Below, piece after piece: positions 1 to 64,000 of a stretch of DNA of 64,000 nucleotides. The notes beneath the pieces were generated by a model. That model made no database searches and was not told the DNA's origin. It saw only the letters and a list, made by a program, of their open reading frames with translations. The DNA is from Desulfurivibrio alkaliphilus AHT 2 (GTDB taxonomy: Bacteria > Desulfobacterota > Desulfobulbia > Desulfobulbales > Desulfurivibrionaceae), in contig NC_014216.1 of the NCBI RefSeq assembly GCF_000092205.1, positions 2,609,742 to 2,673,741 of the forward strand. The letters run 5' to 3'. Every line of letters begins with the position of its first letter. Positions within the stretch are counted from its first letter, which is position 1. The translations under genes were made by a program, and so were the position numbers.

Positions 1-112
1 TGTTGGTGCGTCAGTTTGGGGTCAGGGGCAATTTTTCCAATCTTTGTGCTTCATTTGTTTGCTGTTAATGCTGTGGCCTCGGTTGGCAACAGGCTCCGGG
101 GCCTGGCGGATT

Positions 113-1207
113 TTACTGCCGCCCGGCGGGCCGGTAGAGGGCCAGCAGGCCGCCTGCCGGGGTGCCGGGTTCTGCCGGTGCCGCCGGCGTGCTCCGGTGG
201 TAATCGGCGAGCAATCGGGTTAGCGGGGTGGCGGGGAAGAACAGCAGTTCCACGGCGTGGCGGGCCGGTGGGTGGTCGGCGGGGTGGTTCTGTTCTTCCG
301 CGGCGATTTGCCGGTTCCACTCTTCCACGGCGGCGACGGCCGAGCCGCTGTTGCCCTCTTTGGCGGCCTGCTGCAGGGCGGTAAGCAATTGCCGGCCGAC
401 TTCCTGGCCCTGCCCGGTGGGCGCTATCGGGTCGTTGGGCGCCGCCGGGTCGGTGGCCGGGGTTGGCAGCAGCAGGGTGGGCAGGGGCTGGTACGAGTAG
501 TGGTGATTTTCGGCAAATTCCTGCATCAGGCTCCAGGCTTCGGCATCGGCGCTGAGCAGCATCTCGGGGCAGACGGCGCTGTGCTGCAACAGCCGGTGCC
601 AGGCCCGTAGCAGGCGGCCGGCATGGCGCCAAGGGCGCGGGGGTGCAAGCGAGTCTGCGGTTTTTGGAGGCGGCTCGGCGGGGGCGTCGCCTTTTGCCTC
701 CTCCTGGTCTTTGCCGTTGAGCTTCCGGAACAGAGCCGCCCGGCGGGTCTCGAAGGCCTGCAGTTCGGCCTCTATCTCCATCTCTCCCCGTTCCAGGTTT
801 TCCGCCAGCTTTAGCAGCAGCAGGGCCTGCCAGAGCTCTTCCCGCTGCCGGTCGCTGGCGCGGTCGCGGCTTTGACCCAGCAATGGCCCGATCAGCTCCG
901 GGGCGGTTTCTTCCCGCCGGGCGCTGAATTCGGCGGCCAACCCGCGGGCAAACAGCAGGGCATCTTCGCCCCGGCGACCTTCCAGTTCCCGCAGCAGGTT
1001 TTGCAGCCGCCGGCTGTCCGGGCCGGGATCGAAAGAGGTGACCGGCTGCAGACGGCCGCCGGCAACCAGGCTCGACCAGGGGGCGGGCGGCTGATCATCC
1101 GGCCAGCAGCGCAGAGAGTGGAGGGGGAAAGGCAGCGGCGCCAGGCCGGCAACGGCGGCAAGGGGCGGCAGGATATCGGGAAAATAAAGAGCGAAAACAG
1201 GTTTCAT
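113..1207 (-). CDS. Uncharacterised protein (364 aa)
   Basis: I do not recognise this protein. It starts MKPVFALYFPDILPP at an ATG and is largely alpha-helical by composition. It has Pro/Ala-rich linkers, a charged central segment (about residues 120-185) and an aromatic-rich part near residue 235 (NHHYSYQPLPTLLLP). It has no signal peptide, no clear membrane segment and no recognisable catalytic motif. It is transcribed away from the small membrane protein gene to its right. The 112 bases to its left, at the window edge, contain no supported gene. Codon use is GC-rich like its neighbours, which supports it being real, but its function is unknown. Confidence 0.6.
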   Translation of the reverse strand: MKPVFALYFPDILPPLAAVAGLAPLPFPLHSLRCWPDDQPPAPWSSLVAGGRLQPVTSFDPGPDSRRLQNLLRELEGRRGEDALLFARGLAAEFSARREETAPELIGPLLGQSRDRASDRQREELWQALLLLKLAENLERGEMEIEAELQAFETRRAALFRKLNGKDQEEAKGDAPAEPPPKTADSLAPPRPWRHAGRLLRAWHRLLQHSAVCPEMLLSADAEAWSLMQEFAENHHYSYQPLPTLLLPTPATDPAAPNDPIAPTGQGQEVGRQLLTALQQAAKEGNSGSAVAAVEEWNRQIAAEEQNHPADHPPARHAVELLFFPATPLTRLLADYHRSTPAAPAEPGTPAGGLLALYRPAGRQ

Positions 1208-1285
1208 ATGCTAAGTTCGGGCTTCAATAATTGTCCTTTTGGCAACCGCTGTTGAGCGGCTGCCGGTCTTCTCTTCCGGGTTTCC

Positions 1286-1597
1286 ATGGTAAGCGAAAAA
1301 AACATGTCAATGCGATCGGTTACGGTAATTACCGTCCTGGCGGCTTTTTATTTGCTGGCCTCGGTGCGCTATTTCCCGGGCCAGCCCCTGGAAACTCTGC
1401 TGGCCACCTTGGGGCACATGCTGCAATCGCTGCCCTTGCTGGCCGCCGTAACTTACCTGGTGGTGCTGGTGGTGCGCAAGGTGGCGGGCCAGGTTCCTTC
1501 CCTTTTCGGGATTGCCCGGATTTTTCTGCTCATCGCCCTGGGTTATGAATTCCTGTTTGCTTTGCACCACTACACCACGGTTGCCGGCGGGCCGTAA
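1286..1597 (+). CDS. Small integral membrane protein
   Basis: A 103-residue hydrophobic protein with three predicted membrane segments at about residues 10-28, 43-62 and 70-92. The first follows MSMRSVTVITVLAAFYLLA and the last contains IARIFLLIALGYEFLFALH. In-frame ATGs at 1304 and 1313 are alternative starts and would give a better fit to a membrane start. It has no recognised domain. It resembles the small uncharacterised inner-membrane proteins that often sit alone in Desulfobacterota genomes. Its TAA stop lies inside a 34-bp palindrome at 1594-1627. Confidence 0.55.
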   Translation: MVSEKNMSMRSVTVITVLAAFYLLASVRYFPGQPLETLLATLGHMLQSLPLLAAVTYLVVLVVRKVAGQVPSLFGIARIFLLIALGYEFLFALHHYTTVAGGP

Positions 1598-1627
1598 GCG
1601 TTCACGGGGCACCCCGTGATCTCTTAC
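1594..1627. repeat. 34-bp palindrome, REP-like family copy 1
   Basis: The arms GTAAGCGTTCACGGGG and CCCCGTGATCTCTTAC flank a 2-base centre. The unit is the same length and nearly the same sequence as the palindrome at 44237-44270. It overlaps the stop codon of the gene on its left and lies between convergent genes, so it could also act as a transcription barrier for both. Confidence 0.7.
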
Positions 1628-1629
1628 CA

Positions 1630-2520
1630 TCATGGCGCTTGGCGAATCATGGTCCTGGGCGGGTGGTAGCCGGCCGGGGCGGTGGTGTTGGGCATGATTA
1701 CACTGCCCCGGCCCAGCAGGGTGCCGGGGTTGGTCACCGCGTTGCAGCCGGTCTGGCAACCGGCCCCCAGGACGGCACCCAGTTTTTTCAGGCCGCTGTT
1801 AATCTGGCCGCCGGGATAACGGATCCTGACTTCACCGGCGGCAAACCGCAGGTTGGCCAGCTTGGTACCGGCCCCCAAGTTGACCCCGGGCCCCAAGATG
1901 CTGTCGCCCAGGTAGGCAAAATGACCGGCCTTGGCATCGTCGCAAAAAATTGTATGTTTTACCTCGGTGACATGGCCCACCACGCAGCGCCGGCCGATCA
2001 GGCAATGGCCGCGCAGGTAAGCGCCCTGGCGGATCTCGCAATGATCCCCGATCACCAGCGGCTCTTTTAAAAATGCCCCGGATTCAACCAGTACCCCGCG
2101 GCCCAGCTCAAAGCGCCGACCCATGATGACCGTTCCCGCCATCAGGACACTGGCCCCGTCCAGCAACTCTCCGCCCCGGCTTACCTGCAGGGCCCCCTTG
2201 TCGGCGCTGCCGTAAGTTATCTCGCACTCCTCGCCGGGAATAACCGTCACCGGGGCGGTAGCCGGGCCACTGCCCTGCTCGGGGCGGTAGATTACCATGG
2301 TTTTGGGCAAAGGCCCGTCGGCGACCCCCAGCTTGTGGGTCCAGGCCGGATAATGCCACTGCTCCAGCCAATCTTTAAGCCCCCGCAGGCCCTCCCAGAC
2401 CGGGGCGCCGGCCGGGAACAACTCGGGGGCCGGCGGGCCCTGGTCGGCAAAAAAAGCGGCGGCGGAGAAGATCTCGGGGGCCTGGGGGGAAGTGGCAAGG
2501 GTCATGCTTTCCTCTTTCAA
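1630..2520 (-). CDS. GlmU-like left-handed beta-helix acyl/nucleotidyl-transferase family protein
   Basis: The C-terminal two thirds (about residues 110-285) are hexapeptide repeats of the left-handed beta-helix type: GTVIMGRRFELGRG, LVESGAFLKEPLVIGDHCEIRQGAYLRGHCLIG, VVGHVTEVKHTIF, GPGVNLGAGTKLANL and GAGCQTGCNAVTNPGTLLGRG. The core DAKAGHFAYLGDSILG resembles the acetyltransferase part of GlmU and archaeal bifunctional sugar-1-phosphate transferases. The N-terminal part (about 100 residues) is too short for a nucleotidyltransferase domain and lacks its GxGTRM motif, so a standalone transferase or a structural relative is likely. It probably acts on a nucleotide sugar or hexosamine phosphate in envelope synthesis; the substrate is not visible. 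The start may be MTLATS (2505) rather than MKEES. Confidence 0.75.
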   Translation of the reverse strand: MKEESMTLATSPQAPEIFSAAAFFADQGPPAPELFPAGAPVWEGLRGLKDWLEQWHYPAWTHKLGVADGPLPKTMVIYRPEQGSGPATAPVTVIPGEECEITYGSADKGALQVSRGGELLDGASVLMAGTVIMGRRFELGRGVLVESGAFLKEPLVIGDHCEIRQGAYLRGHCLIGRRCVVGHVTEVKHTIFCDDAKAGHFAYLGDSILGPGVNLGAGTKLANLRFAAGEVRIRYPGGQINSGLKKLGAVLGAGCQTGCNAVTNPGTLLGRGSVIMPNTTAPAGYHPPRTMIRQAP

Positions 2521-2566
2521 AAAAAGGTCATCGACGGTTAAAATAAACCGTGATTGTCCGAATCAC

Positions 2567-2629
2567 GCGGCACTGCTGAACGATTACGGCCCGTTAGACC
2601 GGTAAGTTAGTACCCCTGGTGAACGGTTA
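2567..2629. repeat. Half-copy of the 107-bp palindromic repeat plus its right flank
   Basis: GCGGCACTGCTGAACG at its left end matches the right arm end of the full repeats. The following bases (CCCGTTAGACCGGTAAGTTAGT and on to GGTTAC) match the sequence right of the 62-kb copy (62459-62521) with scattered differences. The left arm is absent. It sits in the divergent gap between the beta-helix gene and the ATP-grasp gene. Confidence 0.75.
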
Positions 2630-2695
2630 CTGTTTTTCAAACGTCAAATAATGGTCGCTGTCCATGATTTTTGCAAGTGATTTAAGGGTTGCCCG

Positions 2696-3529
2696 GTGAG
2701 TGGCGGCGGAGAAGTAATCTCTTTTCACCCGGAATTTGAGGGTGAGCGGTTTATCTGGGACCGTTGTGTCTGGGACTCGGGGCTGCCGGAGTTGCTGCGC
2801 CGCAGCCGGGCGGTGATTCTGCCCCAGACAGTGGCAAGAGAGCTATATTTTTTATGCCGCCGGTGCGCCCCGGCGGTCTTCCCCAATTATGATTGCCGTT
2901 TCCGCTGGGAAGGCAAGACCGGCGATACCCTGCTGTTCTGGCAGCATGGCGCCCCCCACCCCGGAACCCTGATTTTTCCCCGGGTGGAGAGCATGGTGGG
3001 GGAGCACCCCGAAATGGGGCTTAACGTGGAGTTGCCCCCCTTTCCCCTGGTGCTCAAGGCCCGTTATGGCGGCGAGGGCGGCGGCACCTGGCTGGTGGAG
3101 GACGATGCCCGGTTGCGGCAGCTGTTGAGTGGCCTGGAGAGGCGGGAGTGGCAGGGCGAACGGGGTTTTGTGGTGCAGGAGTACATTCCCGGTACCGGCC
3201 GGGATTTGCGGGTGACGGTGATCGGCGAGCAACTGTTCAGTTACTGGCGGGTCAACCCCAACGCTTTCCACCATAACCTGGCCCGCAACGGGGTGGTCGA
3301 CCGTGATGCCGACCCCGACCTGCAACGCCGAGGGCGGGCCCTGGTGCGGGATTTCTGCCGACAGACCGGGATCAACCTGGCCGGTTTCGACCTGATCTTT
3401 CCCCCCGATGGCCGGGAACCGATGTTTTTGGAAATCAACTATACTTTCGGCCGCAGCGGCCTGGGCGGCGGCGAGGGTTATCGCGCCCTGCTGCGGGCGG
3501 CGGTGGAAGAGTGGCTTGAAACCACATAA
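2696..3529 (+). CDS. ATP-grasp (RimK-like) ligase family protein
   Basis: A 277-residue cytosolic protein read from a GTG. It carries ATP-grasp landmarks: the nucleotide-binding stretch LVLKARYGGEGGGTWLV (about residue 120), FVVQEYIPGTGRDLRVTVIG (about 160) and the metal-binding end MFLEINYTFGRSGLGG (about 245). The N-terminal preATP-grasp domain is short, with cysteines in ELYFLCRRCAP. Members of this superfamily join an acid to an amine, thiol or sugar using ATP; the substrates here cannot be read from the sequence. It is monocistronic, between a repeat-bearing gap and the lon promoter. A homologue of RimK or glutathione synthetase sensu stricto is less likely because the length and spacing differ. 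Confidence 0.8.
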   Translation: MSGGGEVISFHPEFEGERFIWDRCVWDSGLPELLRRSRAVILPQTVARELYFLCRRCAPAVFPNYDCRFRWEGKTGDTLLFWQHGAPHPGTLIFPRVESMVGEHPEMGLNVELPPFPLVLKARYGGEGGGTWLVEDDARLRQLLSGLERREWQGERGFVVQEYIPGTGRDLRVTVIGEQLFSYWRVNPNAFHHNLARNGVVDRDADPDLQRRGRALVRDFCRQTGINLAGFDLIFPPDGREPMFLEINYTFGRSGLGGGEGYRALLRAAVEEWLETT

Positions 3530-3592
3530 AAGCAAGTAATTGCTGCTCGCCCGGCGATGGGCGGGCCGGCGGAGAAATGCCGCCGCTCAGCC

Positions 3593-3621
3593 TTGACTTA
3601 CTGGCCGGGCATGCTTAGATT
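3593..3621 (+). promoter_or_regulatory. Sigma-70-type promoter for lon
   Basis: The -35 TTGACT (3593-3598) and -10 TAGATT (3616-3621) boxes are separated by exactly 17 bases, about 70 bases before the lon GTG. I do not see a sigma-32 heat-shock consensus. Confidence 0.6.
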
Positions 3622-3692
3622 GCTCAATCGCCCGGGGGATGCCGGGGCGTTGCGGAAAATAATTTTTATCCCGACCTTAAGGAGGATATTTC

Positions 3693-6065
3693 GTGCATAT
3701 TGAAGACAGTATCGACCCCGAACTCGAAGGCGCCGCCGAGATCAACGAGCGCGATATTCCCGGCCAGTTGCCGGTGATGGCGGTGCGCGATGTGGTGGTG
3801 TTTAATTACATGATCCTGCCGCTTTTTGTCGGCCGGCCCTCCTCGGTGGGGGCGGTTAATGAGGCCATGAGCCGGGACAAGCTGATCATGCTGGTGGCCC
3901 AGAAGGACGCCGGGGTGGATGATCCGGGCACCAAGGACATTTACCACACCGGCATGGTCTGCATGGTGATGCGGACCCTGAAGCTGCCCGACGGCCGGCT
4001 CAAGGTGCTGGTGCAGGCGGTGAACAAGGCCCGGATCACCGCCTTTGCCCAGGAAAATCCTTACCTGCTGGCGGACATCGAGCTGCTCCACGACGATGAA
4101 GTGGGGGAGATCGGGGTGGAAGTCGAGGCCCTGATGCGCAATGTCCGGGAGCAGACGGAAAAGATCCTGGCCCTTAAAGGCATCATGTCCTCGGACCTGA
4201 TGGTGGTGCTCAACAACGTGGAGGAGCCGGGTCGGCTGGCCGACCTGGTGGTCTCCAATCTGCAGCTCAAAGTGGTCGAATCCCAGGCGGTGCTGGAGCT
4301 GCTGGACCCGGTGGCCAGGTTGCGCAAGGTGGCCGAGTACCTGCAAAAAGAACTGGAAGTTTCCACCGTCCAGGCCCGGATTCAGTCGGAGGCCAAGGAA
4401 GAGATGGGGCGCAGCCAGCGGGAGTATTTTCTCCGGGAGCAATTGCAGGCCCTGAAGAAAGAGCTGGGCGATGTCGACGAGCGCTCCCAGGAGCTGGAAG
4501 AGTTGCGGGAGCGATTCAACAAGGGCAGCTTCCCCAAGGAGGTTAAAAAAGAGGGCCTCAAGCAGCTTAAGCGCCTGGAAACCATGCACCCCGACGCCTC
4601 CGAGGCCTCCATTGTCCGCACCTACCTGGATTGGCTGCTGGATGTGCCCTGGCGCAAGTCAAGCAAGGATCGGCTGGATCTCAAGGTCGCCCACGAGGTG
4701 TTGGATGCCGACCACTACGGGCTGGAGAAGGTCAAGGAGCGGATCCTCGAATACCTGGCGGTGCGCAAGCTCAACAAGGCCAGCAAGGGGCCGATCCTCT
4801 GCTTTGTCGGCCCCCCCGGGGTGGGCAAGACCTCGCTGGGGCAATCCATCGCCCGGGCCCTGGGGCGCAAGTTTCACCGCATCTCGCTGGGCGGTATGCG
4901 GGATGAGGCCGAGATTCGGGGCCATCGCCGGACCTACATCGGCGCCATGCCGGGACGCATCATCCAGGGGTTGAAAACCGTGGAGAGCAACAACCCGGTG
5001 TTCATGATGGATGAGATCGACAAGGTGGGCACCGATTACCGGGGCGATCCCTCCTCGGCCCTGCTGGAGGTCCTGGACCCGGCCCAGAATACCGAGTTCT
5101 CCGACCACTACCTCAACCTGCCCTGCGATCTCTCCAAGGTGATGTTCATCACCACCGCCAACATGACCGACACTATCCCGGCGGCTCTGCTGGACCGGAT
5201 GGAGGTCATCCGCCTGGCCGGCTACACCCACGAGGAAAAGGTGGAGATCGCCAAGCGCTACCTGATTCCCCGGCAGATCAAGGAAAACGGTTTGAAACCA
5301 AGCCAAGTCAAGTTCGCCGAGGCGGCCATCTCCCGCCTGATCACCCACTACACCCGGGAGGCGGGGCTGCGCAATCTGGAGCGGGAAATCGGGGCGCTGT
5401 GCCGCAAGGTGGCCCGCAAGATCGCCGAAGGGGGCAAGGGTCCTTACTCCATCAGCACCCGTACCCTGCACGGTTACCTGGGCCCGGCCCGTTATCTGCC
5501 CGAGGCGGAAAGCGAAATGATCGACCGGCCCGGAATCTCCACCGGCCTGGCCTGGACCGAGGTGGGCGGTGAGATCCTCTATGTCGAGGTCTCGCTGATG
5601 AAAGGCCGGGGTAATTTGACCCTGACCGGCCAGCTGGGAGAGGTGATGAAGGAATCGGCCCAGGCCGCCCTAAGCTACTGCCGTTCCCGGCGCAAGGAGT
5701 TGAAGCTGGAGGAGAATTACTTCGACGACCTGGATATCCATATCCATGTCCCCGCCGGTGCCATTCCCAAAGATGGTCCCTCGGCCGGGGTCACCATGGC
5801 CACCGCCCTTTACTCCGCTTTAAGCGGCAAGACGGTGCGCCCCGACGTGGCCATGACCGGCGAGATCACCCTGCGGGGTCGGGTGCTGCCCATTGGCGGC
5901 TTGAAGGAAAAGGCCCTGGCGGCCCTGCGGGCCGGGATCACCACGGTGGTGATCCCGCATCACAACAAGAAGGATCTGGAAGAAATCCCCAAAGACCTGC
6001 GGGAGAAGCTGACTTTCGTGCCGGTGAAGAACATGGAACAGATCCTTAAAATGATCTTCCGTTAA
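3693..6065 (+). CDS. lon: ATP-dependent protease Lon
   Basis: Lon is a cytosolic hexameric AAA+ serine protease that degrades misfolded and regulatory proteins. At 790 residues it has the family's usual length. It has an N-terminal LON substrate domain (about 25-220), Walker [10 protein letters not shown] near residue 372, Walker [10 protein letters not shown], and a C-terminal protease domain with [11 protein letters not shown] (catalytic Ser697) and GGLKEK (catalytic Lys740), spaced 43 residues as in E. coli Lon. The start is a GTG with a strong AAGGAGG site a few bases upstream. It has its own sigma-70-type promoter and may be cotranscribed with mltG 18 bases downstream. Confidence 0.97.
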
Positions 6066-6083
6066 GTTGCAAAGCTATCGGTC

Positions 6084-7127
6084 TTGATGAAAGGTATGGA
6101 AATGGATCCACGGCTGAGCAGTTACGGCGAACGCCGGCGCCGCCCGGCCCTGTGGCTGGCTGCCGGGCTGCTGCCGGTGCTGCTGGCCCTGGTGTGGTTC
6201 TGGAGCTACGCCGCCGGTAGTGGCCCGGCGGCCGCCGAGACTCTGGTGTATATCCCCCCCGGTTCCTCCTTTGCCGCCGTTGAGCGGACCCTGGTGGAGG
6301 CGGAGGTGCTGCGGGAAGATCGGCGCTTTCGTTGGCTGGCCTATCTTTCCGGCCAGCGCGGGCGGCTTAGGGCCGGCGAGTACGCGGTGGCGGCCGGGGC
6401 CAGCCCGCGAGAGATTCTGCAGTTGCTGACCACTGGGCGCACCGTCCGCCGCCAGGTTACCATTCCCGAGGGCAGCAACCTCTTCCAGGTGGCCCGGCTA
6501 CTGGCCGGGCAGCAACTGCTGGACGCCGAGGATTTTGTGGCTTACGTCACCGACCCGGTCACGGTGAAGCGTTTCGGGCTGGATTCACCAAGCCCCGCCC
6601 CCTCTCTTGAAGGTTGGCTCTTCCCCGATACCTATTTTTTTACCCGGGGCCAGAGCAAGGAAGAGATCACCGCCGTCATGGTCCGCCGGGCCCGGACGGT
6701 GCTGGATGAGTTGCTGGCGGGGCGGGATGACAGCGGCCTGAGCCGCCTGGAGATCATGACCCTGGCCTCCATCGTGGAAAAGGAGACCGGCCTGGCCGAG
6801 GAGCGAAGCCTGATCGCCGGGGTCTTTTTCAATCGTCTGGAAAAGGGGATGCGGCTGCAGACCGATCCCACGGTGATCTACGGCCTGCAAAGCTTCGACC
6901 GCCGCCTCAGCCGCCAGGACCTGCGCACCCCCACCCCCTACAACACCTACACCATCCACGGCCTGCCGCCGGGCCCCATCGCCAACCCGGGTCGGGCGGC
7001 CATCGCCGCCGTGCTGGAGCCCGAAGAGACCGACTACCTCTACTTCGTCTCCCGCAACGACGGCTCCCACCAATTCTCCACCAATCTCCGCGACCACAAC
7101 CGGGCGGTCAATCGTTACCAGCGGTAA
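6084..7127 (+). CDS. mltG: Endolytic murein transglycosylase MltG (YceG family)
   Basis: This is an inner-membrane lytic transglycosylase that cuts nascent glycan strands and so sets their length. A single membrane anchor lies at about residues 22-45 (PALWLAAGLLPVLLALVWFW), followed by a LysM-like module and the YceG domain. The catalytic glutamate lies in LASIVEKETG (about residue 229), and the conserved QTDPTVIYG and PTPYNTYTIHGLPPGPI blocks follow. The length of 347 is typical. The likely start is the first ATG or the second (MEMDPR). Its stop codon is inside the first 107-bp palindrome. Confidence 0.95.
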   Translation: MMKGMEMDPRLSSYGERRRRPALWLAAGLLPVLLALVWFWSYAAGSGPAAAETLVYIPPGSSFAAVERTLVEAEVLREDRRFRWLAYLSGQRGRLRAGEYAVAAGASPREILQLLTTGRTVRRQVTIPEGSNLFQVARLLAGQQLLDAEDFVAYVTDPVTVKRFGLDSPSPAPSLEGWLFPDTYFFTRGQSKEEITAVMVRRARTVLDELLAGRDDSGLSRLEIMTLASIVEKETGLAEERSLIAGVFFNRLEKGMRLQTDPTVIYGLQSFDRRLSRQDLRTPTPYNTYTIHGLPPGPIANPGRAAIAAVLEPEETDYLYFVSRNDGSHQFSTNLRDHNRAVNRYQR

Positions 7128-7230
7128 ACGCTCAGCAGCACCGCATCTTCGGGCGATCAGCCAGGCTTACGTACTGATGTACGCTGCGCCTGGCTGCTTG
7201 CCCGAACCTGCGGCACTGCTGAACGTTTAC
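7124..7230. repeat. 107-bp palindromic repeat, copy R1
   Basis: A large imperfect inverted repeat that begins GTAAACGCTCAGCAGCACCG and ends CGGCACTGCTGAACGTTTAC, with a centre around CGTACTGATGTACG. It fills the gap between the convergent mltG and RNase E/G genes and starts on the mltG stop codon. Its end bases GTAAACG/CGTTTAC pair with each other, as the different end bases of the other two copies do. It could form a very long hairpin in RNA from either strand. Confidence 0.85.
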
Positions 7231-7241
7231 TGGTGATAGAG

Positions 7242-9347
7242 TTATTCTTTCAGAAATTCGATCCGGTTTTCCGCCGCCAGCATTTGGGGGTCGGCTTCGA
7301 TGATGATCTGTGCCTGGTAATCCTTTTCCAGCTCCAGCAAATCTTCCCTTTTCTTGTTGAAGATATACTGGGCCACATCCAGGGGCAGGCGGCAGAGCAC
7401 CTTGTTGGCCTTACGCTGGTGCAGGCCGGTCTGGATCTGGCGCAGGTAGCTCAAAACCATGTTTTCCACCGAGCGGATCATCCCCCGGCCCTCGCAGTGA
7501 GGGCAGGTCTTGTAGCTGCTGCTCTGGATGGGAGCGGCCATCTTCTGCCGTGAGATCTGCATCAGGCCGAACTTGGAGATACGGGAGAAATCCACCTTGG
7601 CTTTGTCCTTTTTCATGCACTCCCGCACCTTTTTTTCCACCTCCCGGGTGTTGGCGGCACTGCGCATGTCGATGAAGTCCACCACGATCAGGCCGCCCAG
7701 GTCCCGCATCCGCAACTGGCGGGCCAGCTCCTCGGCGGCCTCCATGTTGGCGATGAAGATGCTTTCTTCAAAATCCCGGTCTTTGGAGGCGGTGCGGCCC
7801 GAGTTGACGTCGATGGCCACCAGGGCCTCGGTGGGGTTGATGACGATGCTGCCGCCGGAAGACAGGGGCACGGTGGGCTGAAACATCTGCTCGATCTGCT
7901 TTTCCACGTGGTACTGGTGGAAGATCGGCTGGCTGCCCTGGTGCAGTTTGACCGTGGTCTTTTTGCGCTGGGCCGCCGGCAGCAGTTGCAGAAAATTCTT
8001 CACCTGCTCGGCGGCCTCTTCGTTGTCCACCAGGATCTCCTTGATGTCGGTGGTATAATGGTCGCGCAGGAAGCGGGCGATGATGTTCTGTTCCTTGTAG
8101 AGGAGGGCCGGGGCCGGGGTGCTCTGGCCCTTTTTCTTGATCTCGGTCCAGAGGTTGAGCAGAAAGCGCATGTCCTGGCTCAGGGCGGTCTTGGTGATCT
8201 CCTGGCTGGCGGTGCGGATGATGTAGCCGATCCCCTCGGGGATGTTGAGCCCCTCCACCATCTCGCGCAGCTTGCGGCGCTGTTCCTCGTCGTCGATCTT
8301 GCGGGAGATGCCGGCGGAATCACTGCCCGGCATCAGCACCAGGCAGCGGCCCGGCAAAGAAAGATAGGTGGTCAGGCTGGGGCCTTTGTTGCCGGTGGCG
8401 TCTTTTACCACCTCCACCAGTACTTCCCGGCCCTTCTTGACCATGTCCTGAATTTTCAAACTCTTCCAGTTGGTGTCCGGGTCCACCTCTTTTTCGTAGT
8501 ACTCGGGGTGGATCTCGCTGAAGGACAAAAAGCCGTTTTTAGGCAGCCCGATGTCGACGAAGGCCGCCTGCAGGTTGGCCTCCACCGAGGTGATCCGGCC
8601 CTTGTAGATGTTGCCTTTGCACTGGGCGCCGCTGGTGGATTCGATGTAAAAACCCTCCACCTTGCCGTTTTCCACCAGGGCCAAACGGCACTCTTCCGGC
8701 TCGTCGGTGTTGATCAGCAGTTTGTAGCTGGTTCCGACCACGGCCTTCGGGGTAGATTTGGTGGCGGCGGCCGCCGCGCTTTTTTTGCCGCCGCCGCTTT
8801 TGGCGGTTTTAGCCTTGGCCGCCGGCTCATCGCTTTTGGCTGCCGCCTCCTTGGCGGGTTTTTTGGCGGTGGGCTTGGCGGCGCTTTTATCGCCGGCCTT
8901 GGTCGCCGCTTTGGCGGTGCCGCGACCCTTGCCCCGGCCGCCGGAAGCTTTGGCGGCTCCGGCGGTTTTAGCTTCCGCCACCGGGGATTCGGCGGCCGCC
9001 GGTTTGTCTTCGGCCGGCGGAGTTTCACCGTTGGCCGCAGCCTTGGCGGCCCGCTCCTTGGCCCGGGCCCGCTGCTCCCGCCGCCTGGCCGAGGGGCTTT
9101 TAGTCGTTTTCTTGGCAGCTTCAGAGGTGTCGCCGTTGCCGTCGCCGGCGGCAACGGCCGCAGGCTCTTTTTTATCGCCGCCGGGCTGTTTGTTGCCGGA
9201 CGGATTGCTGCTTGGTGCATCCTGGTTCTGGTCTGCCGGCATGATACCGTTTTCCTCCGGGTTGTGGTCTTGGGTGTTGGTTTCCTTTTTACGGCCCAGC
9301 CATTTGCTGACCCGGTCCAGCACGGAACGTGATCGTTCGTCGCTCAT
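7242..9347 (-). CDS. rng: Ribonuclease E/G family endoribonuclease
   Basis: This enzyme processes and decays RNA by 5'-end-dependent single-strand cleavage. The catalytic core occupies about residues 205-700: an S1 RNA-binding domain (CKGNIYKGRITSVEANLQAAFVDIGLPKNGFL), catalytic aspartates in ALVAIDVNSGR and GGLIVVDFIDMR, and a zinc-link CPHCEGRG. In front lies a 200-residue low-complexity extension rich in Ala, Lys, Pro and Glu. That is the opposite end from the scaffold tail of E. coli RNase E. The core lacks a long C-terminal tail, so RNase G is the closer functional name. It ends facing mltG, and a radical SAM gene lies just upstream. Confidence 0.92.
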   Translation of the reverse strand: MSDERSRSVLDRVSKWLGRKKETNTQDHNPEENGIMPADQNQDAPSSNPSGNKQPGGDKKEPAAVAAGDGNGDTSEAAKKTTKSPSARRREQRARAKERAAKAAANGETPPAEDKPAAAESPVAEAKTAGAAKASGGRGKGRGTAKAATKAGDKSAAKPTAKKPAKEAAAKSDEPAAKAKTAKSGGGKKSAAAAATKSTPKAVVGTSYKLLINTDEPEECRLALVENGKVEGFYIESTSGAQCKGNIYKGRITSVEANLQAAFVDIGLPKNGFLSFSEIHPEYYEKEVDPDTNWKSLKIQDMVKKGREVLVEVVKDATGNKGPSLTTYLSLPGRCLVLMPGSDSAGISRKIDDEEQRRKLREMVEGLNIPEGIGYIIRTASQEITKTALSQDMRFLLNLWTEIKKKGQSTPAPALLYKEQNIIARFLRDHYTTDIKEILVDNEEAAEQVKNFLQLLPAAQRKKTTVKLHQGSQPIFHQYHVEKQIEQMFQPTVPLSSGGSIVINPTEALVAIDVNSGRTASKDRDFEESIFIANMEAAEELARQLRMRDLGGLIVVDFIDMRSAANTREVEKKVRECMKKDKAKVDFSRISKFGLMQISRQKMAAPIQSSSYKTCPHCEGRGMIRSVENMVLSYLRQIQTGLHQRKANKVLCRLPLDVAQYIFNKKREDLLELEKDYQAQIIIEADPQMLAAENRIEFLKE

Positions 9348-9350
9348 GGT

Positions 9351-10334
9351 TCAGTCCTGTGGTTGTTCCTGCCCTTGGGGCAGGACAATATAATATTCCC
9401 GGTCGCGATAACTCGAAGGGCCGATCCGGCCGGCCGCCTGCAGGCGTGCAAGGGCCTGGTCCACCAGCTCCCGCTCCATGCCCAGGGCGGTGCTGATATC
9501 GGCGGCGGTGCAGGGTCGGCGCTGCAGCAGGTGCAGAACCTCCTCCTCGTTTTCGCGACGGCCTCTTTTGCTGGCCAAAACATCTCTTACCAGGGGGGCG
9601 GCATCGGTGGCGCGGTCGGTGAGGATATCCACCGGCCCCGGCATCAGTGCCGCCGCCGCCCGCAATTCTTCGATGCTCAGCGGCCGGGCGAAGGACTCCA
9701 ACGGCGGCCGGGCCACGGTGTTAAGCTGTATCCGTTCCGGGTTGATCTTCTTCACCGCCGCGGCCAGGGCGGCCAGGTCCTCCGGGGTGTCGTTGATCCC
9801 TTTGGCCAGCAGGATCTCCAGCCAGTAATGACCGGTAAATTCCTGCCGAAAGGCGGCCAGCCCGTCGATGATTTCGCCCAGCCGGCACTCTCTGGCCGGG
9901 CGGTTGATCTTACGAAAACTCTCCTCCCGGGCCGCGTCCAGGGAAGGGATGATAATATCGGCCAGGGCCAGTTCCCGCCGCACTCCGGGGTCGGGCAGCA
10001 GGGAGCCGTTGCTCAGTACCGCCACCGGTTTGGCGATATGGCGCTTGCAATGGGCGATGATTTCCCCCAGGCCGCTGTGCAGGGTGGGCTCGCCGGAGGC
10101 GGTGATGGTCACCACGTCCAGGCGCGCCACCGCTGCCGGGTCGGCCCGGAAGGCCTCGATTTCGGCAATGATCGCCGCCGTCGGGGTATACTCATCCCGC
10201 TTACAGGTAAACTCGGTGGTTGGGCCCACCTCGCAATAGATACAGTTGAAATTGCAGATTTTGGGGGGCAGCAGGTCGAGACCCAGGGATATCCCGAGAC
10301 GGCGGGAGTTGACCGGACCGAAGATGAAATTCAT
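9351..10334 (-). CDS. Radical SAM protein with C-terminal winged-helix-like domain
   Basis: A cytosolic [4Fe-4S]/SAM enzyme. The CX3CX2C cluster motif is CNFNCIYC (about residues 28-35), preceded by GPVNSRRLGISLGLDLLPPK, which is typical of the COG0731-type family of Fe-S oxidoreductases. VTITASGEPTLHSGLGEII matches the SAM-binding GGE-like strand. The last 70 residues (EEVLHLLQRRPCTAADISTALGMERELVDQALARLQAAGRI) read as a helix-turn-helix. The reaction is not visible; tRNA-wyosine-type chemistry is unlikely in bacteria. It stops 3 bases before the RNase gene starts, so the two are probably cotranscribed. Confidence 0.88.
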   Translation of the reverse strand: MNFIFGPVNSRRLGISLGLDLLPPKICNFNCIYCEVGPTTEFTCKRDEYTPTAAIIAEIEAFRADPAAVARLDVVTITASGEPTLHSGLGEIIAHCKRHIAKPVAVLSNGSLLPDPGVRRELALADIIIPSLDAAREESFRKINRPARECRLGEIIDGLAAFRQEFTGHYWLEILLAKGINDTPEDLAALAAAVKKINPERIQLNTVARPPLESFARPLSIEELRAAAALMPGPVDILTDRATDAAPLVRDVLASKRGRRENEEEVLHLLQRRPCTAADISTALGMERELVDQALARLQAAGRIGPSSYRDREYYIVLPQGQEQPQD

Positions 10335-10521
10335 ATTTTATAGTAAGCTCTTCTTTTTTCAGTGATTTAACCTGACCAACCTTACCGTTCCCGCCGCCGA
10401 TTGGCAAGCCATTTTACGTAATTTGCGGTATCCTGTGACCGCTTACTTGGCGGGTCCCGTGATCAGTTACCCCGCTTACGGGTTGCTGGCGCGCAAGGAC
10501 AAAAGCGCATGGAGTCTGGAC

Positions 10522-10685
10522 GGGGGCCGTGCATTCCGGTAGCGGCGGGTTCGGCCGCGTCCGGTGGCATGGACGCCAAGGAGGGCGCGGCCGCCTCGGA
10601 GGCGGGCATGGATGCCCGCCGAGCTTAGTCTGTTTTTGTCGGCAGAACTGCCGACAATGAGCCGCTGCCGGAATGCGCGGCCCCC
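10522..10685. mobile_element. MITE-like 164-bp element with 25-bp terminal inverted repeats
   Basis: The left arm at 10522-10546 (GGGGGCCGTGCATTCCGG and on) and the right arm at 10661-10685 are inverted copies with two mismatches in 25. Inside are hairpins with CATGGACG and CATGGATG loops (GGGCATGGATGCCC) and a perfect GTCGGCAGAACTGCCGAC stem (10638-10655). No transposase is encoded. Short, non-coding, terminally inverted DNA fits a MITE or a nested hairpin repeat; I cannot see target-site duplications. Confidence 0.55.
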
Positions 10686-10742
10686 ACCCCGGTGCCACAA
10701 CCAATGACTTTGACGGATCCCAGCCGGGTGTTGGTTTACCGC

Positions 10743-10771
10743 TTGACAGCTTCCCGCCCCTTGCGTAGTCT
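10743..10771 (+). promoter_or_regulatory. Putative promoter for ilvD operon
   Basis: A perfect -35 TTGACA (10743-10748) lies 17 bases before TAGTCT, a weak -10. A tandem duplication ACTATACGGA x2 (10799-10818) lies between it and the start codon. GAGGA before the ATG at 10833 is the ribosome site. Confidence 0.45.
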
Positions 10772-10832
10772 GTGATCTTTCTTTTTTACCATCACCTTAC
10801 TATACGGAACTATACGGAACGAGGACACCCGA

Positions 10833-12530
10833 ATGCGAAGCGACGCCCTGCGCAAAGGATTGGAACGCGCCCCCCATCGCTCATTGCTCAAGGCCATGGG
10901 CTATACCGATGAAGAGATCCGCCGCCCCCTGGTGGGTATCGCCCATGCCCACAACGAGATCATCCCCGGCCATGTGCATCTGGACAAGATCGTGGAAGCG
11001 GTCAAGACCGGGGTCCGGATGGCCGGCGGCACCCCCATTGCCTTTGCCACCATCGGGGTCTGCGACGGCCTGGCGATGAACCACACCGGCATGAAATATT
11101 CCCTGGCCAGCCGCGAGATCATCGCCGATTCGGTGGAGATCATGGCCATGGCCCATCCCTTCGATGCCCTGGTGATGGTGCCCAACTGTGACAAGGTCAC
11201 CCCCGGCATGCTGATGGCCATGCTGCGGGTCAATATTCCCGCCCTGATGGTCAGCGGCGGGCCCATGCTCACCGGCCGCTTCCGGGGTCAGGACGTGCAC
11301 CTGGTCAGCGTCTTTGAAGGGGTGGGCAAGGTGCGGGCCGATACCATGAGCATGGAAGAGCTGCATGAGCTGGAAGAGAAGGCCTGCCCCGGTTGCGGTT
11401 CCTGTGCCGGGATGTTTACCGCCAATTCCATGAACTGCCTGGCCGAGGCCATCGGCCTGGCCCTTCCCGGCAACGGTACCATCCCGGCGGTGGCCGCCGC
11501 CCGTATCCGCCTGGCCAAACAGGCGGGGATGTCGGTGATGGAGCTGCTCAAGGAGAATATCCGCCCGCGGGATATCGCTTCTGCCGAGGCCTTTGAAAAC
11601 GCCATGGCGGTGGATATGGCCCTGGGCTGCTCCACCAACACCGTGCTCCATGTCCCGGCCATCGCCCACGAGGCCGGGGTTGAGTTGCCTTTAAGCCATT
11701 TCAACGAGGTCAGCGGCCGTACCCCGCACCTCTGCAGCCTGATCCCCGGTGGCCCCCACAGCTTGCAGCAGTTGGACGAGGCCGGCGGGGTACCGGCGGT
11801 GCTGCACGAAATGGTCAAAGGTGGGGTGGAGATCAACCTGGAGGTGATCACCGCCACCGGTAAAACCCTGCGGGAGAACCTGGCAAGGGTCAAGACCTAC
11901 GACGCCGATGTGATCCGGCCGGTGAGCAACCCCTACCATCAGGTGGGCGGCATCGGGGTGCTCTACGGCAACCTGGCTCCGGACGGGGCGGTGGTCAAGC
12001 AGTCGGCGGTGGCCGACGAGATGCTTACTCATCGCGGCCCGGCCCGGGTTTTCGACGGCGAAGACGAGGCCCACAGCGCCATCCTGGACGGTAAAATCAA
12101 CCCCGGCGATGTGGTGGTAATCCGCTACTGTGGCCCCAGGGGCGGGCCCGGCATGCCGGAGATGCTCTCGCCCACCGCCGCCATCATCGGCATGGGCCTG
12201 GGCAAGAGCGTGGCCCTGATCACCGACGGCCGTTTTTCCGGCGGCACCCAGGGGGCCTGTATCGGCCATGTCTCGCCGGAGGCCGCCGAGGGCGGCCCCA
12301 TTGCCCTGGTGCAGGAGGGGGATGAAATAAGGGTTGATATTCCAAACCACCGCCTGGAGCTGGCGGTAAGCGAAGAAGAGCTGGAACGGCGGCGGGCCGA
12401 CTGGCGGCCACGGGCGCCCAAGATCACCACCGGTTATGGCGCCCGTTACGCAACCATGGTCAGTTCCGGCAGCACCGGCGCCATTGTCGGCTGCCGCTCC
12501 GACCAGCGCCCACCGGCAACCGGAGCGTAA
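10833..12530 (+). CDS. ilvD: Dihydroxy-acid dehydratase IlvD
   Basis: Cytosolic Fe-S enzyme of valine, leucine and isoleucine synthesis that dehydrates 2,3-dihydroxy-3-methylbutanoate (and the methylpentanoate homologue) to the 2-oxo acid. The cluster cysteines lie in [11 protein letters not shown] (about residue 76), [10 protein letters not shown] (about 118) and [19 protein letters not shown] (about 183-200). The catalytic-region [10 protein letters not shown] is at the C-terminal end. 565 residues is normal for the family. It is the first gene of a tight run into lptD (11 bases apart), an unusual pairing of amino-acid and envelope genes. Confidence 0.97.
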
Positions 12531-12541
12531 GGCCGGGCAAA

Positions 12542-14974
12542 GTGGTAAAGCCGTTAGAGGCAACCCGTGGGCGCGCCCTCCTGGTCTGCGTTCTTTTGCT
12601 GATTTTGCTGCCGGTCCTGCTGCCGCCGACCGGGGTGCGGGCCGAGGGCTTGCGGCCGGCGGCGCCAGAGTGGGAACTCAGCGCCGACAGCTTGAGTCAC
12701 CAACTGGATCCCAGCCGGGTAACGGCCGAGGGCAATGTGGTGCTTTCCCGCCCGCAAGAGCACGGAGAACCGCTGGTGATCCGGGCCGACCAAATGGTTT
12801 ACGACCCGGAAAGCGGCACCGTGGAGGCCCGCGGTCGGGTGCGGCTGGAGTCGACCACCGAAGAGGTGGAAGCCGAAGGCGTGGTGCTGCACCTGGAAAG
12901 CCAGACCGGCACCCTGGAGCAGGCCACCATCCACCTGGTGGAAAGCGGAGTTTACGTCAGGGGCGCGCACATCGAAAAAACCGGCCCGGAAAGCTACTAC
13001 CTGGAAGACGCCTGGTATTCCGCCTGCCGCCCCGAGGAAGACTGCCGCCCGGCCTGGTCCCTCAAAAGCAGCAAGGTATACCTTACCGTGGACGGTCTGG
13101 CCCATTTTGTTCACCCCCGGCTCCAGGTCAAGGAAGTGCCGGTCCTTTACTCGCCCTACCTGATGGCCCCGGCCAATGTCCACCGCCAGAGCGGGTTTCT
13201 GGCCCCGGAGCTTTCCACCTCCCGGCGGCGGGGCGACGGCCTGGCGCTGCCCTATTTCGTCAACCTTTCCCCCAGCGCCGATCTAACCCTTTACCCCAAA
13301 TACATGGACCGGCGCGGCCTGCAGAGCGGCGTCGAGTTCCGTTACGCCGCCGCCCCCGGCTCGCTGGGGATGTTCCAGTTTACCTACCTTAAAGATAAAC
13401 ACCAGGACACCGCCGATGATCCCTACCGCAACGACGGCTGGCTGCGGGACAGCAGTCAGCGTTACTGGCTGCGGGGCAAGGCCGACCACGATTTCGGCGA
13501 TGACCTGCTGCTGCGCCTGGACCTGGACCTGGTCTCCGATCAGGATTACATCATGGAATTTGATTCCGGCCTGATGGGGTATGCCCGTTCCACCAGCGCC
13601 TTTGAGAGCATGTTTGATCGCGAGCTGCAGGAGCCCTCGCTGGCCACCCGCCGCTCCACCCTGCAGCTTTTCCGCCTCCGCCCCACCACCCTGGTGGCCG
13701 GTGAGCTGATGGGTCAGCAGGACAGCCGCCATACCCTGAATTACCAGGGGCAGGAGGTTGACCGCAATCGCCGGGGCACCCCACTCCAGGCCCTGCCCCG
13801 GCTGCATGCCTCCGGCCGCAGTCCCATGCGCAGCCAGCCCTACAGCCTGGCCTGGAGCAATGAGTATGTCCATTACTGGCGGCAGGAGGGAATCGGCGCC
13901 CACCGGCTTGATCTGCACCCCCAGCTGATCGTGCCCCTGCCCCGCGGCGGCGGCTGGACGGAAGGGCGGGCCACCACGGGGGTGCGCCAGACCATGTACC
14001 AGGTAAACGAGCATGATGAGCATCGGTGGGAGTATGACCGCTATCAGGACCGCACCGCCTTCGATTTCGAGACCAACCTGGCCACCACCCTGGTGCGGGA
14101 TTTCCGGCTGGCCCCGCAGGGACCATCCCGGGCCGCCTTTGACCGGCCGGTGACCTCGCCAGGGCTGGAACACATGGTGCGCCCCAACCTGATTTACAGT
14201 TACGTTAGCCGCAGCAGTGAAAGCGAGTTGCCGGAACTGGACAGCGTGGATCGCCTGGAGCGCAAAAACTGGCTGACCTACGAGCTGAACAATTACTTCG
14301 AGGTGTTCGGTTACCGGGCCTCCCCACCGCCGTCCCCGCCGGCCCCGGATGACTCGGCATTGGCAATCAACGGCCCGGCTGAGCCGGAGCCGCTGGCATT
14401 GCCGACCTCCCCGCCCGGCGACTTCTGGTCCCGGCCCCTGGCCTTTTTTAAAATGATGCAGACCTACGACATCGACGAGGCCCGGCGCGATCTGGAGGCC
14501 GATGAGAGTCGCCGGGAGCTTTCCGATCTGCGTTTCGACCTGCAGGCCTCTCCCTTGCCCAGCCTTGATTTGCGCTACCAGACCAACCTCAGCATGTACG
14601 GCCAGGGGGTCAACCGCTATGAACTCCAGGGTACTTATCGCCGGTTCGGCGGTTCGCTGACCCTAAACTACCGTTACCTCAAGCACAGCGGCATGCGGGA
14701 GCCCTATTTTTACACCGAGGCCGGGGACAGCCGCCACGATGTCCGGGCCGGCTTCACCGCCCCGCTGGGCGACTCCCTTACCTTCCGTGGCATGATTAAT
14801 AAATCGCTGACCGAAGATTATATCGCCGACGCCTCTTTCGGGGTCACCTACCATCCGCACTGCTGGGCGGTGGAGATGGAGGTGCGGCGCTACGTGGATG
14901 AAAAGAGCTTCATGGTGGTCTTCACCTTGGATACTTTGGGTGAAATTCCACGCTGGCTGAAAAGGGGGATCTGA
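12542..14974 (+). CDS. lptD: LPS-assembly protein LptD
   Basis: Outer-membrane beta-barrel that places lipopolysaccharide in the outer leaflet together with LptE. It starts at a GTG and has a signal peptide (about residues 8-35, LLVCVLLLILLPVLLPPTGVRA). An OstA/LptA-like periplasmic domain (about 45-145) contains repeated YDPESGTVEARGRVRLES-type strands. The C-terminal barrel fills the rest, with alternating aromatic strands to the end. A cysteine pair occurs in ACRPEEDC near residue 161. At 810 residues it is typical. It overlaps the next gene by one base (TGATG). Confidence 0.95.
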   Translation: MVKPLEATRGRALLVCVLLLILLPVLLPPTGVRAEGLRPAAPEWELSADSLSHQLDPSRVTAEGNVVLSRPQEHGEPLVIRADQMVYDPESGTVEARGRVRLESTTEEVEAEGVVLHLESQTGTLEQATIHLVESGVYVRGAHIEKTGPESYYLEDAWYSACRPEEDCRPAWSLKSSKVYLTVDGLAHFVHPRLQVKEVPVLYSPYLMAPANVHRQSGFLAPELSTSRRRGDGLALPYFVNLSPSADLTLYPKYMDRRGLQSGVEFRYAAAPGSLGMFQFTYLKDKHQDTADDPYRNDGWLRDSSQRYWLRGKADHDFGDDLLLRLDLDLVSDQDYIMEFDSGLMGYARSTSAFESMFDRELQEPSLATRRSTLQLFRLRPTTLVAGELMGQQDSRHTLNYQGQEVDRNRRGTPLQALPRLHASGRSPMRSQPYSLAWSNEYVHYWRQEGIGAHRLDLHPQLIVPLPRGGGWTEGRATTGVRQTMYQVNEHDEHRWEYDRYQDRTAFDFETNLATTLVRDFRLAPQGPSRAAFDRPVTSPGLEHMVRPNLIYSYVSRSSESELPELDSVDRLERKNWLTYELNNYFEVFGYRASPPPSPPAPDDSALAINGPAEPEPLALPTSPPGDFWSRPLAFFKMMQTYDIDEARRDLEADESRRELSDLRFDLQASPLPSLDLRYQTNLSMYGQGVNRYELQGTYRRFGGSLTLNYRYLKHSGMREPYFYTEAGDSRHDVRAGFTAPLGDSLTFRGMINKSLTEDYIADASFGVTYHPHCWAVEMEVRRYVDEKSFMVVFTLDTLGEIPRWLKRGI

Positions 14975-15942
14975 TGAGCAAGCTTTACTTTGATGTCTTT
15001 AACGGTGATGCCGACGGTATTTGCGCCCTGCACCAGTTGCGCCTGGCCACCCCACGTCCCGGGGCGCGGCTGATCAGCGGGATCAAGCGGGACATCGGTC
15101 TGCTGGAGCGGGTGGTGGCGGCAGCGCCGGCCGAGGCCGAGGTAACGGTACTGGATGTTTCCCTGGATCGGAACCGGGCTGCCCTGGAGCAGTTGTTGCC
15201 CTCCTGCCGGGTGCTGTATGTCGACCATCATCACGCCGGAGAGATTCCCGCCGCCGACAACCTCGAGGCCCATATCAACCCGGACCCGGAACTTTGCACC
15301 TCGTTGATTGTCGATCAGTTATTGGACGGCCGCTTCCGTCCCTGGGCGGTGGCTGCCGCCTTCGGCGACAACCTGCACGGGCCGGCTCGCCGCACCGCCG
15401 TCTCGTTGGGGCTGGCCGAAAAACAGATGGAAACCCTGCGGGAACTGGGCGAGTTGCTCAACTATAACGGTTACGGGGCCTCGGTGGCGGATCTGCATTT
15501 CGACCCCGTGGAGCTCTACCGGGCGGTGAGCGGTTATGTCGACCCCTTTGAATTTTGCCATCGCTCGCCGGTGCTGGCCACCCTGCGCCAGGGCTTCCAC
15601 GACGACCTGGGGCGGGCCCGCGCCGTTGCCCCCTGGCAAGAGGGTGCCGCCGGCCGGATTTGGCGCCTTCCCGGCGAACCCTGGGCCCGCCGGGTCAGCG
15701 GGGTGTTCGCCAACGAACTGGCCCGGGCCCGGCCGGAGCAGGCCCATGCCTTGCTGGTGGAAAGCGCCGACGGCAGTTTCCTGGTCAGCGTGCGGGCGCC
15801 CCTCGACCGCCCCCGGGGCGCCGATGCGCTATGCCGGGCCTTCCCCACCGGCGGCGGCCGCGCCGGCGCCGCGGGGATCAATGTCCTGCCACCGGATCGG
15901 CTGGGGGAATTCCGGCAGGCCTTCGAGGACGCCTTTGACTGA
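14974..15942 (+). CDS. DHH-family phosphoesterase-like protein
   Basis: The protein opens with FDVFNGDADGICALHQL, a DHH-superfamily motif I equivalent, continues with TVLDVSLDRN, then VDHHHAG (DHH motif, about residue 87) and AFGDNLHG. The C-terminal part VSGVFANELARARPEQAHALLVESADGSFLVSVRAP with GGGRAGAAGINVLP resembles a DHHA1 substrate-binding domain. Such proteins cleave phosphodiesters such as nanoRNA or cyclic dinucleotides, or phosphoanhydrides. The substrate here is unknown. It lies between lptD (one-base overlap) and mltB, 10 bases apart. Confidence 0.82.
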   Translation: MSKLYFDVFNGDADGICALHQLRLATPRPGARLISGIKRDIGLLERVVAAAPAEAEVTVLDVSLDRNRAALEQLLPSCRVLYVDHHHAGEIPAADNLEAHINPDPELCTSLIVDQLLDGRFRPWAVAAAFGDNLHGPARRTAVSLGLAEKQMETLRELGELLNYNGYGASVADLHFDPVELYRAVSGYVDPFEFCHRSPVLATLRQGFHDDLGRARAVAPWQEGAAGRIWRLPGEPWARRVSGVFANELARARPEQAHALLVESADGSFLVSVRAPLDRPRGADALCRAFPTGGGRAGAAGINVLPPDRLGEFRQAFEDAFD

Positions 15943-15952
15943 TGGAGAGGCT

Positions 15953-16984
15953 GTGCGATATTTTGCCTTTTGTTGCCTGGCCTGGGGGTTAATGCTGCTG
16001 TGGCCGATCACTCCGGTGGCTGCCTCCGGGGCCTCGCCGGAAGAGCTCCCGGTTGTCGACGGCCGCCCGCTGGAACTGGAATCTCCGGCCTACCGGGAGT
16101 TGTTTCAGGAGCTGATCCAGGAACACGGTTTCAGCCGGGAGCAACTGGAGCAATGGTTCAGCGGCCTGACCATCCAAGAGCGAGTTCTGGAGCTGATGGA
16201 TGCCCAGTGGGAAGCGCGGCCCTATCACCGTTATGCCGCGCCGCTGCTCTCCTGGTGGAATGTCGGCAATGGCCGGGTCCTGCTGGAGCGTCATGCCCGG
16301 CTGCTGGACCGCATTGAAGAGCAGTTCGGGGTGGAGCGGGAGATCGTGGTGGCCATCTGGGGCCTTGAAAGCAACTACGGCGGCCATGAGGGTTCGTTTT
16401 CGATCTTTCGCACCATGAACACCATTTTTGCCGCCTATCCCCGCCGCAGCGACTTTTATCGTCGGCAGATCATCGATTTTCTGCTGATTTGCCGGGAGCT
16501 TGAACTCGACCCCCGCACGGTGCGTGGCTCCTATGGCGGCGCCTTCGGTCAGGCCCAGTTCATCCCCTCGAGTTACCGCGCCTATGCGGTGGATTTCGAC
16601 GGCTCCGGCCGGCGCGATATCATCAATTCGGTGCCCGACGTGCTGGCCAGTATCGCCAACTACCTGCGCCACTTCGGCTGGCAGTATGGCGCTCCCCGCT
16701 ATGCCGAACTCGGCTCGCAACTGCATGATCCCCGTTTAAAGGAAGCCGTTGGGGCCGGCCGCCGGGGGGTGCTGCCCAGGGCGACCATCGAGGAGGTTCA
16801 GGGGGTCGAGTTGCCACCCTCCCCGGATGATCGCCCCTTGCGCATTGTGGCCTTGGAGCAGGCCGCCGGCGACCACCGTTATCTGGCCGCCTACCCCAAT
16901 TTTCAGGCCATTACCCACTGGAACAACTCTTACCGCTATGCCATGGTGGTAATTGAACTGGCGGAGAAACTGCGTGCGCAATAA
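15953..16984 (+). CDS. mltB: Lytic murein transglycosylase, MltB family
   Basis: Secreted enzyme that cleaves peptidoglycan to 1,6-anhydro products. The GTG start at 15953 gives a signal peptide (VRYFAFCCLAWGLMLLWPITPVAA). The open frame extends 139 codons further upstream, but that part only shadows the DHH gene. The slt domain has the catalytic glutamate in WGLESNYGG (about residue 137), then GSYGGAFGQAQFIPSSYRAYAVDFDGSGRRD, which is diagnostic of the MltB/SLT3 family. The length of 343 fits. The C-terminal part ends with the NFQAITHWNNSYRYAM block. It overlaps the following lipoprotein gene by 11 bases. Confidence 0.93.
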   Translation: MRYFAFCCLAWGLMLLWPITPVAASGASPEELPVVDGRPLELESPAYRELFQELIQEHGFSREQLEQWFSGLTIQERVLELMDAQWEARPYHRYAAPLLSWWNVGNGRVLLERHARLLDRIEEQFGVEREIVVAIWGLESNYGGHEGSFSIFRTMNTIFAAYPRRSDFYRRQIIDFLLICRELELDPRTVRGSYGGAFGQAQFIPSSYRAYAVDFDGSGRRDIINSVPDVLASIANYLRHFGWQYGAPRYAELGSQLHDPRLKEAVGAGRRGVLPRATIEEVQGVELPPSPDDRPLRIVALEQAAGDHRYLAAYPNFQAITHWNNSYRYAMVVIELAEKLRAQ

Positions 16985-17276
16985 CTTTTTATTGTTACCG
17001 CTGGTGTTGATTGCCCTGCTGTTGCTGCTGACTGTCGGGGCTTGTGCACCGGAGTTGGGACGCCAGAGCGAAGTGCTGCTGCAGCGGGATTACCTGGCCA
17101 TGGACGATGAAGAGCTGCAGGCCTACTACCGTCGCCTGGGCGATCAGCTGGTCCGGGAAACCAGGGCCGCCCGGGAAGGCGGCTTGATGAGCCGCCCGGC
17201 GGAACAGGAGCGGCTGGCGCAGTTGCGGCAGCGCTGGAATGAAGTGCGGGCTGAACTCGCCCGCCGGGAGCTGTGA
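16974..17276 (+). CDS. Small predicted lipoprotein
   Basis: About 100 residues from the GTG at 16974: VRNNFLLLPLVLIALLLLLTVGAC is a signal sequence ending in a lipobox-like VGAC. The mature part is short, charged and helical (LQAYYRRLGDQLVRETRAAREGG ... LAQLRQRWNEVRAELARREL), probably coiled coil. I do not recognise the family. A GGAG site lies about 10 bases upstream inside mltB. It is placed between a peptidoglycan hydrolase and the secretion operon, so an envelope role is likely but unproven. Confidence 0.65.
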   Translation: MRNNFLLLPLVLIALLLLLTVGACAPELGRQSEVLLQRDYLAMDDEELQAYYRRLGDQLVRETRAAREGGLMSRPAEQERLAQLRQRWNEVRAELARREL

Positions 17277-17330
17277 GCCGGTGCCGCCGCAAAACATGCT
17301 TGCTGAAGATACGGCACTCTGTTAGATTGA

Positions 17331-18392
17331 GTGTTTCGATTTTACAAACTATTTACCGGTTTTACGGCCGGCAAGCAGTCTGCGGACAAACCTGAGATCG
17401 TGAGTATTTTTTCCACAACGTGGTTCCGGGAGCGGACCGGCGGTGCCGGGGTGCGGCGGGGTCTGCCCGGCCACGAATTCTGGCGCGCCCTGGTGGCCGA
17501 TGGGCGCCGGCTGGAACTGATTCGCAGCCTTTGCGTGCTGGTGCTGATCTTTTTCCTGGCCCAGGCCTCGGCTCGCCTGGTCTGGTCCTTTTTGCTGCCG
17601 GCTCCGGAGCCGGCCCCGGCGATCACTGCCCCCGCCGCCACCACGCCGGCGGTCCGGCGGGCCGATGACAGGGTGAATGACGGGGCCCGGGGGGAAAAAC
17701 TGGCGGCGTTGCATCTCTTCGGGCAACCGGAGCCACAGGCCGACCCGGAGGCCGAGGCGGCCGCCCTGTCATTGGCCATGGTCGAGGCCCCGGAAACCAC
17801 CCTTAACCTGACCCTGAAGGGCTTGCTGGCCACCGCCGATGGACGGCGCGGGCTGGCGGTGATCGCCGAGCGGCGGGGCAAGGACGAAGTTTACGGGGTG
17901 GGGGACACGGTGCCGGGCAACGCGGAAATCGAGGCCATCTATCCCGATCGTGTGCTGTTGCGCCGGGCCGGGAATCTGGAAACCCTTTACCTGGAAGACC
18001 GCAAAGAGGAGCCGCCGGTGGCGGCCCGGCCCCGGACCAGGTCCCGAACGCCGGCGGCGGCGTCGCCGGACAGCGAGCCGCGCCGGGTAAGCCGCTCCTT
18101 TGTCAATAGCGCCATGGCCAACCTGCCGGATCTGGCCCGCCAGGTGGAAGTGCATATTCACAACCCCGAAGGGGGGCGTCATGGTTTTCGCCTGGTGGCC
18201 CCGGGGGGCAGCGACTTTCTAGAGACTCTTGGCCTGCAGCCGAACGATATCCTGTACGAAGTAAACGGCATCCCACTGACCGATGCCGGGGCGGCCATGG
18301 TCGCCTTCGAGGAGTTGCGCAACGCCCGGGAAATAAGGCTGGTTTATGAACGGGACGGGCGGCAGCGCAGCAGCACCATTGCCATTCGCTGA
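17331..18392 (+). CDS. gspC: Type II secretion protein GspC
   Basis: Inner-membrane part of the type II system that links the assembly platform to the secretin. It has an unusually long cytosolic N-terminus (about 65 residues), a membrane helix (LIRSLCVLVLIFFLAQASARLVW), a Pro/Ala-rich linker, an HR-like domain (LNLTLKGLLATADGRRGLAVIAERRGKDEVYGVGDTV) and a C-terminal PDZ domain (GFRLVAPGGSDFLETLGLQPNDILYEVNGIPLTDAG). The start is a GTG. It is first in a 12-gene operon. Confidence 0.9.
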   Translation: MFRFYKLFTGFTAGKQSADKPEIVSIFSTTWFRERTGGAGVRRGLPGHEFWRALVADGRRLELIRSLCVLVLIFFLAQASARLVWSFLLPAPEPAPAITAPAATTPAVRRADDRVNDGARGEKLAALHLFGQPEPQADPEAEAAALSLAMVEAPETTLNLTLKGLLATADGRRGLAVIAERRGKDEVYGVGDTVPGNAEIEAIYPDRVLLRRAGNLETLYLEDRKEEPPVAARPRTRSRTPAAASPDSEPRRVSRSFVNSAMANLPDLARQVEVHIHNPEGGRHGFRLVAPGGSDFLETLGLQPNDILYEVNGIPLTDAGAAMVAFEELRNAREIRLVYERDGRQRSSTIAIR

Positions 18393-18437
18393 CCTGCCGC
18401 GGGTGCGGGGTCGGTTATATTTTTTTTGAGGATCCTT

Positions 18438-20510
18438 ATGGTTTTGTCAGGTGTTTTATCTCCCATCCCCGGCCGGGGGCGCTACCGGTTGCGCTCGCCC
18501 GGGGTATGGCTGCTGCTGGCGGCGGTGCTGCTTGGCGGCTTGCTGTTGGCGCCCCGGCCGGGCCAGGCTGAAACCATTACCCTGAACTTCAAGGAAGCCG
18601 ATATCGAGTCGGTGATTAACTCGGTGGCCAGGATCACCGGCAAGACCTTTATCGTCGACCCGGCGGTGCGGGGCAATATCACCATTGTTTCCTCTCAGCC
18701 CATGCGGGCCGACGAGGTTTACGGGGTCTTTCTCTCCATCCTCCAGGTCCATGATTATGCCGCTGTCGAAGCCGGCAACGTGGTCAAGATCATTCCCGCC
18801 GCCAAGGCCGGGCAGGACCTGGTGATTACCGCCGACGCCGAGCACCCCCTGGAACTGGAAGAAGACCGTATTGTGACCCGGATCTACCGCCTGCAGTATC
18901 TCCAGGCCGATCGACTGGTGCCTATTCTGCGGCCCATGCTTGGCACCCGCACCGGCCAGATGTCGGCCCTGGCGGTCAAGGAGGGCAATGCCCTGATTTT
19001 CACCGAGCGGGCCGGCACCGTCGAGCGGCTGCTGCGAATTGTCCGGCGCCTGGACCAGAGTTCCGGCGGTGAGATGGAAATAGTCACCCTGGAGCACGCC
19101 GATGCCCGCGACGTGGTGTCGGTGATCCGGGAAATGGAACTGGGCACCGGCCGGCTGTCGGCCGAGCAACTGCGGCTGGTGGCCGACAGCCGCACCAACA
19201 GCGTGCTGTTGCAGGGAGATCCGTACCATCTGCTGCGGGTCAAGGCCACCATTCTGCACCTGGACACCCCCCTGGCCAAGGGCGGTGACACCCAGGTGGT
19301 CTTTCTGCGGCACGCCAAGGCCGAGGACCTGGTGCCGATTCTCACCGGCATGGGCAAATATGACGGCAGCCGGGAAGAGCGCCGTGGCCAGCAGCGCCAG
19401 GATGTTGATATCCAGGCCGATGCCAACACCAACGCCCTGATCATGACCGGTCCGCCGGCGGTGCTGCAGAATCTGCAGACAGTGATCCGCCAGTTGGATA
19501 TCCGCCGGGCCCAGTTGATGATCGAGGCGGTGATCGCCGAGATTTCCACCGCCCGGGCGGTGGATCTGGGGATTCAGTGGTTTTCCGCCGATGCCGACAA
19601 GGTCATCGGCGGCACCAACTTCCCCGGTTCCGGCGCCAGCATGAGCGGCATTGCCGCCGGCGATGAGGGCAGCATCGCCGCCCTGGCCGGGCTGGGCGGT
19701 TTCAACATGGGGGTCTTTTCCGGCAGCACCGAGATCCTGGGGCGGGAGTTTTTCAGTTTCGGCGCCCTGGTCAACGCCCTGGCCCGGGACGGCGACACCA
19801 ACATTCTCTCCACCCCCAGCCTGGTGACCATGGACAACCAGGAGGCGGAGATCATCGTCGGCCAGAACGTCCCCTTTCTCACCGGCAGCTTTACCGAGGG
19901 CGCCACCGGCGTCGGCGGTAGCCCGTTCCAGACCGTGGAGCGCCGGGATGTGGGGATCAAGCTGCGGGTCAAGCCCCAGGTGACCGAAGGCGATGTCATC
20001 CGGCTGCAGATCGAGCAGGAGGTTTCCAGCGTCGAGCGTGATGACCTGGCGGCGGGGCTGGTGACCAATACCCGCAACATCAACACCAGCGTCCTGGTGG
20101 AGGACGGCAAGGTGCTGGTGCTGGGCGGGTTGATCAGCGACGATGTTCAGGAGACGGTCTCCAAGGTGCCCCTGCTGGGCGATATTCCCCTGTTCGGCGC
20201 CCTTTTTCGCCATACCCGCAGCGAACGCTCCAAGCGCAACCTGATGGTCTTCCTCCGGCCGGTCATCCTCCGGGATCAGGAGATGAGCAGCCGGATTTCC
20301 CAGGGGCAGTACGATATGCTGCGCCAGCAGCAACTGGAGCGGGACAGCAAAGGGGTTAAGTTGATGCCCGGCCAGAATCAGCCGGTGCTGCTGGAGTTTG
20401 AAGCCTTTGAAGATCAGCATTTTCACCCCCTGCCGCCGCAGTCGCCGGCCTCGGAGGAGGATGAACGGGTTGCCCCTGTGCCGCTGGAATCTTTGGAACC
20501 GGCCGAGTAA
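18438..20510 (+). CDS. gspD: Type II secretion secretin GspD
   Basis: Forms the outer-membrane gate of the type II system. The ATG at 18438 follows GAGGA; an upstream in-frame TTG at 18426 overlaps that site and is less likely. The order is signal peptide, N0 domain (ITLNFKEADIESVINSVARITGKTFIVDPAVRGNITI), three N1-N3 repeats, and the secretin core with NILSTPSLVTMDNQEAEIIVGQNVPF and VPLLGDIPLFGALFR. A 70-residue C-terminal tail may carry the pilotin-binding site; no pilotin gene is seen nearby. About 690 residues is normal. Confidence 0.96.
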   Translation: MVLSGVLSPIPGRGRYRLRSPGVWLLLAAVLLGGLLLAPRPGQAETITLNFKEADIESVINSVARITGKTFIVDPAVRGNITIVSSQPMRADEVYGVFLSILQVHDYAAVEAGNVVKIIPAAKAGQDLVITADAEHPLELEEDRIVTRIYRLQYLQADRLVPILRPMLGTRTGQMSALAVKEGNALIFTERAGTVERLLRIVRRLDQSSGGEMEIVTLEHADARDVVSVIREMELGTGRLSAEQLRLVADSRTNSVLLQGDPYHLLRVKATILHLDTPLAKGGDTQVVFLRHAKAEDLVPILTGMGKYDGSREERRGQQRQDVDIQADANTNALIMTGPPAVLQNLQTVIRQLDIRRAQLMIEAVIAEISTARAVDLGIQWFSADADKVIGGTNFPGSGASMSGIAAGDEGSIAALAGLGGFNMGVFSGSTEILGREFFSFGALVNALARDGDTNILSTPSLVTMDNQEAEIIVGQNVPFLTGSFTEGATGVGGSPFQTVERRDVGIKLRVKPQVTEGDVIRLQIEQEVSSVERDDLAAGLVTNTRNINTSVLVEDGKVLVLGGLISDDVQETVSKVPLLGDIPLFGALFRHTRSERSKRNLMVFLRPVILRDQEMSSRISQGQYDMLRQQQLERDSKGVKLMPGQNQPVLLEFEAFEDQHFHPLPPQSPASEEDERVAPVPLESLEPAE

Positions 20511-20516
20511 TCAGCT

Positions 20517-22007
20517 TTGAGTGAAACAACCTTAAGCAAACGTCCCTCCTTCTCCTTTGCCAAGCGGCAAGGGGTGCTGGTGGCGGAAATAGACCAGGGC
20601 AAGGCCCGGGTCATCAGCCGGGTGGGGGCGACCCCGGCGGCCCTGGCCGAGGTGCGACGTTTTCTTGGGTTGCCCCTGCAGGTGGAGAGCGTCAGCCGGG
20701 AGCGCTATGAAACCCTGCTGCAACAGGCCTACGAAGGCGGGGCCGAGCAGGACCTGCTCAGCAGCGGCGATTTCGGCGAGGAGTTCGACCTGGACTCCAT
20801 CGCCCAGCAGTTATCCGAACCCGAAGACCTGCTGGAAAGCCAGGACGACGCCCCCATCATCCGCCTGATCAACGGCCTGCTGACCCAGGCGGTGAAGGAA
20901 AATGCCTCCGATATTCACATAGAGCCGTTTGAAAACCGCCTGCGGGTGCGGATTCGGGTGGACGGCATCCTTAAAGAGGTAATGCAGCCCAGCCGGCTGG
21001 TGGCCCCTTTGGTGATTTCCCGGCTCAAGGTCATGGCCCACCTGGATATCGCCGAAAAGCGCCTGCCCCAGGATGGCCGTATCTCACTGAAAATTGCCGG
21101 CCGGCCGGTGGATGTGCGGGTTTCCACCATCCCCTCCGGTTACGGCGAGCGGGTGGTGCTGCGTCTGCTGGACAAGCAGGCCGGGCGCCTGGACCTGGAG
21201 CAACTGGGCATGGCCCCGGAGGCCATGGCCCAGATGGACCGGATCATCCACCGCCCCAACGGCATCATCCTGGTCACCGGCCCAACCGGCAGCGGCAAAA
21301 CCACCACCCTCTATGCGGCCCTTACCCGGCTCAATGAGAGCAGCCGCAATATCATGACCGTGGAAGACCCCATCGAGTACTACCTGGACGGCATCGGCCA
21401 GACCCAGGTCAATCCCAAGGTGCAGATGACCTTCGCCCGGGGGCTGCGGGCCATCCTTCGCCAGGACCCGGATGTGGTCATGGTGGGCGAGATTCGCGAC
21501 CTGGAAACCGCCGAAATTGCGGTGCAGGCCAGCCTCACCGGGCATATGGTGGTCTCCACCCTGCATACCAATACCGCGGTGGGGGCGGTGACCCGCCTGC
21601 GAGACATGGGGGTTGAACCGTTCCTGCTCTCCTCCACCCTGGTGGGGGTGCTGGCCCAGCGCCTGGTCCGGGTGCTCTGCCCCCACTGCCGCGAGCCGTA
21701 TACCGCCACCCCGGCCGAATTGGCCGATTTGGGGATTGAGCTGGACGTCAACAACCTGCCCACCATTTACCGGCCCCGGGGCTGCGAACACTGCCACCAG
21801 CAGGGGTTTGCCGGCCGGACCGGGATCTACGAGCTGGTCATCGCCGATCAGCACCTGCAAGAGATGATCCACAACCAGGCGGGGCAGTACGAGATGGAGA
21901 AGTACGTCCGCACCCGCACCCCCGATATGCGCCAGGACGGCTGGCGGCGGATCGTGGCCGGTGACACCACGGTAACGGAAGTGCTGCGGGTCACCAGGGA
22001 GGATTAG
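20517..22007 (+). CDS. gspE: Type II secretion ATPase GspE
   Basis: Cytosolic hexameric ATPase that powers pseudopilus assembly. It has an N-terminal binding domain, the KENASDIHIEPFENRLRVRIRVDG block, Walker A GPTGSGKTT (about residues 253-261), Asp box and Walker B RQDPDVVMVGEIRD, a His box LTGHMVVSTLHTN, and a four-cysteine zinc module (CPHC ... CEHC). The start is TTG, six bases after the gspD stop; there is no better start before the conserved region. 496 residues is typical. Confidence 0.96.
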   Translation: MSETTLSKRPSFSFAKRQGVLVAEIDQGKARVISRVGATPAALAEVRRFLGLPLQVESVSRERYETLLQQAYEGGAEQDLLSSGDFGEEFDLDSIAQQLSEPEDLLESQDDAPIIRLINGLLTQAVKENASDIHIEPFENRLRVRIRVDGILKEVMQPSRLVAPLVISRLKVMAHLDIAEKRLPQDGRISLKIAGRPVDVRVSTIPSGYGERVVLRLLDKQAGRLDLEQLGMAPEAMAQMDRIIHRPNGIILVTGPTGSGKTTTLYAALTRLNESSRNIMTVEDPIEYYLDGIGQTQVNPKVQMTFARGLRAILRQDPDVVMVGEIRDLETAEIAVQASLTGHMVVSTLHTNTAVGAVTRLRDMGVEPFLLSSTLVGVLAQRLVRVLCPHCREPYTATPAELADLGIELDVNNLPTIYRPRGCEHCHQQGFAGRTGIYELVIADQHLQEMIHNQAGQYEMEKYVRTRTPDMRQDGWRRIVAGDTTVTEVLRVTRED

Positions 22008-23222
22008 ATGGGCGCCTTTGAGTATTCCGCGGTGGATGCCGCCGGCAAGACCCGCAAGGGGGTGCTGGAAGGGGATACGCCGCGCCAGGTGCGCCAGCAG
22101 TTGCGGGAAAAGGGGTTGATGCCGCTGGCGGTCAACCCGGTGGCCGAAGGGCGGGGCAAGTCGTCCGGCCGCCGGCTGGGTGGCGGCCGGATTCAGGCCT
22201 CGGACCTGGCGGTGGTTACCCGCCAGCTGGCTACTTTGGTCCGCTCCGGCATCGTGCTGGAGGAGGCCCTGGGGGCGGTGGCCGAGCAGGCGGAAAAGCC
22301 TCGCTTGAAAAGCGTGCTGATGGCGGTGCGCTCCCGCATCCTGGAAGGTTATGCCGCCGACCGGGCCCTGGGCGAGTTCCCCCGGGTCTTCCCCGAGCTT
22401 TACCGGGCCACCCTGGCCGCCGGCGAACAGGCCGGCCACCTGGATGTGGTCCTGGAACGGCTGGCCGATTACACCGAGGCCCGCCAGCAGTTGCAGCAGA
22501 AGGTCTTTCTCGCCCTGCTGTACCCGGTGCTGCTCACGGTGGTGGCCTTTGCCGTGATCTCCGCCCTGCTGGTTTATGTGGTGCCCCAGGTGGTGGAAGT
22601 CTTTGCCCATATCGACCAGACTTTGCCGGCGCTCACCGTCGGCCTGATCGCGGTCAGCGATTTTCTCCAGGCCCATGGCCTGGTTCTGCTGCTGCTGGCG
22701 GTTGGCGGCTTTTTTCTGGCCAGGGTGCTGCTGAAAAGGGAGCAGATTCGCCGCCGGGTGCATCGCCACCTGCTTTACCTGCCGCTGCTGGGCAAGTTCA
22801 TCCGTACCCTGGATGCGGCCCGGTTTGCCCGTTCCTTCAGTATCATGATCGCCAGCGGGGTGCCGGTGCTGGAGGGGCTTAAAATCTCATCCCGGGTGGT
22901 GGCCAACCTGACCCTGCGGGAGGCCCTGGAGCGGGTCCGGACCAAGGTTCGGGAAGGGGCCAGCATCAGCAAGGCCATGCAGGCCGAAGGCTACTTTCCG
23001 CCCCTGACCATCCACCTGATCGCCAGCGGTGAGGCCAGCTCCAACCTGGAGCAGATGCTGGACCGGGCCGCCGCCACCCAGGAAAGGGAGACGGAAACGG
23101 TTATTTCGGCCACCATGGGGCTGTTTGAGCCGCTGATGATCGTGGTCATGGGCGGCATCATCCTGATCATCGTGCTGGCCATCCTGCTGCCCATCTTCGA
23201 GCTGAACCAGTTGGTCCAATGA
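22008..23222 (+). CDS. gspF: Type II secretion inner-membrane platform protein GspF
   Basis: Polytopic platform protein with two T2SF domains (about residues 70-195 and 272-395), each followed by hydrophobic segments (VFLALLYPVLLTVVAFAVISALLVYVVPQV and PLMIVVMGGIILIIVLAILLPIFELNQLV). The N-terminus MGAFEYSAVDAAGKTRKGVLEGDTPRQVRQQLREKGL is characteristic of GspF. It starts directly after the gspE stop and overlaps gspI by four bases. Confidence 0.96.
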   Translation: MGAFEYSAVDAAGKTRKGVLEGDTPRQVRQQLREKGLMPLAVNPVAEGRGKSSGRRLGGGRIQASDLAVVTRQLATLVRSGIVLEEALGAVAEQAEKPRLKSVLMAVRSRILEGYAADRALGEFPRVFPELYRATLAAGEQAGHLDVVLERLADYTEARQQLQQKVFLALLYPVLLTVVAFAVISALLVYVVPQVVEVFAHIDQTLPALTVGLIAVSDFLQAHGLVLLLLAVGGFFLARVLLKREQIRRRVHRHLLYLPLLGKFIRTLDAARFARSFSIMIASGVPVLEGLKISSRVVANLTLREALERVRTKVREGASISKAMQAEGYFPPLTIHLIASGEASSNLEQMLDRAAATQERETETVISATMGLFEPLMIVVMGGIILIIVLAILLPIFELNQLVQ

Positions 23223-23590
23223 TTCCCGGCGAAAAAGGTTTCACCCTGATCGAGATCGTTATTGCCCTGCTGGTGTTGGGGCTGGTGGCGGTAAGCGCCG
23301 TGCAGGCGGCGGGTAATGCGGTTAATAACCTGTTCCACCTCAAAGAGCAGACCTTTGCCCACTGGGTGGCCATGAACCGGGCCGCCGAGATCACCCTCGC
23401 CCCGGCCGGCTGGGAACGGGACCCCTCCAGCGGCAGCGCCATGCTGGCGGATATCGAGTGGTCTTGGGAAATCGAAATCAAGGACACCCCGGAGCCGGAG
23501 ATGCGCGAGGTGGCCATCCGGGTCTGGCCGGCCGGCGGTGAAGAGGGGGAGGCGGCGGCGGTGCTCACCGTCTTCCGCAGAGTCCAATGA
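23219..23590 (+). CDS. gspI: Minor pseudopilin GspI
   Basis: A short prepilin with leader MIPGEKG|FTLIEIVIALLVLGLVAVSA (cleavage after Gly7, Glu5 in the mature part). The mature domain contains WVAMNRAAEITLA, a GspI signature, and WSWEIEIKDTPEPEMREVAIRVW. 123 residues matches GspI. It overlaps gspF and gspJ by four bases each. It belongs to the tip complex with GspJ and GspK. Confidence 0.88.
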   Translation: MIPGEKGFTLIEIVIALLVLGLVAVSAVQAAGNAVNNLFHLKEQTFAHWVAMNRAAEITLAPAGWERDPSSGSAMLADIEWSWEIEIKDTPEPEMREVAIRVWPAGGEEGEAAAVLTVFRRVQ

Positions 23591-24258
23591 GGGCAGCCGG
23601 CGGTTTTACCCTGCTGGAGCTGCTGGTGGCGCTGGCGCTCTTTTCGGTGCTCTCCATGATGACCTTCATCAGCATCCAGACCATGCTCGACAGCCGCCAG
23701 CAGACCCGCCAGGAAGCGGAACGGCTGGCGGCGGTGCAGATGGCCTTCGCCCGCCTGGAGTTGGATCTGCAGCAGGCCCGGGGGCGGGGGATCCGGGACG
23801 AGTACGGCAATCGCCGCCCCGCCGTCTATTACGGTCTCAACCCCGATGAGGGTTTGTCCCTGACCCGGGGCGGCCGGGCGATCCAGGTGCCGGGTCGCTC
23901 CGGCACCTCCCTGCAGCGGCTGCGTTACCGCCTGGAGGATGGCGAGTTGCTGAGGGAAACCTGGCCGGTGCTGGACCGGGGACCGCGGCTGGAGCCCTTC
24001 CGCCAGCGGCTGCTGGAGGGAGTGGAGGCGCTGGAAATCCGCTTTCTCGATGACCAGGGCGATTGGCACCCCCGCTGGCCCCCGGACAGCGCGTCGCCGG
24101 CAGAGCAGTGGCCGCCGGAGGGCAGGGGAGAGGGAGAGGAGGCGCCGCCGGCAAGCTTCCCGCCGGAGTTGCTGCCCATCGGGGTGGAGATCTGGCTGGA
24201 GCTTACCGACTGGGGCCGCATCCGGCGCTTAATCCCCATCAGTCGGGGTGAAGGCTGA
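23587..24258 (+). CDS. gspJ: Minor pseudopilin GspJ
   Basis: A prepilin with leader MRAAGG|FTLLELLVALALFSVLSMM and Glu5. The domain has RLAAVQMAFARLELDLQQARGR (the GspJ helix) and ends with VEALEIRFLDDQGDW ... LPIGVEIWLELTDWGRIRRL. It is 223 residues, with a Pro/Gly/Glu-rich loop at about 160-190. It sits between gspI and gspK as in most T2SS operons. Confidence 0.88.
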   Translation: MRAAGGFTLLELLVALALFSVLSMMTFISIQTMLDSRQQTRQEAERLAAVQMAFARLELDLQQARGRGIRDEYGNRRPAVYYGLNPDEGLSLTRGGRAIQVPGRSGTSLQRLRYRLEDGELLRETWPVLDRGPRLEPFRQRLLEGVEALEIRFLDDQGDWHPRWPPDSASPAEQWPPEGRGEGEEAPPASFPPELLPIGVEIWLELTDWGRIRRLIPISRGEG

Positions 24259-25205
24259 TGATGGCAAGCAGAGGAAAAAATGGTGCTGCCGGATGTTTTC
24301 ACAACCAGCAAGGAGCAGCGCTGATCAGCGCCCTGCTGGCCGCCGCCCTGGTGGTTACCGTGGCCGCGGCGATGATCTTCGACCAGCAGTTGGACATCCG
24401 CCGCACCGGCAATATCCTCCACGGCGATCAGGCTTATCTGTACGCCCGGGGGGTGGAGTCCTGGGCCGGGCTGCTGCTGGGCCGGGCGGCCGAGGGCGAG
24501 GAGTATGAATACCTGGGCCACACCCTGCCGCCCATCCCGGTGGAAGGGGGGCACCTCAGCGTGCGGGTGGACGACCTGCAGGGGCTGTTCAACGTCAACA
24601 ACCTGGTGCTGGGCAGCGAAGGCGGGCAGGAACAGCAGCGGCTGGTGTTTCGCCGGCTTTTGCGTCACTGCGGCCTGGCCGAGGAACTGGAACAGGCGGT
24701 GTCCGACTGGCTGGATGCCGACCAGGAACCCCGTTTCCCCGGCGGGGCCGAAGACGGGGAGTACCTGCGGCGTGATCCGCCCTACCGCACGGCGGACCGC
24801 CCCCTGACCGACGCCGATGAACTGGCGCTGGTGTATGGTTTCGGGCAGGATGGTTACGAGGAGTGCTTGAAACCTTTGCTCACCGCCCTGCCCGAGGTCA
24901 GCGCGATCAACATCAACACCGCCCCGGCCCCGGTGCTGGCCGCACTGGCCGATGAACTGGATCTGCGGCGGGCCGAACAACTGGTGGAGGATCGGCCGGA
25001 AGCGGGCTACACCATGGCGGAATTTCTTGAGCATCCGTCCCTGGCCGGGACCGGTCTGGGCTCGGAAGCGGGCGTTTTGCTCACTGTCCAAGGCCGGTAC
25101 TTTATGGTACAATCCGAGGCGGTTATCGGCCAGAGCCGGGTGGTGCTGCACAGCCTGCTGCAACGCGATGGAGAAGCAGTGCGGGTGCTGCAACGAAGCA
25201 GATAG
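24258..25205 (+). CDS. gspK: Minor pseudopilin GspK
   Basis: The largest pseudopilin, capping the pseudopilus. The leader ends QGAALISALLAAALVVTVAAAM, which lacks the usual Glu5, as is characteristic of GspK. The mature part has VRVDDLQGLFNVNNLV, VSDWLDADQEP and INTAPAPVLAALADELDLRRAEQLVEDRPEAGY, a helix-hairpin-helix-like segment. At 315 residues it fits the family. The start may be ATG 24258 or the next ATG. Confidence 0.9.
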   Translation: MMASRGKNGAAGCFHNQQGAALISALLAAALVVTVAAAMIFDQQLDIRRTGNILHGDQAYLYARGVESWAGLLLGRAAEGEEYEYLGHTLPPIPVEGGHLSVRVDDLQGLFNVNNLVLGSEGGQEQQRLVFRRLLRHCGLAEELEQAVSDWLDADQEPRFPGGAEDGEYLRRDPPYRTADRPLTDADELALVYGFGQDGYEECLKPLLTALPEVSAININTAPAPVLAALADELDLRRAEQLVEDRPEAGYTMAEFLEHPSLAGTGLGSEAGVLLTVQGRYFMVQSEAVIGQSRVVLHSLLQRDGEAVRVLQRSR

Positions 25206-25220
25206 GTCAGGTTTGAGTTT

Positions 25221-26456
25221 ATGAAAAAAATTATTGTCAGGTTGGATGAGCGCGCACCGGCCGAGTGTGTTTGGCGGAAGTTCGAGGCCGACGGAGCCGA
25301 GGTGGCCGGCTGGGGCAGCCTGGCCGACCTGGCGGCCCTGGCGGCCGGCTATCGCCTGTGGGTGCTGATCCCCGGCACCGAGGTGCTGCTCACCCGGGTC
25401 AACCTGCCGCCGGGCAATCGCAAGCAGTTGCTGGCGGCCATTCCCTACGCCCTGGAAGAATTTCTCGCCGATGAGGTGGAAGATCAGCATTTCGCGGTGG
25501 GCCGGCCCGATGAAAACGGCGCCCTGGCAGTGGCGGTGATCGCCCGCGAGCGTTTGGATTACTGGCTTGAGCTTTGCCGGCAACATGGCCTGGCGCCCGC
25601 CGGGATGGTGCCGGAAATGCTGGCGGTTCCCCTGGCCGGCCCCGATGCCGCCGGCCGGGAGCCGGGAGCGGCCCCCCGGCCCTCGCTGTTGCTCACCGCC
25701 GCCGGTGCGGCCCTGGTGCGCACCGGTCCCCAGGACGGCTTCGTGCTGGACCGCGACAGCCTGGCCATTATGCCCGGCATGCCCGGGATCGGCAATGAAG
25801 CGAAGCTGGAGTTTTACCACGAGGAAGAGGCCCCGGAGCTGCCGGAAGAACTGGCCGTGCTGCTGGCGGGCAGCCATCGGGTGGGCGATGTTTTTGCCCT
25901 GCTGGCGGAAACTCTTAAGGAAAAAGAGGCTCTCAACCTGCTGCAGGGCGATTACCGCCCCCAGGCCCACTGGGAAAAGCACTGGCGCCGCTGGCGGCTG
26001 CCCGGGGTGCTGGTGCTGGTTTTGCTGCTCTTTTATGCCGGCCTGGGTCTGCTGGAAAACCAGCGCCTGAGCCGTTACCACGAGCAGTTGCACGACGAAA
26101 TAATCGAGGTCTACCGCACCACCTTCCCCGGCGCTCAGCGCATTGTCAACCCGCGGGCCCAGATGGAGCACCAGCTCCAGACCTTGCGGGGTGCTGGGGG
26201 AGAGAGCAGTGCCCGCGGTTTTCTGCCCCTGCTGGCGGACAGCGGTCCGGTGTTGAGCGGGGCCGCCGGCATGCAGTTGCGGGGCCTGCGTTACCGGGCC
26301 GGGGAACTCGACCTGGAGCTTACCATCAGCGACCTGCAGGCCTTGGATGAACTTAAGGCAGCGCTGGAAGAGCGCGGCCTGGAGGTTGATATCCGCACCG
26401 CCACCACCCGCGATGAGCGGGTGCTGGCCCGCCTGCAGGTAAGGGAGCCGCGATGA
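25221..26456 (+). CDS. gspL: Type II secretion protein GspL
   Basis: Inner-membrane platform protein that binds GspE on the cytosolic side. The N-terminal 240 residues have an actin-like fold signature (LWVLIPGTEVLLTRVNLPPGNRKQLLAAIPYALEEFLADEVEDQHFA). A single membrane helix lies at about 258-276 (LPGVLVLVLLLFYAGLGLL), and the periplasmic ferredoxin-like domain follows (GMQLRGLRYRAGELDLELTISDLQALDELKAALEERGLEVDI). It overlaps gspM by four bases. Confidence 0.92.
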   Translation: MKKIIVRLDERAPAECVWRKFEADGAEVAGWGSLADLAALAAGYRLWVLIPGTEVLLTRVNLPPGNRKQLLAAIPYALEEFLADEVEDQHFAVGRPDENGALAVAVIARERLDYWLELCRQHGLAPAGMVPEMLAVPLAGPDAAGREPGAAPRPSLLLTAAGAALVRTGPQDGFVLDRDSLAIMPGMPGIGNEAKLEFYHEEEAPELPEELAVLLAGSHRVGDVFALLAETLKEKEALNLLQGDYRPQAHWEKHWRRWRLPGVLVLVLLLFYAGLGLLENQRLSRYHEQLHDEIIEVYRTTFPGAQRIVNPRAQMEHQLQTLRGAGGESSARGFLPLLADSGPVLSGAAGMQLRGLRYRAGELDLELTISDLQALDELKAALEERGLEVDIRTATTRDERVLARLQVREPR

Positions 26457-26992
26457 TCGACTTGAAAGAAATCCGCGCCGGCCTGGAGGCGCGTCTGGAA
26501 GGACTGCTGGCCGATGTGCCGCCCCGGCAGCGGCCTTTGCTGTTCATCGGCCTGGGGTTGCTGGTGCCGCTGCTGGTTTGGCTGTTGCTGCTGGCGCCGC
26601 TTGGTTCTTCCCGCGATTCCCTGCAGCGGGACATCGGCGCCCGGGAGCAGGAGCTGGCCTGGATGCGGGAGGCGGCCCAGGAGGTACAGCGTTACGCCAT
26701 CACCGCCGGCAATGGCGCCCGCCCCGGTGGCTCACCGCTGGCGGCCATCGACAGCAGCGCCCGGGAATTTGGCCTGGGGCGCGCCATGCAGCGGGTGGAG
26801 CCGGGCGACGGCGGCGAGGTCCGGGTCTGGCTGGAAGACGCGGTATTCGATGATCTGCTGCGCTGGCTGGACCGCCTGGGCCGGGGGCACGGCATCGAGG
26901 CGGTGGAGGTGGTGGTGGAACCGGCCCGGGGTGGCCGGGCCGCCCGGGTCAACGCCCGCCTGACTTTAATCCGTGATGCAGAGGCAAGCTGA
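26453..26992 (+). CDS. gspM: Type II secretion protein GspM
   Basis: Bitopic platform protein pairing with GspL. It has a cytosolic start, a membrane helix (LLFIGLGLLVPLLVWLLLLAPL, about residues 23-44), a short coiled coil, then a ferredoxin-like periplasmic domain (VRVWLEDAVFDDLLRWLDRLGRGHGIEAVEVVVEPA). 179 residues is normal for GspM. Confidence 0.9.
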   Translation: MIDLKEIRAGLEARLEGLLADVPPRQRPLLFIGLGLLVPLLVWLLLLAPLGSSRDSLQRDIGAREQELAWMREAAQEVQRYAITAGNGARPGGSPLAAIDSSAREFGLGRAMQRVEPGDGGEVRVWLEDAVFDDLLRWLDRLGRGHGIEAVEVVVEPARGGRAARVNARLTLIRDAEAS

Positions 26993-26996
26993 ATCG

Positions 26997-27755
26997 ATGT
27001 TTACCTGGAAAAAACAACTGGCCGCAGGGCTTGCTTTTTTCATCTTTTTTCTGGTCTATTACTTCCCGGCCCAACTGGCCTGGCCGCTGTTGCAAAAATC
27101 CGGGGTGGACCTGGTGGAACTGCACGGCATCAGCGGCAGTTGGCACCACGGCAGCGCCGCCGCCGGGCGGGTGCTGGCTACCCCGGTGCGGGATATTTCC
27201 TGGCGCTTCAAGCCTTTGCCCTGGGCCCCCGCCCGGGGTGAGATCGAACTGATTTACGGCCACGAGGGGCGCCTGGCGGCGGGCTTCAGCAGCGGTTATA
27301 AAGGGCCCCAGTTTGGCCGGGCGGAGTTGACCGCGGTGCGGGCAGAATTGCCTTTGGTGACCTTTGCCGAGCAACTGCGCCGTTTCGGCCTGGCGGTGGA
27401 CGGCCTGCTGGCCGCCGACCTGAAACGCCTGGTGCTGGAAGACGGGCGGCCGGTGGCGGCCGAAGGGGAGGTTTTTCTGCTCGACTTTCAGGCCCTGCAG
27501 CCGGTGCCCCTGGTGCTGGGAGACTTTACCGGCACCTTCGAGTCCGCCGGCGATGAGCTGCTGCTTAATCTCCGGGACCAGGGCGGCCCGCTGGCACTTG
27601 ACGGCGTGGTGCGTTTCACCGGCGAGGGTTACCGGTTCAACGCCGGCCTGACCCCCCGGGACCCCGACGACCGGGAGCTGACCCGGGTGCTGGCCTTCCT
27701 GGGCTCGCCGGGCCGCGACGGGGCTATCCCCCTGCGCTTTTCCGGCCAATGGTAG
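26997..27755 (+). CDS. gspN: Type II secretion protein GspN
   Basis: Optional type II component of unsettled role. The likely start is ATG 26997; GTG 26973 and ATG 26976 in frame would overlap gspM. It has an N-terminal membrane anchor (LAAGLAFFIFFLVYYFPAQLAWPLL) and repeated beta-rich strands (WHHGSAAAGRVLATPVRDISWRFKPLPWAPARGEIELIY) as in GspN/AsmA-like proteins. About 253 residues is typical. A small GGGTGC/GCACCC hairpin follows its stop. Confidence 0.85.
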   Translation: MFTWKKQLAAGLAFFIFFLVYYFPAQLAWPLLQKSGVDLVELHGISGSWHHGSAAAGRVLATPVRDISWRFKPLPWAPARGEIELIYGHEGRLAAGFSSGYKGPQFGRAELTAVRAELPLVTFAEQLRRFGLAVDGLLAADLKRLVLEDGRPVAAEGEVFLLDFQALQPVPLVLGDFTGTFESAGDELLLNLRDQGGPLALDGVVRFTGEGYRFNAGLTPRDPDDRELTRVLAFLGSPGRDGAIPLRFSGQW

Positions 27756-27809
27756 TAAGGGTGCCCGGAGCACCCCATCATAACTAAATAACTGCACGAG
27801 GAACAGGCA

Positions 27810-28256
27810 ATGTGGCGGTCGAAAAATAATTTGCAGCACCAGGGCGGTTTTACCCTGATTGAGATCATGGTGGTGGTGGTTATTCTGGGGATTTTGGCGG
27901 CGGTGGTGGTGCCGCGGATCATGGATCGGCCGGACCAGGCCCGGTTGACCAAGGCCGCCCAGGATATCCGGGCCCTGGAGAGCGCCCTGCGCCTTTACCG
28001 GCTGGATAACTTCTTTTATCCCACCACCGAGCAGGGCCTGGACGCCCTGGTGGAACGGCCCACCACCCAACCTGAACCCCGGCGCTGGCGCGAAGGCGGC
28101 TACATCGACCGCCTGCCCCGCGACCCCTGGGGCGGCGAGTATCAGTACCTCAATCCCGGGGTACACGGCGAGATCGACATCTTCTCTTACGGGGCCGACG
28201 GCCGCCCCGGCGGCGAGGGCATCAACGCCGAGATCGGTAACTGGAATATAGAGTAA
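27810..28256 (+). CDS. gspG: Major pseudopilin GspG
   Basis: Main subunit of the type II pseudopilus. Leader MWRSKNNLQHQGG precedes FTLIEIMVVVVILGILAAVVVPRIM with Glu5. Strongly conserved blocks follow: YRLDNFFYPTTEQGLDALV, IDRLPRDPWGGEYQYLNPG and the calcium-site end IDIFSYGADGRPGGEGINAEIGNW. 148 residues is standard. It lies unusually late in the operon, after gspN, 54 bases downstream. Confidence 0.96.
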   Translation: MWRSKNNLQHQGGFTLIEIMVVVVILGILAAVVVPRIMDRPDQARLTKAAQDIRALESALRLYRLDNFFYPTTEQGLDALVERPTTQPEPRRWREGGYIDRLPRDPWGGEYQYLNPGVHGEIDIFSYGADGRPGGEGINAEIGNWNIE

Positions 28257-28285
28257 CCGGTTCAAACTGCAGGTTTATTTGGTTA

Positions 28286-28837
28286 TTGGCTTTGGTCAAC
28301 GGTAACAACAATAGCGGCTTCACGCTTATCGAGGTGATTGTTGTCCTGCTGATCATTGGTCTGCTGGTGGGGGTGGTGGGCCTTTCTTTGGGCAGCCGCG
28401 ACCGTCCGCTGGAGACCGAGGCCGAGCGGCTGGCGGCCCTGCTGCGGCTGGCCGGCCAGGAGACCCTGCTCACCTCCACGCCCACCGCCGTGGGTTTTCA
28501 TGCCGAAGGCTACCGTTTTTACCGCTACGATCTTGCCGGCGGCGACTGGCACCTGCTCGCCGCCGGTGCCCTGCGCCCCCGCCAGCTCGACCACGACTTC
28601 ATCCTGGAGCTGCGCTTGCTGGAAGAGGATGACACCCCGGTTAATTTGCCCTACCTGGATTATGAAGACGACCAGCGGCTGCTGCCGCGGATCTATTTTT
28701 TCCCCGGGGGCGAGCTTACCCCCTTTGCCGTCACCCTGGCCGCCGACACCGTGGCCCGCCGTTACACGGTGCAGGGTAACCTGCAGGGGGAGATCGGCGT
28801 GGAAATCGAGGAGCTACGCCGGCCCGGGGGGTGGTAA
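28286..28837 (+). CDS. gspH: Minor pseudopilin GspH
   Basis: Prepilin with leader ending NNNSG and FTLIEVIVVLLIIGLLVGVVGLSLG. The mature part has the GspH signature helix TEAERLAALLRLAGQETLLTSTPTAVGFHAEGYRFYRYD. Starts are TTG 28286 or TTG 28292; no ATG fits. 183 residues. It is the last gene of the secretion operon, 134 bases before the first cytochrome gene. Confidence 0.88.
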   Translation: MALVNGNNNSGFTLIEVIVVLLIIGLLVGVVGLSLGSRDRPLETEAERLAALLRLAGQETLLTSTPTAVGFHAEGYRFYRYDLAGGDWHLLAAGALRPRQLDHDFILELRLLEEDDTPVNLPYLDYEDDQRLLPRIYFFPGGELTPFAVTLAADTVARRYTVQGNLQGEIGVEIEELRRPGGW

Positions 28838-28850
28838 AGGTTATTTTTCG

Positions 28851-28921
28851 TTGACAGAATGCGCTTCTCCTACTACATAGTTCCGGTGCGGCTGTAAATA
28901 TTTTGTAATCAAGGTTTACAG
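28851..28921 (+). promoter_or_regulatory. Promoter and operator-like inverted repeat before the cytochrome locus
   Basis: A perfect TTGACA (28851-28856) lies 17 bases before TACATA (28874-28879). Just beyond the expected start of transcription, CTGTAAA (28892-28898) and TTTACAG (28915-28921) form a perfect inverted repeat with a 16-base AT-rich gap, which could bind a dimeric regulator. The cytochrome genes therefore may be separately controlled from the secretion operon. Confidence 0.5.
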
Positions 28922-28970
28922 GTTGTTAGCGCCGGGTTCCTGATTAACATTATCACGAGAGAGGAGTATC

Positions 28971-30020
28971 ATGTTCAACATTCGTTCTTTTGTTACCGCC
29001 CTGCTGGTGGCGGGTTCCCTGGCCGCCGGCGGCTTTCTGCTGGCCACCACCACCGGCACCGCCGCCATGCCGTCGTTGGCTCCCATTCCCGATGGTGACG
29101 CGATTTCCTCACACGCCCCCTACCTCACCGGCCAGTGCGGCATGTGCCACGACTCAGGCCAGCCCGACGGCAAAAGCCCGGGCAAGGTTCCCGATGATGT
29201 CGGGGCCCTGTGCGCCACCTGCCATTTCGACATGGACCAGGAGATCAAGGGCAGCTCGGTGGTGCACGCCCCGGCCATGATGAGCTGTACCGCCTGCCAC
29301 AACCCCCACAACTCGCCGGCGCCCAGCCTGCTGGTGGTGGAACCCAAAAACCTCTGCCTAGGCTGCCATGGTGAGATCCAGCAGACCATCTCCGAGGCGG
29401 CGGTGCAGCATGACGCGGTGATCGACGAAGTAGCCTGCCTCAACTGCCACAACCCGCATGCCTCGGACATCCAGCACCTGCTCACCAAGCTCCCATTCGA
29501 TCTCTGCATTTCCTGCCACAGCCATGATGAGCCGGGGGCCGACGGCCGAGTGCGCACCAACTTCGCCACCCTGCTGGAAGAAAACCCCTACCATCATGGG
29601 CCGGTGGAGGGCAAGGACTGCAGCGCCTGCCACCTAACCCACGGCAGCGAACACCACAGCCTGCTGGTGGACGCCTTCCCCGAGCGGTTTTACGCCCCCT
29701 ACGAGCGCGACAACTACGCCCTGTGCTTCCGCTGCCACAACGAAGAGAACATGCTGGACCCGGAAACCACCACCACCACTCGCTTCCGTGATGGCTCCCG
29801 CAACCTCCATTACGTTCATGTCAATAAGCCCGACCGGGGCCGCACCTGCCGCGCCTGCCACGAGGTTCATGCCTCGGAGAACCCGCACCAGATCCGCGAC
29901 GCCGTCCCATTCGGGCCGCGCAACTGGATGCTGCCGGTTAACTTCACCAAAACCGACACCGGTGGCTCCTGCGCCCGCACCTGCCATCAGACCAAGAGCT
30001 ACGATTACACCGCCGAGTAA
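28971..30020 (+). CDS. Multihaem c-type cytochrome with paired CXXCH motifs (9 plus one CX3CH)
   Basis: Exported electron carrier. A signal peptide ends at about residue 33 (LAAGGFLLATTTGTAAM). Nine CXXCH haem sites follow (CGMCH, CATCH, CTACH, CLGCH, CLNCH, CISCH, CSACH, CFRCH, CRACH), mostly in the doubled HNPH/HxxH pattern of Paired_CXXCH proteins. A terminal CARTCH has three residues between cysteines. RBS GAGAGGAG lies ahead of the ATG. It is probably periplasmic or exported. It is the first gene of the cytochrome cluster. Close relatives of known function are not identifiable by eye. Confidence 0.93.
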   Translation: MFNIRSFVTALLVAGSLAAGGFLLATTTGTAAMPSLAPIPDGDAISSHAPYLTGQCGMCHDSGQPDGKSPGKVPDDVGALCATCHFDMDQEIKGSSVVHAPAMMSCTACHNPHNSPAPSLLVVEPKNLCLGCHGEIQQTISEAAVQHDAVIDEVACLNCHNPHASDIQHLLTKLPFDLCISCHSHDEPGADGRVRTNFATLLEENPYHHGPVEGKDCSACHLTHGSEHHSLLVDAFPERFYAPYERDNYALCFRCHNEENMLDPETTTTTRFRDGSRNLHYVHVNKPDRGRTCRACHEVHASENPHQIRDAVPFGPRNWMLPVNFTKTDTGGSCARTCHQTKSYDYTAE

Positions 30021-30059
30021 GCGCTAAACCATTGCAGGGGAATTCCCCGGGAGGTCGGC

Positions 30060-30899
30060 ATGCAACCTAAACACTGGCTGGGATCGCTGGCCATCGCCAC
30101 GCTGCTGGTGGTGCCGCAACTGGTCTGGTCCGAGCCCGGCGCCGCCTTTTATAACCTGGAAGTCGGCAAAGACGTGTTGGAAAACGTTACCCTGCCCACC
30201 ATCGACGGCGGCGAGGCCACTCTGTTGGACCATGAAATGGGGGCCAATGTTTTTGTCTTCTTCCGCCCCGGTCCTGAACCCTCCCGCCGGGGGCTGGCCG
30301 ATATGGCCCGCTGCGGGGAAGATTTGGCCGACTACCCGGTACGCTGGACGGCCCTGGTTTCCGACCGCTACCCCGCCGAGGAGGTCCAGGCGGTGGTGGA
30401 TAACGCCAACTTTCGGGGTCCGGTGCTGGTGGACCAGGGCAACACCCTTTACGGCCGCTACGGCGTTCGCCTTCATCCGGTGGTGGGGGTAACCGACGGG
30501 GAAGGGCGGCTCACCGCCTACCAGCCCTACACCCAGATTAACTTCTGCGCCCGGGTCAAGGCCAAGGTGCTGCACACCCTGGGCGAGATCGACGACGAAG
30601 AGTTGCAGCAGCGCTTAAGCCCCCGCTCGGTGGACCCCCGGGCCGACAGTGCGGTGGCCCAGCGCAATCTGCGCATGGGCCAGCGCTTCCTGCAAATGGG
30701 CAATTACGAGCAGGCCCTGGCCACCGCCCGCCGCAGCCTGGAACTGGATCCGGACCTGGCCGCCGCCCACGGCATGGCCGCCCTCTCCCTGGCCCACCAG
30801 GATCAGTGTGACGAGGCCGCCGCCCATATCGACCGGGCCCTGGCCCTGGAGCCCGCCCAGGCCGAAGCCGAAGCCGCCCGGGAACAGTGCGGGCAGTAA
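30060..30899 (+). CDS. Exported thioredoxin-fold protein with TPR repeats
   Basis: It has a signal peptide (LAIATLLVVPQLVWS) and then a redoxin-like domain (about residues 30-180): VTLPTIDGGEATLLDH, NVFVFFRPGPEPSRRGLADMARC, GPVLVDQGNTLYGRYGVRLHPVVGVTDGEGRL. The usual thioredoxin CXXC is missing; the first Cys position holds a proline-rich RPGPEPS, so it is probably not a disulfide reductase. The C-terminus has about two TPR units (LRMGQRFLQMGNYEQALATARRSLELDPD). It may scaffold or chaperone cytochrome assembly. That is inference from placement. Confidence 0.75.
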   Translation: MQPKHWLGSLAIATLLVVPQLVWSEPGAAFYNLEVGKDVLENVTLPTIDGGEATLLDHEMGANVFVFFRPGPEPSRRGLADMARCGEDLADYPVRWTALVSDRYPAEEVQAVVDNANFRGPVLVDQGNTLYGRYGVRLHPVVGVTDGEGRLTAYQPYTQINFCARVKAKVLHTLGEIDDEELQQRLSPRSVDPRADSAVAQRNLRMGQRFLQMGNYEQALATARRSLELDPDLAAAHGMAALSLAHQDQCDEAAAHIDRALALEPAQAEAEAAREQCGQ

Positions 30900-31005
30900 G
30901 GGGCGGCTTGGCAGGGCCAGGGCCGCTGGGCGCGGCGCGCCCCGCCCGAGGCCATTGGCGCTAGGCAACAGGGCGCCAGGCAACATATTTTAAAGGTGGC
31001 AAACC

Positions 31006-31539
31006 ATGAGCAAATATCGCTTTTTTTCCTTTCTTGCTTTCCTGCTGGCCCTGGGGGTTGGCGGCGCCCTGGTGGCGATGGCCGGCAAGCCCGGGGCGGT
31101 AACCGGCGGCCCGGTCTTCACCGCCGAGCTGCAACCCGACACCATGGGCCTGCGGCCGGTGGAGAGCGAGGCCAGCGGTCGGCTGACCATGGAGCTAAGC
31201 GCCGATGGTGCGACCCTGGTTTATCAGCTGGAAGTGGTCGCCCTGGAAGACGCCTTTATGTCGCACCTGCAGTACGGCGGCCCGGAAGACCGATACGGCC
31301 CCATCGTGGTCTGGCTCTTTCCGGAAGACGGCAAGCGCCGGGAGGTGGTGGAAGGGCGTTTCGACGGAGTGCTGGCCCAAGGTGAAATCCGGGCCCAAGA
31401 CCTGCAGGGTCCCCTGGCCGGCCAGGAACTGGCCGCCCTGCTGCAAGCCATCGAGGAAGGCATGATCTTTGCCGATGTCCACACCCGCCGCCATGTCCCC
31501 GGCGAGTTGCGCGGCCATGTGCGCCCCGTACAACCTTAG
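31006..31539 (+). CDS. CHRD-domain exported protein
   Basis: It has a signal peptide (FFSFLAFLLALGVGGALVAMA). FTAELQPDTMGLRPVESEASGRLTMELSADGATLVYQLEVVALED and the C-terminal FADVHTRRHVPGELRGHV match the CHRD (chordin-like) domain, which in bacteria occurs in secreted or surface proteins of poorly known function. The usual AHIH is replaced by SHLQYGGPEDRYGPIVVWLF. 177 residues. It sits between the redoxin/TPR gene and the beta-barrel gene. Confidence 0.75.
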   Translation: MSKYRFFSFLAFLLALGVGGALVAMAGKPGAVTGGPVFTAELQPDTMGLRPVESEASGRLTMELSADGATLVYQLEVVALEDAFMSHLQYGGPEDRYGPIVVWLFPEDGKRREVVEGRFDGVLAQGEIRAQDLQGPLAGQELAALLQAIEEGMIFADVHTRRHVPGELRGHVRPVQP

Positions 31540-31573
31540 CAGTCGACTTTATTCACTCAGCGATAAGATATTC

Positions 31574-32947
31574 ATGGTTTCAGCAATCTGGTGGGAAGAA
31601 AAACAGGAGGCAGTTGGTACTTTGCCCCCGGCAGGAAAAATAGCTGTTCCTGGTTTACTGGTGCTGATTTTCGCGCTGCTCCTGGCCGCCCCGGTCCTGG
31701 CCCAGCCGCTGCCCATGGCGGCCACCGGCGTCGGCGAGGATGGATTCTCCCCTGTTTATCTGGAAGAATCTACCCCTGGGGTGGAGATCGGCGGCCGGGC
31801 CTCCACCGAGATCCAGTACCGCAAGGAATCCCGCCGGTCCGATTCGGCCCCGCTGTTCCAGTACTTGCAACTTAACCTGCGCCATTTCGACGAAGAGGTG
31901 GAAGAAAAATACGCCGTTCACGCTTACGGCCGGCTGGGCACCGACCTGCGCAACGAGGATGACTGGGCCGACAGCCGCCTCTATTACGCTTACTACCAAA
32001 AGCAGGATCTGTTCGACAAAATCGACTTCCGCCTGGGTCGCCAGTTTATCTCGGTAACCGCCGGGGCCTCGCTGCTTGATGGCCTGACCCTGGATTACCG
32101 CCCCGGCGGCCCCCTTTCCCCCTTCACCTTCACGGTCTTCGGCGGCGGCGATGTGGCCTTCTACACCAGCTATTCCGCCAAGGATACCCTGATGGGCGGC
32201 GAAATAAGGGGCCGCTTCCGCGATGAAACCCTGGTGGCCGGCCTTTCTTACGTGCAGCGGCGGGAGGATTCCGACAAGGCCACCGAGCTGATCGGGGCCG
32301 ATTTTGACTACGGCTTCCGGAAAATGGTCAACCTCTACGGCGAGATCCAGTACGACTACCTGGGCGACCGGGTCAGCTACGGGTTGATCGGCACCAATTA
32401 CCATCGCAGCGACCGCTGGGGGCTGCGCACCGAATATCTCTATTCGCTGCCGGTCTTTTCCGCCACCTCCATCTACTCGGTCTTTGCGGTCAGCAAGTAC
32501 CAGGAGGCCATGGCGGAGCTGAATTATTACCACGGCGGCGGGCGGCGCAGCTTTATCCGCTACAGCCGTGAGATTTACGAGGACTTCCGCGATGCCGACG
32601 TCCTGGAGGCGGGCCTGGAGCAAATTCGCCTTAACCGCTTCTCCGGCTATTTAAGCGGCGTCTGGCGCTACGCCGGCGACGGCGGCCAGGACATGCACGG
32701 GGTGCGGGCCCGGCTGGCCTGGCTCTTTACCCCTCATGTGCAGGGCGGCATCGGCACCGAAATGGACGTGCTGCAACGCCGCCTGGATGAATTTGAAGAC
32801 GACACCTTAAGCTCGCGCTTCTGGGCCGATCTCACCGCCCGCTTAACCCGCGATCTAGATCTCCAGGCCCGCCTGGAACGGGCCCAGAGCAGCGGCTACT
32901 GGGGCTATCACAACCGCGCCACCTTGCGGTTGAACCTGACATTCTGA
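31574..32947 (+). CDS. Outer-membrane beta-barrel protein, possible cytochrome porin
   Basis: After an N-terminal hydrophobic segment (IAVPGLLVLIFALLLAAPVLAQ), the protein is a run of amphipathic strands with short turns (VEIGGRASTEIQYRKES, FQYLQLNLRHFDEEVEEKYAVHAYGRLGTDLRNEDDW, YYAYYQKQDLFDKIDFRLGRQFI), ending in RATLRLNLTF. The terminal Phe is typical of outer-membrane barrels. A TTG at 31622, eleven bases after AGGAGG, gives a cleaner signal peptide than the ATG used here. It has no CXXC and does not match MtrB. Among multihaem cytochrome genes it is the best candidate for the sheath of an electron conduit. Confidence 0.8.
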   Translation: MVSAIWWEEKQEAVGTLPPAGKIAVPGLLVLIFALLLAAPVLAQPLPMAATGVGEDGFSPVYLEESTPGVEIGGRASTEIQYRKESRRSDSAPLFQYLQLNLRHFDEEVEEKYAVHAYGRLGTDLRNEDDWADSRLYYAYYQKQDLFDKIDFRLGRQFISVTAGASLLDGLTLDYRPGGPLSPFTFTVFGGGDVAFYTSYSAKDTLMGGEIRGRFRDETLVAGLSYVQRREDSDKATELIGADFDYGFRKMVNLYGEIQYDYLGDRVSYGLIGTNYHRSDRWGLRTEYLYSLPVFSATSIYSVFAVSKYQEAMAELNYYHGGGRRSFIRYSREIYEDFRDADVLEAGLEQIRLNRFSGYLSGVWRYAGDGGQDMHGVRARLAWLFTPHVQGGIGTEMDVLQRRLDEFEDDTLSSRFWADLTARLTRDLDLQARLERAQSSGYWGYHNRATLRLNLTF

Positions 32948-33031
32948 TAAGATTTTGGGCGGGGCTGCGGTGGTTGGCCCCGCTGCCGAAAAGACCGGAC
33001 AAGAGGCCGGGAACTAGCCTGGAAACGAGTA

Positions 33032-33955
33032 ATGATGCGCAACTTGGTGAAAATATTTTTGATCGGCGGTTGTCTGCTGCTGGCCGGTGGCCTGCTTTCG
33101 CTGGCCGGCGGCGGGGCCAGCCCGGCGGCGGCCCAGCAGGAGTACCAGTTTACTTTCGACCACGACCAGCACCGCTTTCTGGTTTTTCCCGGTTCGCCCT
33201 GTATTACCTGCCATTTGCCGGACACCCCCACCATCACCCCGGAGCGGCGGTCCTGCCTGCAGTGCCATGACCAGGAGTTCACCGAGCTGGTCCACTTTCC
33301 CGGCATGGTCAACACCCACGGCCCGCTGTGGGGCTTCAACCACGGGCCCTTTGCCAAAAACAAGAGCCGGCAGTTTGACTGCGCCGGCTGCCACCAGCAG
33401 AACTACTGCCTTAACTGCCACGTGCAGGGTCCGGCCCAGGAGATGGGCAAGTTCGGCGGCTCGTTGCTCAATGTGCACCGCAGCGATTTCCGGGTCAGCC
33501 ACCCCATCGCCGCCCGCACCAACCCCCGGCTCTGCGCCAGTTGCCACGAGCCCGCCTCCTGCAACGAGTGCCACAGCGATTTCCGCCGACGGGGCGACAT
33601 CCGGGCCGGCAGCCCGTCGCACCGGCGTACCTTCAATCTCGGCCTGGACGGCGATATCGCCGCCATCCACGAGCAGTTCCGGGGTGAAGGCAGCCTGCAG
33701 CGCTGCGACGACTGCCACCGCTCCGGCACCGTGACCCCCACCATGCACGCCTGGGGCCGGGACCACGCCCGGGAGGCCCGCCGCAACCTGCAGACCTGCC
33801 AGGCCTGCCACCCCAGCGGCGATACCTGTATTCAGTGCCACAGCGCCAAATCCGGCCCCGGCGGCATCAACCCCCACGGTTCCGACTGGTCCTCCGCCCG
33901 GGCCAAACGCCTGGAGCGGGCCTCGGGCGGGGCCACCTGCATCCGTTGCCACTGA
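33032..33955 (+). CDS. Decahaem c-type cytochrome
   Basis: It has a signal peptide (LVKIFLIGGCLLLAGGLLSLAGGG...AAA) and ten CXXCH sites: CITCH, CLQCH, CAGCH, CLNCH, CASCH, CNECH, CDDCH, CQACH, CIQCH and CIRCH. The last haem motif is the very C-terminus (ATCIRCH then stop). Extra histidines (FDHDQHRF, NTHGPLWGFNHGPF, NVHRSDFRVSH) can supply distal ligands. It is 307 residues, like many periplasmic decahaems. It follows the barrel gene and is the likely periplasmic partner in a barrel-cytochrome complex (inference). Confidence 0.93.
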   Translation: MMRNLVKIFLIGGCLLLAGGLLSLAGGGASPAAAQQEYQFTFDHDQHRFLVFPGSPCITCHLPDTPTITPERRSCLQCHDQEFTELVHFPGMVNTHGPLWGFNHGPFAKNKSRQFDCAGCHQQNYCLNCHVQGPAQEMGKFGGSLLNVHRSDFRVSHPIAARTNPRLCASCHEPASCNECHSDFRRRGDIRAGSPSHRRTFNLGLDGDIAAIHEQFRGEGSLQRCDDCHRSGTVTPTMHAWGRDHAREARRNLQTCQACHPSGDTCIQCHSAKSGPGGINPHGSDWSSARAKRLERASGGATCIRCH

Positions 33956-34029
33956 CCTTAGCCACGAGCAGCATGAACCTTAACCTTGCCGGCCTTGCCG
34001 ACCGATAATTAATCACCGACTGAATTGAA

Positions 34030-35148
34030 ATGAACCGGACCAATTGCCACCATAACTCCCAGCCGCCCGCGCCCCCCCGCCGGGTCTGGCTGCTGCCGGC
34101 GGCCTGGCTGCTGGCCCTGGCCCTCCTGGCCGGCCAGTTCGCCTGCAGCAGCGACACCGACCCGGCGGCGGCCAAGATCCTGGAGCCGGCCTACGGCACC
34201 GATGCCGAGGGCGCCCGTTACGTGGGCAGCGACCGCTGCCTGGCCTGCCATGAAGAGGTAAGACCGGTGGAGGCGGCCACCTATCTGGCCTCCCGCCACG
34301 CCACCCCCGGCACCGTCGGCGCCGACGCCGACCCGGCCTGCCTGGCCTGCCACGACCCCATCGGCGACGGGATCATGCTGGCCCCCTGGTTTGCCGACCA
34401 CGACCACCCCCCGGCCGGCATGACCGCGGTGGGCTGCGAGAGCTGCCACGGCGCCGGCACCCTGCACTGGCTGAACTTCCCCGCCCACCCCAACCCGACC
34501 CCCGATTACCAGGCCTGCGGCCAGTGCCACCGGGCCCTGCCGCCCGGCCATGCGGCCCTCGCCGGGCAGGGGAGTTTTTCCGGGAAGTATGCCAATGATA
34601 TTCTGGCCAAATACGAGCAGAGTGCGCATGGGCGATGGTCGTATGGCGATGGGCCGTGCCTGCTTTGTCATAGTGACGAGGGCTTTCGGGGATATTTTGA
34701 AAAAACCGCCGGTATGGACCGCCAGGAATTGTATTCATTTATGGCCGAAGTGCCTTATCTACCAGAGACCTCGGTGATGCAATGTCGGACCTGTCACGAT
34801 GGCCACACCGGAGAGTTGCGAGGGGGGCCTACGGTGGTGGAGGAAGATGGGGTGGAGGTGGTTAAGTACTCTCGCCTCTTCAACCTTTGTACTGCTTGTC
34901 ATCAGGTGTTTCTCGAGGCTGACTACGATCCGAAATCCGGTGCTTATGATTATTTTTTGGATACCGGCAGGATACCGTTCCATGGAGAACTTGACGGAGT
35001 GGGACTACCGGTGGCTGACAGTTTAGTAATTTGGGATACCCATTTTGCCACCAGGGACGGCGCGATCACGGGATGGCCGATTGACCCAGCCTCTGAGCAG
35101 GCCTGCCTGGGTTGCCATGATCCTCATTTGGCCAGTAAGTTCTGGTAG
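34030..35148 (+). CDS. Octahaem c-type cytochrome lipoprotein
   Basis: A signal sequence with lipobox (WLLALALLAGQFAC|SS) suggests anchoring to the outer membrane. Eight CXXCH sites follow: CLACH twice, CESCH, CGQCH, CLLCH, CRTCH, CTACH, CLGCH. VGSDRCLACHEEVRPVEAATYLASRH and VGCESCHGAG resemble the cytochrome c-554/multihaem nitrite reductase-like family, but no lysine-ligated active haem motif (CXXCK) is seen. Codon use changes abruptly near 34560, from very GC-rich to AT-richer codons, midway through the gene. It lies between two other cytochrome genes. Confidence 0.9.
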   Translation: MNRTNCHHNSQPPAPPRRVWLLPAAWLLALALLAGQFACSSDTDPAAAKILEPAYGTDAEGARYVGSDRCLACHEEVRPVEAATYLASRHATPGTVGADADPACLACHDPIGDGIMLAPWFADHDHPPAGMTAVGCESCHGAGTLHWLNFPAHPNPTPDYQACGQCHRALPPGHAALAGQGSFSGKYANDILAKYEQSAHGRWSYGDGPCLLCHSDEGFRGYFEKTAGMDRQELYSFMAEVPYLPETSVMQCRTCHDGHTGELRGGPTVVEEDGVEVVKYSRLFNLCTACHQVFLEADYDPKSGAYDYFLDTGRIPFHGELDGVGLPVADSLVIWDTHFATRDGAITGWPIDPASEQACLGCHDPHLASKFW

Positions 35149-35518
35149 AAAAGTTGCCCAGCGTTTTGGGGTGGTTGTGAATGGCAGTTCAGAAAGCTAA
35201 AATTTCCGCAAATTATCTCTTGCAGAGTCGTTAAGCCGCGGCTACACTACTGTCCAGTGTATATGCTGTGCGCCCCGTCTGTCTGGAGGGCGGAGAAACG
35301 TTGGCAACCGAGCTTATGTCGGGCTTGGTCAGGGTGAGAATTTGAAGGGAGTTGCCAGAACGGTTTTTGCCGTTTCGGCTTTTGGTGTTGACCCCGGGCT
35401 TTATTTGGTTGAGCTGCGGCAATGCCATGAAGGTTAACAAGGGTGGAAGGGTTGCGCGCAAAGAGCGCCCAACCTCTGTCCGCGAAAACAACCATAGTGT
35501 TAGGGAGGAGGTTTGCAG
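35149..35518. other. 370-base leader region before the OmcA/MtrC-like gene
   Basis: I see no gene here. The GC content is lower than around it. It holds an inverted repeat TACACT/AGTGTA near 35245-35265 and a GGTTG-GCGC/GCGC-CAACC hairpin just upstream of the strong ribosome site GGGAGGAGG (35502-35510). A long untranslated leader with its own promoter is likely, but no convincing -35/-10 pair or known riboswitch consensus is visible. Confidence 0.5.
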
Positions 35519-37939
35519 ATGAAAAAGAAATGGTACTTAGGCAGATTGCTTGCTATCGGCCTGCTGGGAGGGTCCTTGGCCCTGTTCGGCTGTAGTGGCG
35601 ATGATGGCAAAAAAGGCGCCGCCGGCGCCGACGGCGCCGATGGAATTGACGGCGTAGACGGCATTCCGGGTCCCCCGGGCCCCGCGGGTGAGTCTCTGTC
35701 CATTAAGGCCTCGGATGCCCACCAGGCCATGCGGGCGGCGAGTGTATGGGGTTCGGAAATCGACGAAGTTACGGTTAACAATGGTGAAATTACCATAACT
35801 TTTACCATTGATGATGCTCGTTACGATGCGGCCCCGGAGGCGGTAAATGCCGAAATCACCATTGCCAAATGGGTAGAGAGTGAGGGTTCCTGGATCAACT
35901 TGCTGCAGCGAAGTGTAGGTGGTGGCGATGACGCCCGGGTAATCCGTGGCGGCAATCTCCGGGTGGACAATCCGCTGGCCAAAATCCCGGGGGTTGAAGT
36001 TGATGGTGGCCGGCAGTTTACTTACACCTACGCCAGTGACAGCGACGGTCGGTTTGGTGTCTCCGCCGGGACCCCGCTCGACTTCACCAACGCTCCATTG
36101 TGGCGCGGTGCGGACGACCAGGATCCTGCTTACTACTGCGATGATGATGCTGATTGTGCAACCTACGTGCAGGGCCTGATCGACAAGATCAATGCCGACG
36201 GTGCCTGGGAAGCCAATGGCACTTATCGGGTGGCGGTAACCGGACGTGATCGGGATGCCGACTATGTTAGGTTTGCCGCCGTGGCCGATGTTACCCTGGC
36301 TGGTGGTAGCGTGGATGATGTTGGCGCGCCGGCACCCACCAACCAGATTGCGCAAAGTTCCTGTACCACCTGCCATGGTGAGCGCCTGGCGTTCCCCCGC
36401 AACAAGGTACATGGTGAGCAACGGCCGAACGTTAACGTCTGCTTCAACTGCCACAACAGCTACACTTTTGACGCTGACGCCTCTGTGGCCGCGGCCGACG
36501 GTTGGGTCAACATCAGCATGCTCAACATGATTCACAAGATCCACAGTGGGATCGAAGGCTACACCGTGGATGGCTACGAGTATGAAGATGTTTCCTTCCC
36601 CGACTGGACTTTTGCCCGGCCCGGCAACACTAAAAACTGTGTGGCCTGCCACGTGGAAGATGAAGGCTACGGTGGTGGCTGGAACAGCCTGGCCAAGCGT
36701 AACCAGTCCTGCCTCACCTGCCACGGCGAGGGCGGCTATGATGACGTGGTTTTCGGTTTGCACGGCGAAAACCTCCCCTCTGGCAATTGCCTCGAGTGTC
36801 ATAGCACCGCCGGTGTCCAGTACGCTGACCGGTGGCATGGCATCAGCGAGCGCCAGGATGAACTGCTGGCCCAGCAGGAAGATTATTTCTTTAAGTTGAT
36901 CAGCGTTGAAAATGCTGTGGCTGGCAGTGATGCCACGGTCACCTGGCAACTGGTCGACGCCGAAGGTGAACCTTACGAGTTGGGCACTGACATCACCATT
37001 GGTGGGGTAAGGGTACAGCTTGGCTGGGGTCTGGACGACGGTCTGGCCGACGACTGGATCAACGATCCTGCTGATCGTGGTCGCCCGGTTCGTGAGGGTG
37101 ACCACGCCATTCAGGCTGATGACGTAACGGTTGTTACCACCATGGAGACTCTTCCTGGCGTAGCAACTGCCGGCTTGCGCGGCTTTGTGGCCCTGCAGAG
37201 CAACATCACCGTTGACGGGGTCAACCTGTTCCCCACCGCCGTGGTTCAGCCCTTTGTACTTACGGCAGCCTTGGTTGAAGAAGATGACTTTGCCGACTTG
37301 CGTCGCAACACCGTTAATGCCAGCACCGTTGGCGGTCGCGGTGGTAGCTGCCTGAGCTGTCACGGTACCATTGTCTATCATGGCGGTGCCGGCTGGAGTG
37401 CCAATAACAACATCCAGGCCTGTGTCACCTGCCACAGCGCCGGCTCTGTAACCGTCGGCACCAACCGTAGCTGGGTAGAGCCTGGTGACTCCTATGACAT
37501 GATGTACCTCATGCACATGATTCACTCCTCGGAAGATAATCTGAATACCGAGTCGCCGTTGTTGTACCCCAACGACATGCCTGGCCGTTGCCACGCCTGC
37601 CATACCGGTAGCGACAACGATGCCCTTGGCAACCCCATCAACGTGAATGTGTACATGGAAGGTGCAGAGACCAACTGCAACCTCTGTCACGCTGGTGCGG
37701 TCAACCCGGGTCGCCTTGGGGTAGTTTCCGACTGGAATGAAGATTATGATGGGCCTGGCAACGGTGGTGCCAATACCCCCATGGCATCTCTCTGCTTCTC
37801 CTGTCATCAGAACTGGGATGACTACAATGCAGCCCGGTTCCACATGACCAATCTCGGCGGCGACCTGATTGGTGGTGTGGACATTGACGCTGAGAGCATG
37901 GAGGGTTGTGCTACCTGCCACGGTACATTGCGCCCGTAG
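35519..37939 (+). CDS. OmcA/MtrC-family multihaem cytochrome lipoprotein (11 CXXCH)
   Basis: Predicted cell-surface terminal reductase or electron conduit. The ATG at 35519 follows GGGAGGAGG. The signal sequence ends in lipobox LALFGC|SGDDGK, then comes a collagen-like Gly-X-Y stretch (GAAGADGADGIDGVDGIPGP). Then come a beta-domain and eleven CXXCH motifs in two clusters: CTTCH, CFNCH, CVACH, CLTCH, CLECH, then CLSCH, CVTCH, CHACH, CNLCH, CFSCH, CATCH. The family norm is ten haems in two pentahaem sets; here the second cluster has six. About 806 residues. It is followed by a strong terminator. Confidence 0.92.
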   Translation: MKKKWYLGRLLAIGLLGGSLALFGCSGDDGKKGAAGADGADGIDGVDGIPGPPGPAGESLSIKASDAHQAMRAASVWGSEIDEVTVNNGEITITFTIDDARYDAAPEAVNAEITIAKWVESEGSWINLLQRSVGGGDDARVIRGGNLRVDNPLAKIPGVEVDGGRQFTYTYASDSDGRFGVSAGTPLDFTNAPLWRGADDQDPAYYCDDDADCATYVQGLIDKINADGAWEANGTYRVAVTGRDRDADYVRFAAVADVTLAGGSVDDVGAPAPTNQIAQSSCTTCHGERLAFPRNKVHGEQRPNVNVCFNCHNSYTFDADASVAAADGWVNISMLNMIHKIHSGIEGYTVDGYEYEDVSFPDWTFARPGNTKNCVACHVEDEGYGGGWNSLAKRNQSCLTCHGEGGYDDVVFGLHGENLPSGNCLECHSTAGVQYADRWHGISERQDELLAQQEDYFFKLISVENAVAGSDATVTWQLVDAEGEPYELGTDITIGGVRVQLGWGLDDGLADDWINDPADRGRPVREGDHAIQADDVTVVTTMETLPGVATAGLRGFVALQSNITVDGVNLFPTAVVQPFVLTAALVEEDDFADLRRNTVNASTVGGRGGSCLSCHGTIVYHGGAGWSANNNIQACVTCHSAGSVTVGTNRSWVEPGDSYDMMYLMHMIHSSEDNLNTESPLLYPNDMPGRCHACHTGSDNDALGNPINVNVYMEGAETNCNLCHAGAVNPGRLGVVSDWNEDYDGPGNGGANTPMASLCFSCHQNWDDYNAARFHMTNLGGDLIGGVDIDAESMEGCATCHGTLRP

Positions 37940-37981
37940 TTTGATAACCTTTACCGGCAGCTAAAAACTGCCGTGATTAAG

Positions 37982-38016
37982 AACGGGGGAAGCGGCTTTG
38001 CCGCTTCCCCCGTTTT
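37982..38016 (+). terminator. Rho-independent terminator after the cytochrome locus
   Basis: A perfect 15-base stem (AACGGGGGAAGCGGC/GCCGCTTCCCCCGTT) with a TTT loop, then TTTTG. It ends the multihaem cytochrome transcription unit. Confidence 0.85.
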
Positions 38017-38059
38017 GCGTTAAAGTGCCTCCGTCTGCTCCAGGGCCAGGGGACGCGCA

Positions 38060-38140
38060 GGGGGCGGGGGACGGACTTAAAAACTTAAAAAGCATGTCTT
38101 CGGTTTTCTCTGGAAAAGAGGGCAGACCTCTTTTTAAGGT
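38060..38140. repeat. Intergenic repeat, copy A (ACGGACTTAAAAAC module)
   Basis: GGGGGACGGACTTAAAAACT continues to GGTTTTCTCTGGAAAAGAGGGCAG. The same module, with differences, recurs at about 41180-41250. Such GGGGACGGACTTAAAAA sequences look like relics of a small dispersed element; the mechanism is not visible. Confidence 0.5.
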
Positions 38141-38232
38141 GTTGAGCTTCGAATTGCCGCCTATCTTTTTGGTTCCGCGTTGAGTCGGCTTTTGCCCCTT
38201 ACATGCGGATGTAAAAAAAAGCAAAAAAACAC

Positions 38233-38261
38233 TTGACCAATCGGCTGGTCAGGTTTTAATT
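38233..38261 (+). promoter_or_regulatory. Promoter with TetR-type operator in its spacer, before the comEA-like gene
   Basis: TTGACC (38233-38238) and TTAATT (38256-38261) are 17 bases apart. The spacer carries the right half of the palindrome TGACC-AATCGGCT-GGTCA (38234-38251), which resembles TetR-family operators. No TetR gene is in the window. Confidence 0.4.
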
Positions 38262-38367
38262 TTGTCGGCAGCGGCAACTGCTAGTTATGAGGGGCCGTAT
38301 TCGGTATGTGGAGGGGGCTGGGTGGGTAACCGCCCGGACGTAACGATTACGGATTACGGAGGTATTT

Positions 38368-38625
38368 ATGCTGAAGAAAATTGTCCTTACGCTTTGTCTG
38401 TTTTTGTTCACCGTGGGGTCCGCTTTTGCGGCCCTGAATATCAACACCGCCGACCAGGAGCAGTTGCAGAGCCTGCCCGGCATTGGGCCGGTGACGGCGG
38501 CGGCCATCATCGAATACCGGGAAAACAACGGCGAATTTGCCAGCATTGAGGAGTTGGTGCAGGTGCGGGGCATCGGCTCGCGCACCCTGGAGAGCCTGCG
38601 CGACAACATCACCGTGGAAGATTAA
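38368..38625 (+). CDS. ComEA-like helix-hairpin-helix exported protein
   Basis: It has a signal peptide (MLKKIVLTLCLFLFTVGSAFA) then one (HhH)2 domain: LNINTADQEQLQSLPGIGPVTAAAIIEYRENNGEFASIEELVQVRGIGSRTLESLRDNITV. It has no membrane anchor other than the leader, as in the short Gram-negative ComEA proteins that bind incoming DNA in the periplasm. 85 residues. RBS is GGAGG. A truncated second copy of its leader and first codons lies at 41245-41312. A type IV pilus region nearby would fit a DNA uptake role. Confidence 0.88.
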   Translation: MLKKIVLTLCLFLFTVGSAFAALNINTADQEQLQSLPGIGPVTAAAIIEYRENNGEFASIEELVQVRGIGSRTLESLRDNITVED

Positions 38626-38675
38626 CCGCCGGGCCGCTAGCCCCGCCCTTCTTCCTCCATTTCCCGGCAGTAACG

Positions 38676-38712
38676 ACCGCCGACCATGAGTAGCCCGGTC
38701 GGCGGTTTTTTG
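38676..38712 (+). terminator. Rho-independent terminator after comEA-like gene
   Basis: A perfect 10-base stem ACCGCCGACC/GGTCGGCGGT with an 11-base loop, followed by a T run. Confidence 0.8.
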
Positions 38713-38834
38713 TATTCTTTTGTGGCGCCGTTTACCTGAAATTGCTGCTTATTGTCTTGTTTTATCGGTCTTATCTTCTTGGTCGTTTCTGTTGTTGCCC
38801 CCAAAGTTGCCCCCAGGGCTTTCTCTCTGGGGAC

Positions 38835-39024
38835 CTAGGGATTCTCGAACTGAGCGTTGGGGTTGCGCTCCAGGGTCTTCTCCCTGGCCGAGCGCATGGC
38901 TTGCTTGAGTGAGTCGATTTCGGAGGGCGTCAAGCGATCCGAAGCGGAGGACGCCCCGGCCTTCGGATTCGGTGAGGACGTCGATGGTGCCGGAGATGTT
39001 GAACTCATTGAGGATTATTTCCAC
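38835..39024 (-). pseudogene. Short coding remnant, possibly frameshifted
   Basis: Two overlapping minus-strand frames look partly coding. From GTG 39024 the frame reads VEIILNEFNISGTIDVLTES with GC-ending codons at first. From ATG 39008 a 57-codon frame ends at 38835 (LTPSEIDSLKQAMRSAREKT). The coding-like codon bias passes from the first frame to the second near 38930, as after a frameshift. I recognise neither product. It lies 12 bases downstream of the large lipoprotein gene and could once have been in its operon. Confidence 0.35.
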
Positions 39025-39036
39025 TTTCGTCTTTTA

Positions 39037-40923
39037 TCAGGGTGCGTTTCCTATGGGCCAGGGCTCACCGGGTTCGCATGTGCTCGTGTCGGTCACGGTA
39101 TGTGAGAAATCGGGTCCGGTGACCGTCGTGGTCGTGTTTACGGTGCATGAGGAAATGTCAAAGTGTGGAACATCGTTTTCGCACCGGATCAACGAGACTA
39201 TATCGTAGGTGGCATCTGTATCCACTAGCACGTCAATAATGGTTTGTTGTCCGCTCATCGTCAGTTGGTACGGTTCCGACTCCCACGGCAGGAACCTGTT
39301 TTCTTCCCACCACTCCGCCTTGGGCCGTGGCGGCATCGTGTAGGTGGAACTGCCGGCAAGGGTGCCGTAAGGGCCGGTAAGGGTTGTCTGGGTTGTCCAT
39401 TGCCCCTCCGGGCCAAGCGGGTTGTAGCTTTGTCCTTCCGATGTCCATCCGCCTCCAGTCATCATCCCGGAGGACTGAACCGGCCCAGGCATGTACCATG
39501 CCACATACATTGTCTCGAGTTCCCTGGCTGGCGGGATAAGCGAAAGGAACAACTGGTCGGTGATTCCTGCGAGTCTCAGGGCTGGAACGGCGTCAACCGT
39601 TACCCAAATAATTGCGGGCTCAAGCACCTCGGCCCCTAAGCCCATCAGCTCGGACTCATGGGGCTCGTAAATAAGGCTGGTTTGGCCCATGGCGTCCGTT
39701 TTGCTGGCAAGCCCCAAGTAGGGGGAGCCGTCCGGCAAGCGCACCGTGCCATGCTCCTCTAGCACGGGCGACAGCGACCACTCCACCTCTGCGCCTTCGA
39801 GAAAGCCGGTCATACCAGGCAGTTGCATCCCGGTTAAATAGCCACAGGTGACCGCCACCGGAATCGGGACAAACGACGAATATACCTCGACGGTGAGCGT
39901 GGACTCTTCACCGGGGCCACAGGTACCTTCGCGCGCAATCTCCGGGGTAAAAGTCAGCCGAATGTCCAGGGATGAGCGGAACAACGGGGCGTTGATCGCG
40001 GTGAAAGCCGCTTCGGCAGCGATGACTTCTGCATGGTTGGAAGCTCCGTAGACAAACCCCCAACCGGAAAGAGCCGGGCCGGAGATCAGGCAGGATGCAT
40101 CCCGGTTAAGAGCCAGCGGAGCGGCATCGTTAAGCTCGGTACGGTTTGGTGGGACTACCGTATCCAGCAACAGCAGCCACTGCTGCAGGGCGGTAATCTC
40201 CTGCGGCATCGAGGAAAAATCGAGGCCTGTCGCAAGCAGAAACTGAACGAGGAAAGTTTCCGCGTGGATAGTGTATACCGATTGGTAGAGTGACAGTAGG
40301 TCTTCGGAGCTGATTTCGAGGCCGACCTCGGAGAGCTCGTCCACCAGGTGGGTAAAGGGGGATGTCGGAGCTTGGACCAGGGAAACCAGCATGGGGATTT
40401 GAAAGTCGTAGAGCCAGAAATCATCTTCCTTCCTCTCGGAGCCGGCCAGCAGTTGATACCCATCAGGGGTATAAACGCCGATCCCCAGCGACTCCAGCAG
40501 CAACCACAACCCTGCTTCAGTTGTATCATTATTCGCCACCAGCGCCGCGATGGCGGCCGGCCCCGACGCATCAAGAAGCTGCGCGGTGAAATCACCACTG
40601 TCGTCAGGGCCGCTTATCTCTCTGGATGCAGGAACAAATAAGTAACCAGCTTTGCTGGGTGTGACCACCGCGCTCCCGGTTACCTTGAATTGCCAGTACC
40701 CTCCTGAGTCGGTGGTCGTAGTCGCGATTGTTTTGCCGACGATCGTGAGTGTGGCCGACGCCACCCCGCTGCCATCCGCATCCACGATCCTGCCCTTGAT
40801 GGTGAAAGCATCACTTTTGCCGGATGAGCCACCGCCGCTGCTACTACAGGCAAACAGGGGGAAAACTATCATCATCAGCGCTAGCAGCTGGGTGAATCGT
40901 GAGAAGGCACGCATTGGTTTCAC
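39037..40923 (-). CDS. Large exported lipoprotein with an N-terminal carboxypeptidase-regulatory-like domain
   Basis: It has a signal sequence with lipobox (LMMIVFPLFAC|SSSGGGSSGKSD) then a beta-sandwich (AFTIKGRIVDADGSGVASATLTIVGKTIATTTTDSGGYWQFKV) of the CarboxypepD_reg/peptidase-associated type. The remaining 500 residues are not recognised. They contain aromatic- and Thr-rich beta-like strands and several cysteines (GTCGPGEEST, VTCGYL, IRCENDVPHFDISSC). GC content is lower than in the core genes. It is probably anchored to the outer membrane; function unknown. It sits in an accessory patch flanked by decayed repeats. Confidence 0.75.
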   Translation of the reverse strand: MKPMRAFSRFTQLLALMMIVFPLFACSSSGGGSSGKSDAFTIKGRIVDADGSGVASATLTIVGKTIATTTTDSGGYWQFKVTGSAVVTPSKAGYLFVPASREISGPDDSGDFTAQLLDASGPAAIAALVANNDTTEAGLWLLLESLGIGVYTPDGYQLLAGSERKEDDFWLYDFQIPMLVSLVQAPTSPFTHLVDELSEVGLEISSEDLLSLYQSVYTIHAETFLVQFLLATGLDFSSMPQEITALQQWLLLLDTVVPPNRTELNDAAPLALNRDASCLISGPALSGWGFVYGASNHAEVIAAEAAFTAINAPLFRSSLDIRLTFTPEIAREGTCGPGEESTLTVEVYSSFVPIPVAVTCGYLTGMQLPGMTGFLEGAEVEWSLSPVLEEHGTVRLPDGSPYLGLASKTDAMGQTSLIYEPHESELMGLGAEVLEPAIIWVTVDAVPALRLAGITDQLFLSLIPPARELETMYVAWYMPGPVQSSGMMTGGGWTSEGQSYNPLGPEGQWTTQTTLTGPYGTLAGSSTYTMPPRPKAEWWEENRFLPWESEPYQLTMSGQQTIIDVLVDTDATYDIVSLIRCENDVPHFDISSCTVNTTTTVTGPDFSHTVTDTSTCEPGEPWPIGNAP

Positions 40924-41179
40924 CCCTTTGGCCGCGATTATCGGCCTTTTGAGCTGGTGATGGCTGCAAGTGGTCCCTTTCGGCCGACCTGTCTAAAAAT
41001 GGGTCATCAGCGACAACCCCGTGCAAATCTCACCTAAAAAAGACTTTATTTTTAGGATAAAATGCTGCCTGTCGGCGTGTCAACGAAAAAGCCCACCCCC
41101 AAACGGCTGGATGTCGGAAGATGTTCTTTCACGTTCAAGCACCGGTGGGGCGCGGTTGGCCTTGTTGTTTCGGACGCGG

Positions 41180-41312
41180 ATCGGGGGACGGGGAACGGAC
41201 TTAAAAACATAAAATGCCGGTCTTTGGTTTTCTCGGGAAAAGAGGGCAGGGCGGGTAACCGCCCGGACATAACGATTACGGAGGTATTTATGCTGAAGAA
41301 GATTTCCTTATA
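41180..41312 (+). pseudogene. Truncated second copy of the comEA-like leader and start
   Basis: GGGTAACCGCCCGGAC, then ATAACGATTACGGAGGTATTT and ATGCTGAAGAAGATTTCC repeat the region just before and within the comEA-like gene (38318-38388). After MLKKISL the frame ends in TAA. Upstream the ACGGACTTAAAAAC module (41192 on) is joined directly to this leader, whereas in copy A some 180 bases, including the promoter, lie between them. Confidence 0.65.
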
Positions 41313-41363
41313 AAAAGAAAACCCGTCAGCCCGGTGAGTTCGGGCTGACGGGTTTTCTTTTTT
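41312..41363 (-). terminator. Bidirectional terminator downstream of tmRNA
   Basis: A long perfect stem AAAAAGAAAACCCGTCAGCCCG and its complement around GTGAGTT, with an A run on one side and a T run on the other. It stops ssrA transcription on the minus strand and can act on the plus strand too. Confidence 0.85.
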
Positions 41364-41368
41364 AAAAT

Positions 41369-41731
41369 TGGTGGAGGCGCCGGGAGTTGAACCCGGGTCC
41401 GGAAATACTCCGCAGCAGGCGTCTACATGCTTAGCTCCGGGGATGGGTTTATCGTGCCGGTCCGCCGCCGGAGCGCAACAGCCGCGACACTATCCTGCTT
41501 AAGTTTCGCCGTTGGAACACAGGCCTTTCCAAAAGCTATCCCGCTAGTCGACGCCCTGATTCTGAACCCGCGGGAGCGGTTCAGCAGGACGGCAGTGCTC
41601 GCTGTTTAGGCGGCAGCTGCGTAAGCATAGTCGTCTGCGACTATATTTAGTTCCACCGGATTTGCGAGGGTGATGGAGTCCTCGGCATGCAGCCCGTACT
41701 TATATATCCCCGTCGAAGCCGTTTCGCCCCC
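41369..41731 (-). ncRNA. ssrA: Transfer-messenger RNA (tmRNA)
   Basis: The minus strand begins GGGGGCGAAACGGCTTCGAC and ends with a T-arm (GGGTTCAACTCCCG) and CGCCTCCACCA. The 5' GGGGGCG pairs with 3' CGCCTCC as the acceptor stem. The resume frame starts GCAAATCCG and encodes ANPVELNIVADDYAYAAA before TAA. About 363 nt is normal for a one-piece tmRNA. The partner gene smpB lies just upstream on the same strand. Confidence 0.95.
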
Positions 41732-41763
41732 CTTCTTTTCAATGGTTTCGTGTTGGCTGGTGG

Positions 41764-41801
41764 TGCCCGGCGGCGCGGTTCGGGGGTAGCGCCGCCGGGC
41801 A
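41764..41801. repeat. Perfect 13-bp inverted repeat between smpB and ssrA
   Basis: TGCCCGGCGGCGC and GCGCCGCCGGGCA flank a 12-base centre. No T run follows, so it may be a processing or attenuation hairpin rather than a terminator. Confidence 0.6.
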
Positions 41802-41902
41802 GCCAGCTTATCTCATCCGATCTTAGTCGGTTCTCTTGTTAAGACAACCGGTTTCTGCAAAAAGTTCGGCTTTTTTCAGCCGCTTTGCCGGCCCCAGCAG
41901 CG

Positions 41903-42370
41903 CTACCCCCGGCGCATCACCCGCTGCAGCTCGCGGTCGGTTTCCTTCTGTTTCAAGGCCGCCCGTTTGTCGTACAGCTTTTTGCCCTTGGCCAGGCCCA
42001 GGGCCAGCTTGGCCCGCCCCTGGGGATTGAGGTAAATCTTGAGCGGTACCAGGGTATAGCCCTGCTCCTTGAGCTTGCCGATCAGCTTGTTGATCTCCCG
42101 CCGGTGCAGCAGCAGTTTGCGCACCCGCAAGGGGTCCGGCGGGGTCATGCTGGCGTAGGGGTAGGGCGAGATATGGACGTTGTAGAGAAAAAGCTCGTTG
42201 TTCTTTACCTGGGCATAGCCGTCTTTCAGGTTGGCCTTGCCCGCCCGCAGCGACTTGATCTCCGGGCCGTTGAGCACCATGCCGGCCTCCAGCACCTGCT
42301 CGATATGGTAATCGTGATAAGCCTTTTTGTTGGTGCAGACCACCTTGCCGCCGGGATCTTTCTTTTTCAT
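41903..42370 (-). CDS. smpB: SsrA-binding protein SmpB
   Basis: Cytosolic partner of tmRNA in rescue of stalled ribosomes. Conserved blocks: [57 protein letters not shown], and [29 protein letters not shown]. The C-terminal tail [33 protein letters not shown] enters the decoding site. 155 residues is typical. It lies about 170 bases upstream of ssrA on the same strand. Confidence 0.97.
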
Positions 42371-42415
42371 GGCCGCAAGATAACATGAACCAGGCCAGGG
42401 AGCAATTGTAAGCGC

Positions 42416-44248
42416 TCAGGTGGTGACCCTTAAGGCCTCGTCCAGGGTGGTGATGCCCTGTTTTACCTTGCTCCAGGCATCCTCCCGCAGGGTCAGCATT
42501 CCTTCCCGGCGGGCCTGGGCCCGGATTTCGTCTTCGCCGGCCCGGGCGGCGATCAGCCGGCGCACCTCATCGCTGATCTCAAAGACCTCGAACACCCCGC
42601 AACGGCCCAGGTAGCCGGTATTGCGGCAGGCGCGGCAGCCCTTGCCTCTCTGCAGGGTCAACTGGTCGCCCTCTTCCTCGCTTACAGGCAAATTTAAAGC
42701 TCGCAACTCCACCGCCGGCATGCTGTAGCTTTCCACGCAATGGGGGCAGATACGCCGCACCAGGCGCTGGGCCATGATCCCCAGCAGGGTGGAGACGGCC
42801 AGGAAGGGTTGAATGCCCAGGTCCACCAGTCGGGTCACCGAGGAAACGGCATCGTTGGTGTGCAGGGTGGAGAAGACCAGGTGGCCGGTCAGGGCGGCCT
42901 GGATGGCGTTGGTGGCGGTTTCCCGGTCGCGGATCTCGCCGACCATGATTACATCCGGGTCCTGGCGCAGGATGTTGCGCAGCACCGAAGCGAAGGTTAC
43001 CCCGGTCTGGGCCTGCACCGCGATCTGGTTGAACTCTTCATGCACCATCTCCACCGGGTCTTCGATGGTCACGATATTGATCTCGGGAGAGGCGATCTCT
43101 TTCAAGGTGGAATAAAGGGTGGTGGATTTGCCGCTGCCGGTGGGGCCGGTGATTAAGATCATGCCGTGGGGGGCGTGGATCATCTGCCGGTAACACTGGT
43201 AGTCCCGGGAAGAAAAGCCGCTTGCCTGCAGATTCTGGAACAGCACCTCGGGGTCGAGAATCCGCAGCACCGCCTTTTCGCCGAAGGCCACCGGGATGGT
43301 GGAAACCCGGATTTCCGCCTCCCGGCCGCCCCGGTCGATCTTGATCCGCCCGTCCTGGGGGCGCCGTTTTTCGGCAATATTAAGCCGAGACAGCGACTTA
43401 ATGCGGGAAACCACCGCCGCGTGCACCACCTTGGGCAGTTGGTAGACGGTGTGCAGGGCGCCGTCGATGCGCAACCGTACCAGGCTGTTTTCCCTTTTGG
43501 GCTCGATATGAATATCGCTGGCCCGCTGCTCGAAGGCGTAGTTGAAGAGATGGTCCACCGCCGTGGTGATATGGCGGTCGGTGGAGGCGGCCTCTTCGGA
43601 AGAGGCCACCTTGACATACTGTTCCAGGTTGCCCAGGTCGACCCCGGGGCCGGCCAGGTTATCCTCGGCGGCGGAGATCGAGCTTTGAAAGTTGAAAAAC
43701 TCCTGCAGCATCCGCAGAATATCGCTGCGGGTGGCCAGGCAGGGCCGCACCGTCATTTGTACCGCCCGCTCGATCTCGCCAAGGACCCCGCAATTTTCGG
43801 GGTCGTGGATCGCCACCTCCAGCACCCCGTTTTTAATGGCCAGCGGCAGAATCAGGTGTTTAACCGCAAAACCGCGCGGGATGGTCTTGGTGACCACCGC
43901 CAGCTCCAGCTCCAGCGGGTCAAGCTTCTTGAACGGCATTCCGCAGGCTTCGGCCACCGCCCGGATTACCTGTTCTTCGCTCAGCACCTCGCCGGGTTTG
44001 TCCCCGTTTTCAAAGCGAAAAGAGAGCAGGGCATCAAGCAGGTCCGGGCGGCCGGCGCTTTCAGGACCTGCCCGCCGTTTGCGGGCGCCGGCGGATTTGT
44101 TCAGGGCTTGCAACTGGCTTGCCGCCTTCTCCCGGAAAAAATGTACCTGCTGCTTGTTGAGCAGGCGCCGGTCGTAAAGCAGGTCGGCCAGCAGCGCCGT
44201 GTCGTGTAAATATCGCAAAAGCCTACCTTCAAGCAAGTAAGCGGCCAC
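42416..44248 (-). CDS. PilB/GspE-family secretion ATPase (second copy)
   Basis: Hexameric ATPase of the type II secretion/type IV pilus family. An N-terminal MshEN-like domain (about residues 75-175: VIRAVAEACGMPFKKLDPLELELAVVTKTIPRGFAVKHLILPLAI) precedes RASDIHIEPKRENSLVRLRIDG. Walker A is GPTGSGKST (about 367-375), Walker B DPDVIMVGEIRD, His box LTGHLVFSTLHTND, and the zinc module is CPHC...CRAC. The start is uncertain: the frame's GTG lies inside a palindrome, and TTG 44236 or TTG 44218 are alternatives. Context beside pilin genes suggests a PilB role, but no PilC, PilT or PilMNOPQ is here. Confidence 0.88.
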   Translation of the reverse strand: MAAYLLEGRLLRYLHDTALLADLLYDRRLLNKQQVHFFREKAASQLQALNKSAGARKRRAGPESAGRPDLLDALLSFRFENGDKPGEVLSEEQVIRAVAEACGMPFKKLDPLELELAVVTKTIPRGFAVKHLILPLAIKNGVLEVAIHDPENCGVLGEIERAVQMTVRPCLATRSDILRMLQEFFNFQSSISAAEDNLAGPGVDLGNLEQYVKVASSEEAASTDRHITTAVDHLFNYAFEQRASDIHIEPKRENSLVRLRIDGALHTVYQLPKVVHAAVVSRIKSLSRLNIAEKRRPQDGRIKIDRGGREAEIRVSTIPVAFGEKAVLRILDPEVLFQNLQASGFSSRDYQCYRQMIHAPHGMILITGPTGSGKSTTLYSTLKEIASPEINIVTIEDPVEMVHEEFNQIAVQAQTGVTFASVLRNILRQDPDVIMVGEIRDRETATNAIQAALTGHLVFSTLHTNDAVSSVTRLVDLGIQPFLAVSTLLGIMAQRLVRRICPHCVESYSMPAVELRALNLPVSEEEGDQLTLQRGKGCRACRNTGYLGRCGVFEVFEISDEVRRLIAARAGEDEIRAQARREGMLTLREDAWSKVKQGITTLDEALRVTT

Positions 44249-44270
44249 GGGGTGCCCCGTGGCCGCTTAC
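44237..44270. repeat. 34-bp palindrome, REP-like family copy 2
   Basis: A perfect palindrome: GTAAGCGGCCACGGGG, TG, CCCCGTGGCCGCTTAC. Same unit length as 1594-1627. It lies between the pilY1 stop and the ATPase gene and overlaps the first codons of the latter's reading frame. Confidence 0.75.
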
Positions 44271-44273
44271 GGT

Positions 44274-47200
44274 TTAGTCGGTTAAAATGTTGCGGTACAG
44301 CTCCCGCCACCAGGCCCGGCCGGGTCGATGATCCTCAAAGGGCAGCTCCGGCTGGTCGATGCTGATGATGGCGCCGGTGCTGGTCTGCAGGAAGGCCTTG
44401 GCGCCGGTATCCGCCCCCACGTGCAGGCTGGGGGTGGTGGCCAGGCCCGGGCCCACCAGAACCCGGTAATCCACCCACTCGCCTTCCTCCAGTGTCCGCC
44501 CGAAGATCGACCGGTGCCAGGCGGTGCCGGTCTGGAAATAAAGGGCGTAAAGGTCGGAGGTGCCTTCGGGGTTGCAGATATCTTCGTTGGGCAGGTAGGC
44601 GGAATAGGTCAGCAGGCCGCCCAGGATGGTGGCCTGGCCCAGGTTTCGCTCACCTTCCCGGTGAAACTTGCGGTACCAGCCGTCCACGCCCTGCTCCGCC
44701 AGCGGTGCTGTACAGCCGAAGCCGGCAATGTAATCCTGCAGTTGTGCAAAATATTCCACTTCGCTGGGCAGGCAGTCGCTGTCGTCGCTGCATTCCAGGC
44801 CGGCGGCGCTGGCCAGGCGATTGGCTTGCACTTCGATCTGGTCCACCCGCAGCAGGCCGCGGTTACCGGGGATTGCCGTGTTAAGGTCGGGGTTGGTGCT
44901 CAGGTAATCCTGGTTGGCCACCGTTTCCCAGGTAAAGGAGCCGGCCACGCTGCAGTTTCGGGGTTCCTTGATGCCGTAGTAGTGGAAGATGTCATCGTCG
45001 TTGTAATCATCGCTGTTGTACAGCCGGCCGGTGCCGAAGTAGACCCAGTAATTGTAGTAGTCAAAGGAGATGGAGGCCCCGGCGGTCACCGGCTGCCCGA
45101 CGTCGATCAACGCCACCGGGTTGGGTTCGGTGTCCAGCAAGGTGGGCCACTGGTCGGGGGTGGTGAGTTCCTGGTTGCCTTCCGGGTCGCGGCTGTCGGT
45201 AACCAGCCGGTACATCTTGCCCCCCCAGCCATCATTGAAATTGCCGCTGACGGTGCCGAAGTAAACCGCGTTGGCCAGGTAGTTGAGGCCGAAGTCGGCG
45301 GTGATCAGCTCGGAGACCGAGGAGTTGGCATCGGGCAGGGTAAAGCTGCCGGTCTGCTGGTCAAAGGTGTCGCCCGGCGGGGTATCGGGAATCCGGAAGG
45401 GCACGGGGTTGCTACTATGAACCAGTTCCCCCAGGGAAATCACCCCGATGCTGCCATGCTGGTCGCTTTCCCCCTTAACGTTGGTGGGGCCGCTGCCCAG
45501 CACCAGGTACCATTCCGAGGTGTCGCCCTGCACCATGGGCACCACGGTGGGCACCGCGGTGGTGAAGCCCATGGCCATCAGGTCGTCTTGGCTGAAGGTC
45601 ATTTCGGCCAGCAGCCGGGGCGGTTTTTCCGGATCGGTGATATCCAGGATGAAAAAGGCCGAGGAAAAGGTCTTGCCGTTAAGCTCCACCGTCTCCCCGC
45701 CAAAGCGCATGCCCCCCACTAAAATGGTGCCCCAGCCGTCGGTGTAAATATTTTCGTCCTGATCCTCGAAGATCTGGACATCAAAGATCCGCGGCACCAG
45801 GTCGACGTAATACTTGTGGCCGTAGTCGGGGTCGGTGAGGCACTTGAGGTGGGGCCAGAGGTTATAGGGCACGTAAGCCCACATTTCGGCCCCCAATGGG
45901 ATGGCCTGATCACCTTCTTCGCCGGTGCAGTCCGGGGTCAGGCAGAACTTGTTCTGGCCCGGCTCGAAAAAGCCGCCGTTAACCGCGTGCAGCATGCCGT
46001 CGTTGCCGCCGAAGTAGATCATATGCCGGCGGTTGGTGTGCCGGTTGACGAAGCGGGCGTAGGAGGAGTCGCGGTAAAGGAAGTGGTAGCCTTCCGCCGG
46101 CCGCGCCACCACGGTGGGGGTGGAGTGGACCACGTCGCCCAGCCGCCAGGTGGCGAGTTCGCCGTTGTGCATGATCTGGCGGCTGCGCAGGCCCGCCTGG
46201 TCCAGGCCGCGGATCCAGTTGATGACATTTGCCGCCTCGGCTTCAGTGTTCACCCCGAAATCCTGGTAAACGGCAGCACCCAGGTTGGTGATCTCGTCGG
46301 CCTCAAAGGGCAGAATCTCGGTGCTTTGCACAATGCCGTCGTTGTTGCCGTCGTGCCAGGTGAAGATGTAGCGACTCCGGTCTTTGTGCAGGTAATCGTT
46401 GCGATTGCCGGTGATGGAGCCGCCGCTGACGGTGGTGAGCCAGTCATTGGCGCTCCAGAGGTAGTTGACATCGGAAATTTCCCGGACATCGCCGGCGCAG
46501 CTGTTACTCTCCTCATCCCAAACCCCCAGGCAGGCCATGGAGGTGCCGGCCCCCGGGTGATGAAAGACGGTGACCGGCCGGTCGCAGTCGCCGCTGTCGT
46601 CGTTGGGGTCGGCACAGGGGTCCAGGAGGCGGTTCTGGTTGCTGTCTTCATAGAGCTTGCCGTGGGTATCCACCAGCAGGGCCTGCACCTCGCCGGCCCA
46701 GTTGATTTCATTGTCGAGGTTGTCGAACTTGTCCGGCCAGAAGATGGCCTGGTAAACCGCGCCTTCGCCGGAGCGGGTGGCGGAGATTACCGAGGCGGCG
46801 GAGCCGGCCGCCGCGCCGGCCCGGATATTACGAAAGGCCTCCCGCAGATAGGTTTCCAACTCAGACAGGTTTACCGCCTGATACAGCTTGGTGCCGCCGC
46901 TTTCGGCGGTTTCGGCCAGCAGGTTGTGGGGGCTGCACTTGTCGGCGTCGTCATCGCGAAAATCACCCACCGCCACCACGTGGGTGAAGATGGGTCGATA
47001 CTCTTCTTCGGCGATGGAGTCCGGGGCGGCAAAGTTCAGGCTCTCATCTTCGGCCAGGCCGCTGTAGGCGTAGCGTGCCAGGTCATCCAGCCAGGTGCTG
47101 CCGTGCAGGGCGTCGCAGGTGCCGCTGCCCAGGTTGTAATTGAGGGACGAGGCGAAATTGACCATCTGCGGGTTGAGGTCGGCGGTGGGCGCCCCGTCGG

Positions 47201-48992
47201 TGATCAGCAGGATGTTGTTGGGTTGGCACCAGGCCGTGATGGGGGCGTGCCCCGGGCCGATGCTGAAATCATCTTCGTGCAGGCGCATATTTTCGTCCTG
47301 CAGGTAGTAGCCGATGGCGTTGTACATGGTTTCCGCCAGCGGCGTCCAGGTGTCGGCGACAATGGCGTTGACCGCCGCCACCAGGCTGGCGGTGTGGGCC
47401 TCGCCCTGGCCGACGGGCTGGATCACCCGGCCGCCGTCGCGGACATTGTCGTCGCAGGCGTAAAGGGTGTCCGACAGGGTGCATTCGTAGGCGGCCCCGT
47501 CGCGGTTGAAGACCATGGCGCCCATCCGCAGATCGTTGGCGAATTCCTGCAGCAGGCCGGAGGGGGCCTCGGGCGTGGCCAGCCGACCTTGCAGCACCGC
47601 GATGGGGTGGCCGATCTGGCTGATCACCCCGGAGTCCACCAGCACCGCCGGCAGGTTCCAGAACTCCCCGGTATCGTCACCGACTCCGGTTACCTGGTCG
47701 CTGGGGTCGGTCACCGGCGGGACATCGATAACTCCGCAGTAGCGCAGCAGGCCGTCCTTGACGCAAGCGTTGACCGAGTCGTAAGTGTTGGCGCTCCAGC
47801 CGTCGTTCTGGATTTTATCGTTGGGTCGCCAGGTGACGGCGCTGTGATCCCAGCAGTAGCCGATATAGCCGCTGACGTGCACAGGGTGGTCACCGCCGTG
47901 CCCCAGTCGCTTGGCGTTGTAGTTGCCGAAACACATATAGCCCATGTGGTCGGTGGTGATATCCTTGGGGTCGATGCCGGGGGGGCCGTTGCCCTCGTAA
48001 ATCTGCTCACAGGCGTTGATGGACCGGTTGATGTCGCCCACCGTGATGGAGCCGGGGTCGTCATGCTTGACGATGAACCAGCAGGTCTGAATGGCGTGGT
48101 TGAGGGCGGCCTGGGAGGCGACTGTGTGGTCGCCGGCGGTGCCGGAGCGATAATCAAAACAGTCGTCGATGTAACCCTTCAAGGCGCCCAGGTTGGGGCT
48201 GTCCTTGCGCATCTCCTCCACCGCGTTCTGGCAGGCCTCATGGTCGTAGGCGCCGTCACTGTCGTTAACCGGAAAGATCTCGATCCGGGTGGTATGGTCA
48301 TCCGGATTGGTCAGCTGCTCCATGGGAGTGGGTGGGCGCACCGCCACCGCCAGGTGGTGGCTGCCGGAGCCGTCGCTGCCGGCCGGGCTGATGGTGGTCT
48401 GCTTGACAAAGCGTTTCTCCAGGCAGCCCCGCGATTCCATCACCAGGGCGTCGTCCTCGTACTTGCCGCCGGTGAGGATTTCTTTTTCGATATCCATCTT
48501 GGAGGCCGCTGTCCAGTTGAGGTAGTTGCCCCGGGCGGCAAAGCTCTCCAGGGTAACCACCGGGTCGCCGTCGATGTCGACACCGGTGGAAATTTCCAGA
48601 CAGATCTCGCGGGAACCGACCAAGCCTTTACGGTAGTTGGCCTCGGTGCAGCCGGCTTCCGGGGCGGCCGCCACAAAGCGTTCGCTGTCAAAATCGTACC
48701 GGTACCAGCCATCGACGGTGAAATAGCCGGTGTAGATCTGGTCGGTGTCGTAGGTTTCGTCGTAGCAGTAACGGGGATCATGGACGTAGGCCAGATCGTA
48801 CATACTGGCCGAGTTGTCGATGATCATCAGCATGTTGGGGTCCACCCCGGGGGTGAGAAAGGGGGGAACTTTGTCGGGGTCGTCGCTGTAGCAGTAATCG
48901 GCCAGGGCCGGGGCTGCCGGCAACAAAAGAGCTAGCAGGGCCAGGATGCCGGTGACCAGCGCCGTTTTACACTTCTTTACCTTTGCTGTCAT
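44274..48992 (-). CDS. pilY1: PilY1-like type IV pilus tip/adhesin protein
   Basis: Exported pilus-associated protein. It has a signal peptide (ALVTGILALLALLLPAAPALA). An N-terminal von Willebrand A-like domain begins PNMLMIIDNSASMYDLAYV (MIDAS DxSxS) and resumes at NNILLITDGAPTADLN. A C-terminal beta-propeller of the PilY type (about residues 980-1450) contains RHMIYFGGNDGMLHAVNGGFF and WAYVPYNLWPHLKCLTDPDYGHKYYVDLVPRIFDVQIF. Asp-rich loops (DGNNDGIVQSTE, DSNQNRLLDP) look like calcium sites. At 1572 residues it is larger than PilY1 of Pseudomonas. RBS is GAGGGG. It lies downstream of pilX. Confidence 0.92.
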   Translation of the reverse strand: MTAKVKKCKTALVTGILALLALLLPAAPALADYCYSDDPDKVPPFLTPGVDPNMLMIIDNSASMYDLAYVHDPRYCYDETYDTDQIYTGYFTVDGWYRYDFDSERFVAAAPEAGCTEANYRKGLVGSREICLEISTGVDIDGDPVVTLESFAARGNYLNWTAASKMDIEKEILTGGKYEDDALVMESRGCLEKRFVKQTTISPAGSDGSGSHHLAVAVRPPTPMEQLTNPDDHTTRIEIFPVNDSDGAYDHEACQNAVEEMRKDSPNLGALKGYIDDCFDYRSGTAGDHTVASQAALNHAIQTCWFIVKHDDPGSITVGDINRSINACEQIYEGNGPPGIDPKDITTDHMGYMCFGNYNAKRLGHGGDHPVHVSGYIGYCWDHSAVTWRPNDKIQNDGWSANTYDSVNACVKDGLLRYCGVIDVPPVTDPSDQVTGVGDDTGEFWNLPAVLVDSGVISQIGHPIAVLQGRLATPEAPSGLLQEFANDLRMGAMVFNRDGAAYECTLSDTLYACDDNVRDGGRVIQPVGQGEAHTASLVAAVNAIVADTWTPLAETMYNAIGYYLQDENMRLHEDDFSIGPGHAPITAWCQPNNILLITDGAPTADLNPQMVNFASSLNYNLGSGTCDALHGSTWLDDLARYAYSGLAEDESLNFAAPDSIAEEEYRPIFTHVVAVGDFRDDDADKCSPHNLLAETAESGGTKLYQAVNLSELETYLREAFRNIRAGAAAGSAASVISATRSGEGAVYQAIFWPDKFDNLDNEINWAGEVQALLVDTHGKLYEDSNQNRLLDPCADPNDDSGDCDRPVTVFHHPGAGTSMACLGVWDEESNSCAGDVREISDVNYLWSANDWLTTVSGGSITGNRNDYLHKDRSRYIFTWHDGNNDGIVQSTEILPFEADEITNLGAAVYQDFGVNTEAEAANVINWIRGLDQAGLRSRQIMHNGELATWRLGDVVHSTPTVVARPAEGYHFLYRDSSYARFVNRHTNRRHMIYFGGNDGMLHAVNGGFFEPGQNKFCLTPDCTGEEGDQAIPLGAEMWAYVPYNLWPHLKCLTDPDYGHKYYVDLVPRIFDVQIFEDQDENIYTDGWGTILVGGMRFGGETVELNGKTFSSAFFILDITDPEKPPRLLAEMTFSQDDLMAMGFTTAVPTVVPMVQGDTSEWYLVLGSGPTNVKGESDQHGSIGVISLGELVHSSNPVPFRIPDTPPGDTFDQQTGSFTLPDANSSVSELITADFGLNYLANAVYFGTVSGNFNDGWGGKMYRLVTDSRDPEGNQELTTPDQWPTLLDTEPNPVALIDVGQPVTAGASISFDYYNYWVYFGTGRLYNSDDYNDDDIFHYYGIKEPRNCSVAGSFTWETVANQDYLSTNPDLNTAIPGNRGLLRVDQIEVQANRLASAAGLECSDDSDCLPSEVEYFAQLQDYIAGFGCTAPLAEQGVDGWYRKFHREGERNLGQATILGGLLTYSAYLPNEDICNPEGTSDLYALYFQTGTAWHRSIFGRTLEEGEWVDYRVLVGPGLATTPSLHVGADTGAKAFLQTSTGAIISIDQPELPFEDHRPGRAWWRELYRNILTD

Positions 48993-49026
48993 CTTGATCC
49001 CCTCAAATTTGTGGCATTCTCTTGTC

Positions 49027-49743
49027 TTAGTCCTCGTCCACCCGGCAGCCGGTCTCCAGCATGCCGTAGGCGCGCCATCTTACCTGCAGCAGCTTTTCGG
49101 TGTTCTGCGGTCCCTGGTGGTGCACGTAGATGTCGTAGACCAGCGACGAGCTGTAGCCGCTGCCCGCCGCCTTGCCCACCCCGACATAGCCGGCGGCCAT
49201 CTGCTGGGCGCCGCCGAAGGCCTCCACGGTTTGCCCGCCCAGCCGCACGCTGGTGCGCCGGTCCGGGCCGGGGGTCTGCCAGGGGTAGTTGTTTAAAATG
49301 AAGTCGGCTTCTCCCGCCGGGTCGTCGGCAAAGGCCAGGATATCGGCGGGGAAGTCCGGCGGGTCCTGGGTCCAGAAGTTCAGGGTGTCGCTGAATACCC
49401 GGATGGGGCCGATCTGGCGATCTTCGTTGCCTTCGAAACCGGCGCAGATGATGTTTTCTTCCAGCAGCAGGGTGGCCATTTCCGCCCCGCCGTCGGTGTG
49501 GAAGAAGGTCTCGGTGTGGGATTTTTCCACCCCGGCGATTTGCAGCTCCAGGTTGGTGGCGGTGGTGGCGGCAATGCCGATGAGCACCAGCACCAGCATG
49601 ATCAGCAGGGCGCCCACCAGCACGAAGCCGCTCTGCTGCCGTGGCGGCCGTTGGCCCGCCCCGCCGCTGTTTGCCCGGTCATGCCGGGTCGGGGCCGCTG
49701 CTTGTGGTGGGTAAAAGATTGATTTTTGCATGGCGGCCTTCAT
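49027..49743 (-). CDS. pilX: PilX-like type IV pilus assembly protein
   Basis: It has an N-terminal hydrophobic helix SGFVLVGALLIMLVLVLIGIAATTATNLELQIAGVEKSHTETFFHTDGGAEMA, the PilX_N signature (an atypical prepilin lacking FTLIE). The remaining domain is ordinary alpha/beta with few cysteines. 238 residues. It sits between pilV and pilY1 and is translated just after pilV (one-base overlap), consistent with a minor pilin that primes pilus assembly. Confidence 0.85.
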   Translation of the reverse strand: MKAAMQKSIFYPPQAAAPTRHDRANSGGAGQRPPRQQSGFVLVGALLIMLVLVLIGIAATTATNLELQIAGVEKSHTETFFHTDGGAEMATLLLEENIICAGFEGNEDRQIGPIRVFSDTLNFWTQDPPDFPADILAFADDPAGEADFILNNYPWQTPGPDRRTSVRLGGQTVEAFGGAQQMAAGYVGVGKAAGSGYSSSLVYDIYVHHQGPQNTEKLLQVRWRAYGMLETGCRVDED

Positions 49744-50210
49744 TAAAATTGCATCTTAATGTAGTCCAGGGCCACGGTGCGCAGTACGCCCCGGTCGTCG
49801 CGGCGCACCGTCACCCGGATGGTCTTGTTGTCGGGCAGGGGGTAATCTTCCGCCACGTGGTAAAAGATTTCAAAGCCCTCCACCTCTGAGGGCCAGGTGG
49901 CAATATCTGCATGTTCCAGGTTGTTTAAGGCGTTGTTCAGGCTGGCGGCGTCCTCTGGGTCGTAGTCACCTTCATTCGGGTCAAGGGTGGCATCCAGGGC
50001 CGGGTCGTCGTATTCTCGCCGCATCATCTCTTCTATGGTGGAACCGGCCAGGGAGGAGGCGGTGGTTATTCGCATGGCCAGGTGGTTGCCGCCCAGGGCC
50101 GAGATCTGCATGGAACCGGCGGCCAGAATGCCCACCGCCAGCAGGGTGATGGCGATCAGCACTTCAATGAGGGTGAACCCTTCCTGTTGGGTGGCGCGGT
50201 TCATGCTCAT
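49743..50210 (-). CDS. pilV: Type IV pilus minor pilin PilV
   Basis: Prepilin leader MSMNRATQQEG followed by FTLIEVLIAITLLAVGILAAGSMQISALGGNHLAMRITTASSLAGSTIEEMM, which is typical of PilV. 155 residues. The start overlaps the pilW stop by four bases (ATGA type). The C-terminal half has VTVRRDDRGVLRTVALDYI. Confidence 0.88.
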   Translation of the reverse strand: MSMNRATQQEGFTLIEVLIAITLLAVGILAAGSMQISALGGNHLAMRITTASSLAGSTIEEMMRREYDDPALDATLDPNEGDYDPEDAASLNNALNNLEHADIATWPSEVEGFEIFYHVAEDYPLPDNKTIRVTVRRDDRGVLRTVALDYIKMQF

Positions 50211-50911
50211 AACCCCAGGTTGCGACCGTGAATGGTCTGAGTCAGCAGCCGCCGGCGCACGTTGTCATCCCGCGACCACACCGTGCCGCCGGCGGAAATA
50301 TACTCGATGTCATTGCCGCCCGGGTTAAAGCGGGGGTCGGGCTGACCGGCCCGGGCCAGCAGGGAGACCACCACCGCCCGGATGTTGTCGAGGTCGTTGG
50401 CGTCCGGCTCGGTGGTGGCGGTGCCGTCGGTCAGCAGGTAAAGAAACTCCGCTTCCTCGATGTTTTCCGCCAGCGGCCGTTTGCCGGCATGCAGGCTGGC
50501 CAGGTTGCAGTCGCCCGCCGACCAGGCCACATTGGAGCGAACCCTCCCCAGGACGGGAACCTGGGCGGAAGCGCTGTCGTATTGATCGTACATGATACAC
50601 TCCACCTGGCCGTCATCGCCCACCCGGGAAAAAACCAGCCGGCTGGTGCTGTTGCTTACGCTGAAACCCAATCCCTGCTGGGCCTGGCCGGGGCCGGGAA
50701 AGCCGGCGCTGCGGATATCGCGGCTTACCATATCCATGGCCACCCGGATGTTCTGCTGCATCTCCACCGTATGATCCTGGGCAATATAGGTGGCATGCTG
50801 GCCGCGAAAGGAGATCAGCACCGCCGCCATCACCACGCCACCCAAGGCCAGGGCGATGAGCACTTCCACCAGGGTGAAGCCTTGTTGTCTGCAGCGGTTT
50901 CCGTGATTCAT
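50207..50911 (-). CDS. pilW: Type IV pilus minor pilin PilW
   Basis: Leader MNHGNRCRQQG then FTLVEVLIALALGGVVMAAVLISFRGQHATYIAQDHTVEMQQNIRVAMDMVSRDIRSAGFPG, the PilW family signature. 234 residues. It lies between fimT and pilV on the minus strand. Confidence 0.88.
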   Translation of the reverse strand: MNHGNRCRQQGFTLVEVLIALALGGVVMAAVLISFRGQHATYIAQDHTVEMQQNIRVAMDMVSRDIRSAGFPGPGQAQQGLGFSVSNSTSRLVFSRVGDDGQVECIMYDQYDSASAQVPVLGRVRSNVAWSAGDCNLASLHAGKRPLAENIEEAEFLYLLTDGTATTEPDANDLDNIRAVVVSLLARAGQPDPRFNPGGNDIEYISAGGTVWSRDDNVRRRLLTQTIHGRNLGL

Positions 50912-50955
50912 GGTCTTTCCGTCGGCTTATCGCTCACTTTATTTACACTTCGTGC

Positions 50956-51516
50956 TTACACTTCATCGTTGTCTTCATCAGCGCCGTCGTCAACCTGGCC
51001 GTCCTGCAGGTTGACGCTGCCGGCTACGGAAAGGGACAAAGTATAAAATCTGGGGTCGGCGGTGGTGGTGCCCATGACCACGGAGCGGTTGATGACACCC
51101 ACCGGCAGGCCACGGGAGTTGAAGCCGGTTAGGTGGTAAATATCATCGGTCTTGAAGGTTGTGCTCACCAGTTGGGTTTGCGGCCGCATGGTGTGGTTGA
51201 GTAACAGCACATCTTCACCTTCATCGTAGCTGTTGCTGTCGTTCATATCGACAAAGATGCGATAGCCGTCAGTGGCCAGATCAAACTCGATCAGCACGTT
51301 GCGGTTGCGTTTCACCGCCTCCAGCCGGGCCTTTTTGAAGTTGCTTACCAGTTCGCGGGCCTCGGCCCGCAGGCGGTAGTTGGGCAGGCTGTTGTTGATC
51401 ACCGGCAGGGCCACCGCCGCCAGGATTCCCATGATGGCGACCACCACCATCAACTCAATCAGGGTGAAGCCCTTGGCGCCCAGCCCTGTTATGCGCAACC
51501 GTGTCAGCGTCAGCAT
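50956..51516 (-). CDS. fimT: FimT/FimU-type (GspH-like) minor pilin
   Basis: Leader ending GLGAKG then FTLIELMVVVAIMGILAAVALPVINNSLPNYRLRAEARELVSNFKKARLEAVKRNRNVLIEF, the GspH/FimT family. The ATG at 51516 follows AGGAAAG. An in-frame TTG six bases earlier is less likely. 186 residues. It is the first gene of the minus-strand minor pilin operon fimT-pilW-pilV-pilX-pilY1. Confidence 0.85.
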   Translation of the reverse strand: MLTLTRLRITGLGAKGFTLIELMVVVAIMGILAAVALPVINNSLPNYRLRAEARELVSNFKKARLEAVKRNRNVLIEFDLATDGYRIFVDMNDSNSYDEGEDVLLLNHTMRPQTQLVSTTFKTDDIYHLTGFNSRGLPVGVINRSVVMGTTTADPRFYTLSLSVAGSVNLQDGQVDDGADEDNDEV

Positions 51517-51703
51517 GCTCAACTTTCCTGTTCCGGGGTGGCCCCGTTAAATTACTTGGTGTTGCCGGTCCTTGGCGGAATTGGCGACGTGGCCGACGAG
51601 AATCCCACCCGCCTGAAACACTGCAAAAATCATACCCGCCGGGTCACCTGGGGCGATGGCCCTGGGGCCAGGTTATTTGTGCCCGCTCCACGGGGCGCCA
51701 GCC

Positions 51704-51732
51704 ATTATACCACGGCCACCGCCGGTTGATAA
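51704..51732 (-). promoter_or_regulatory. Sigma-70-type promoter for the minor pilin operon
   Basis: On the minus strand, perfect TATAAT (51709-51704) is 17 bases from TTATCA (51732-51727), about 190 bases before the fimT start. Confidence 0.5.
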
Positions 51733-51804
51733 TAACGTATTTGGTCGGACGGTTAAATGTGGCCGAATTTGCGGGAGGTTGTCGCTTGGGCAGGGCGTGC
51801 TGGG

Positions 51805-51892
51805 TGACATAAATTGTCAGGTTTTGTTATCCGGTTGCGATACTTTTGCCCTCTGTTGACACAATTTGCCAGTCAACTGACAAATTGTGTCA
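51805..51892. promoter_or_regulatory. Cluster of TGACA/TGTCA inverted repeats, candidate PilR/activator sites
   Basis: TGACATAAATTGTCA (51805-51819) is a palindrome. TGACACAATTTG (51857-51868) and CAAATTGTGTCA (51881-51892) are perfect inverted copies. The sites lie roughly 125-215 bases before the predicted sigma-54 start. An enhancer-binding activator would bind at such a distance. Confidence 0.6.
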
Positions 51893-51992
51893 GTTGGGGG
51901 TGGGCCGGTAAGGCCTGGGTGGAGGTTGCTTGGCGCCTGTTTTTTCATGTAACTTACCGAAAAATCGTAATAAGCAAAAAAAATAGCGCTAC

Positions 51993-52008
51993 TGGCACGG
52001 GTTGTGCT
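51993..52008 (+). promoter_or_regulatory. Sigma-54 (RpoN) promoter for the major pilin
   Basis: TGGCACGGGTTGTGCT fits the -24/-12 pattern: GG at 51994-51995, ten bases, GC at 52006-52007. One base differs from TTGC in the -12 box. Pilin genes in many proteobacteria use RpoN with PilS/PilR. Confidence 0.7.
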
Positions 52009-52151
52009 GTAGCAACTCGGCAAGCCTGGCCCCCTGACCACTGGTCGGGGTTGTGCCGCCCACGGTTTTTTATTCCGGCAACCGGCTCCCCTTAGTGGGG
52101 TTAATGGCCGCAGGGTTGCCGCCCAACGATTAACTTATGGAGGTAAGGAAA

Positions 52152-52736
52152 ATGTTACAGCGCATGCATCAAAAAGGACAAGGGGGTTTTACCCTGGTGG
52201 AGCTGATGATCGTAGTAGCGATCATCGGTATTCTGGCGGCCGTCGCCATCCCGCAGTTCGCCCAGTACCGCATCCGGGGCTTCAACTCCTCGGCCCTGAG
52301 CGACGTCCGCAACCTGACCACCGCCCAAGAGGCCTTCTTCGCCGACTGGTTGCGGTATGCGGTAACTCATGAAGCTGCCGATGTTACTGAGGTAAAGGCC
52401 ACCGGAGATCTGCTTGAAGGACCTAGCACCGGCGCTATGGTGCTGGCCCAGTGGGCCCGCCAGGCCCATCAGCAGTTGCCGCTGGCCATTGGCAATGGGG
52501 TCGTAATGCAAGCCGATGTTATCCCCGCCACGGCAGTTTCCTATGTCGCGATCAGCAAGCATTTGCAGGGCAATACCATGTACGGTGCCACCAACACCAG
52601 TACCGCCATTCATCGTGACCAGGAAACTCTCGTACCTGGGCAGGGTGGCGATGTATTGCCAATTACAGGCTATATGCCCGAGCCTCACGAAACAGACGAC
52701 CCCTTTATTGATCATGAGGAGTTTGAGGCCCAATAA
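52152..52736 (+). CDS. pilA: Type IV major pilin-like protein
   Basis: Leader MLQRMHQKGQGG precedes FTLVELMIVVAIIGILAAVAIPQFAQYRIRGFNSSALSDVRNLTTAQEAFFADW, with Glu5. The ATG at 52152 follows GGAGGTAAGGAA; an upstream in-frame ATG at 52137 overlaps that site. About 194 residues, longer than the ~60-90 residue pilins of Geobacter. The C-terminal globular part is not recognised and lacks cysteines. A sigma-54 promoter, upstream sites and a terminator make it a single-gene unit. Confidence 0.88.
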   Translation: MLQRMHQKGQGGFTLVELMIVVAIIGILAAVAIPQFAQYRIRGFNSSALSDVRNLTTAQEAFFADWLRYAVTHEAADVTEVKATGDLLEGPSTGAMVLAQWARQAHQQLPLAIGNGVVMQADVIPATAVSYVAISKHLQGNTMYGATNTSTAIHRDQETLVPGQGGDVLPITGYMPEPHETDDPFIDHEEFEAQ

Positions 52737-52763
52737 ACCAACACTCCTCATCGGATAACCCCG

Positions 52764-52802
52764 AAAAAGCACCAGTAGCCTCAACGGCTCTGGTGCTTTT
52801 TT
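52764..52802 (+). terminator. Rho-independent terminator after pilA
   Basis: Stem AAAAAGCACCAG with CTGGTGCTTTTTT, reinforced by AGCC/GGCT next to the loop, followed by T residues. Confidence 0.85.
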
Positions 52803-52986
52803 CATTTTTGTGGGCTGGGCTTTTCTTCGGCAAAAGCCAAGGATGCCACCACCTCTTTCCCGGTCGCCAGTTGCACAAGCCAATTGACGGGCCGGCCTGC
52901 GCCCACTATACTGGCGCCACGTAACCGATCACGGGCTCTAGCAATCTCGGGTAGGCAGTGGAACCAGTCAGGTTAAGTTGGGATAG

Positions 52987-53727
52987 ATGATCAAGTTTAA
53001 CCAGATAGAAAAAACTTACGCCAAGGAGTTGGGTCGGCGGGCCAAGCAGGCCCTGGCCGGGGTTTCCTTTGCCCTGGCCCCCGGGGAAACCCTGGGGCTG
53101 GTGGGGGCCAACGGGGCAGGCAAGTCCACCTGCATTAAGCTGCTGCTGGACTTTATCCGGGCCGACCGGGGGGAGATCTCTCTGCTGGGCTCCACCCCCA
53201 AAGACCCCGCCGTGCGGCGGCGCATCGGTTATCTGCCGGAGACCGCCAACTTTCCGGCCAACCTCAATGTGCTGGATATGCTGCGCTTCAGCGGCCGCAC
53301 CTGCGGTTTGAGCCGGGAACAAATCGCCGCCGGAGCGGAAAAATGGCTCTCCCGGCTCAGTCTCTGGCCGGACCGCAAACGCCCCCTGCGGGATTACTCC
53401 AAGGGGATGCAGCAGCGGGCCAACTTCGCCCTGGCCCTGCTGCATGAGCCGGAACTGCTGATTCTGGATGAACCCATGAGCGGCCTGGACCCCATCGGTC
53501 GGGCCGATATGCTGGGCCTGATCGGCGAACTGAAGGCCAAGGGGCGCTCCATCCTCTTTTGCTCCCATATTCTGGAAGACGTGGACCGGCTGGCCGACCG
53601 GGTGCTGGTGCTGCACCGGGGCCGCAAGCTGTTTGAGGGGATGCCCGCGGAACTGGCGGCCCAGCGGGGCGGCCGGGATTTCACCGCCGGCTACCTCGAC
53701 CTGGTGCAAAGCGAGGGGGAGCAATGA
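52987..53727 (+). CDS. ABC transporter ATP-binding protein
   Basis: Cytosolic ATPase subunit of an ABC exporter-like system. Walker A GANGAGKST (about residues 40-48), Q-loop at GYLPETANFP, signature YSKGMQQR, Walker B LLILDEPMSGLD, and H-loop FCSHILEDV. The sequence resembles ABC-2 type systems (CcmA/NatA group). 246 residues. It overlaps the permease gene by four bases. Substrate unknown. Confidence 0.93.
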   Translation: MIKFNQIEKTYAKELGRRAKQALAGVSFALAPGETLGLVGANGAGKSTCIKLLLDFIRADRGEISLLGSTPKDPAVRRRIGYLPETANFPANLNVLDMLRFSGRTCGLSREQIAAGAEKWLSRLSLWPDRKRPLRDYSKGMQQRANFALALLHEPELLILDEPMSGLDPIGRADMLGLIGELKAKGRSILFCSHILEDVDRLADRVLVLHRGRKLFEGMPAELAAQRGGRDFTAGYLDLVQSEGEQ

Positions 53728-54545
53728 TGGGCGCCAAGTTGATCAGGGTCGGGGCCCTGGCCCGGCTGGTGCTGCTCGACGGCCTGCGCCGCCACGCCCT
53801 GATCGGGCTGGTGATCCTGGCGGTGGCCGGCCAGTCGGGGGCGCTGTTCTTCATCGATTTCATTCCCCGCGACATCGGCCGGGCGGCCGCCGATTTCGTG
53901 CTTTCCATGGCCTGGTTTGCCGGGCTGATCTTTCTCTTCTTCCACGCCGTGCAGGTAATGGCTTTGGATGAGGAAAAGAAGGTGATTTACGGCCTGCTGG
54001 CCCGGCCGCTCTCCCGCGGGGAGTACGTGCTGGGGGTCTTTGCCGGGCTGGCCCTGCTGCTGCTGCTGCTCAACCTGCTGCTGGGCGGCCTGGGGCTGGC
54101 GACGCTGCAGGTGATCAAGGGGATGGTCTCGGCCAGCTATTTCCCGCAGCTCAACCTGGCGGCCTACCTGCTGGCCTGGGGCGGGCTTTTTGCTTTGCAG
54201 TTGCTGCTGCTGGCGGTGATTCTGCTTTTCTCCGGCCTGATCCGGGGCAGCTTTCCGGTGCTGCTGCTCTCTTTGGCCTATTACGCCATCTGCTCCGGGC
54301 TGCCGGTGGTGCGGCAGGCGGTGGCCCAGCAGGCCGAGGCGCTGCCGGTGCTGGCGGGGCTGCTCAAGGCGCTGGCCGCCGTTTTCCCCGATTATAATCA
54401 CCTGGATTACAAAAACCTGATCACCGTGGCCGGCCCCTGGCCGGCGGCGGGCGAGCTGCTGCTTAACTTCGGCCTGGCCGCCGCCTACGTGGTGCTGGCG
54501 CTGTGGCTGGCCTGTGTGGTCTACCAACGCCGGGATCTGCAATAA
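53724..54545 (+). CDS. ABC-2 type transporter permease
   Basis: About six membrane segments, e.g. AADFVLSMAWFAGLIFLFFHAVQVMAL, VFAGLALLLLLLNLLLGGLGL, LLAWGGLFALQLLLLAVILLFSGLI and a last one AAYVVLALWLACVVY. It contains the loop MALDEEKKVIYGLLARPLSRGEYVLG found in ABC-2 permeases. It starts on the ATP-binding gene's stop codon (ATGA). The partner is the 246-residue ATPase. Confidence 0.88.
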   Translation: MMGAKLIRVGALARLVLLDGLRRHALIGLVILAVAGQSGALFFIDFIPRDIGRAAADFVLSMAWFAGLIFLFFHAVQVMALDEEKKVIYGLLARPLSRGEYVLGVFAGLALLLLLLNLLLGGLGLATLQVIKGMVSASYFPQLNLAAYLLAWGGLFALQLLLLAVILLFSGLIRGSFPVLLLSLAYYAICSGLPVVRQAVAQQAEALPVLAGLLKALAAVFPDYNHLDYKNLITVAGPWPAAGELLLNFGLAAAYVVLALWLACVVYQRRDLQ

Positions 54546-54571
54546 ATGGAAGCTTGCACGGGGGCGCAGCG

Positions 54572-55384
54572 ATGAAAGTTGTGCGGCCGCTGCTGGCCTT
54601 GAGTTTGCTGGCCTGTTATCTGCTGGCCTTTGGCCTGCAGCAACGGGGGCTGGATGCAGCGACGGTGGAGTTGCGCCACCCTTTGCCGCCGGCGGTGCAG
54701 CAAATCGGGCTGGGCTATCTCAAGCAACTGGGCGGCGAGGTGCAGTTTGTGCGGGCCGCCGTCTTCCACGGCGGGGTCGACCCCAAGCGCGACCCCCTGG
54801 AGTATGCCGCCCCCCTGGCCGCCACCCTGGGGGCGGCGGTCCGGTTGCACCCCCACTTTATCGACTCCTACTACCTGGCCCAGGCGACCCTGCCGTTGCT
54901 TAACGATCACTATGCCCGGGAGGCCAATGAGTTGCACCGGCAGGGGATGGAAGCGCTGCCCCAGCGTTTCGAGTTGCCCTTTTTCGCCGGCTTCAACAGT
55001 TTTTATTACCTGCAGGATCATGTCGCCGCCGCTTCGTATCTGCAGGAGGCCGCCGGGCGGCCCCGGGCGCCGGCCTGGTTCGGTCACCTGGCCGCCACCC
55101 TCTCCGGGGCGGGGGGCGACCTTTACGGCGGCCTGCTGCTGCTGGAGGCCATGCTGGCCGGCGAGGAAGATGAGTTGATGCAGGAGCGCTACCGCCACAG
55201 TATTACCATGTTTCAGCGGGCGATCATGGTGCAGGAGGCCATCGAGGCTTACCGGGCCCGGCATGGCCGGGAACCGGCCGACCTGGCCGAGCTGGTGCCC
55301 GCCGACCTGGCCGAGCTGCCGGAGTTCGAGCCGCCCTTTCGCCTCGACTGGGAGCCGCCCGAGTTACGCCTGCTGCGCAATTAA
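54572..55384 (+). CDS. Unrecognised exported or anchored protein of the ABC operon
   Basis: The ATG at 54572 gives MKVVRPLLALSLLACYLLAFGL, a signal anchor or signal peptide. The rest is helical with repeated small helices of TPR-like spacing (HFIDSYYLAQATLPLLNDHYAREANELHRQGMEALP, FNSFYYLQDHVAAASYLQEAAGRP). C-terminal EAYRARHGREPADLAELVPADLAELPE resembles the tails of some helical exported proteins. I do not recognise the family. It is 26 bases after the permease gene and probably part of that transporter. Confidence 0.65.
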   Translation: MKVVRPLLALSLLACYLLAFGLQQRGLDAATVELRHPLPPAVQQIGLGYLKQLGGEVQFVRAAVFHGGVDPKRDPLEYAAPLAATLGAAVRLHPHFIDSYYLAQATLPLLNDHYAREANELHRQGMEALPQRFELPFFAGFNSFYYLQDHVAAASYLQEAAGRPRAPAWFGHLAATLSGAGGDLYGGLLLLEAMLAGEEDELMQERYRHSITMFQRAIMVQEAIEAYRARHGREPADLAELVPADLAELPEFEPPFRLDWEPPELRLLRN

Positions 55385-55398
55385 AAGGAGAACCACCG

Positions 55399-55611
55399 AT
55401 GCTTGCCGCAAAGCCGGTGAAAGTACTGCTTGATACCTATGAATGCAACGGCTGCGGCGGTTGCGCCGAGCTTTGCCCGGATATTTTCCGCATGGATGAA
55501 ACCGGTGATAAGGCCCGGCTGCTGGTCGCCGACTGCCTGCCGTTAACCCCGGAGCTGGCCGAGGTGGTCAAGCTGTGCGCCCAGCAGTGCATTGTGCTGG
55601 AGCGTTGTTAA
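55399..55611 (+). CDS. Small ferredoxin with one [4Fe-4S] cluster
   Basis: 70 residues. The cluster motif is CNGCGGCAELCP (about residues 16-27), with an additional CAQQC near the end. The protein is cytosolic and acts as an electron carrier for unknown partners. RBS AAAGGAG lies just before. It follows the ABC genes by 14 bases and is convergent with the DedA-type gene (four-base overlap at the stops). Confidence 0.9.
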   Translation: MLAAKPVKVLLDTYECNGCGGCAELCPDIFRMDETGDKARLLVADCLPLTPELAEVVKLCAQQCIVLERC

Positions 55612-56213
55612 AGCAAGGTCTTGAAGGCCACGAAGCCGCCGATGAGCAGCACCAGGAAGATGATGGTCAGCAGGTTGAAATAGCGCTCGATGAAGCCTCG
55701 GATGGCCGGGCCGAAGTAGTAGATAAAGGCCGCCACCATGAAAAAGCGGGCGCCGCGGGAGATCAGCGAGGCCAGGCAGAAGGTGGCGAAGTTGAGCTCA
55801 AAGGCCCCGGCGGTAAGGGTGAAAAGCTTGTAGGGCAGGGGGGTGAAGCCGGCAGCGCCCACCGCCCAGGCGTCGTATTGCTGGTAAAGGGCCTGGACCT
55901 GCAGGTACTGCTCGGCCATGCCGTAAAAGGCGATCACCCGGTGGCCGACCAGCTCCATGAAAAAATAGCCCATGCCGTAGCCCAGCATGCCCCCCAGCAC
56001 CGAGCCCACCGTGCAGATCAGGGCAAAGCGGAAGGCTTTGGCCGGCACCGCGATGGCCAGGGCCATGAGAAAGACATCCGGCGGGATGGGGAAGACCGAA
56101 GACTCCACCACCGCCACCCAGAACAGCACCCAGACCCCGCCGGGCTTGCTCATCAGGTACAGGCAATAATCGTAGAGCCGTCTCAAGGCTCCAGTGGGTT
56201 TGGCTTCACTCAT
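55608..56213 (-). CDS. YqaA/DedA-like (SNARE-associated) membrane protein
   Basis: Integral membrane protein with about five hydrophobic segments. The start used is MSEAKP (56213); 11 codons upstream are also open. [27 protein letters not shown] and [51 protein letters not shown] are characteristic of YqaA-type proteins, which are implicated in lipid-carrier or membrane homeostasis. It overlaps pcm by eight bases. Confidence 0.85.
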
Positions 56214-56856
56214 GCTGCCAGCCATGGGCGCCCAGCAACTTGACAAAACGCACCCGCTCCGCCACCCGGCTTTCCACTTCGCCGTTTTCCTTGCTTACCA
56301 CGGTAAGCTCCTGCAGGTCGCGGTCCCCCACCGGGATCACCAGAATGCCGGGGTCGGCCAGTTGTTCCACCAGGGGCCGGGGGATCCGGGGGCCGCCGGC
56401 GGTGACGATGATCCGGTCAAAGGGGGCGTGTTCCGGCCAACCCTCGGTGCCGTCGTCGGCCTTGCTTAAAATATTGAAAAAGTGCAGCCGGTCGAAGGTG
56501 CGGCGGGCCCGGGCCAGCAGGCTTTTGATCCGCTCCACGGTATACACCTGGGCCCCCATGGCGGCCAAAATTGCCGCCTGGTAGCCGCAGCCGGTGCCGA
56601 TTTCCAGCACCCGCTGGCCGGGGCTAAGCTTAAGCAACTGGGTCATCAGGGCAACGATATAAGGCTGGGAGATGGTCTGGCCTTCGCCGATGGGCAGGGG
56701 GAAGTCGCCATAGGCCTGGGGTTGCAGGGCCTCTTCGACAAAGAGGTGACGCGGCACCGTGGCCATGGCCTCCAGCACCGCCTGGTCGTCGATGCCCCGG
56801 GGGATCAACTGCTCATCCACCATCCGCCGCCGGGTTTTTTCGTAACCGTTGCTCAT
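56206..56856 (-). CDS. pcm: Protein-L-isoaspartate O-methyltransferase
   Basis: SAM-dependent repair enzyme that methylates isoaspartyl residues of damaged proteins. SAM motif [28 protein letters not shown] (about residues 80-107), preceded by [21 protein letters not shown], the Pcm hallmark, and followed by [33 protein letters not shown]. 216 residues is typical. It lies between the DedA-type gene and a lipoprotein gene, overlapping both by a few bases. Confidence 0.95.
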
Positions 56857-57260
56857 GGGCCGAAGTCCGGGACCTTGCTGAGATCGGTCCGATAGTTGCG
56901 AAATTCCTCGGGGCTTAATAGCCGGTAGACCAGGTTGCTGACCCGGCCGTCGTGCAGGGTGACCACCGCCAGGTGAAAGTCCTCGTGGCCCAGCCAGCGA
57001 AAGAGCAGGCTGCGCTTCATCCGGCTTTTACGGTGCTCCAGGTAGATCAACTGCGCGCCGCCGTCGGCCAGGGTGCGCCGTTGGTCCGGCGGACCCATCA
57101 TGGCCAGCACCTCTTCCTGGTGGTCGCCGCGCTCCAGCATCCCGACATCGGAGGCCAGATGACGAACCTGGTGGGTGCGGCCGGCGCAGGCGGCGACGGT
57201 GAGGAGAATCAGCATAATCAGGCCCAAAGTAAGGGTCCGGCGGTAAACGGCAGGCATCAA
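56853..57260 (-). CDS. SmpA/BamE-like small lipoprotein
   Basis: A signal sequence with lipobox ([22 protein letters not shown]). The mature domain [36 protein letters not shown] resembles the SmpA/OmlA (BamE-like) beta-alpha fold. 135 residues. First gene of the three-gene minus-strand run. It may be an envelope chaperone; BamE proper is not established. Confidence 0.65.
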
Positions 57261-57402
57261 CTAACTCCTTGGCAGGGGGGTGCGGTCATTGGTCACGGGG
57301 TGCTAAAATAGTCCGATAGTCAAGCTTTGGCAACCGGATAAAGCGGTCCGGCGGCCGGGGCCATGATCATCGGGAATATTATCGCCTGTGGTGAGAAAAA
57401 GC

Positions 57403-57431
57403 TTGACATTCCGTCGCCATTTCAATAAATA
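57403..57431 (+). promoter_or_regulatory. Promoter for tRNA-Phe
   Basis: Perfect TTGACA (57403-57408), 17 bases, TAAATA (57426-57431), about 28 bases before the tRNA. Confidence 0.6.
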
Positions 57432-57458
57432 GACCCTCTCGTTTCTTTATACGAGTAT

Positions 57459-57534
57459 GCCGGGATAGCTCAGTCGGTAGAGCATCGGACTGAAAATCCG
57501 AGTGTCCCTGGTTCGAATCCTGGTCCCGGCACCA
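57459..57534 (+). tRNA. tRNA-Phe (GAA)
   Basis: 76 nt cloverleaf. Acceptor GCCGGGA/TCCCGGC, D-arm TAGCTCAGTCGGTAGA, anticodon loop CTGAAAA with GAA at 57492-57494, T-arm GGTTCGAATCC, and encoded ACCA end. Confidence 0.98.
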
Positions 57535-57544
57535 AGGTACAGAC

Positions 57545-57584
57545 AAGCCCGCCCTTCCGCATGCCGGGAAGGCGGGCTTTCTTT
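57545..57584 (+). terminator. Terminator after tRNA-Phe
   Basis: AAGCCCGCCCTTCCG pairs with the inverted arm CGGGAAGGCGGGCTT, followed by TCTTT. It directly precedes the second 107-bp palindrome. Confidence 0.8.
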
Positions 57585-57587
57585 GAT

Positions 57588-57696
57588 CGTAAAGGTTCAG
57601 CCGCACCCCATCTTGCGGCGATCGGCCCGGCTGGCGTACTGATGTACGCGGCGCCGGGCCGCTTGCCGCAAGATGGGGCACGGCTGAACCTTTACG
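57588..57696. repeat. 107-bp palindromic repeat, copy R2
   Basis: The core unit is 57589-57695 (107 bases), with ends GTAAAGG/CCTTTAC. It runs through CAGCCGCACCCCATCTTG, centre GCGTACTGATGTACGC and CAAGATGGGGCACGGCTG. Its arms pair better than those of R1 and R3. It lies between the tRNA terminator and fusA. Confidence 0.85.
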
Positions 57697-57770
57697 GCTT
57701 GATAGTGAGCTGGCTGGTTGCCGGCGGACAAGCGGCGAAAACACCCACGAAGTAAACAGAGGAAAGCATC

Positions 57771-59858
57771 ATGAGAGACCTGGCCAAAGCCCGTAATATC
57801 GGAATCAGCGCCCATATCGACTCGGGCAAGACCACCCTGACCGAGCGTATCCTTTTTTATACCCAGCGGATTCATGCCATCCATGAGGTCCGCGGCAAGG
57901 ACGGGGTCGGCGCCACCATGGATTCCATGGAACTGGAGCGGGAGCGCGGGATTACCATCGCTTCGGCGGCCACCTTTTGCGACTGGAAGGATCATAGCAT
58001 CAACATCATCGATACCCCTGGCCACGTCGATTTCACCATCGAGGTGGAGCGGGCCCTGCGGGTGCTGGACGGCGCCATTCTGGTGCTCTGCTCGGTGGGT
58101 GGGGTGCAGTCCCAGAGCATCACCGTCAACCGCCAGATGACCCGTTACCGGGTGCCCCGCATGGCGTTTGTCAACAAGTGCGACCGTACCGGCGCCAACC
58201 CCGACCGGGTAACCCAGCAGTTGCGCGACAAGCTCAACCTCAACGCCGTGCCCGTGCAGGTGCCCATCGGCCTGGAAGGCGACCTGGCCGGGGTGGTGGA
58301 CCTGGTGAGCATGAAGGCCCTTTACTTCGATGGTGATCAGGGTGAGGTGATCCGGGAAGAGGAGATTCCCGAGAATCTGCGCGACGAAGTGGAGACCAAG
58401 CGTGAAGCTCTTCTGGATGCCGCCTCCATGTTCTCGGACGAGTTGATGGAAGCGATCCTGGAAGGCGAACCCACCGAGGAGATGATCCGGGCCGCCATCC
58501 GCAAGGGCACCCTGAGCCGGGAACTGACCCCGGTACTGATGGGCTCGGCCTACAAAAACAAAGGCATTCAGCCCCTGCTGGACGCCGTTACCTATTACCT
58601 GCCCAATCCCCAGGAAGTTGCCAACTACGCCCTGGATCTGCACAACGAAGAGGCCGAGTTCAAGGTAACCAACGATCCCAAGGATCCCCTCATCGCCCTG
58701 GCCTTCAAGCTGGAAGACGGCCGTTACGGCCAGCTTACCTACCTGCGTACCTACCAGGGCACCCTGAAGAAGGGCGACAGTATCGTCAACATGCGGACCG
58801 GCAAGAAGATCAAGGTCGGCCGCCTGGTGCGGATGCACGCCGACCAGATGGAGGATATCGAGGAATCCGGGGCTGGCGATATCGTCGCCCTGTTCGGGGT
58901 GGACTGCGCCTCCGGCGACACCTTCACCGACGGCAGCGTCAACTACTCCATGAGCTCCATGCACGTGCCGGCGCCGGTTATCTCGCTGGCCATCCGGCCG
59001 GTGGACAACAAGGCCCAGGGCAATATGTCCAAGGCCCTGAACCGTTTCACCAAGGAAGATCCCACCTTCAAGACCTTTGTTGACGCCGAGACCAACGAGA
59101 CCATTATCTCCGGCATGGGCGAGCTGCACTTGGATGTCTATATCGAGCGGATGAAGCGGGAGTACAAGGCCGAAGTGGAAGTGGGCGCCCCCCAGGTGGC
59201 CTACCGTGAAACCGTCACCCAGAAGGCCGATTTCAACTACACCCACAAGAAACAGACCGGCGGTTCCGGCCAGTTCGGCCGGGTGGCCGGCTTCCTGGAG
59301 CCCCTGGAAGAGGGTGAGTACGAATTTGTCGACCAGATCGTCGGCGGCGTGATTCCCCGGGAGTTCATCAGCTCCTGTGACAAGGGCTTCCAGAAGGCCA
59401 TGGCCAAGGGCTCTTTGATCGGCGCCCCCATCACCGGTATTCGCTGCGCGATCAACGACGGTGCCGCCCACTCGGTGGACTCCTCCGACGTCGCCTTCCA
59501 GCAGGCCGCCCTGGGCGCCTTCCGGGAAGGTTACCTCAAGGCCAAGCCGGTGATCATGGAGCCCATCATGAAGGTGGCGGTGGAAGGCCCCACCGAGTTC
59601 CAGGGCGGGATCATGGGCAGCCTCAACCAGCGCCGGGGCATGATCATCGGCACCACCGAGGAAGACGACTACACCGTGGTCGAGGCCGAGGTACCGCTGT
59701 CCGAGATGTTCGGCTACTCCACCGACCTGCGTTCCTTGACCCAGGGCAAAGCGGAGTTTACCATGGAGTTCTCGGCTTACCGGCCGGTGCCCAAGAGCGT
59801 GGCCGAAGAGTTGGTTGCCAAGGCCAAGAAAGAAAAGGAAGAACAGGATAAAAAATAG
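57771..59858 (+). CDS. fusA: Elongation factor G, EF-G1/spdEFG1-like
   Basis: Ribosomal translocase, 695 residues. G1 [10 protein letters not shown]3 DTPGHVDF, G4 [10 protein letters not shown]. The effector region [25 protein letters not shown] with [19 protein letters not shown] is closer to mitochondrial EF-G1 than to the common bacterial EF-G. The rest (domains II-V, including [28 protein letters not shown] and [50 protein letters not shown]) is canonical. RBS AGAGGAAAG. Not next to rpsL, rpsG or tuf. Confidence 0.96.
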
Positions 59859-59869
59859 GAGACCCCATC

Positions 59870-60577
59870 ATGCTTAAGCAGGAATTGATTGCCAAAAACC
59901 CGATTCGTCACCTGAAGGCCGGGTCCGAAGGCCAGGCCCGCTCGCAGATGGGGCTGGTCATGGCCCGGGCCGGCCTGGGCAAAACCGCCATGCTGGTGCA
60001 GATCGCCCTGGACTCGTTGCTCAACGGCAAGCAGGTGATCCACGTCAGCGTCGGCCAGAGCCTGGAGAAAACCCGGATCTGGTACGACGACATTTTTAAA
60101 GACATCGTCGAGGGCTGCAAGCTGGCCAACCCCTACGAGATCTACGACGAGATCATGCGCAACCGGATGATCATGACCTTCAAGGAATCATCCTTCAACC
60201 GGGCCCGCCTGGAAGAGCGCCTCAACGACCTGGTTTACCAGAACCTGATTCGCCCCGGCTGCATGGTGGTGGACGGTTACGATTTCACCGCGGTGGATCG
60301 TCAAACCCTGGAAGATTTGGCCGAGATGGCCCGGGCCATGGATCTTGAGGTCTGGTTTTCAGCGGTCAGCCACCAGGAAGACGAAGAGGCCAAGGGCGAG
60401 GGCGTGCCCGCCCCCTGCCGCGAGGTGGCCGATATCTTCGATACCGTGGTGCTGCTGCAGCCGGCTTCCGGCAGTGAATGCATCGACCTCAATATCCTAA
60501 AAGATACCACCGGCAAGGCCACGGAGCGGGCGCTGCAGCTTGATCCGATTACCTTCATGATCAAAGAAGGTTGCTAA
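59870..60577 (+). CDS. P-loop protein of unknown role
   Basis: 235 residues, cytosolic. LVMARAGLGKTAMLVQIALDSLLNGKQVIHVSVGQ contains a Walker A-like AGLGKT (about residues 34-40) as in RecA/KaiC-fold ATPases. VVDGYDF (about 140) may be the Walker B strand, and a second half WFSAVSHQEDE ... FDTVVLLQP follows. I do not recognise the family beyond P-loop/RecA-like. It starts 11 bases after fusA and may be cotranscribed. Confidence 0.75.
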   Translation: MLKQELIAKNPIRHLKAGSEGQARSQMGLVMARAGLGKTAMLVQIALDSLLNGKQVIHVSVGQSLEKTRIWYDDIFKDIVEGCKLANPYEIYDEIMRNRMIMTFKESSFNRARLEERLNDLVYQNLIRPGCMVVDGYDFTAVDRQTLEDLAEMARAMDLEVWFSAVSHQEDEEAKGEGVPAPCREVADIFDTVVLLQPASGSECIDLNILKDTTGKATERALQLDPITFMIKEGC

Positions 60578-60606
60578 TTCAGCGGGCGGCACTGCCGCCC
60601 ACTGAA
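60578..60606. repeat. Hairpin TTCAG-GGGCGGCA/GCCGCCC-CTGAA
   Basis: Inverted repeat TTCAGCGGGCGGCACTGCCG and its partner, centred at 60592. The ends resemble the TTCAG/CTGAACG ends of the larger palindromes. Between the P-loop gene and hisA. Confidence 0.5.
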
Positions 60607-60666
60607 CGATCAATTTAATGTGGTAAGGGGGCTGTCTGGCCCCCGATTACGTTTTTGGGGGGTGCT

Positions 60667-61440
60667 ATGAAGTTTCGGCCTTGTATTGATTTGCACGAGG
60701 GCAAGGTCAAGCAGATTGTCGGCTCCACCCTTTCCGATTCCGACCAGGGTTCCCTGGCCACCAATTTTGTTGCCGAGCAACCTCCTTCCTACTACGCCGA
60801 ACTTTACCGGCGCGACAACCTTAACGGCGGGCATGTGATTATGCTGGGGCCGGGTAACGAGGCGGCGGCGGCCGAGGCTTTAGCTGCCTGGCCCGGCGGT
60901 TTGCAGCTGGGCGGCGGGATCACCGCCGACAACGCCGGCCGCTGGCTCGACCTGGGGGCTGAGGCGGTGATTGTTACCTCCTATGTCTTCCGGGACGGCC
61001 AGGTGCTGGAAGAGCGCCTTCGTCGCCTGGTCAAGGCCGTGGGACGGGAGCGACTGGTGCTGGACCTGAGTTGCCGCCGGCGGGACGGGCGCTTCCTGGT
61101 GGTTACTGATCGCTGGCAAAAATTCACCTCCATGGCGGTTGACGCCACTTCTCTTGAGTATTTTTCCCGATTTTGCTGTGAGTTTCTCGTTCATGCCGTG
61201 GACGTCGAGGGCAAGTGTGCCGGGGTGGCGGAAGATCTGCTGACCTTGCTGGCTGCCGCTACGCCGTTACCCACCACCTACGCCGGCGGTGTGGCCAGCC
61301 TCGACGATCTATACCGGATTAAAGAGCTGGGCCGTGATCGCCTGGATGCCACCATCGGCAGCGCTCTGGACATTTTCGGTGGAACCGGGGTACAATACCG
61401 AGATGCGGTGGCCTTCAATCGAGAGGGTCAAAGGCAGTAG
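60667..61440 (+). CDS. hisA: HisA, eukaryotic (HIS6) type
   Basis: Isomerase of histidine synthesis converting ProFAR to PRFAR in a TIM barrel. The ATG at 60667 is chosen (MKFRPCIDLHEGKVKQIVG); an earlier in-frame start (60655) adds four residues. TNFVAEQPPSYYAELYRRDNLNGGHVIMLGPGNEAAAAEAL, LQLGGGITADNA, VLDLSCRRRDGRF, and DATIGSALDIFGG match yeast His6 block for block, not the common bacterial HisA. No other his genes are adjacent. Confidence 0.92.
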   Translation: MKFRPCIDLHEGKVKQIVGSTLSDSDQGSLATNFVAEQPPSYYAELYRRDNLNGGHVIMLGPGNEAAAAEALAAWPGGLQLGGGITADNAGRWLDLGAEAVIVTSYVFRDGQVLEERLRRLVKAVGRERLVLDLSCRRRDGRFLVVTDRWQKFTSMAVDATSLEYFSRFCCEFLVHAVDVEGKCAGVAEDLLTLLAAATPLPTTYAGGVASLDDLYRIKELGRDRLDATIGSALDIFGGTGVQYRDAVAFNREGQRQ

Positions 61441-61490
61441 GGGAGATCAAATCCTCACTGCCGGACTGTTTCGTTGGGGGGGGAGGGAGA

Positions 61491-62369
61491 GTGAGCAACG
61501 CGGAGCAGGAAAAAAAAATTCGCCGCTTCATCGAGCGCATGCCGAGCCTTTCCACCACCGTGACCAAGGTGATGGAGATCTGCAACCAGCCCGAAACCTC
61601 CGCCAACGACCTTAATCGGGTAATTTCCCTGGACCCGGTGCTCACCGGTCAGGTTCTCAAGCTGATCAACTCCGCCTATTACTCCCTGCCCAACCAGATC
61701 GGCTCCCTGACCCGGGCCATAATTCTGCTGGGGGTCAATACCATCAAAAACCTGGCCTTAAGTACCGCCGTACTGGGCGGTATTGGCCGGGAAGACTCTT
61801 TTCAGGCCCTGAATATGGATAAGTTCTGGACCCACTCCCTGGGAGTGGGGGTTACCGCCAGAATGCTGGCCGGTCGGCGGGGGGCGGTGCGGCAGCAGCA
61901 GGAGGAATATTTTGTGGCCGGCCTGCTGCATGACTTGGGCAAAATCCCCTTAAACGTCTGTTTCCCCCAGGAATATCGTAAGATTCAGCAACTGGCTGCT
62001 TACCGCCGCCTGCCCCTGGACCGGGCGGAGGCGGCGGTGCTGGGGTTGGACCATGGCCGGGTGGGGCGGATGATCGGCGAGAAATGGCAGCTTAACGCCG
62101 ACCTGGTGGAACTGCTGGCCGGGCATCATCGCGCCTCGGCCGAAATCCGGGAAGATCTGCGTTCCATGGCGGCCCTGGTGGCGGTGGCCGATGCCTTTAT
62201 GAATTTACAGGGGCCGGGGGCCGCCGGCAACTCCTACCCCGACAAGGCAAATCTGAAGGCATTGCTGCAACAGGAAAAAATCAACTGGCGGGCCCTGGCC
62301 GGGTTGTTGCCCGAGGTGGAGGCGGAAATCGAAAAGGCCCAGATATTCCTCACCGTGGCCCGCCAATAA
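61491..62369 (+). CDS. HDOD-domain protein
   Basis: GTG start. The HDOD module (about residues 8-210) begins RFIERMPSLSTTVTKVMEICNQPETSANDLNRVISLDPVLTGQVLKLINSAYYSLP and includes the degenerate HD pair GLLHDLGKIPLN. Such proteins act in signalling, often near chemotaxis or c-di-GMP systems, without a proven enzymatic activity. 292 residues. It lies 51 bases after hisA, and copy R3 of the palindrome follows. Confidence 0.9.
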   Translation: MSNAEQEKKIRRFIERMPSLSTTVTKVMEICNQPETSANDLNRVISLDPVLTGQVLKLINSAYYSLPNQIGSLTRAIILLGVNTIKNLALSTAVLGGIGREDSFQALNMDKFWTHSLGVGVTARMLAGRRGAVRQQQEEYFVAGLLHDLGKIPLNVCFPQEYRKIQQLAAYRRLPLDRAEAAVLGLDHGRVGRMIGEKWQLNADLVELLAGHHRASAEIREDLRSMAALVAVADAFMNLQGPGAAGNSYPDKANLKALLQQEKINWRALAGLLPEVEAEIEKAQIFLTVARQ

Positions 62370-62371
62370 AG

Positions 62372-62478
62372 GTAAGCGTTCAGCAGCACCGCATCTTCGG
62401 GCGATCAGCCAGGCTTACGTACAGGGGTACGCTGCACCTGGCTGCTTGCCCGAACCTGCGGCACTGCTGAACGCTTAC
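62372..62478. repeat. 107-bp palindromic repeat, copy R3
   Basis: Begins GTAAGCGTTCAGCAGCACCG and ends CGGCACTGCTGAACGCTTAC. Nearly identical to R1 (about eight differences), with compensating changes at the ends. It starts right after the HDOD stop, and its right flank is shared with the half-copy at 2567-2629. Confidence 0.85.
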
Positions 62479-62537
62479 CGCCCGTTGAACCGGTAGGTTA
62501 GTGCCTCTGAAGCACGGTTACCAATAAAGGAGAGCTT

Positions 62538-63458
62538 ATGAAGATCAGGCTGAAATTCTGGGGGGTGCGGGGTTCGGTGCCTTGCCCGGGTCCGGAAACC
62601 GTTCGTTACGGCGGTAATACCGCCTGCCTGGAGATCCGTTTTCCCGAGCTGGATGATCGCTTGCTGATCATCGACGCCGGCAGCGGCCTGCGCAGTCTGG
62701 GCAACCAGATGATGGCCCGGGATTTTGCCCGTGGCCCCATCGACGCCTCCATCTTTCTAACCCACACCCACTGGGACCATATCATGGGTTTCCCCTTTTT
62801 CGTGCCCATCTATGTGCCCGGTAACAAGCTGACCATTTACGGGCCGGTAAGCTACGAGGAAGACACCCTCCAGGGTATCGTCGGCGGGCAGTTGACCTAC
62901 CGCTATTTCCCGGTGCGGGAGGCCGAGCTGGCCGCAACCATCAATTACGTCGAGCTTAAGGAAGGCCGCCTGGACCTGGGGGACGGGGTCAGCCTGGTTA
63001 CCCGTTACCTCAATCACCCTGTGCTTTGCCTGGGTTATCGCATTGAGTATGGCGGTAAGGTGCTGTGTACGGCCTACGACACCGAGCCCTACCGGAACCT
63101 CTTTGTCACCGACCCCGCCGCCCCCGGCTATGACGCCGAGATGGCTCGGGAAGGTGAAGAGGTGGCGGCGGAACAGAACCGGCTCCATGAAGAGTTCTTT
63201 GCCGGGGCCGATCTGCTGATTCACGACAGCCAGTACACCGAACAAGAGTATCTGGCCGGCAAGCTGGGCTGGGGGCACTCCAGTTTCGAACGGGCCATTG
63301 CCGTGGCGCGCCGGGCAGGCGTAAAAAGCCTGGCCCTTTTTCATCACGACCCCGAGCGCACCGACGCCCAACTCGATGATTTGGCAGCCAACTATTGCGA
63401 CCGGGAAGATGGCCTGGAAATTTTCATGGCCCAAGAGGGTATGGAAATAGAAATTTGA
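62538..63458 (+). CDS. MBL-fold metallo-hydrolase
   Basis: Cytosolic metallo-beta-lactamase-fold enzyme, 306 residues. Metal motif HTHWDH (about residues 76-81), plus DAGSGLRSLG upstream, YDTEP (about 178), and LIHDSQYTEQEY and LFHHDPERTD later. KFWGVRGSVPCPGPETVRYGGNTAC is a hallmark of the phosphodiesterase-like MBL group (PhnP/tRNase Z-related). Substrate unknown. RBS AAAGGAG. Confidence 0.9.
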   Translation: MKIRLKFWGVRGSVPCPGPETVRYGGNTACLEIRFPELDDRLLIIDAGSGLRSLGNQMMARDFARGPIDASIFLTHTHWDHIMGFPFFVPIYVPGNKLTIYGPVSYEEDTLQGIVGGQLTYRYFPVREAELAATINYVELKEGRLDLGDGVSLVTRYLNHPVLCLGYRIEYGGKVLCTAYDTEPYRNLFVTDPAAPGYDAEMAREGEEVAAEQNRLHEEFFAGADLLIHDSQYTEQEYLAGKLGWGHSSFERAIAVARRAGVKSLALFHHDPERTDAQLDDLAANYCDREDGLEIFMAQEGMEIEI

Positions 63459-63537
63459 GCTGTTGAAAAAAACTGAACCAACCGGGGGTTATTGCCGATC
63501 AGTTAAACAGAAAGCCAAAACTTGATGACTTCGCCAG

Positions 63538-63558
63538 AAGTCCATGGGCGGACTTTTT
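63538..63558 (+). terminator. Weak terminator after the MBL gene
   Basis: Stem AAGTCC/GGACTT with a six-base loop, followed by TTT. Confidence 0.4.
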
Positions 63559-63586
63559 GCGATCCCATCTAATTCGGGTGGCTGGT

Positions 63587-64000
63587 ATGGTTATTTCCGA
63601 CGAATACAAATTTCCCCGGGTGTTACCGGTGGACCCGTTCCGCAAACGACGCCGGGTTGAGGAAGTGGACCCGGTGCCGGCGGTGGCCCGCATCGGTGCT
63701 TTCAGGCGGGAATGGAACCGGAACCGGGGAGGGGAGCAGCAGTCGGCGCCCCGGCCCCGGAATTTGAACGCCGAACAGGAGCAGGAAGTGCGCCGCCAGG
63801 TTCGGCACGCCAACCGCAAGTTCGAGGAACAGGGTATTTTTTTGCGGTTGGTTCTGTCCCGGCGTGAAGATGGTTTCCACCTGGACGTCTACGATTGCAC
63901 CGATAACACAATGTGCCAGCTGGCGGCCGATCTTGTCATTACCCTTGATGAATTGCCGACCCTGCTCCGCAACCTGGAAGACGAAGCGGGCCTGCTGGTC
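63587..64000 (+). CDS. Unrecognised protein, cut by the window end
   Basis: An open frame from ATG 63587 (MVISDEYKFPRVLPVDPFRK) continues without a stop to the end, 138 codons. Contents: charged N-terminal half with Arg-rich linkers, then NLNAEQEQEVRRQVRHANRKFEEQ and a beta-rich segment IFLRLVLSRREDGFHLDVYDCTD. I do not recognise the family. GC-rich codon use and the sharp fit of the frame support it being real. Confidence 0.6.
   Translation, partial: MVISDEYKFPRVLPVDPFRKRRRVEEVDPVPAVARIGAFRREWNRNRGGEQQSAPRPRNLNAEQEQEVRRQVRHANRKFEEQGIFLRLVLSRREDGFHLDVYDCTDNTMCQLAADLVITLDELPTLLRNLEDEAGLLV

Follow-up and report, generated by a model that had tools for sequence, protein, structure and literature searches.

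The pcc locus of Desulfurivibrio alkaliphilus AHT 2 as a probable group II porin-cytochrome conduit with a nearly invariant barrel loop

Introduction

The described systems closest to the locus presented here are the OmbB-OmaB-OmcB conduit of Geobacter sulfurreducens (Pcc group I), MtrCAB of Shewanella, and ExtABCD and ExtEFG of G. sulfurreducens (PMC6148476). Pcc porins are reported to have 18-22 strands, and 28 strands are predicted for Mtr barrels. For the soda-lake bacterium Desulfurivibrio alkaliphilus, Shi et al. (2014, PMC4245776) reported a single pcc cluster in the genome and assigned it to group II, together with those of Desulfuromonas acetoxidans and Desulfurispirillum indicum. DaAHT2_2270 was used as the representative D. 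alkaliphilus pcc porin in 2017 (PMC5539420), and a homologue of ExtI has been reported in the organism (PMC5877670); a paper on Desulfobacterota conduits (PMC12133095) does not mention the genus Desulfurivibrio. In a 2025 study (PMC12545173), D. alkaliphilus is reported to use ferrihydrite for growth on sulfide; 13 of its 46 multihaem genes, one OmcA homologue among them, go up, and MHCs of a putative PCC cluster are mentioned in a figure legend.

Results

Gene content and identity of the locus

We analysed a stretch of 64,000 nucleotides of the D. alkaliphilus AHT 2 genome (NC_014216.1, positions 2,609,742 to 2,673,741; hereafter the window). Seven genes, all on the plus strand and at the positions given in a preliminary description made from the sequence alone, occupy positions 28971-37939, directly downstream of type II secretion genes.

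17331..28837, plus strand: type II secretion genes gspC, D, E, F, I-N, G, H, assigned by reading the sequence
28971..30020, plus strand: MtrA/DmsE-like periplasmic cytochrome, 349 aa, nine CXXCH and one CX3CH (domain and profile matches)
30060..30899, plus strand: thioredoxin-fold/TPR protein without CXXC (domain search)
31006..31539, plus strand: CHRD-domain protein (PF07452, E 1.3e-18, above the cut-off)
31574..32947, plus strand (start maybe TTG 31622): outer-membrane barrel of Pcc type with 22 predicted strands and without cysteine; DaAHT2_2270 by gene count
32432..32491, plus strand: nearly invariant barrel loop EYLYSLPVFSATSIYSVFAV between strands 13 and 14 (alignment and model)
33032..33955, plus strand: decahaem periplasmic cytochrome, its last CXXCH forming the C-terminus; most likely the in-barrel cytochrome
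34030..35148, plus strand: 8-haem outer-membrane lipoprotein cytochrome (signal peptide, CXXCH count)
35519..37939, plus strand: 11-haem lipoprotein cytochrome of the OmcA/MtrC family, containing a short collagen-like stretch (TIGR03507)

The preliminary description had read this cluster as four multihaem cytochromes with 9-10, 10, 8 and 11 haem motifs, two of them lipoproteins, around a barrel without CXXC, with about 38 haem sites in 9 kb, and our counts agree with it. Nine CXXCH motifs in the 28971 product, ten in the 33032 product, eight in the 34030 product and 11 in the 35519 product add up to 38; the tenth haem-type site of the 28971 cytochrome is the CX3CH, which is kept in all four orthologues, and the barrel has no cysteine at all. 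The same 9 kb hold 38 of the 39 plus-strand haem-type patterns of the window. Since a control with the reversed pattern, run genome-wide, gave 49 and 42 matches per 3.1 Mb, or about 0.15 per 9 kb and strand, the haem-motif density of the cluster is far above chance. Both the 8-haem and the 11-haem protein carry lipoprotein-type signal peptides at the N-terminus; the lipobox of the former is weak here and canonical in its orthologues. The 11-haem product matches TIGR03507 (OmcA/MtrC family) with 221.8 bits against a curated cut-off of 209.3. As for the thioredoxin-fold/TPR and CHRD neighbours also named in that description, the CHRD and TPR domains pass their cut-offs, and the thioredoxin-like part stands on a weak AhpC/TSA match (21 bits, cut-off 26).

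The gene order had been taken as new, which was not supported. The dsrMKJOP genes are DaAHT2_2298-2302, and genes fitting dsrMKJOP, including a three-haem dsrJ, start just past the right end of the window. Counting from these, dsrM lies 30 gene calls after the barrel, two doubtful ORFs (32 and 63 residues) among the calls, so that the barrel comes out as DaAHT2_2268 to 2270. No other barrel was found within two genes of this one, and no multihaem cluster other than this one was seen at genome 2.46-2.73 Mb except dsrJ. The window barrel is thus almost certainly DaAHT2_2270, the published pcc porin (PMC5539420), with an uncertainty of about two in the gene count. In the DA numbering of PMC12545173, a gene count puts the cluster at about DA_2305-DA_2311. 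Because the count lands on this gene and a single pcc cluster is reported for the genome, the locus is already published as the D. alkaliphilus pcc cluster of PMC4245776. Its core there is identical (barrel, periplasmic cytochrome and outer-membrane cytochrome); the available text does not mention the upstream MtrA-like, Trx-TPR and CHRD genes or the type II secretion neighbours.

Proposed electron route

We read the locus, at a probability of about 0.88, as a group II porin-cytochrome (Pcc) conduit in which a 22-strand barrel surrounds the decahaem cytochrome and electrons pass outward to surface lipoproteins. Periplasmic cytochromes, possibly including the 28971 MtrA-like one, would deliver electrons to the 33032 decahaem, which would cross the outer membrane sheathed by the barrel. 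From there, perhaps through its C-terminal haem, electrons would reach the surface lipoproteins, the one with 8 haems and the OmcA-like one with 11, and these would hand them to an acceptor outside the cell, for instance iron(III) oxide. The analysis itself establishes gene content, homology, the conserved order, the predicted number of strands and the conserved candidate haem ligands; from these we infer complex formation, the direction of electron flow, the acceptor and the type II export of the surface cytochromes.

A conduit of this kind is reversible in principle, and D. alkaliphilus cycles sulfur and stands close to the cable bacteria, so the locus might instead run inward and take up electrons from an extracellular donor, e.g. 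mineral sulfide or a partner cell. We consider this improbable, given that the extracellular physiology described in PMC12545173 is ferrihydrite reduction with sulfide or formate.

The genome contains three strong OmcA-like matches. Besides the gene in the window, two OmcA/MtrC-like genes are located at genome 478640-482774 (L022, L023, L066); DA_402, the cytochrome with the strongest induction in PMC12545173, lies at a distance of about 10 kb. Another multihaem cluster, which includes a 20-haem protein, is found at genome 2446792-2459417 (L038, L039), and a similar 20-haem gene sits directly beside pcc genes at L070:10313.

Conserved gene order and the in-barrel cytochrome

A profile search with the barrel recovered 46 related loci from Desulfuromonas, Desulfuromusa, Pelovirga, Geothermobacter, Desulfobulbales and a Denitrovibrio. 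In all 40 loci with enough downstream sequence, the gene directly after the barrel is a decahaem homologue, and in 34 of 36 a third, larger multihaem gene comes next. The MtrA-like cytochrome of the 28971 type is near the barrel in only four of the 46 loci, those of Desulfurivibrio and of the lineages nearest to it in the tree. Because the decahaem is directly adjacent in 40 of 40 loci and the MtrA-like cytochrome is present in only four, we singled out the 33032 decahaem as the partner of the barrel, and it is most likely the cytochrome inside it.

That the 28971 product should occupy the barrel in its place is a thought suggested by its ten haem sites and its resemblance to MtrA (E 5e-12 with the MtrA chain of 6r2q), although its match to the DmsE family, at 76 bits, is below the cut-off of 192. 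Its rarity beside the barrel, set against the constant position of the decahaem, and the presence of its relatives elsewhere in clusters without this barrel type make this arrangement improbable.

Among 37 aligned decahaems, all ten CXXCH motifs and exactly ten other histidines are invariant, so that there are enough candidate ligands for bis-histidine ligation of every haem. In 36 of the 37, the last CXXCH is the literal C-terminus. An AlphaFold2 model of the decahaem calculated without haems was poor (pLDDT 53).

The barrel and its family

The start of the barrel gene is uncertain: the ATG at 31574 has no visible ribosome site, and the TTG at 31622 stands behind an AGGAGG and gives a normal signal peptide. 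AlphaFold2 modelled the product as a barrel of 22 strands (mean pLDDT 84) without a plug domain, which fits the 18-22 strands of Pcc porins and falls short of the 26-28 of Mtr-type barrels. In the VIA structural alignment the model superposes on TonB-dependent transporters of 22 strands across about 350 residues (Z about 20, rmsd about 4-5), and the barrel should therefore be about equally wide; the barrels of these transporters hold a plug domain. From the strand number and an assumed shear of 24, we estimate a pore width of about 40 angstrom backbone to backbone, compared with 47 for 26 strands and a shear of 28. No MtrB chain was among the VIA matches listed, to which we give no weight either way.

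The barrel had no match above any cut-off in the curated-family search, no relative in a sequence search of the PDB, only generic barrels in a viral structure library and no close paralogue in its own genome. A CBM_26 match below the cut-off was taken as chance. PF11854 (MtrB/PioB) had no match anywhere in the genome at E values up to 1, which bears out the earlier judgement that the barrel is not MtrB-like.

The barrel profile also finds, over their full length and at E about 1e-65, OmbB-type barrels, recognised as such by the OmbB-OmaB-OmcB gene layout. In their clusters a barrel gene is accompanied by an 8-haem gene and a 9- to 12-haem gene, and the 8-haem neighbours match the decahaem profile. 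In the phylogenetic tree the window barrel groups with Desulfuromonas-type barrels (support 92/84, under the mark set by the tool), apart from the OmbB-type set (98/96). A distant barrel family lies far off on a separate long branch, and the tool warns of long branches. In members of this family (L054:13787-16424, L057-L062, L088, L101, L148) the next genes encode a 5-haem lipoprotein and a cytochrome with 7 to 18 haems, and some members lie divergently beside pcc genes.

Features of sequence, layout and model used to recognise Pcc systems are found together at this locus: a suitable number of barrel strands, homology to OmbB-type barrels, an adjacent periplasmic cytochrome with 5-14 haems and, as in most Pcc clusters, an outer-membrane multihaem cytochrome. 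By sequence and layout the conduit is a member of Pcc, and it would work like Mtr. With PF11854 absent, the barrel homologous to the OmbB type and the barrel-decahaem-multihaem order conserved, the porin-cytochrome logic without Mtr kinship that the preliminary description had put forward is well supported.

A nearly invariant loop in the barrel

The loop EYLYSLPVFSATSIYSVFAV is nearly invariant in the alignment of related barrels. Most of its core (S, P, F, T-S-I-Y-S, F-A) is still present in OmbB-type barrels, which are 27-31% identical, and barrels of octahaem- and decahaem-type Pcc systems have the motif in common. In the model of the empty, cytochrome-free barrel the loop is poorly ordered; it would be extracellular if the barrel termini are periplasmic as usual. 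Because the surface lipoproteins vary, we suggest that the loop contacts the in-barrel cytochrome.

A solute porin too narrow for a cytochrome and offering no interface to one had been named as the case against a conduit, and the 22 modelled strands, the lack of a plug and the nearly invariant loop point the other way. That the barrel is an ordinary solute porin merely lying beside cytochrome genes is very improbable: OprD-type substrate-specific porins are among the top Foldseek matches, as they are for many barrels, but the order with the decahaem is fixed across distant genera, and both homology and the loop motif tie the barrel to OmbB-type barrels of other conduit clusters.

Neighbouring modules

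At least two type II secretion genes flank seven of the 46 related loci, from several lineages (L067, L068, L069, L076, L100, L107, L111), and none of 30 control stretches, a contrast that is indicative only, as most controls come from this one genome with its own type II secretion region not covered. Such neighbours are also seen at L058 and L059, which belong to the distant barrel family. In Shewanella, type II secretion puts MtrC on the cell surface, which makes a role in exporting the lipoproteins reasonable here, and by this analogy the neighbouring system is a possible export route for the lipoprotein cytochromes.

A similar pair of genes, for an MtrA/DmsE-like cytochrome and, next after it, a Trx-TPR protein lacking CXXC, is found again in Desulfobulbales clusters that do not contain this barrel (L133-L137, L139). 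The two genes therefore give the impression of a module of their own, placed next to the conduit. The Pcc core might, in Desulfurivibrio and its closest relatives, have been extended into an export-and-wiring unit, in which the MtrA-like and Trx-TPR proteins would feed the barrel, the type II system would be dedicated to the surface cytochromes and the loop would be a family-wide docking site; we put this forward as a speculative proposal that is more likely wrong than right.

Further along the window, at 44274-52736, a large PilY1-like gene precedes several genes for pilin-like proteins; read from the sequence, this is a type IV pilus minor-pilin cluster.

Discussion

The conduit that we prefer for this locus, a Pcc barrel around the decahaem, resembles OmbB-OmaB-OmcB in its homologous barrel and periplasmic cytochrome, its gene order and its loop motif. 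It differs in that the barrels are just 27-31% identical and that the periplasmic cytochrome has ten haems here and eight in OmbB-OmaB-OmcB. With MtrCAB it would share the working principle, and its 11-haem protein belongs to the OmcA/MtrC family and its 28971 cytochrome resembles MtrA. Unlike MtrCAB, however, it comes from a genome in which MtrB/PioB is absent, its barrel has 22 predicted strands rather than 26-28, and its in-barrel cytochrome most likely belongs to a different family. ExtABCD and ExtEFG also combine a barrel with multihaem lipoproteins. An ExtBC-like layout, formed by the distant barrel family and a 5-haem lipoprotein, is seen beside some related loci, but the barrels of that family are only 21-29% identical to the window barrel and sit on their separate long branch.

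To the known cluster, our analysis adds the loop motif, the ten invariant histidines as candidate haem ligands, the module structure and the recurrent secretion-gene neighbours. The loop motif and the fixed histidines offer concrete sites for probing how cytochromes are seated in Pcc pores generally. For D. alkaliphilus, an organism that couples the oxidation of sulfide to the reduction of iron(III) oxide (PMC12545173), the cluster offers a plausible way for electrons to leave through the outer membrane.
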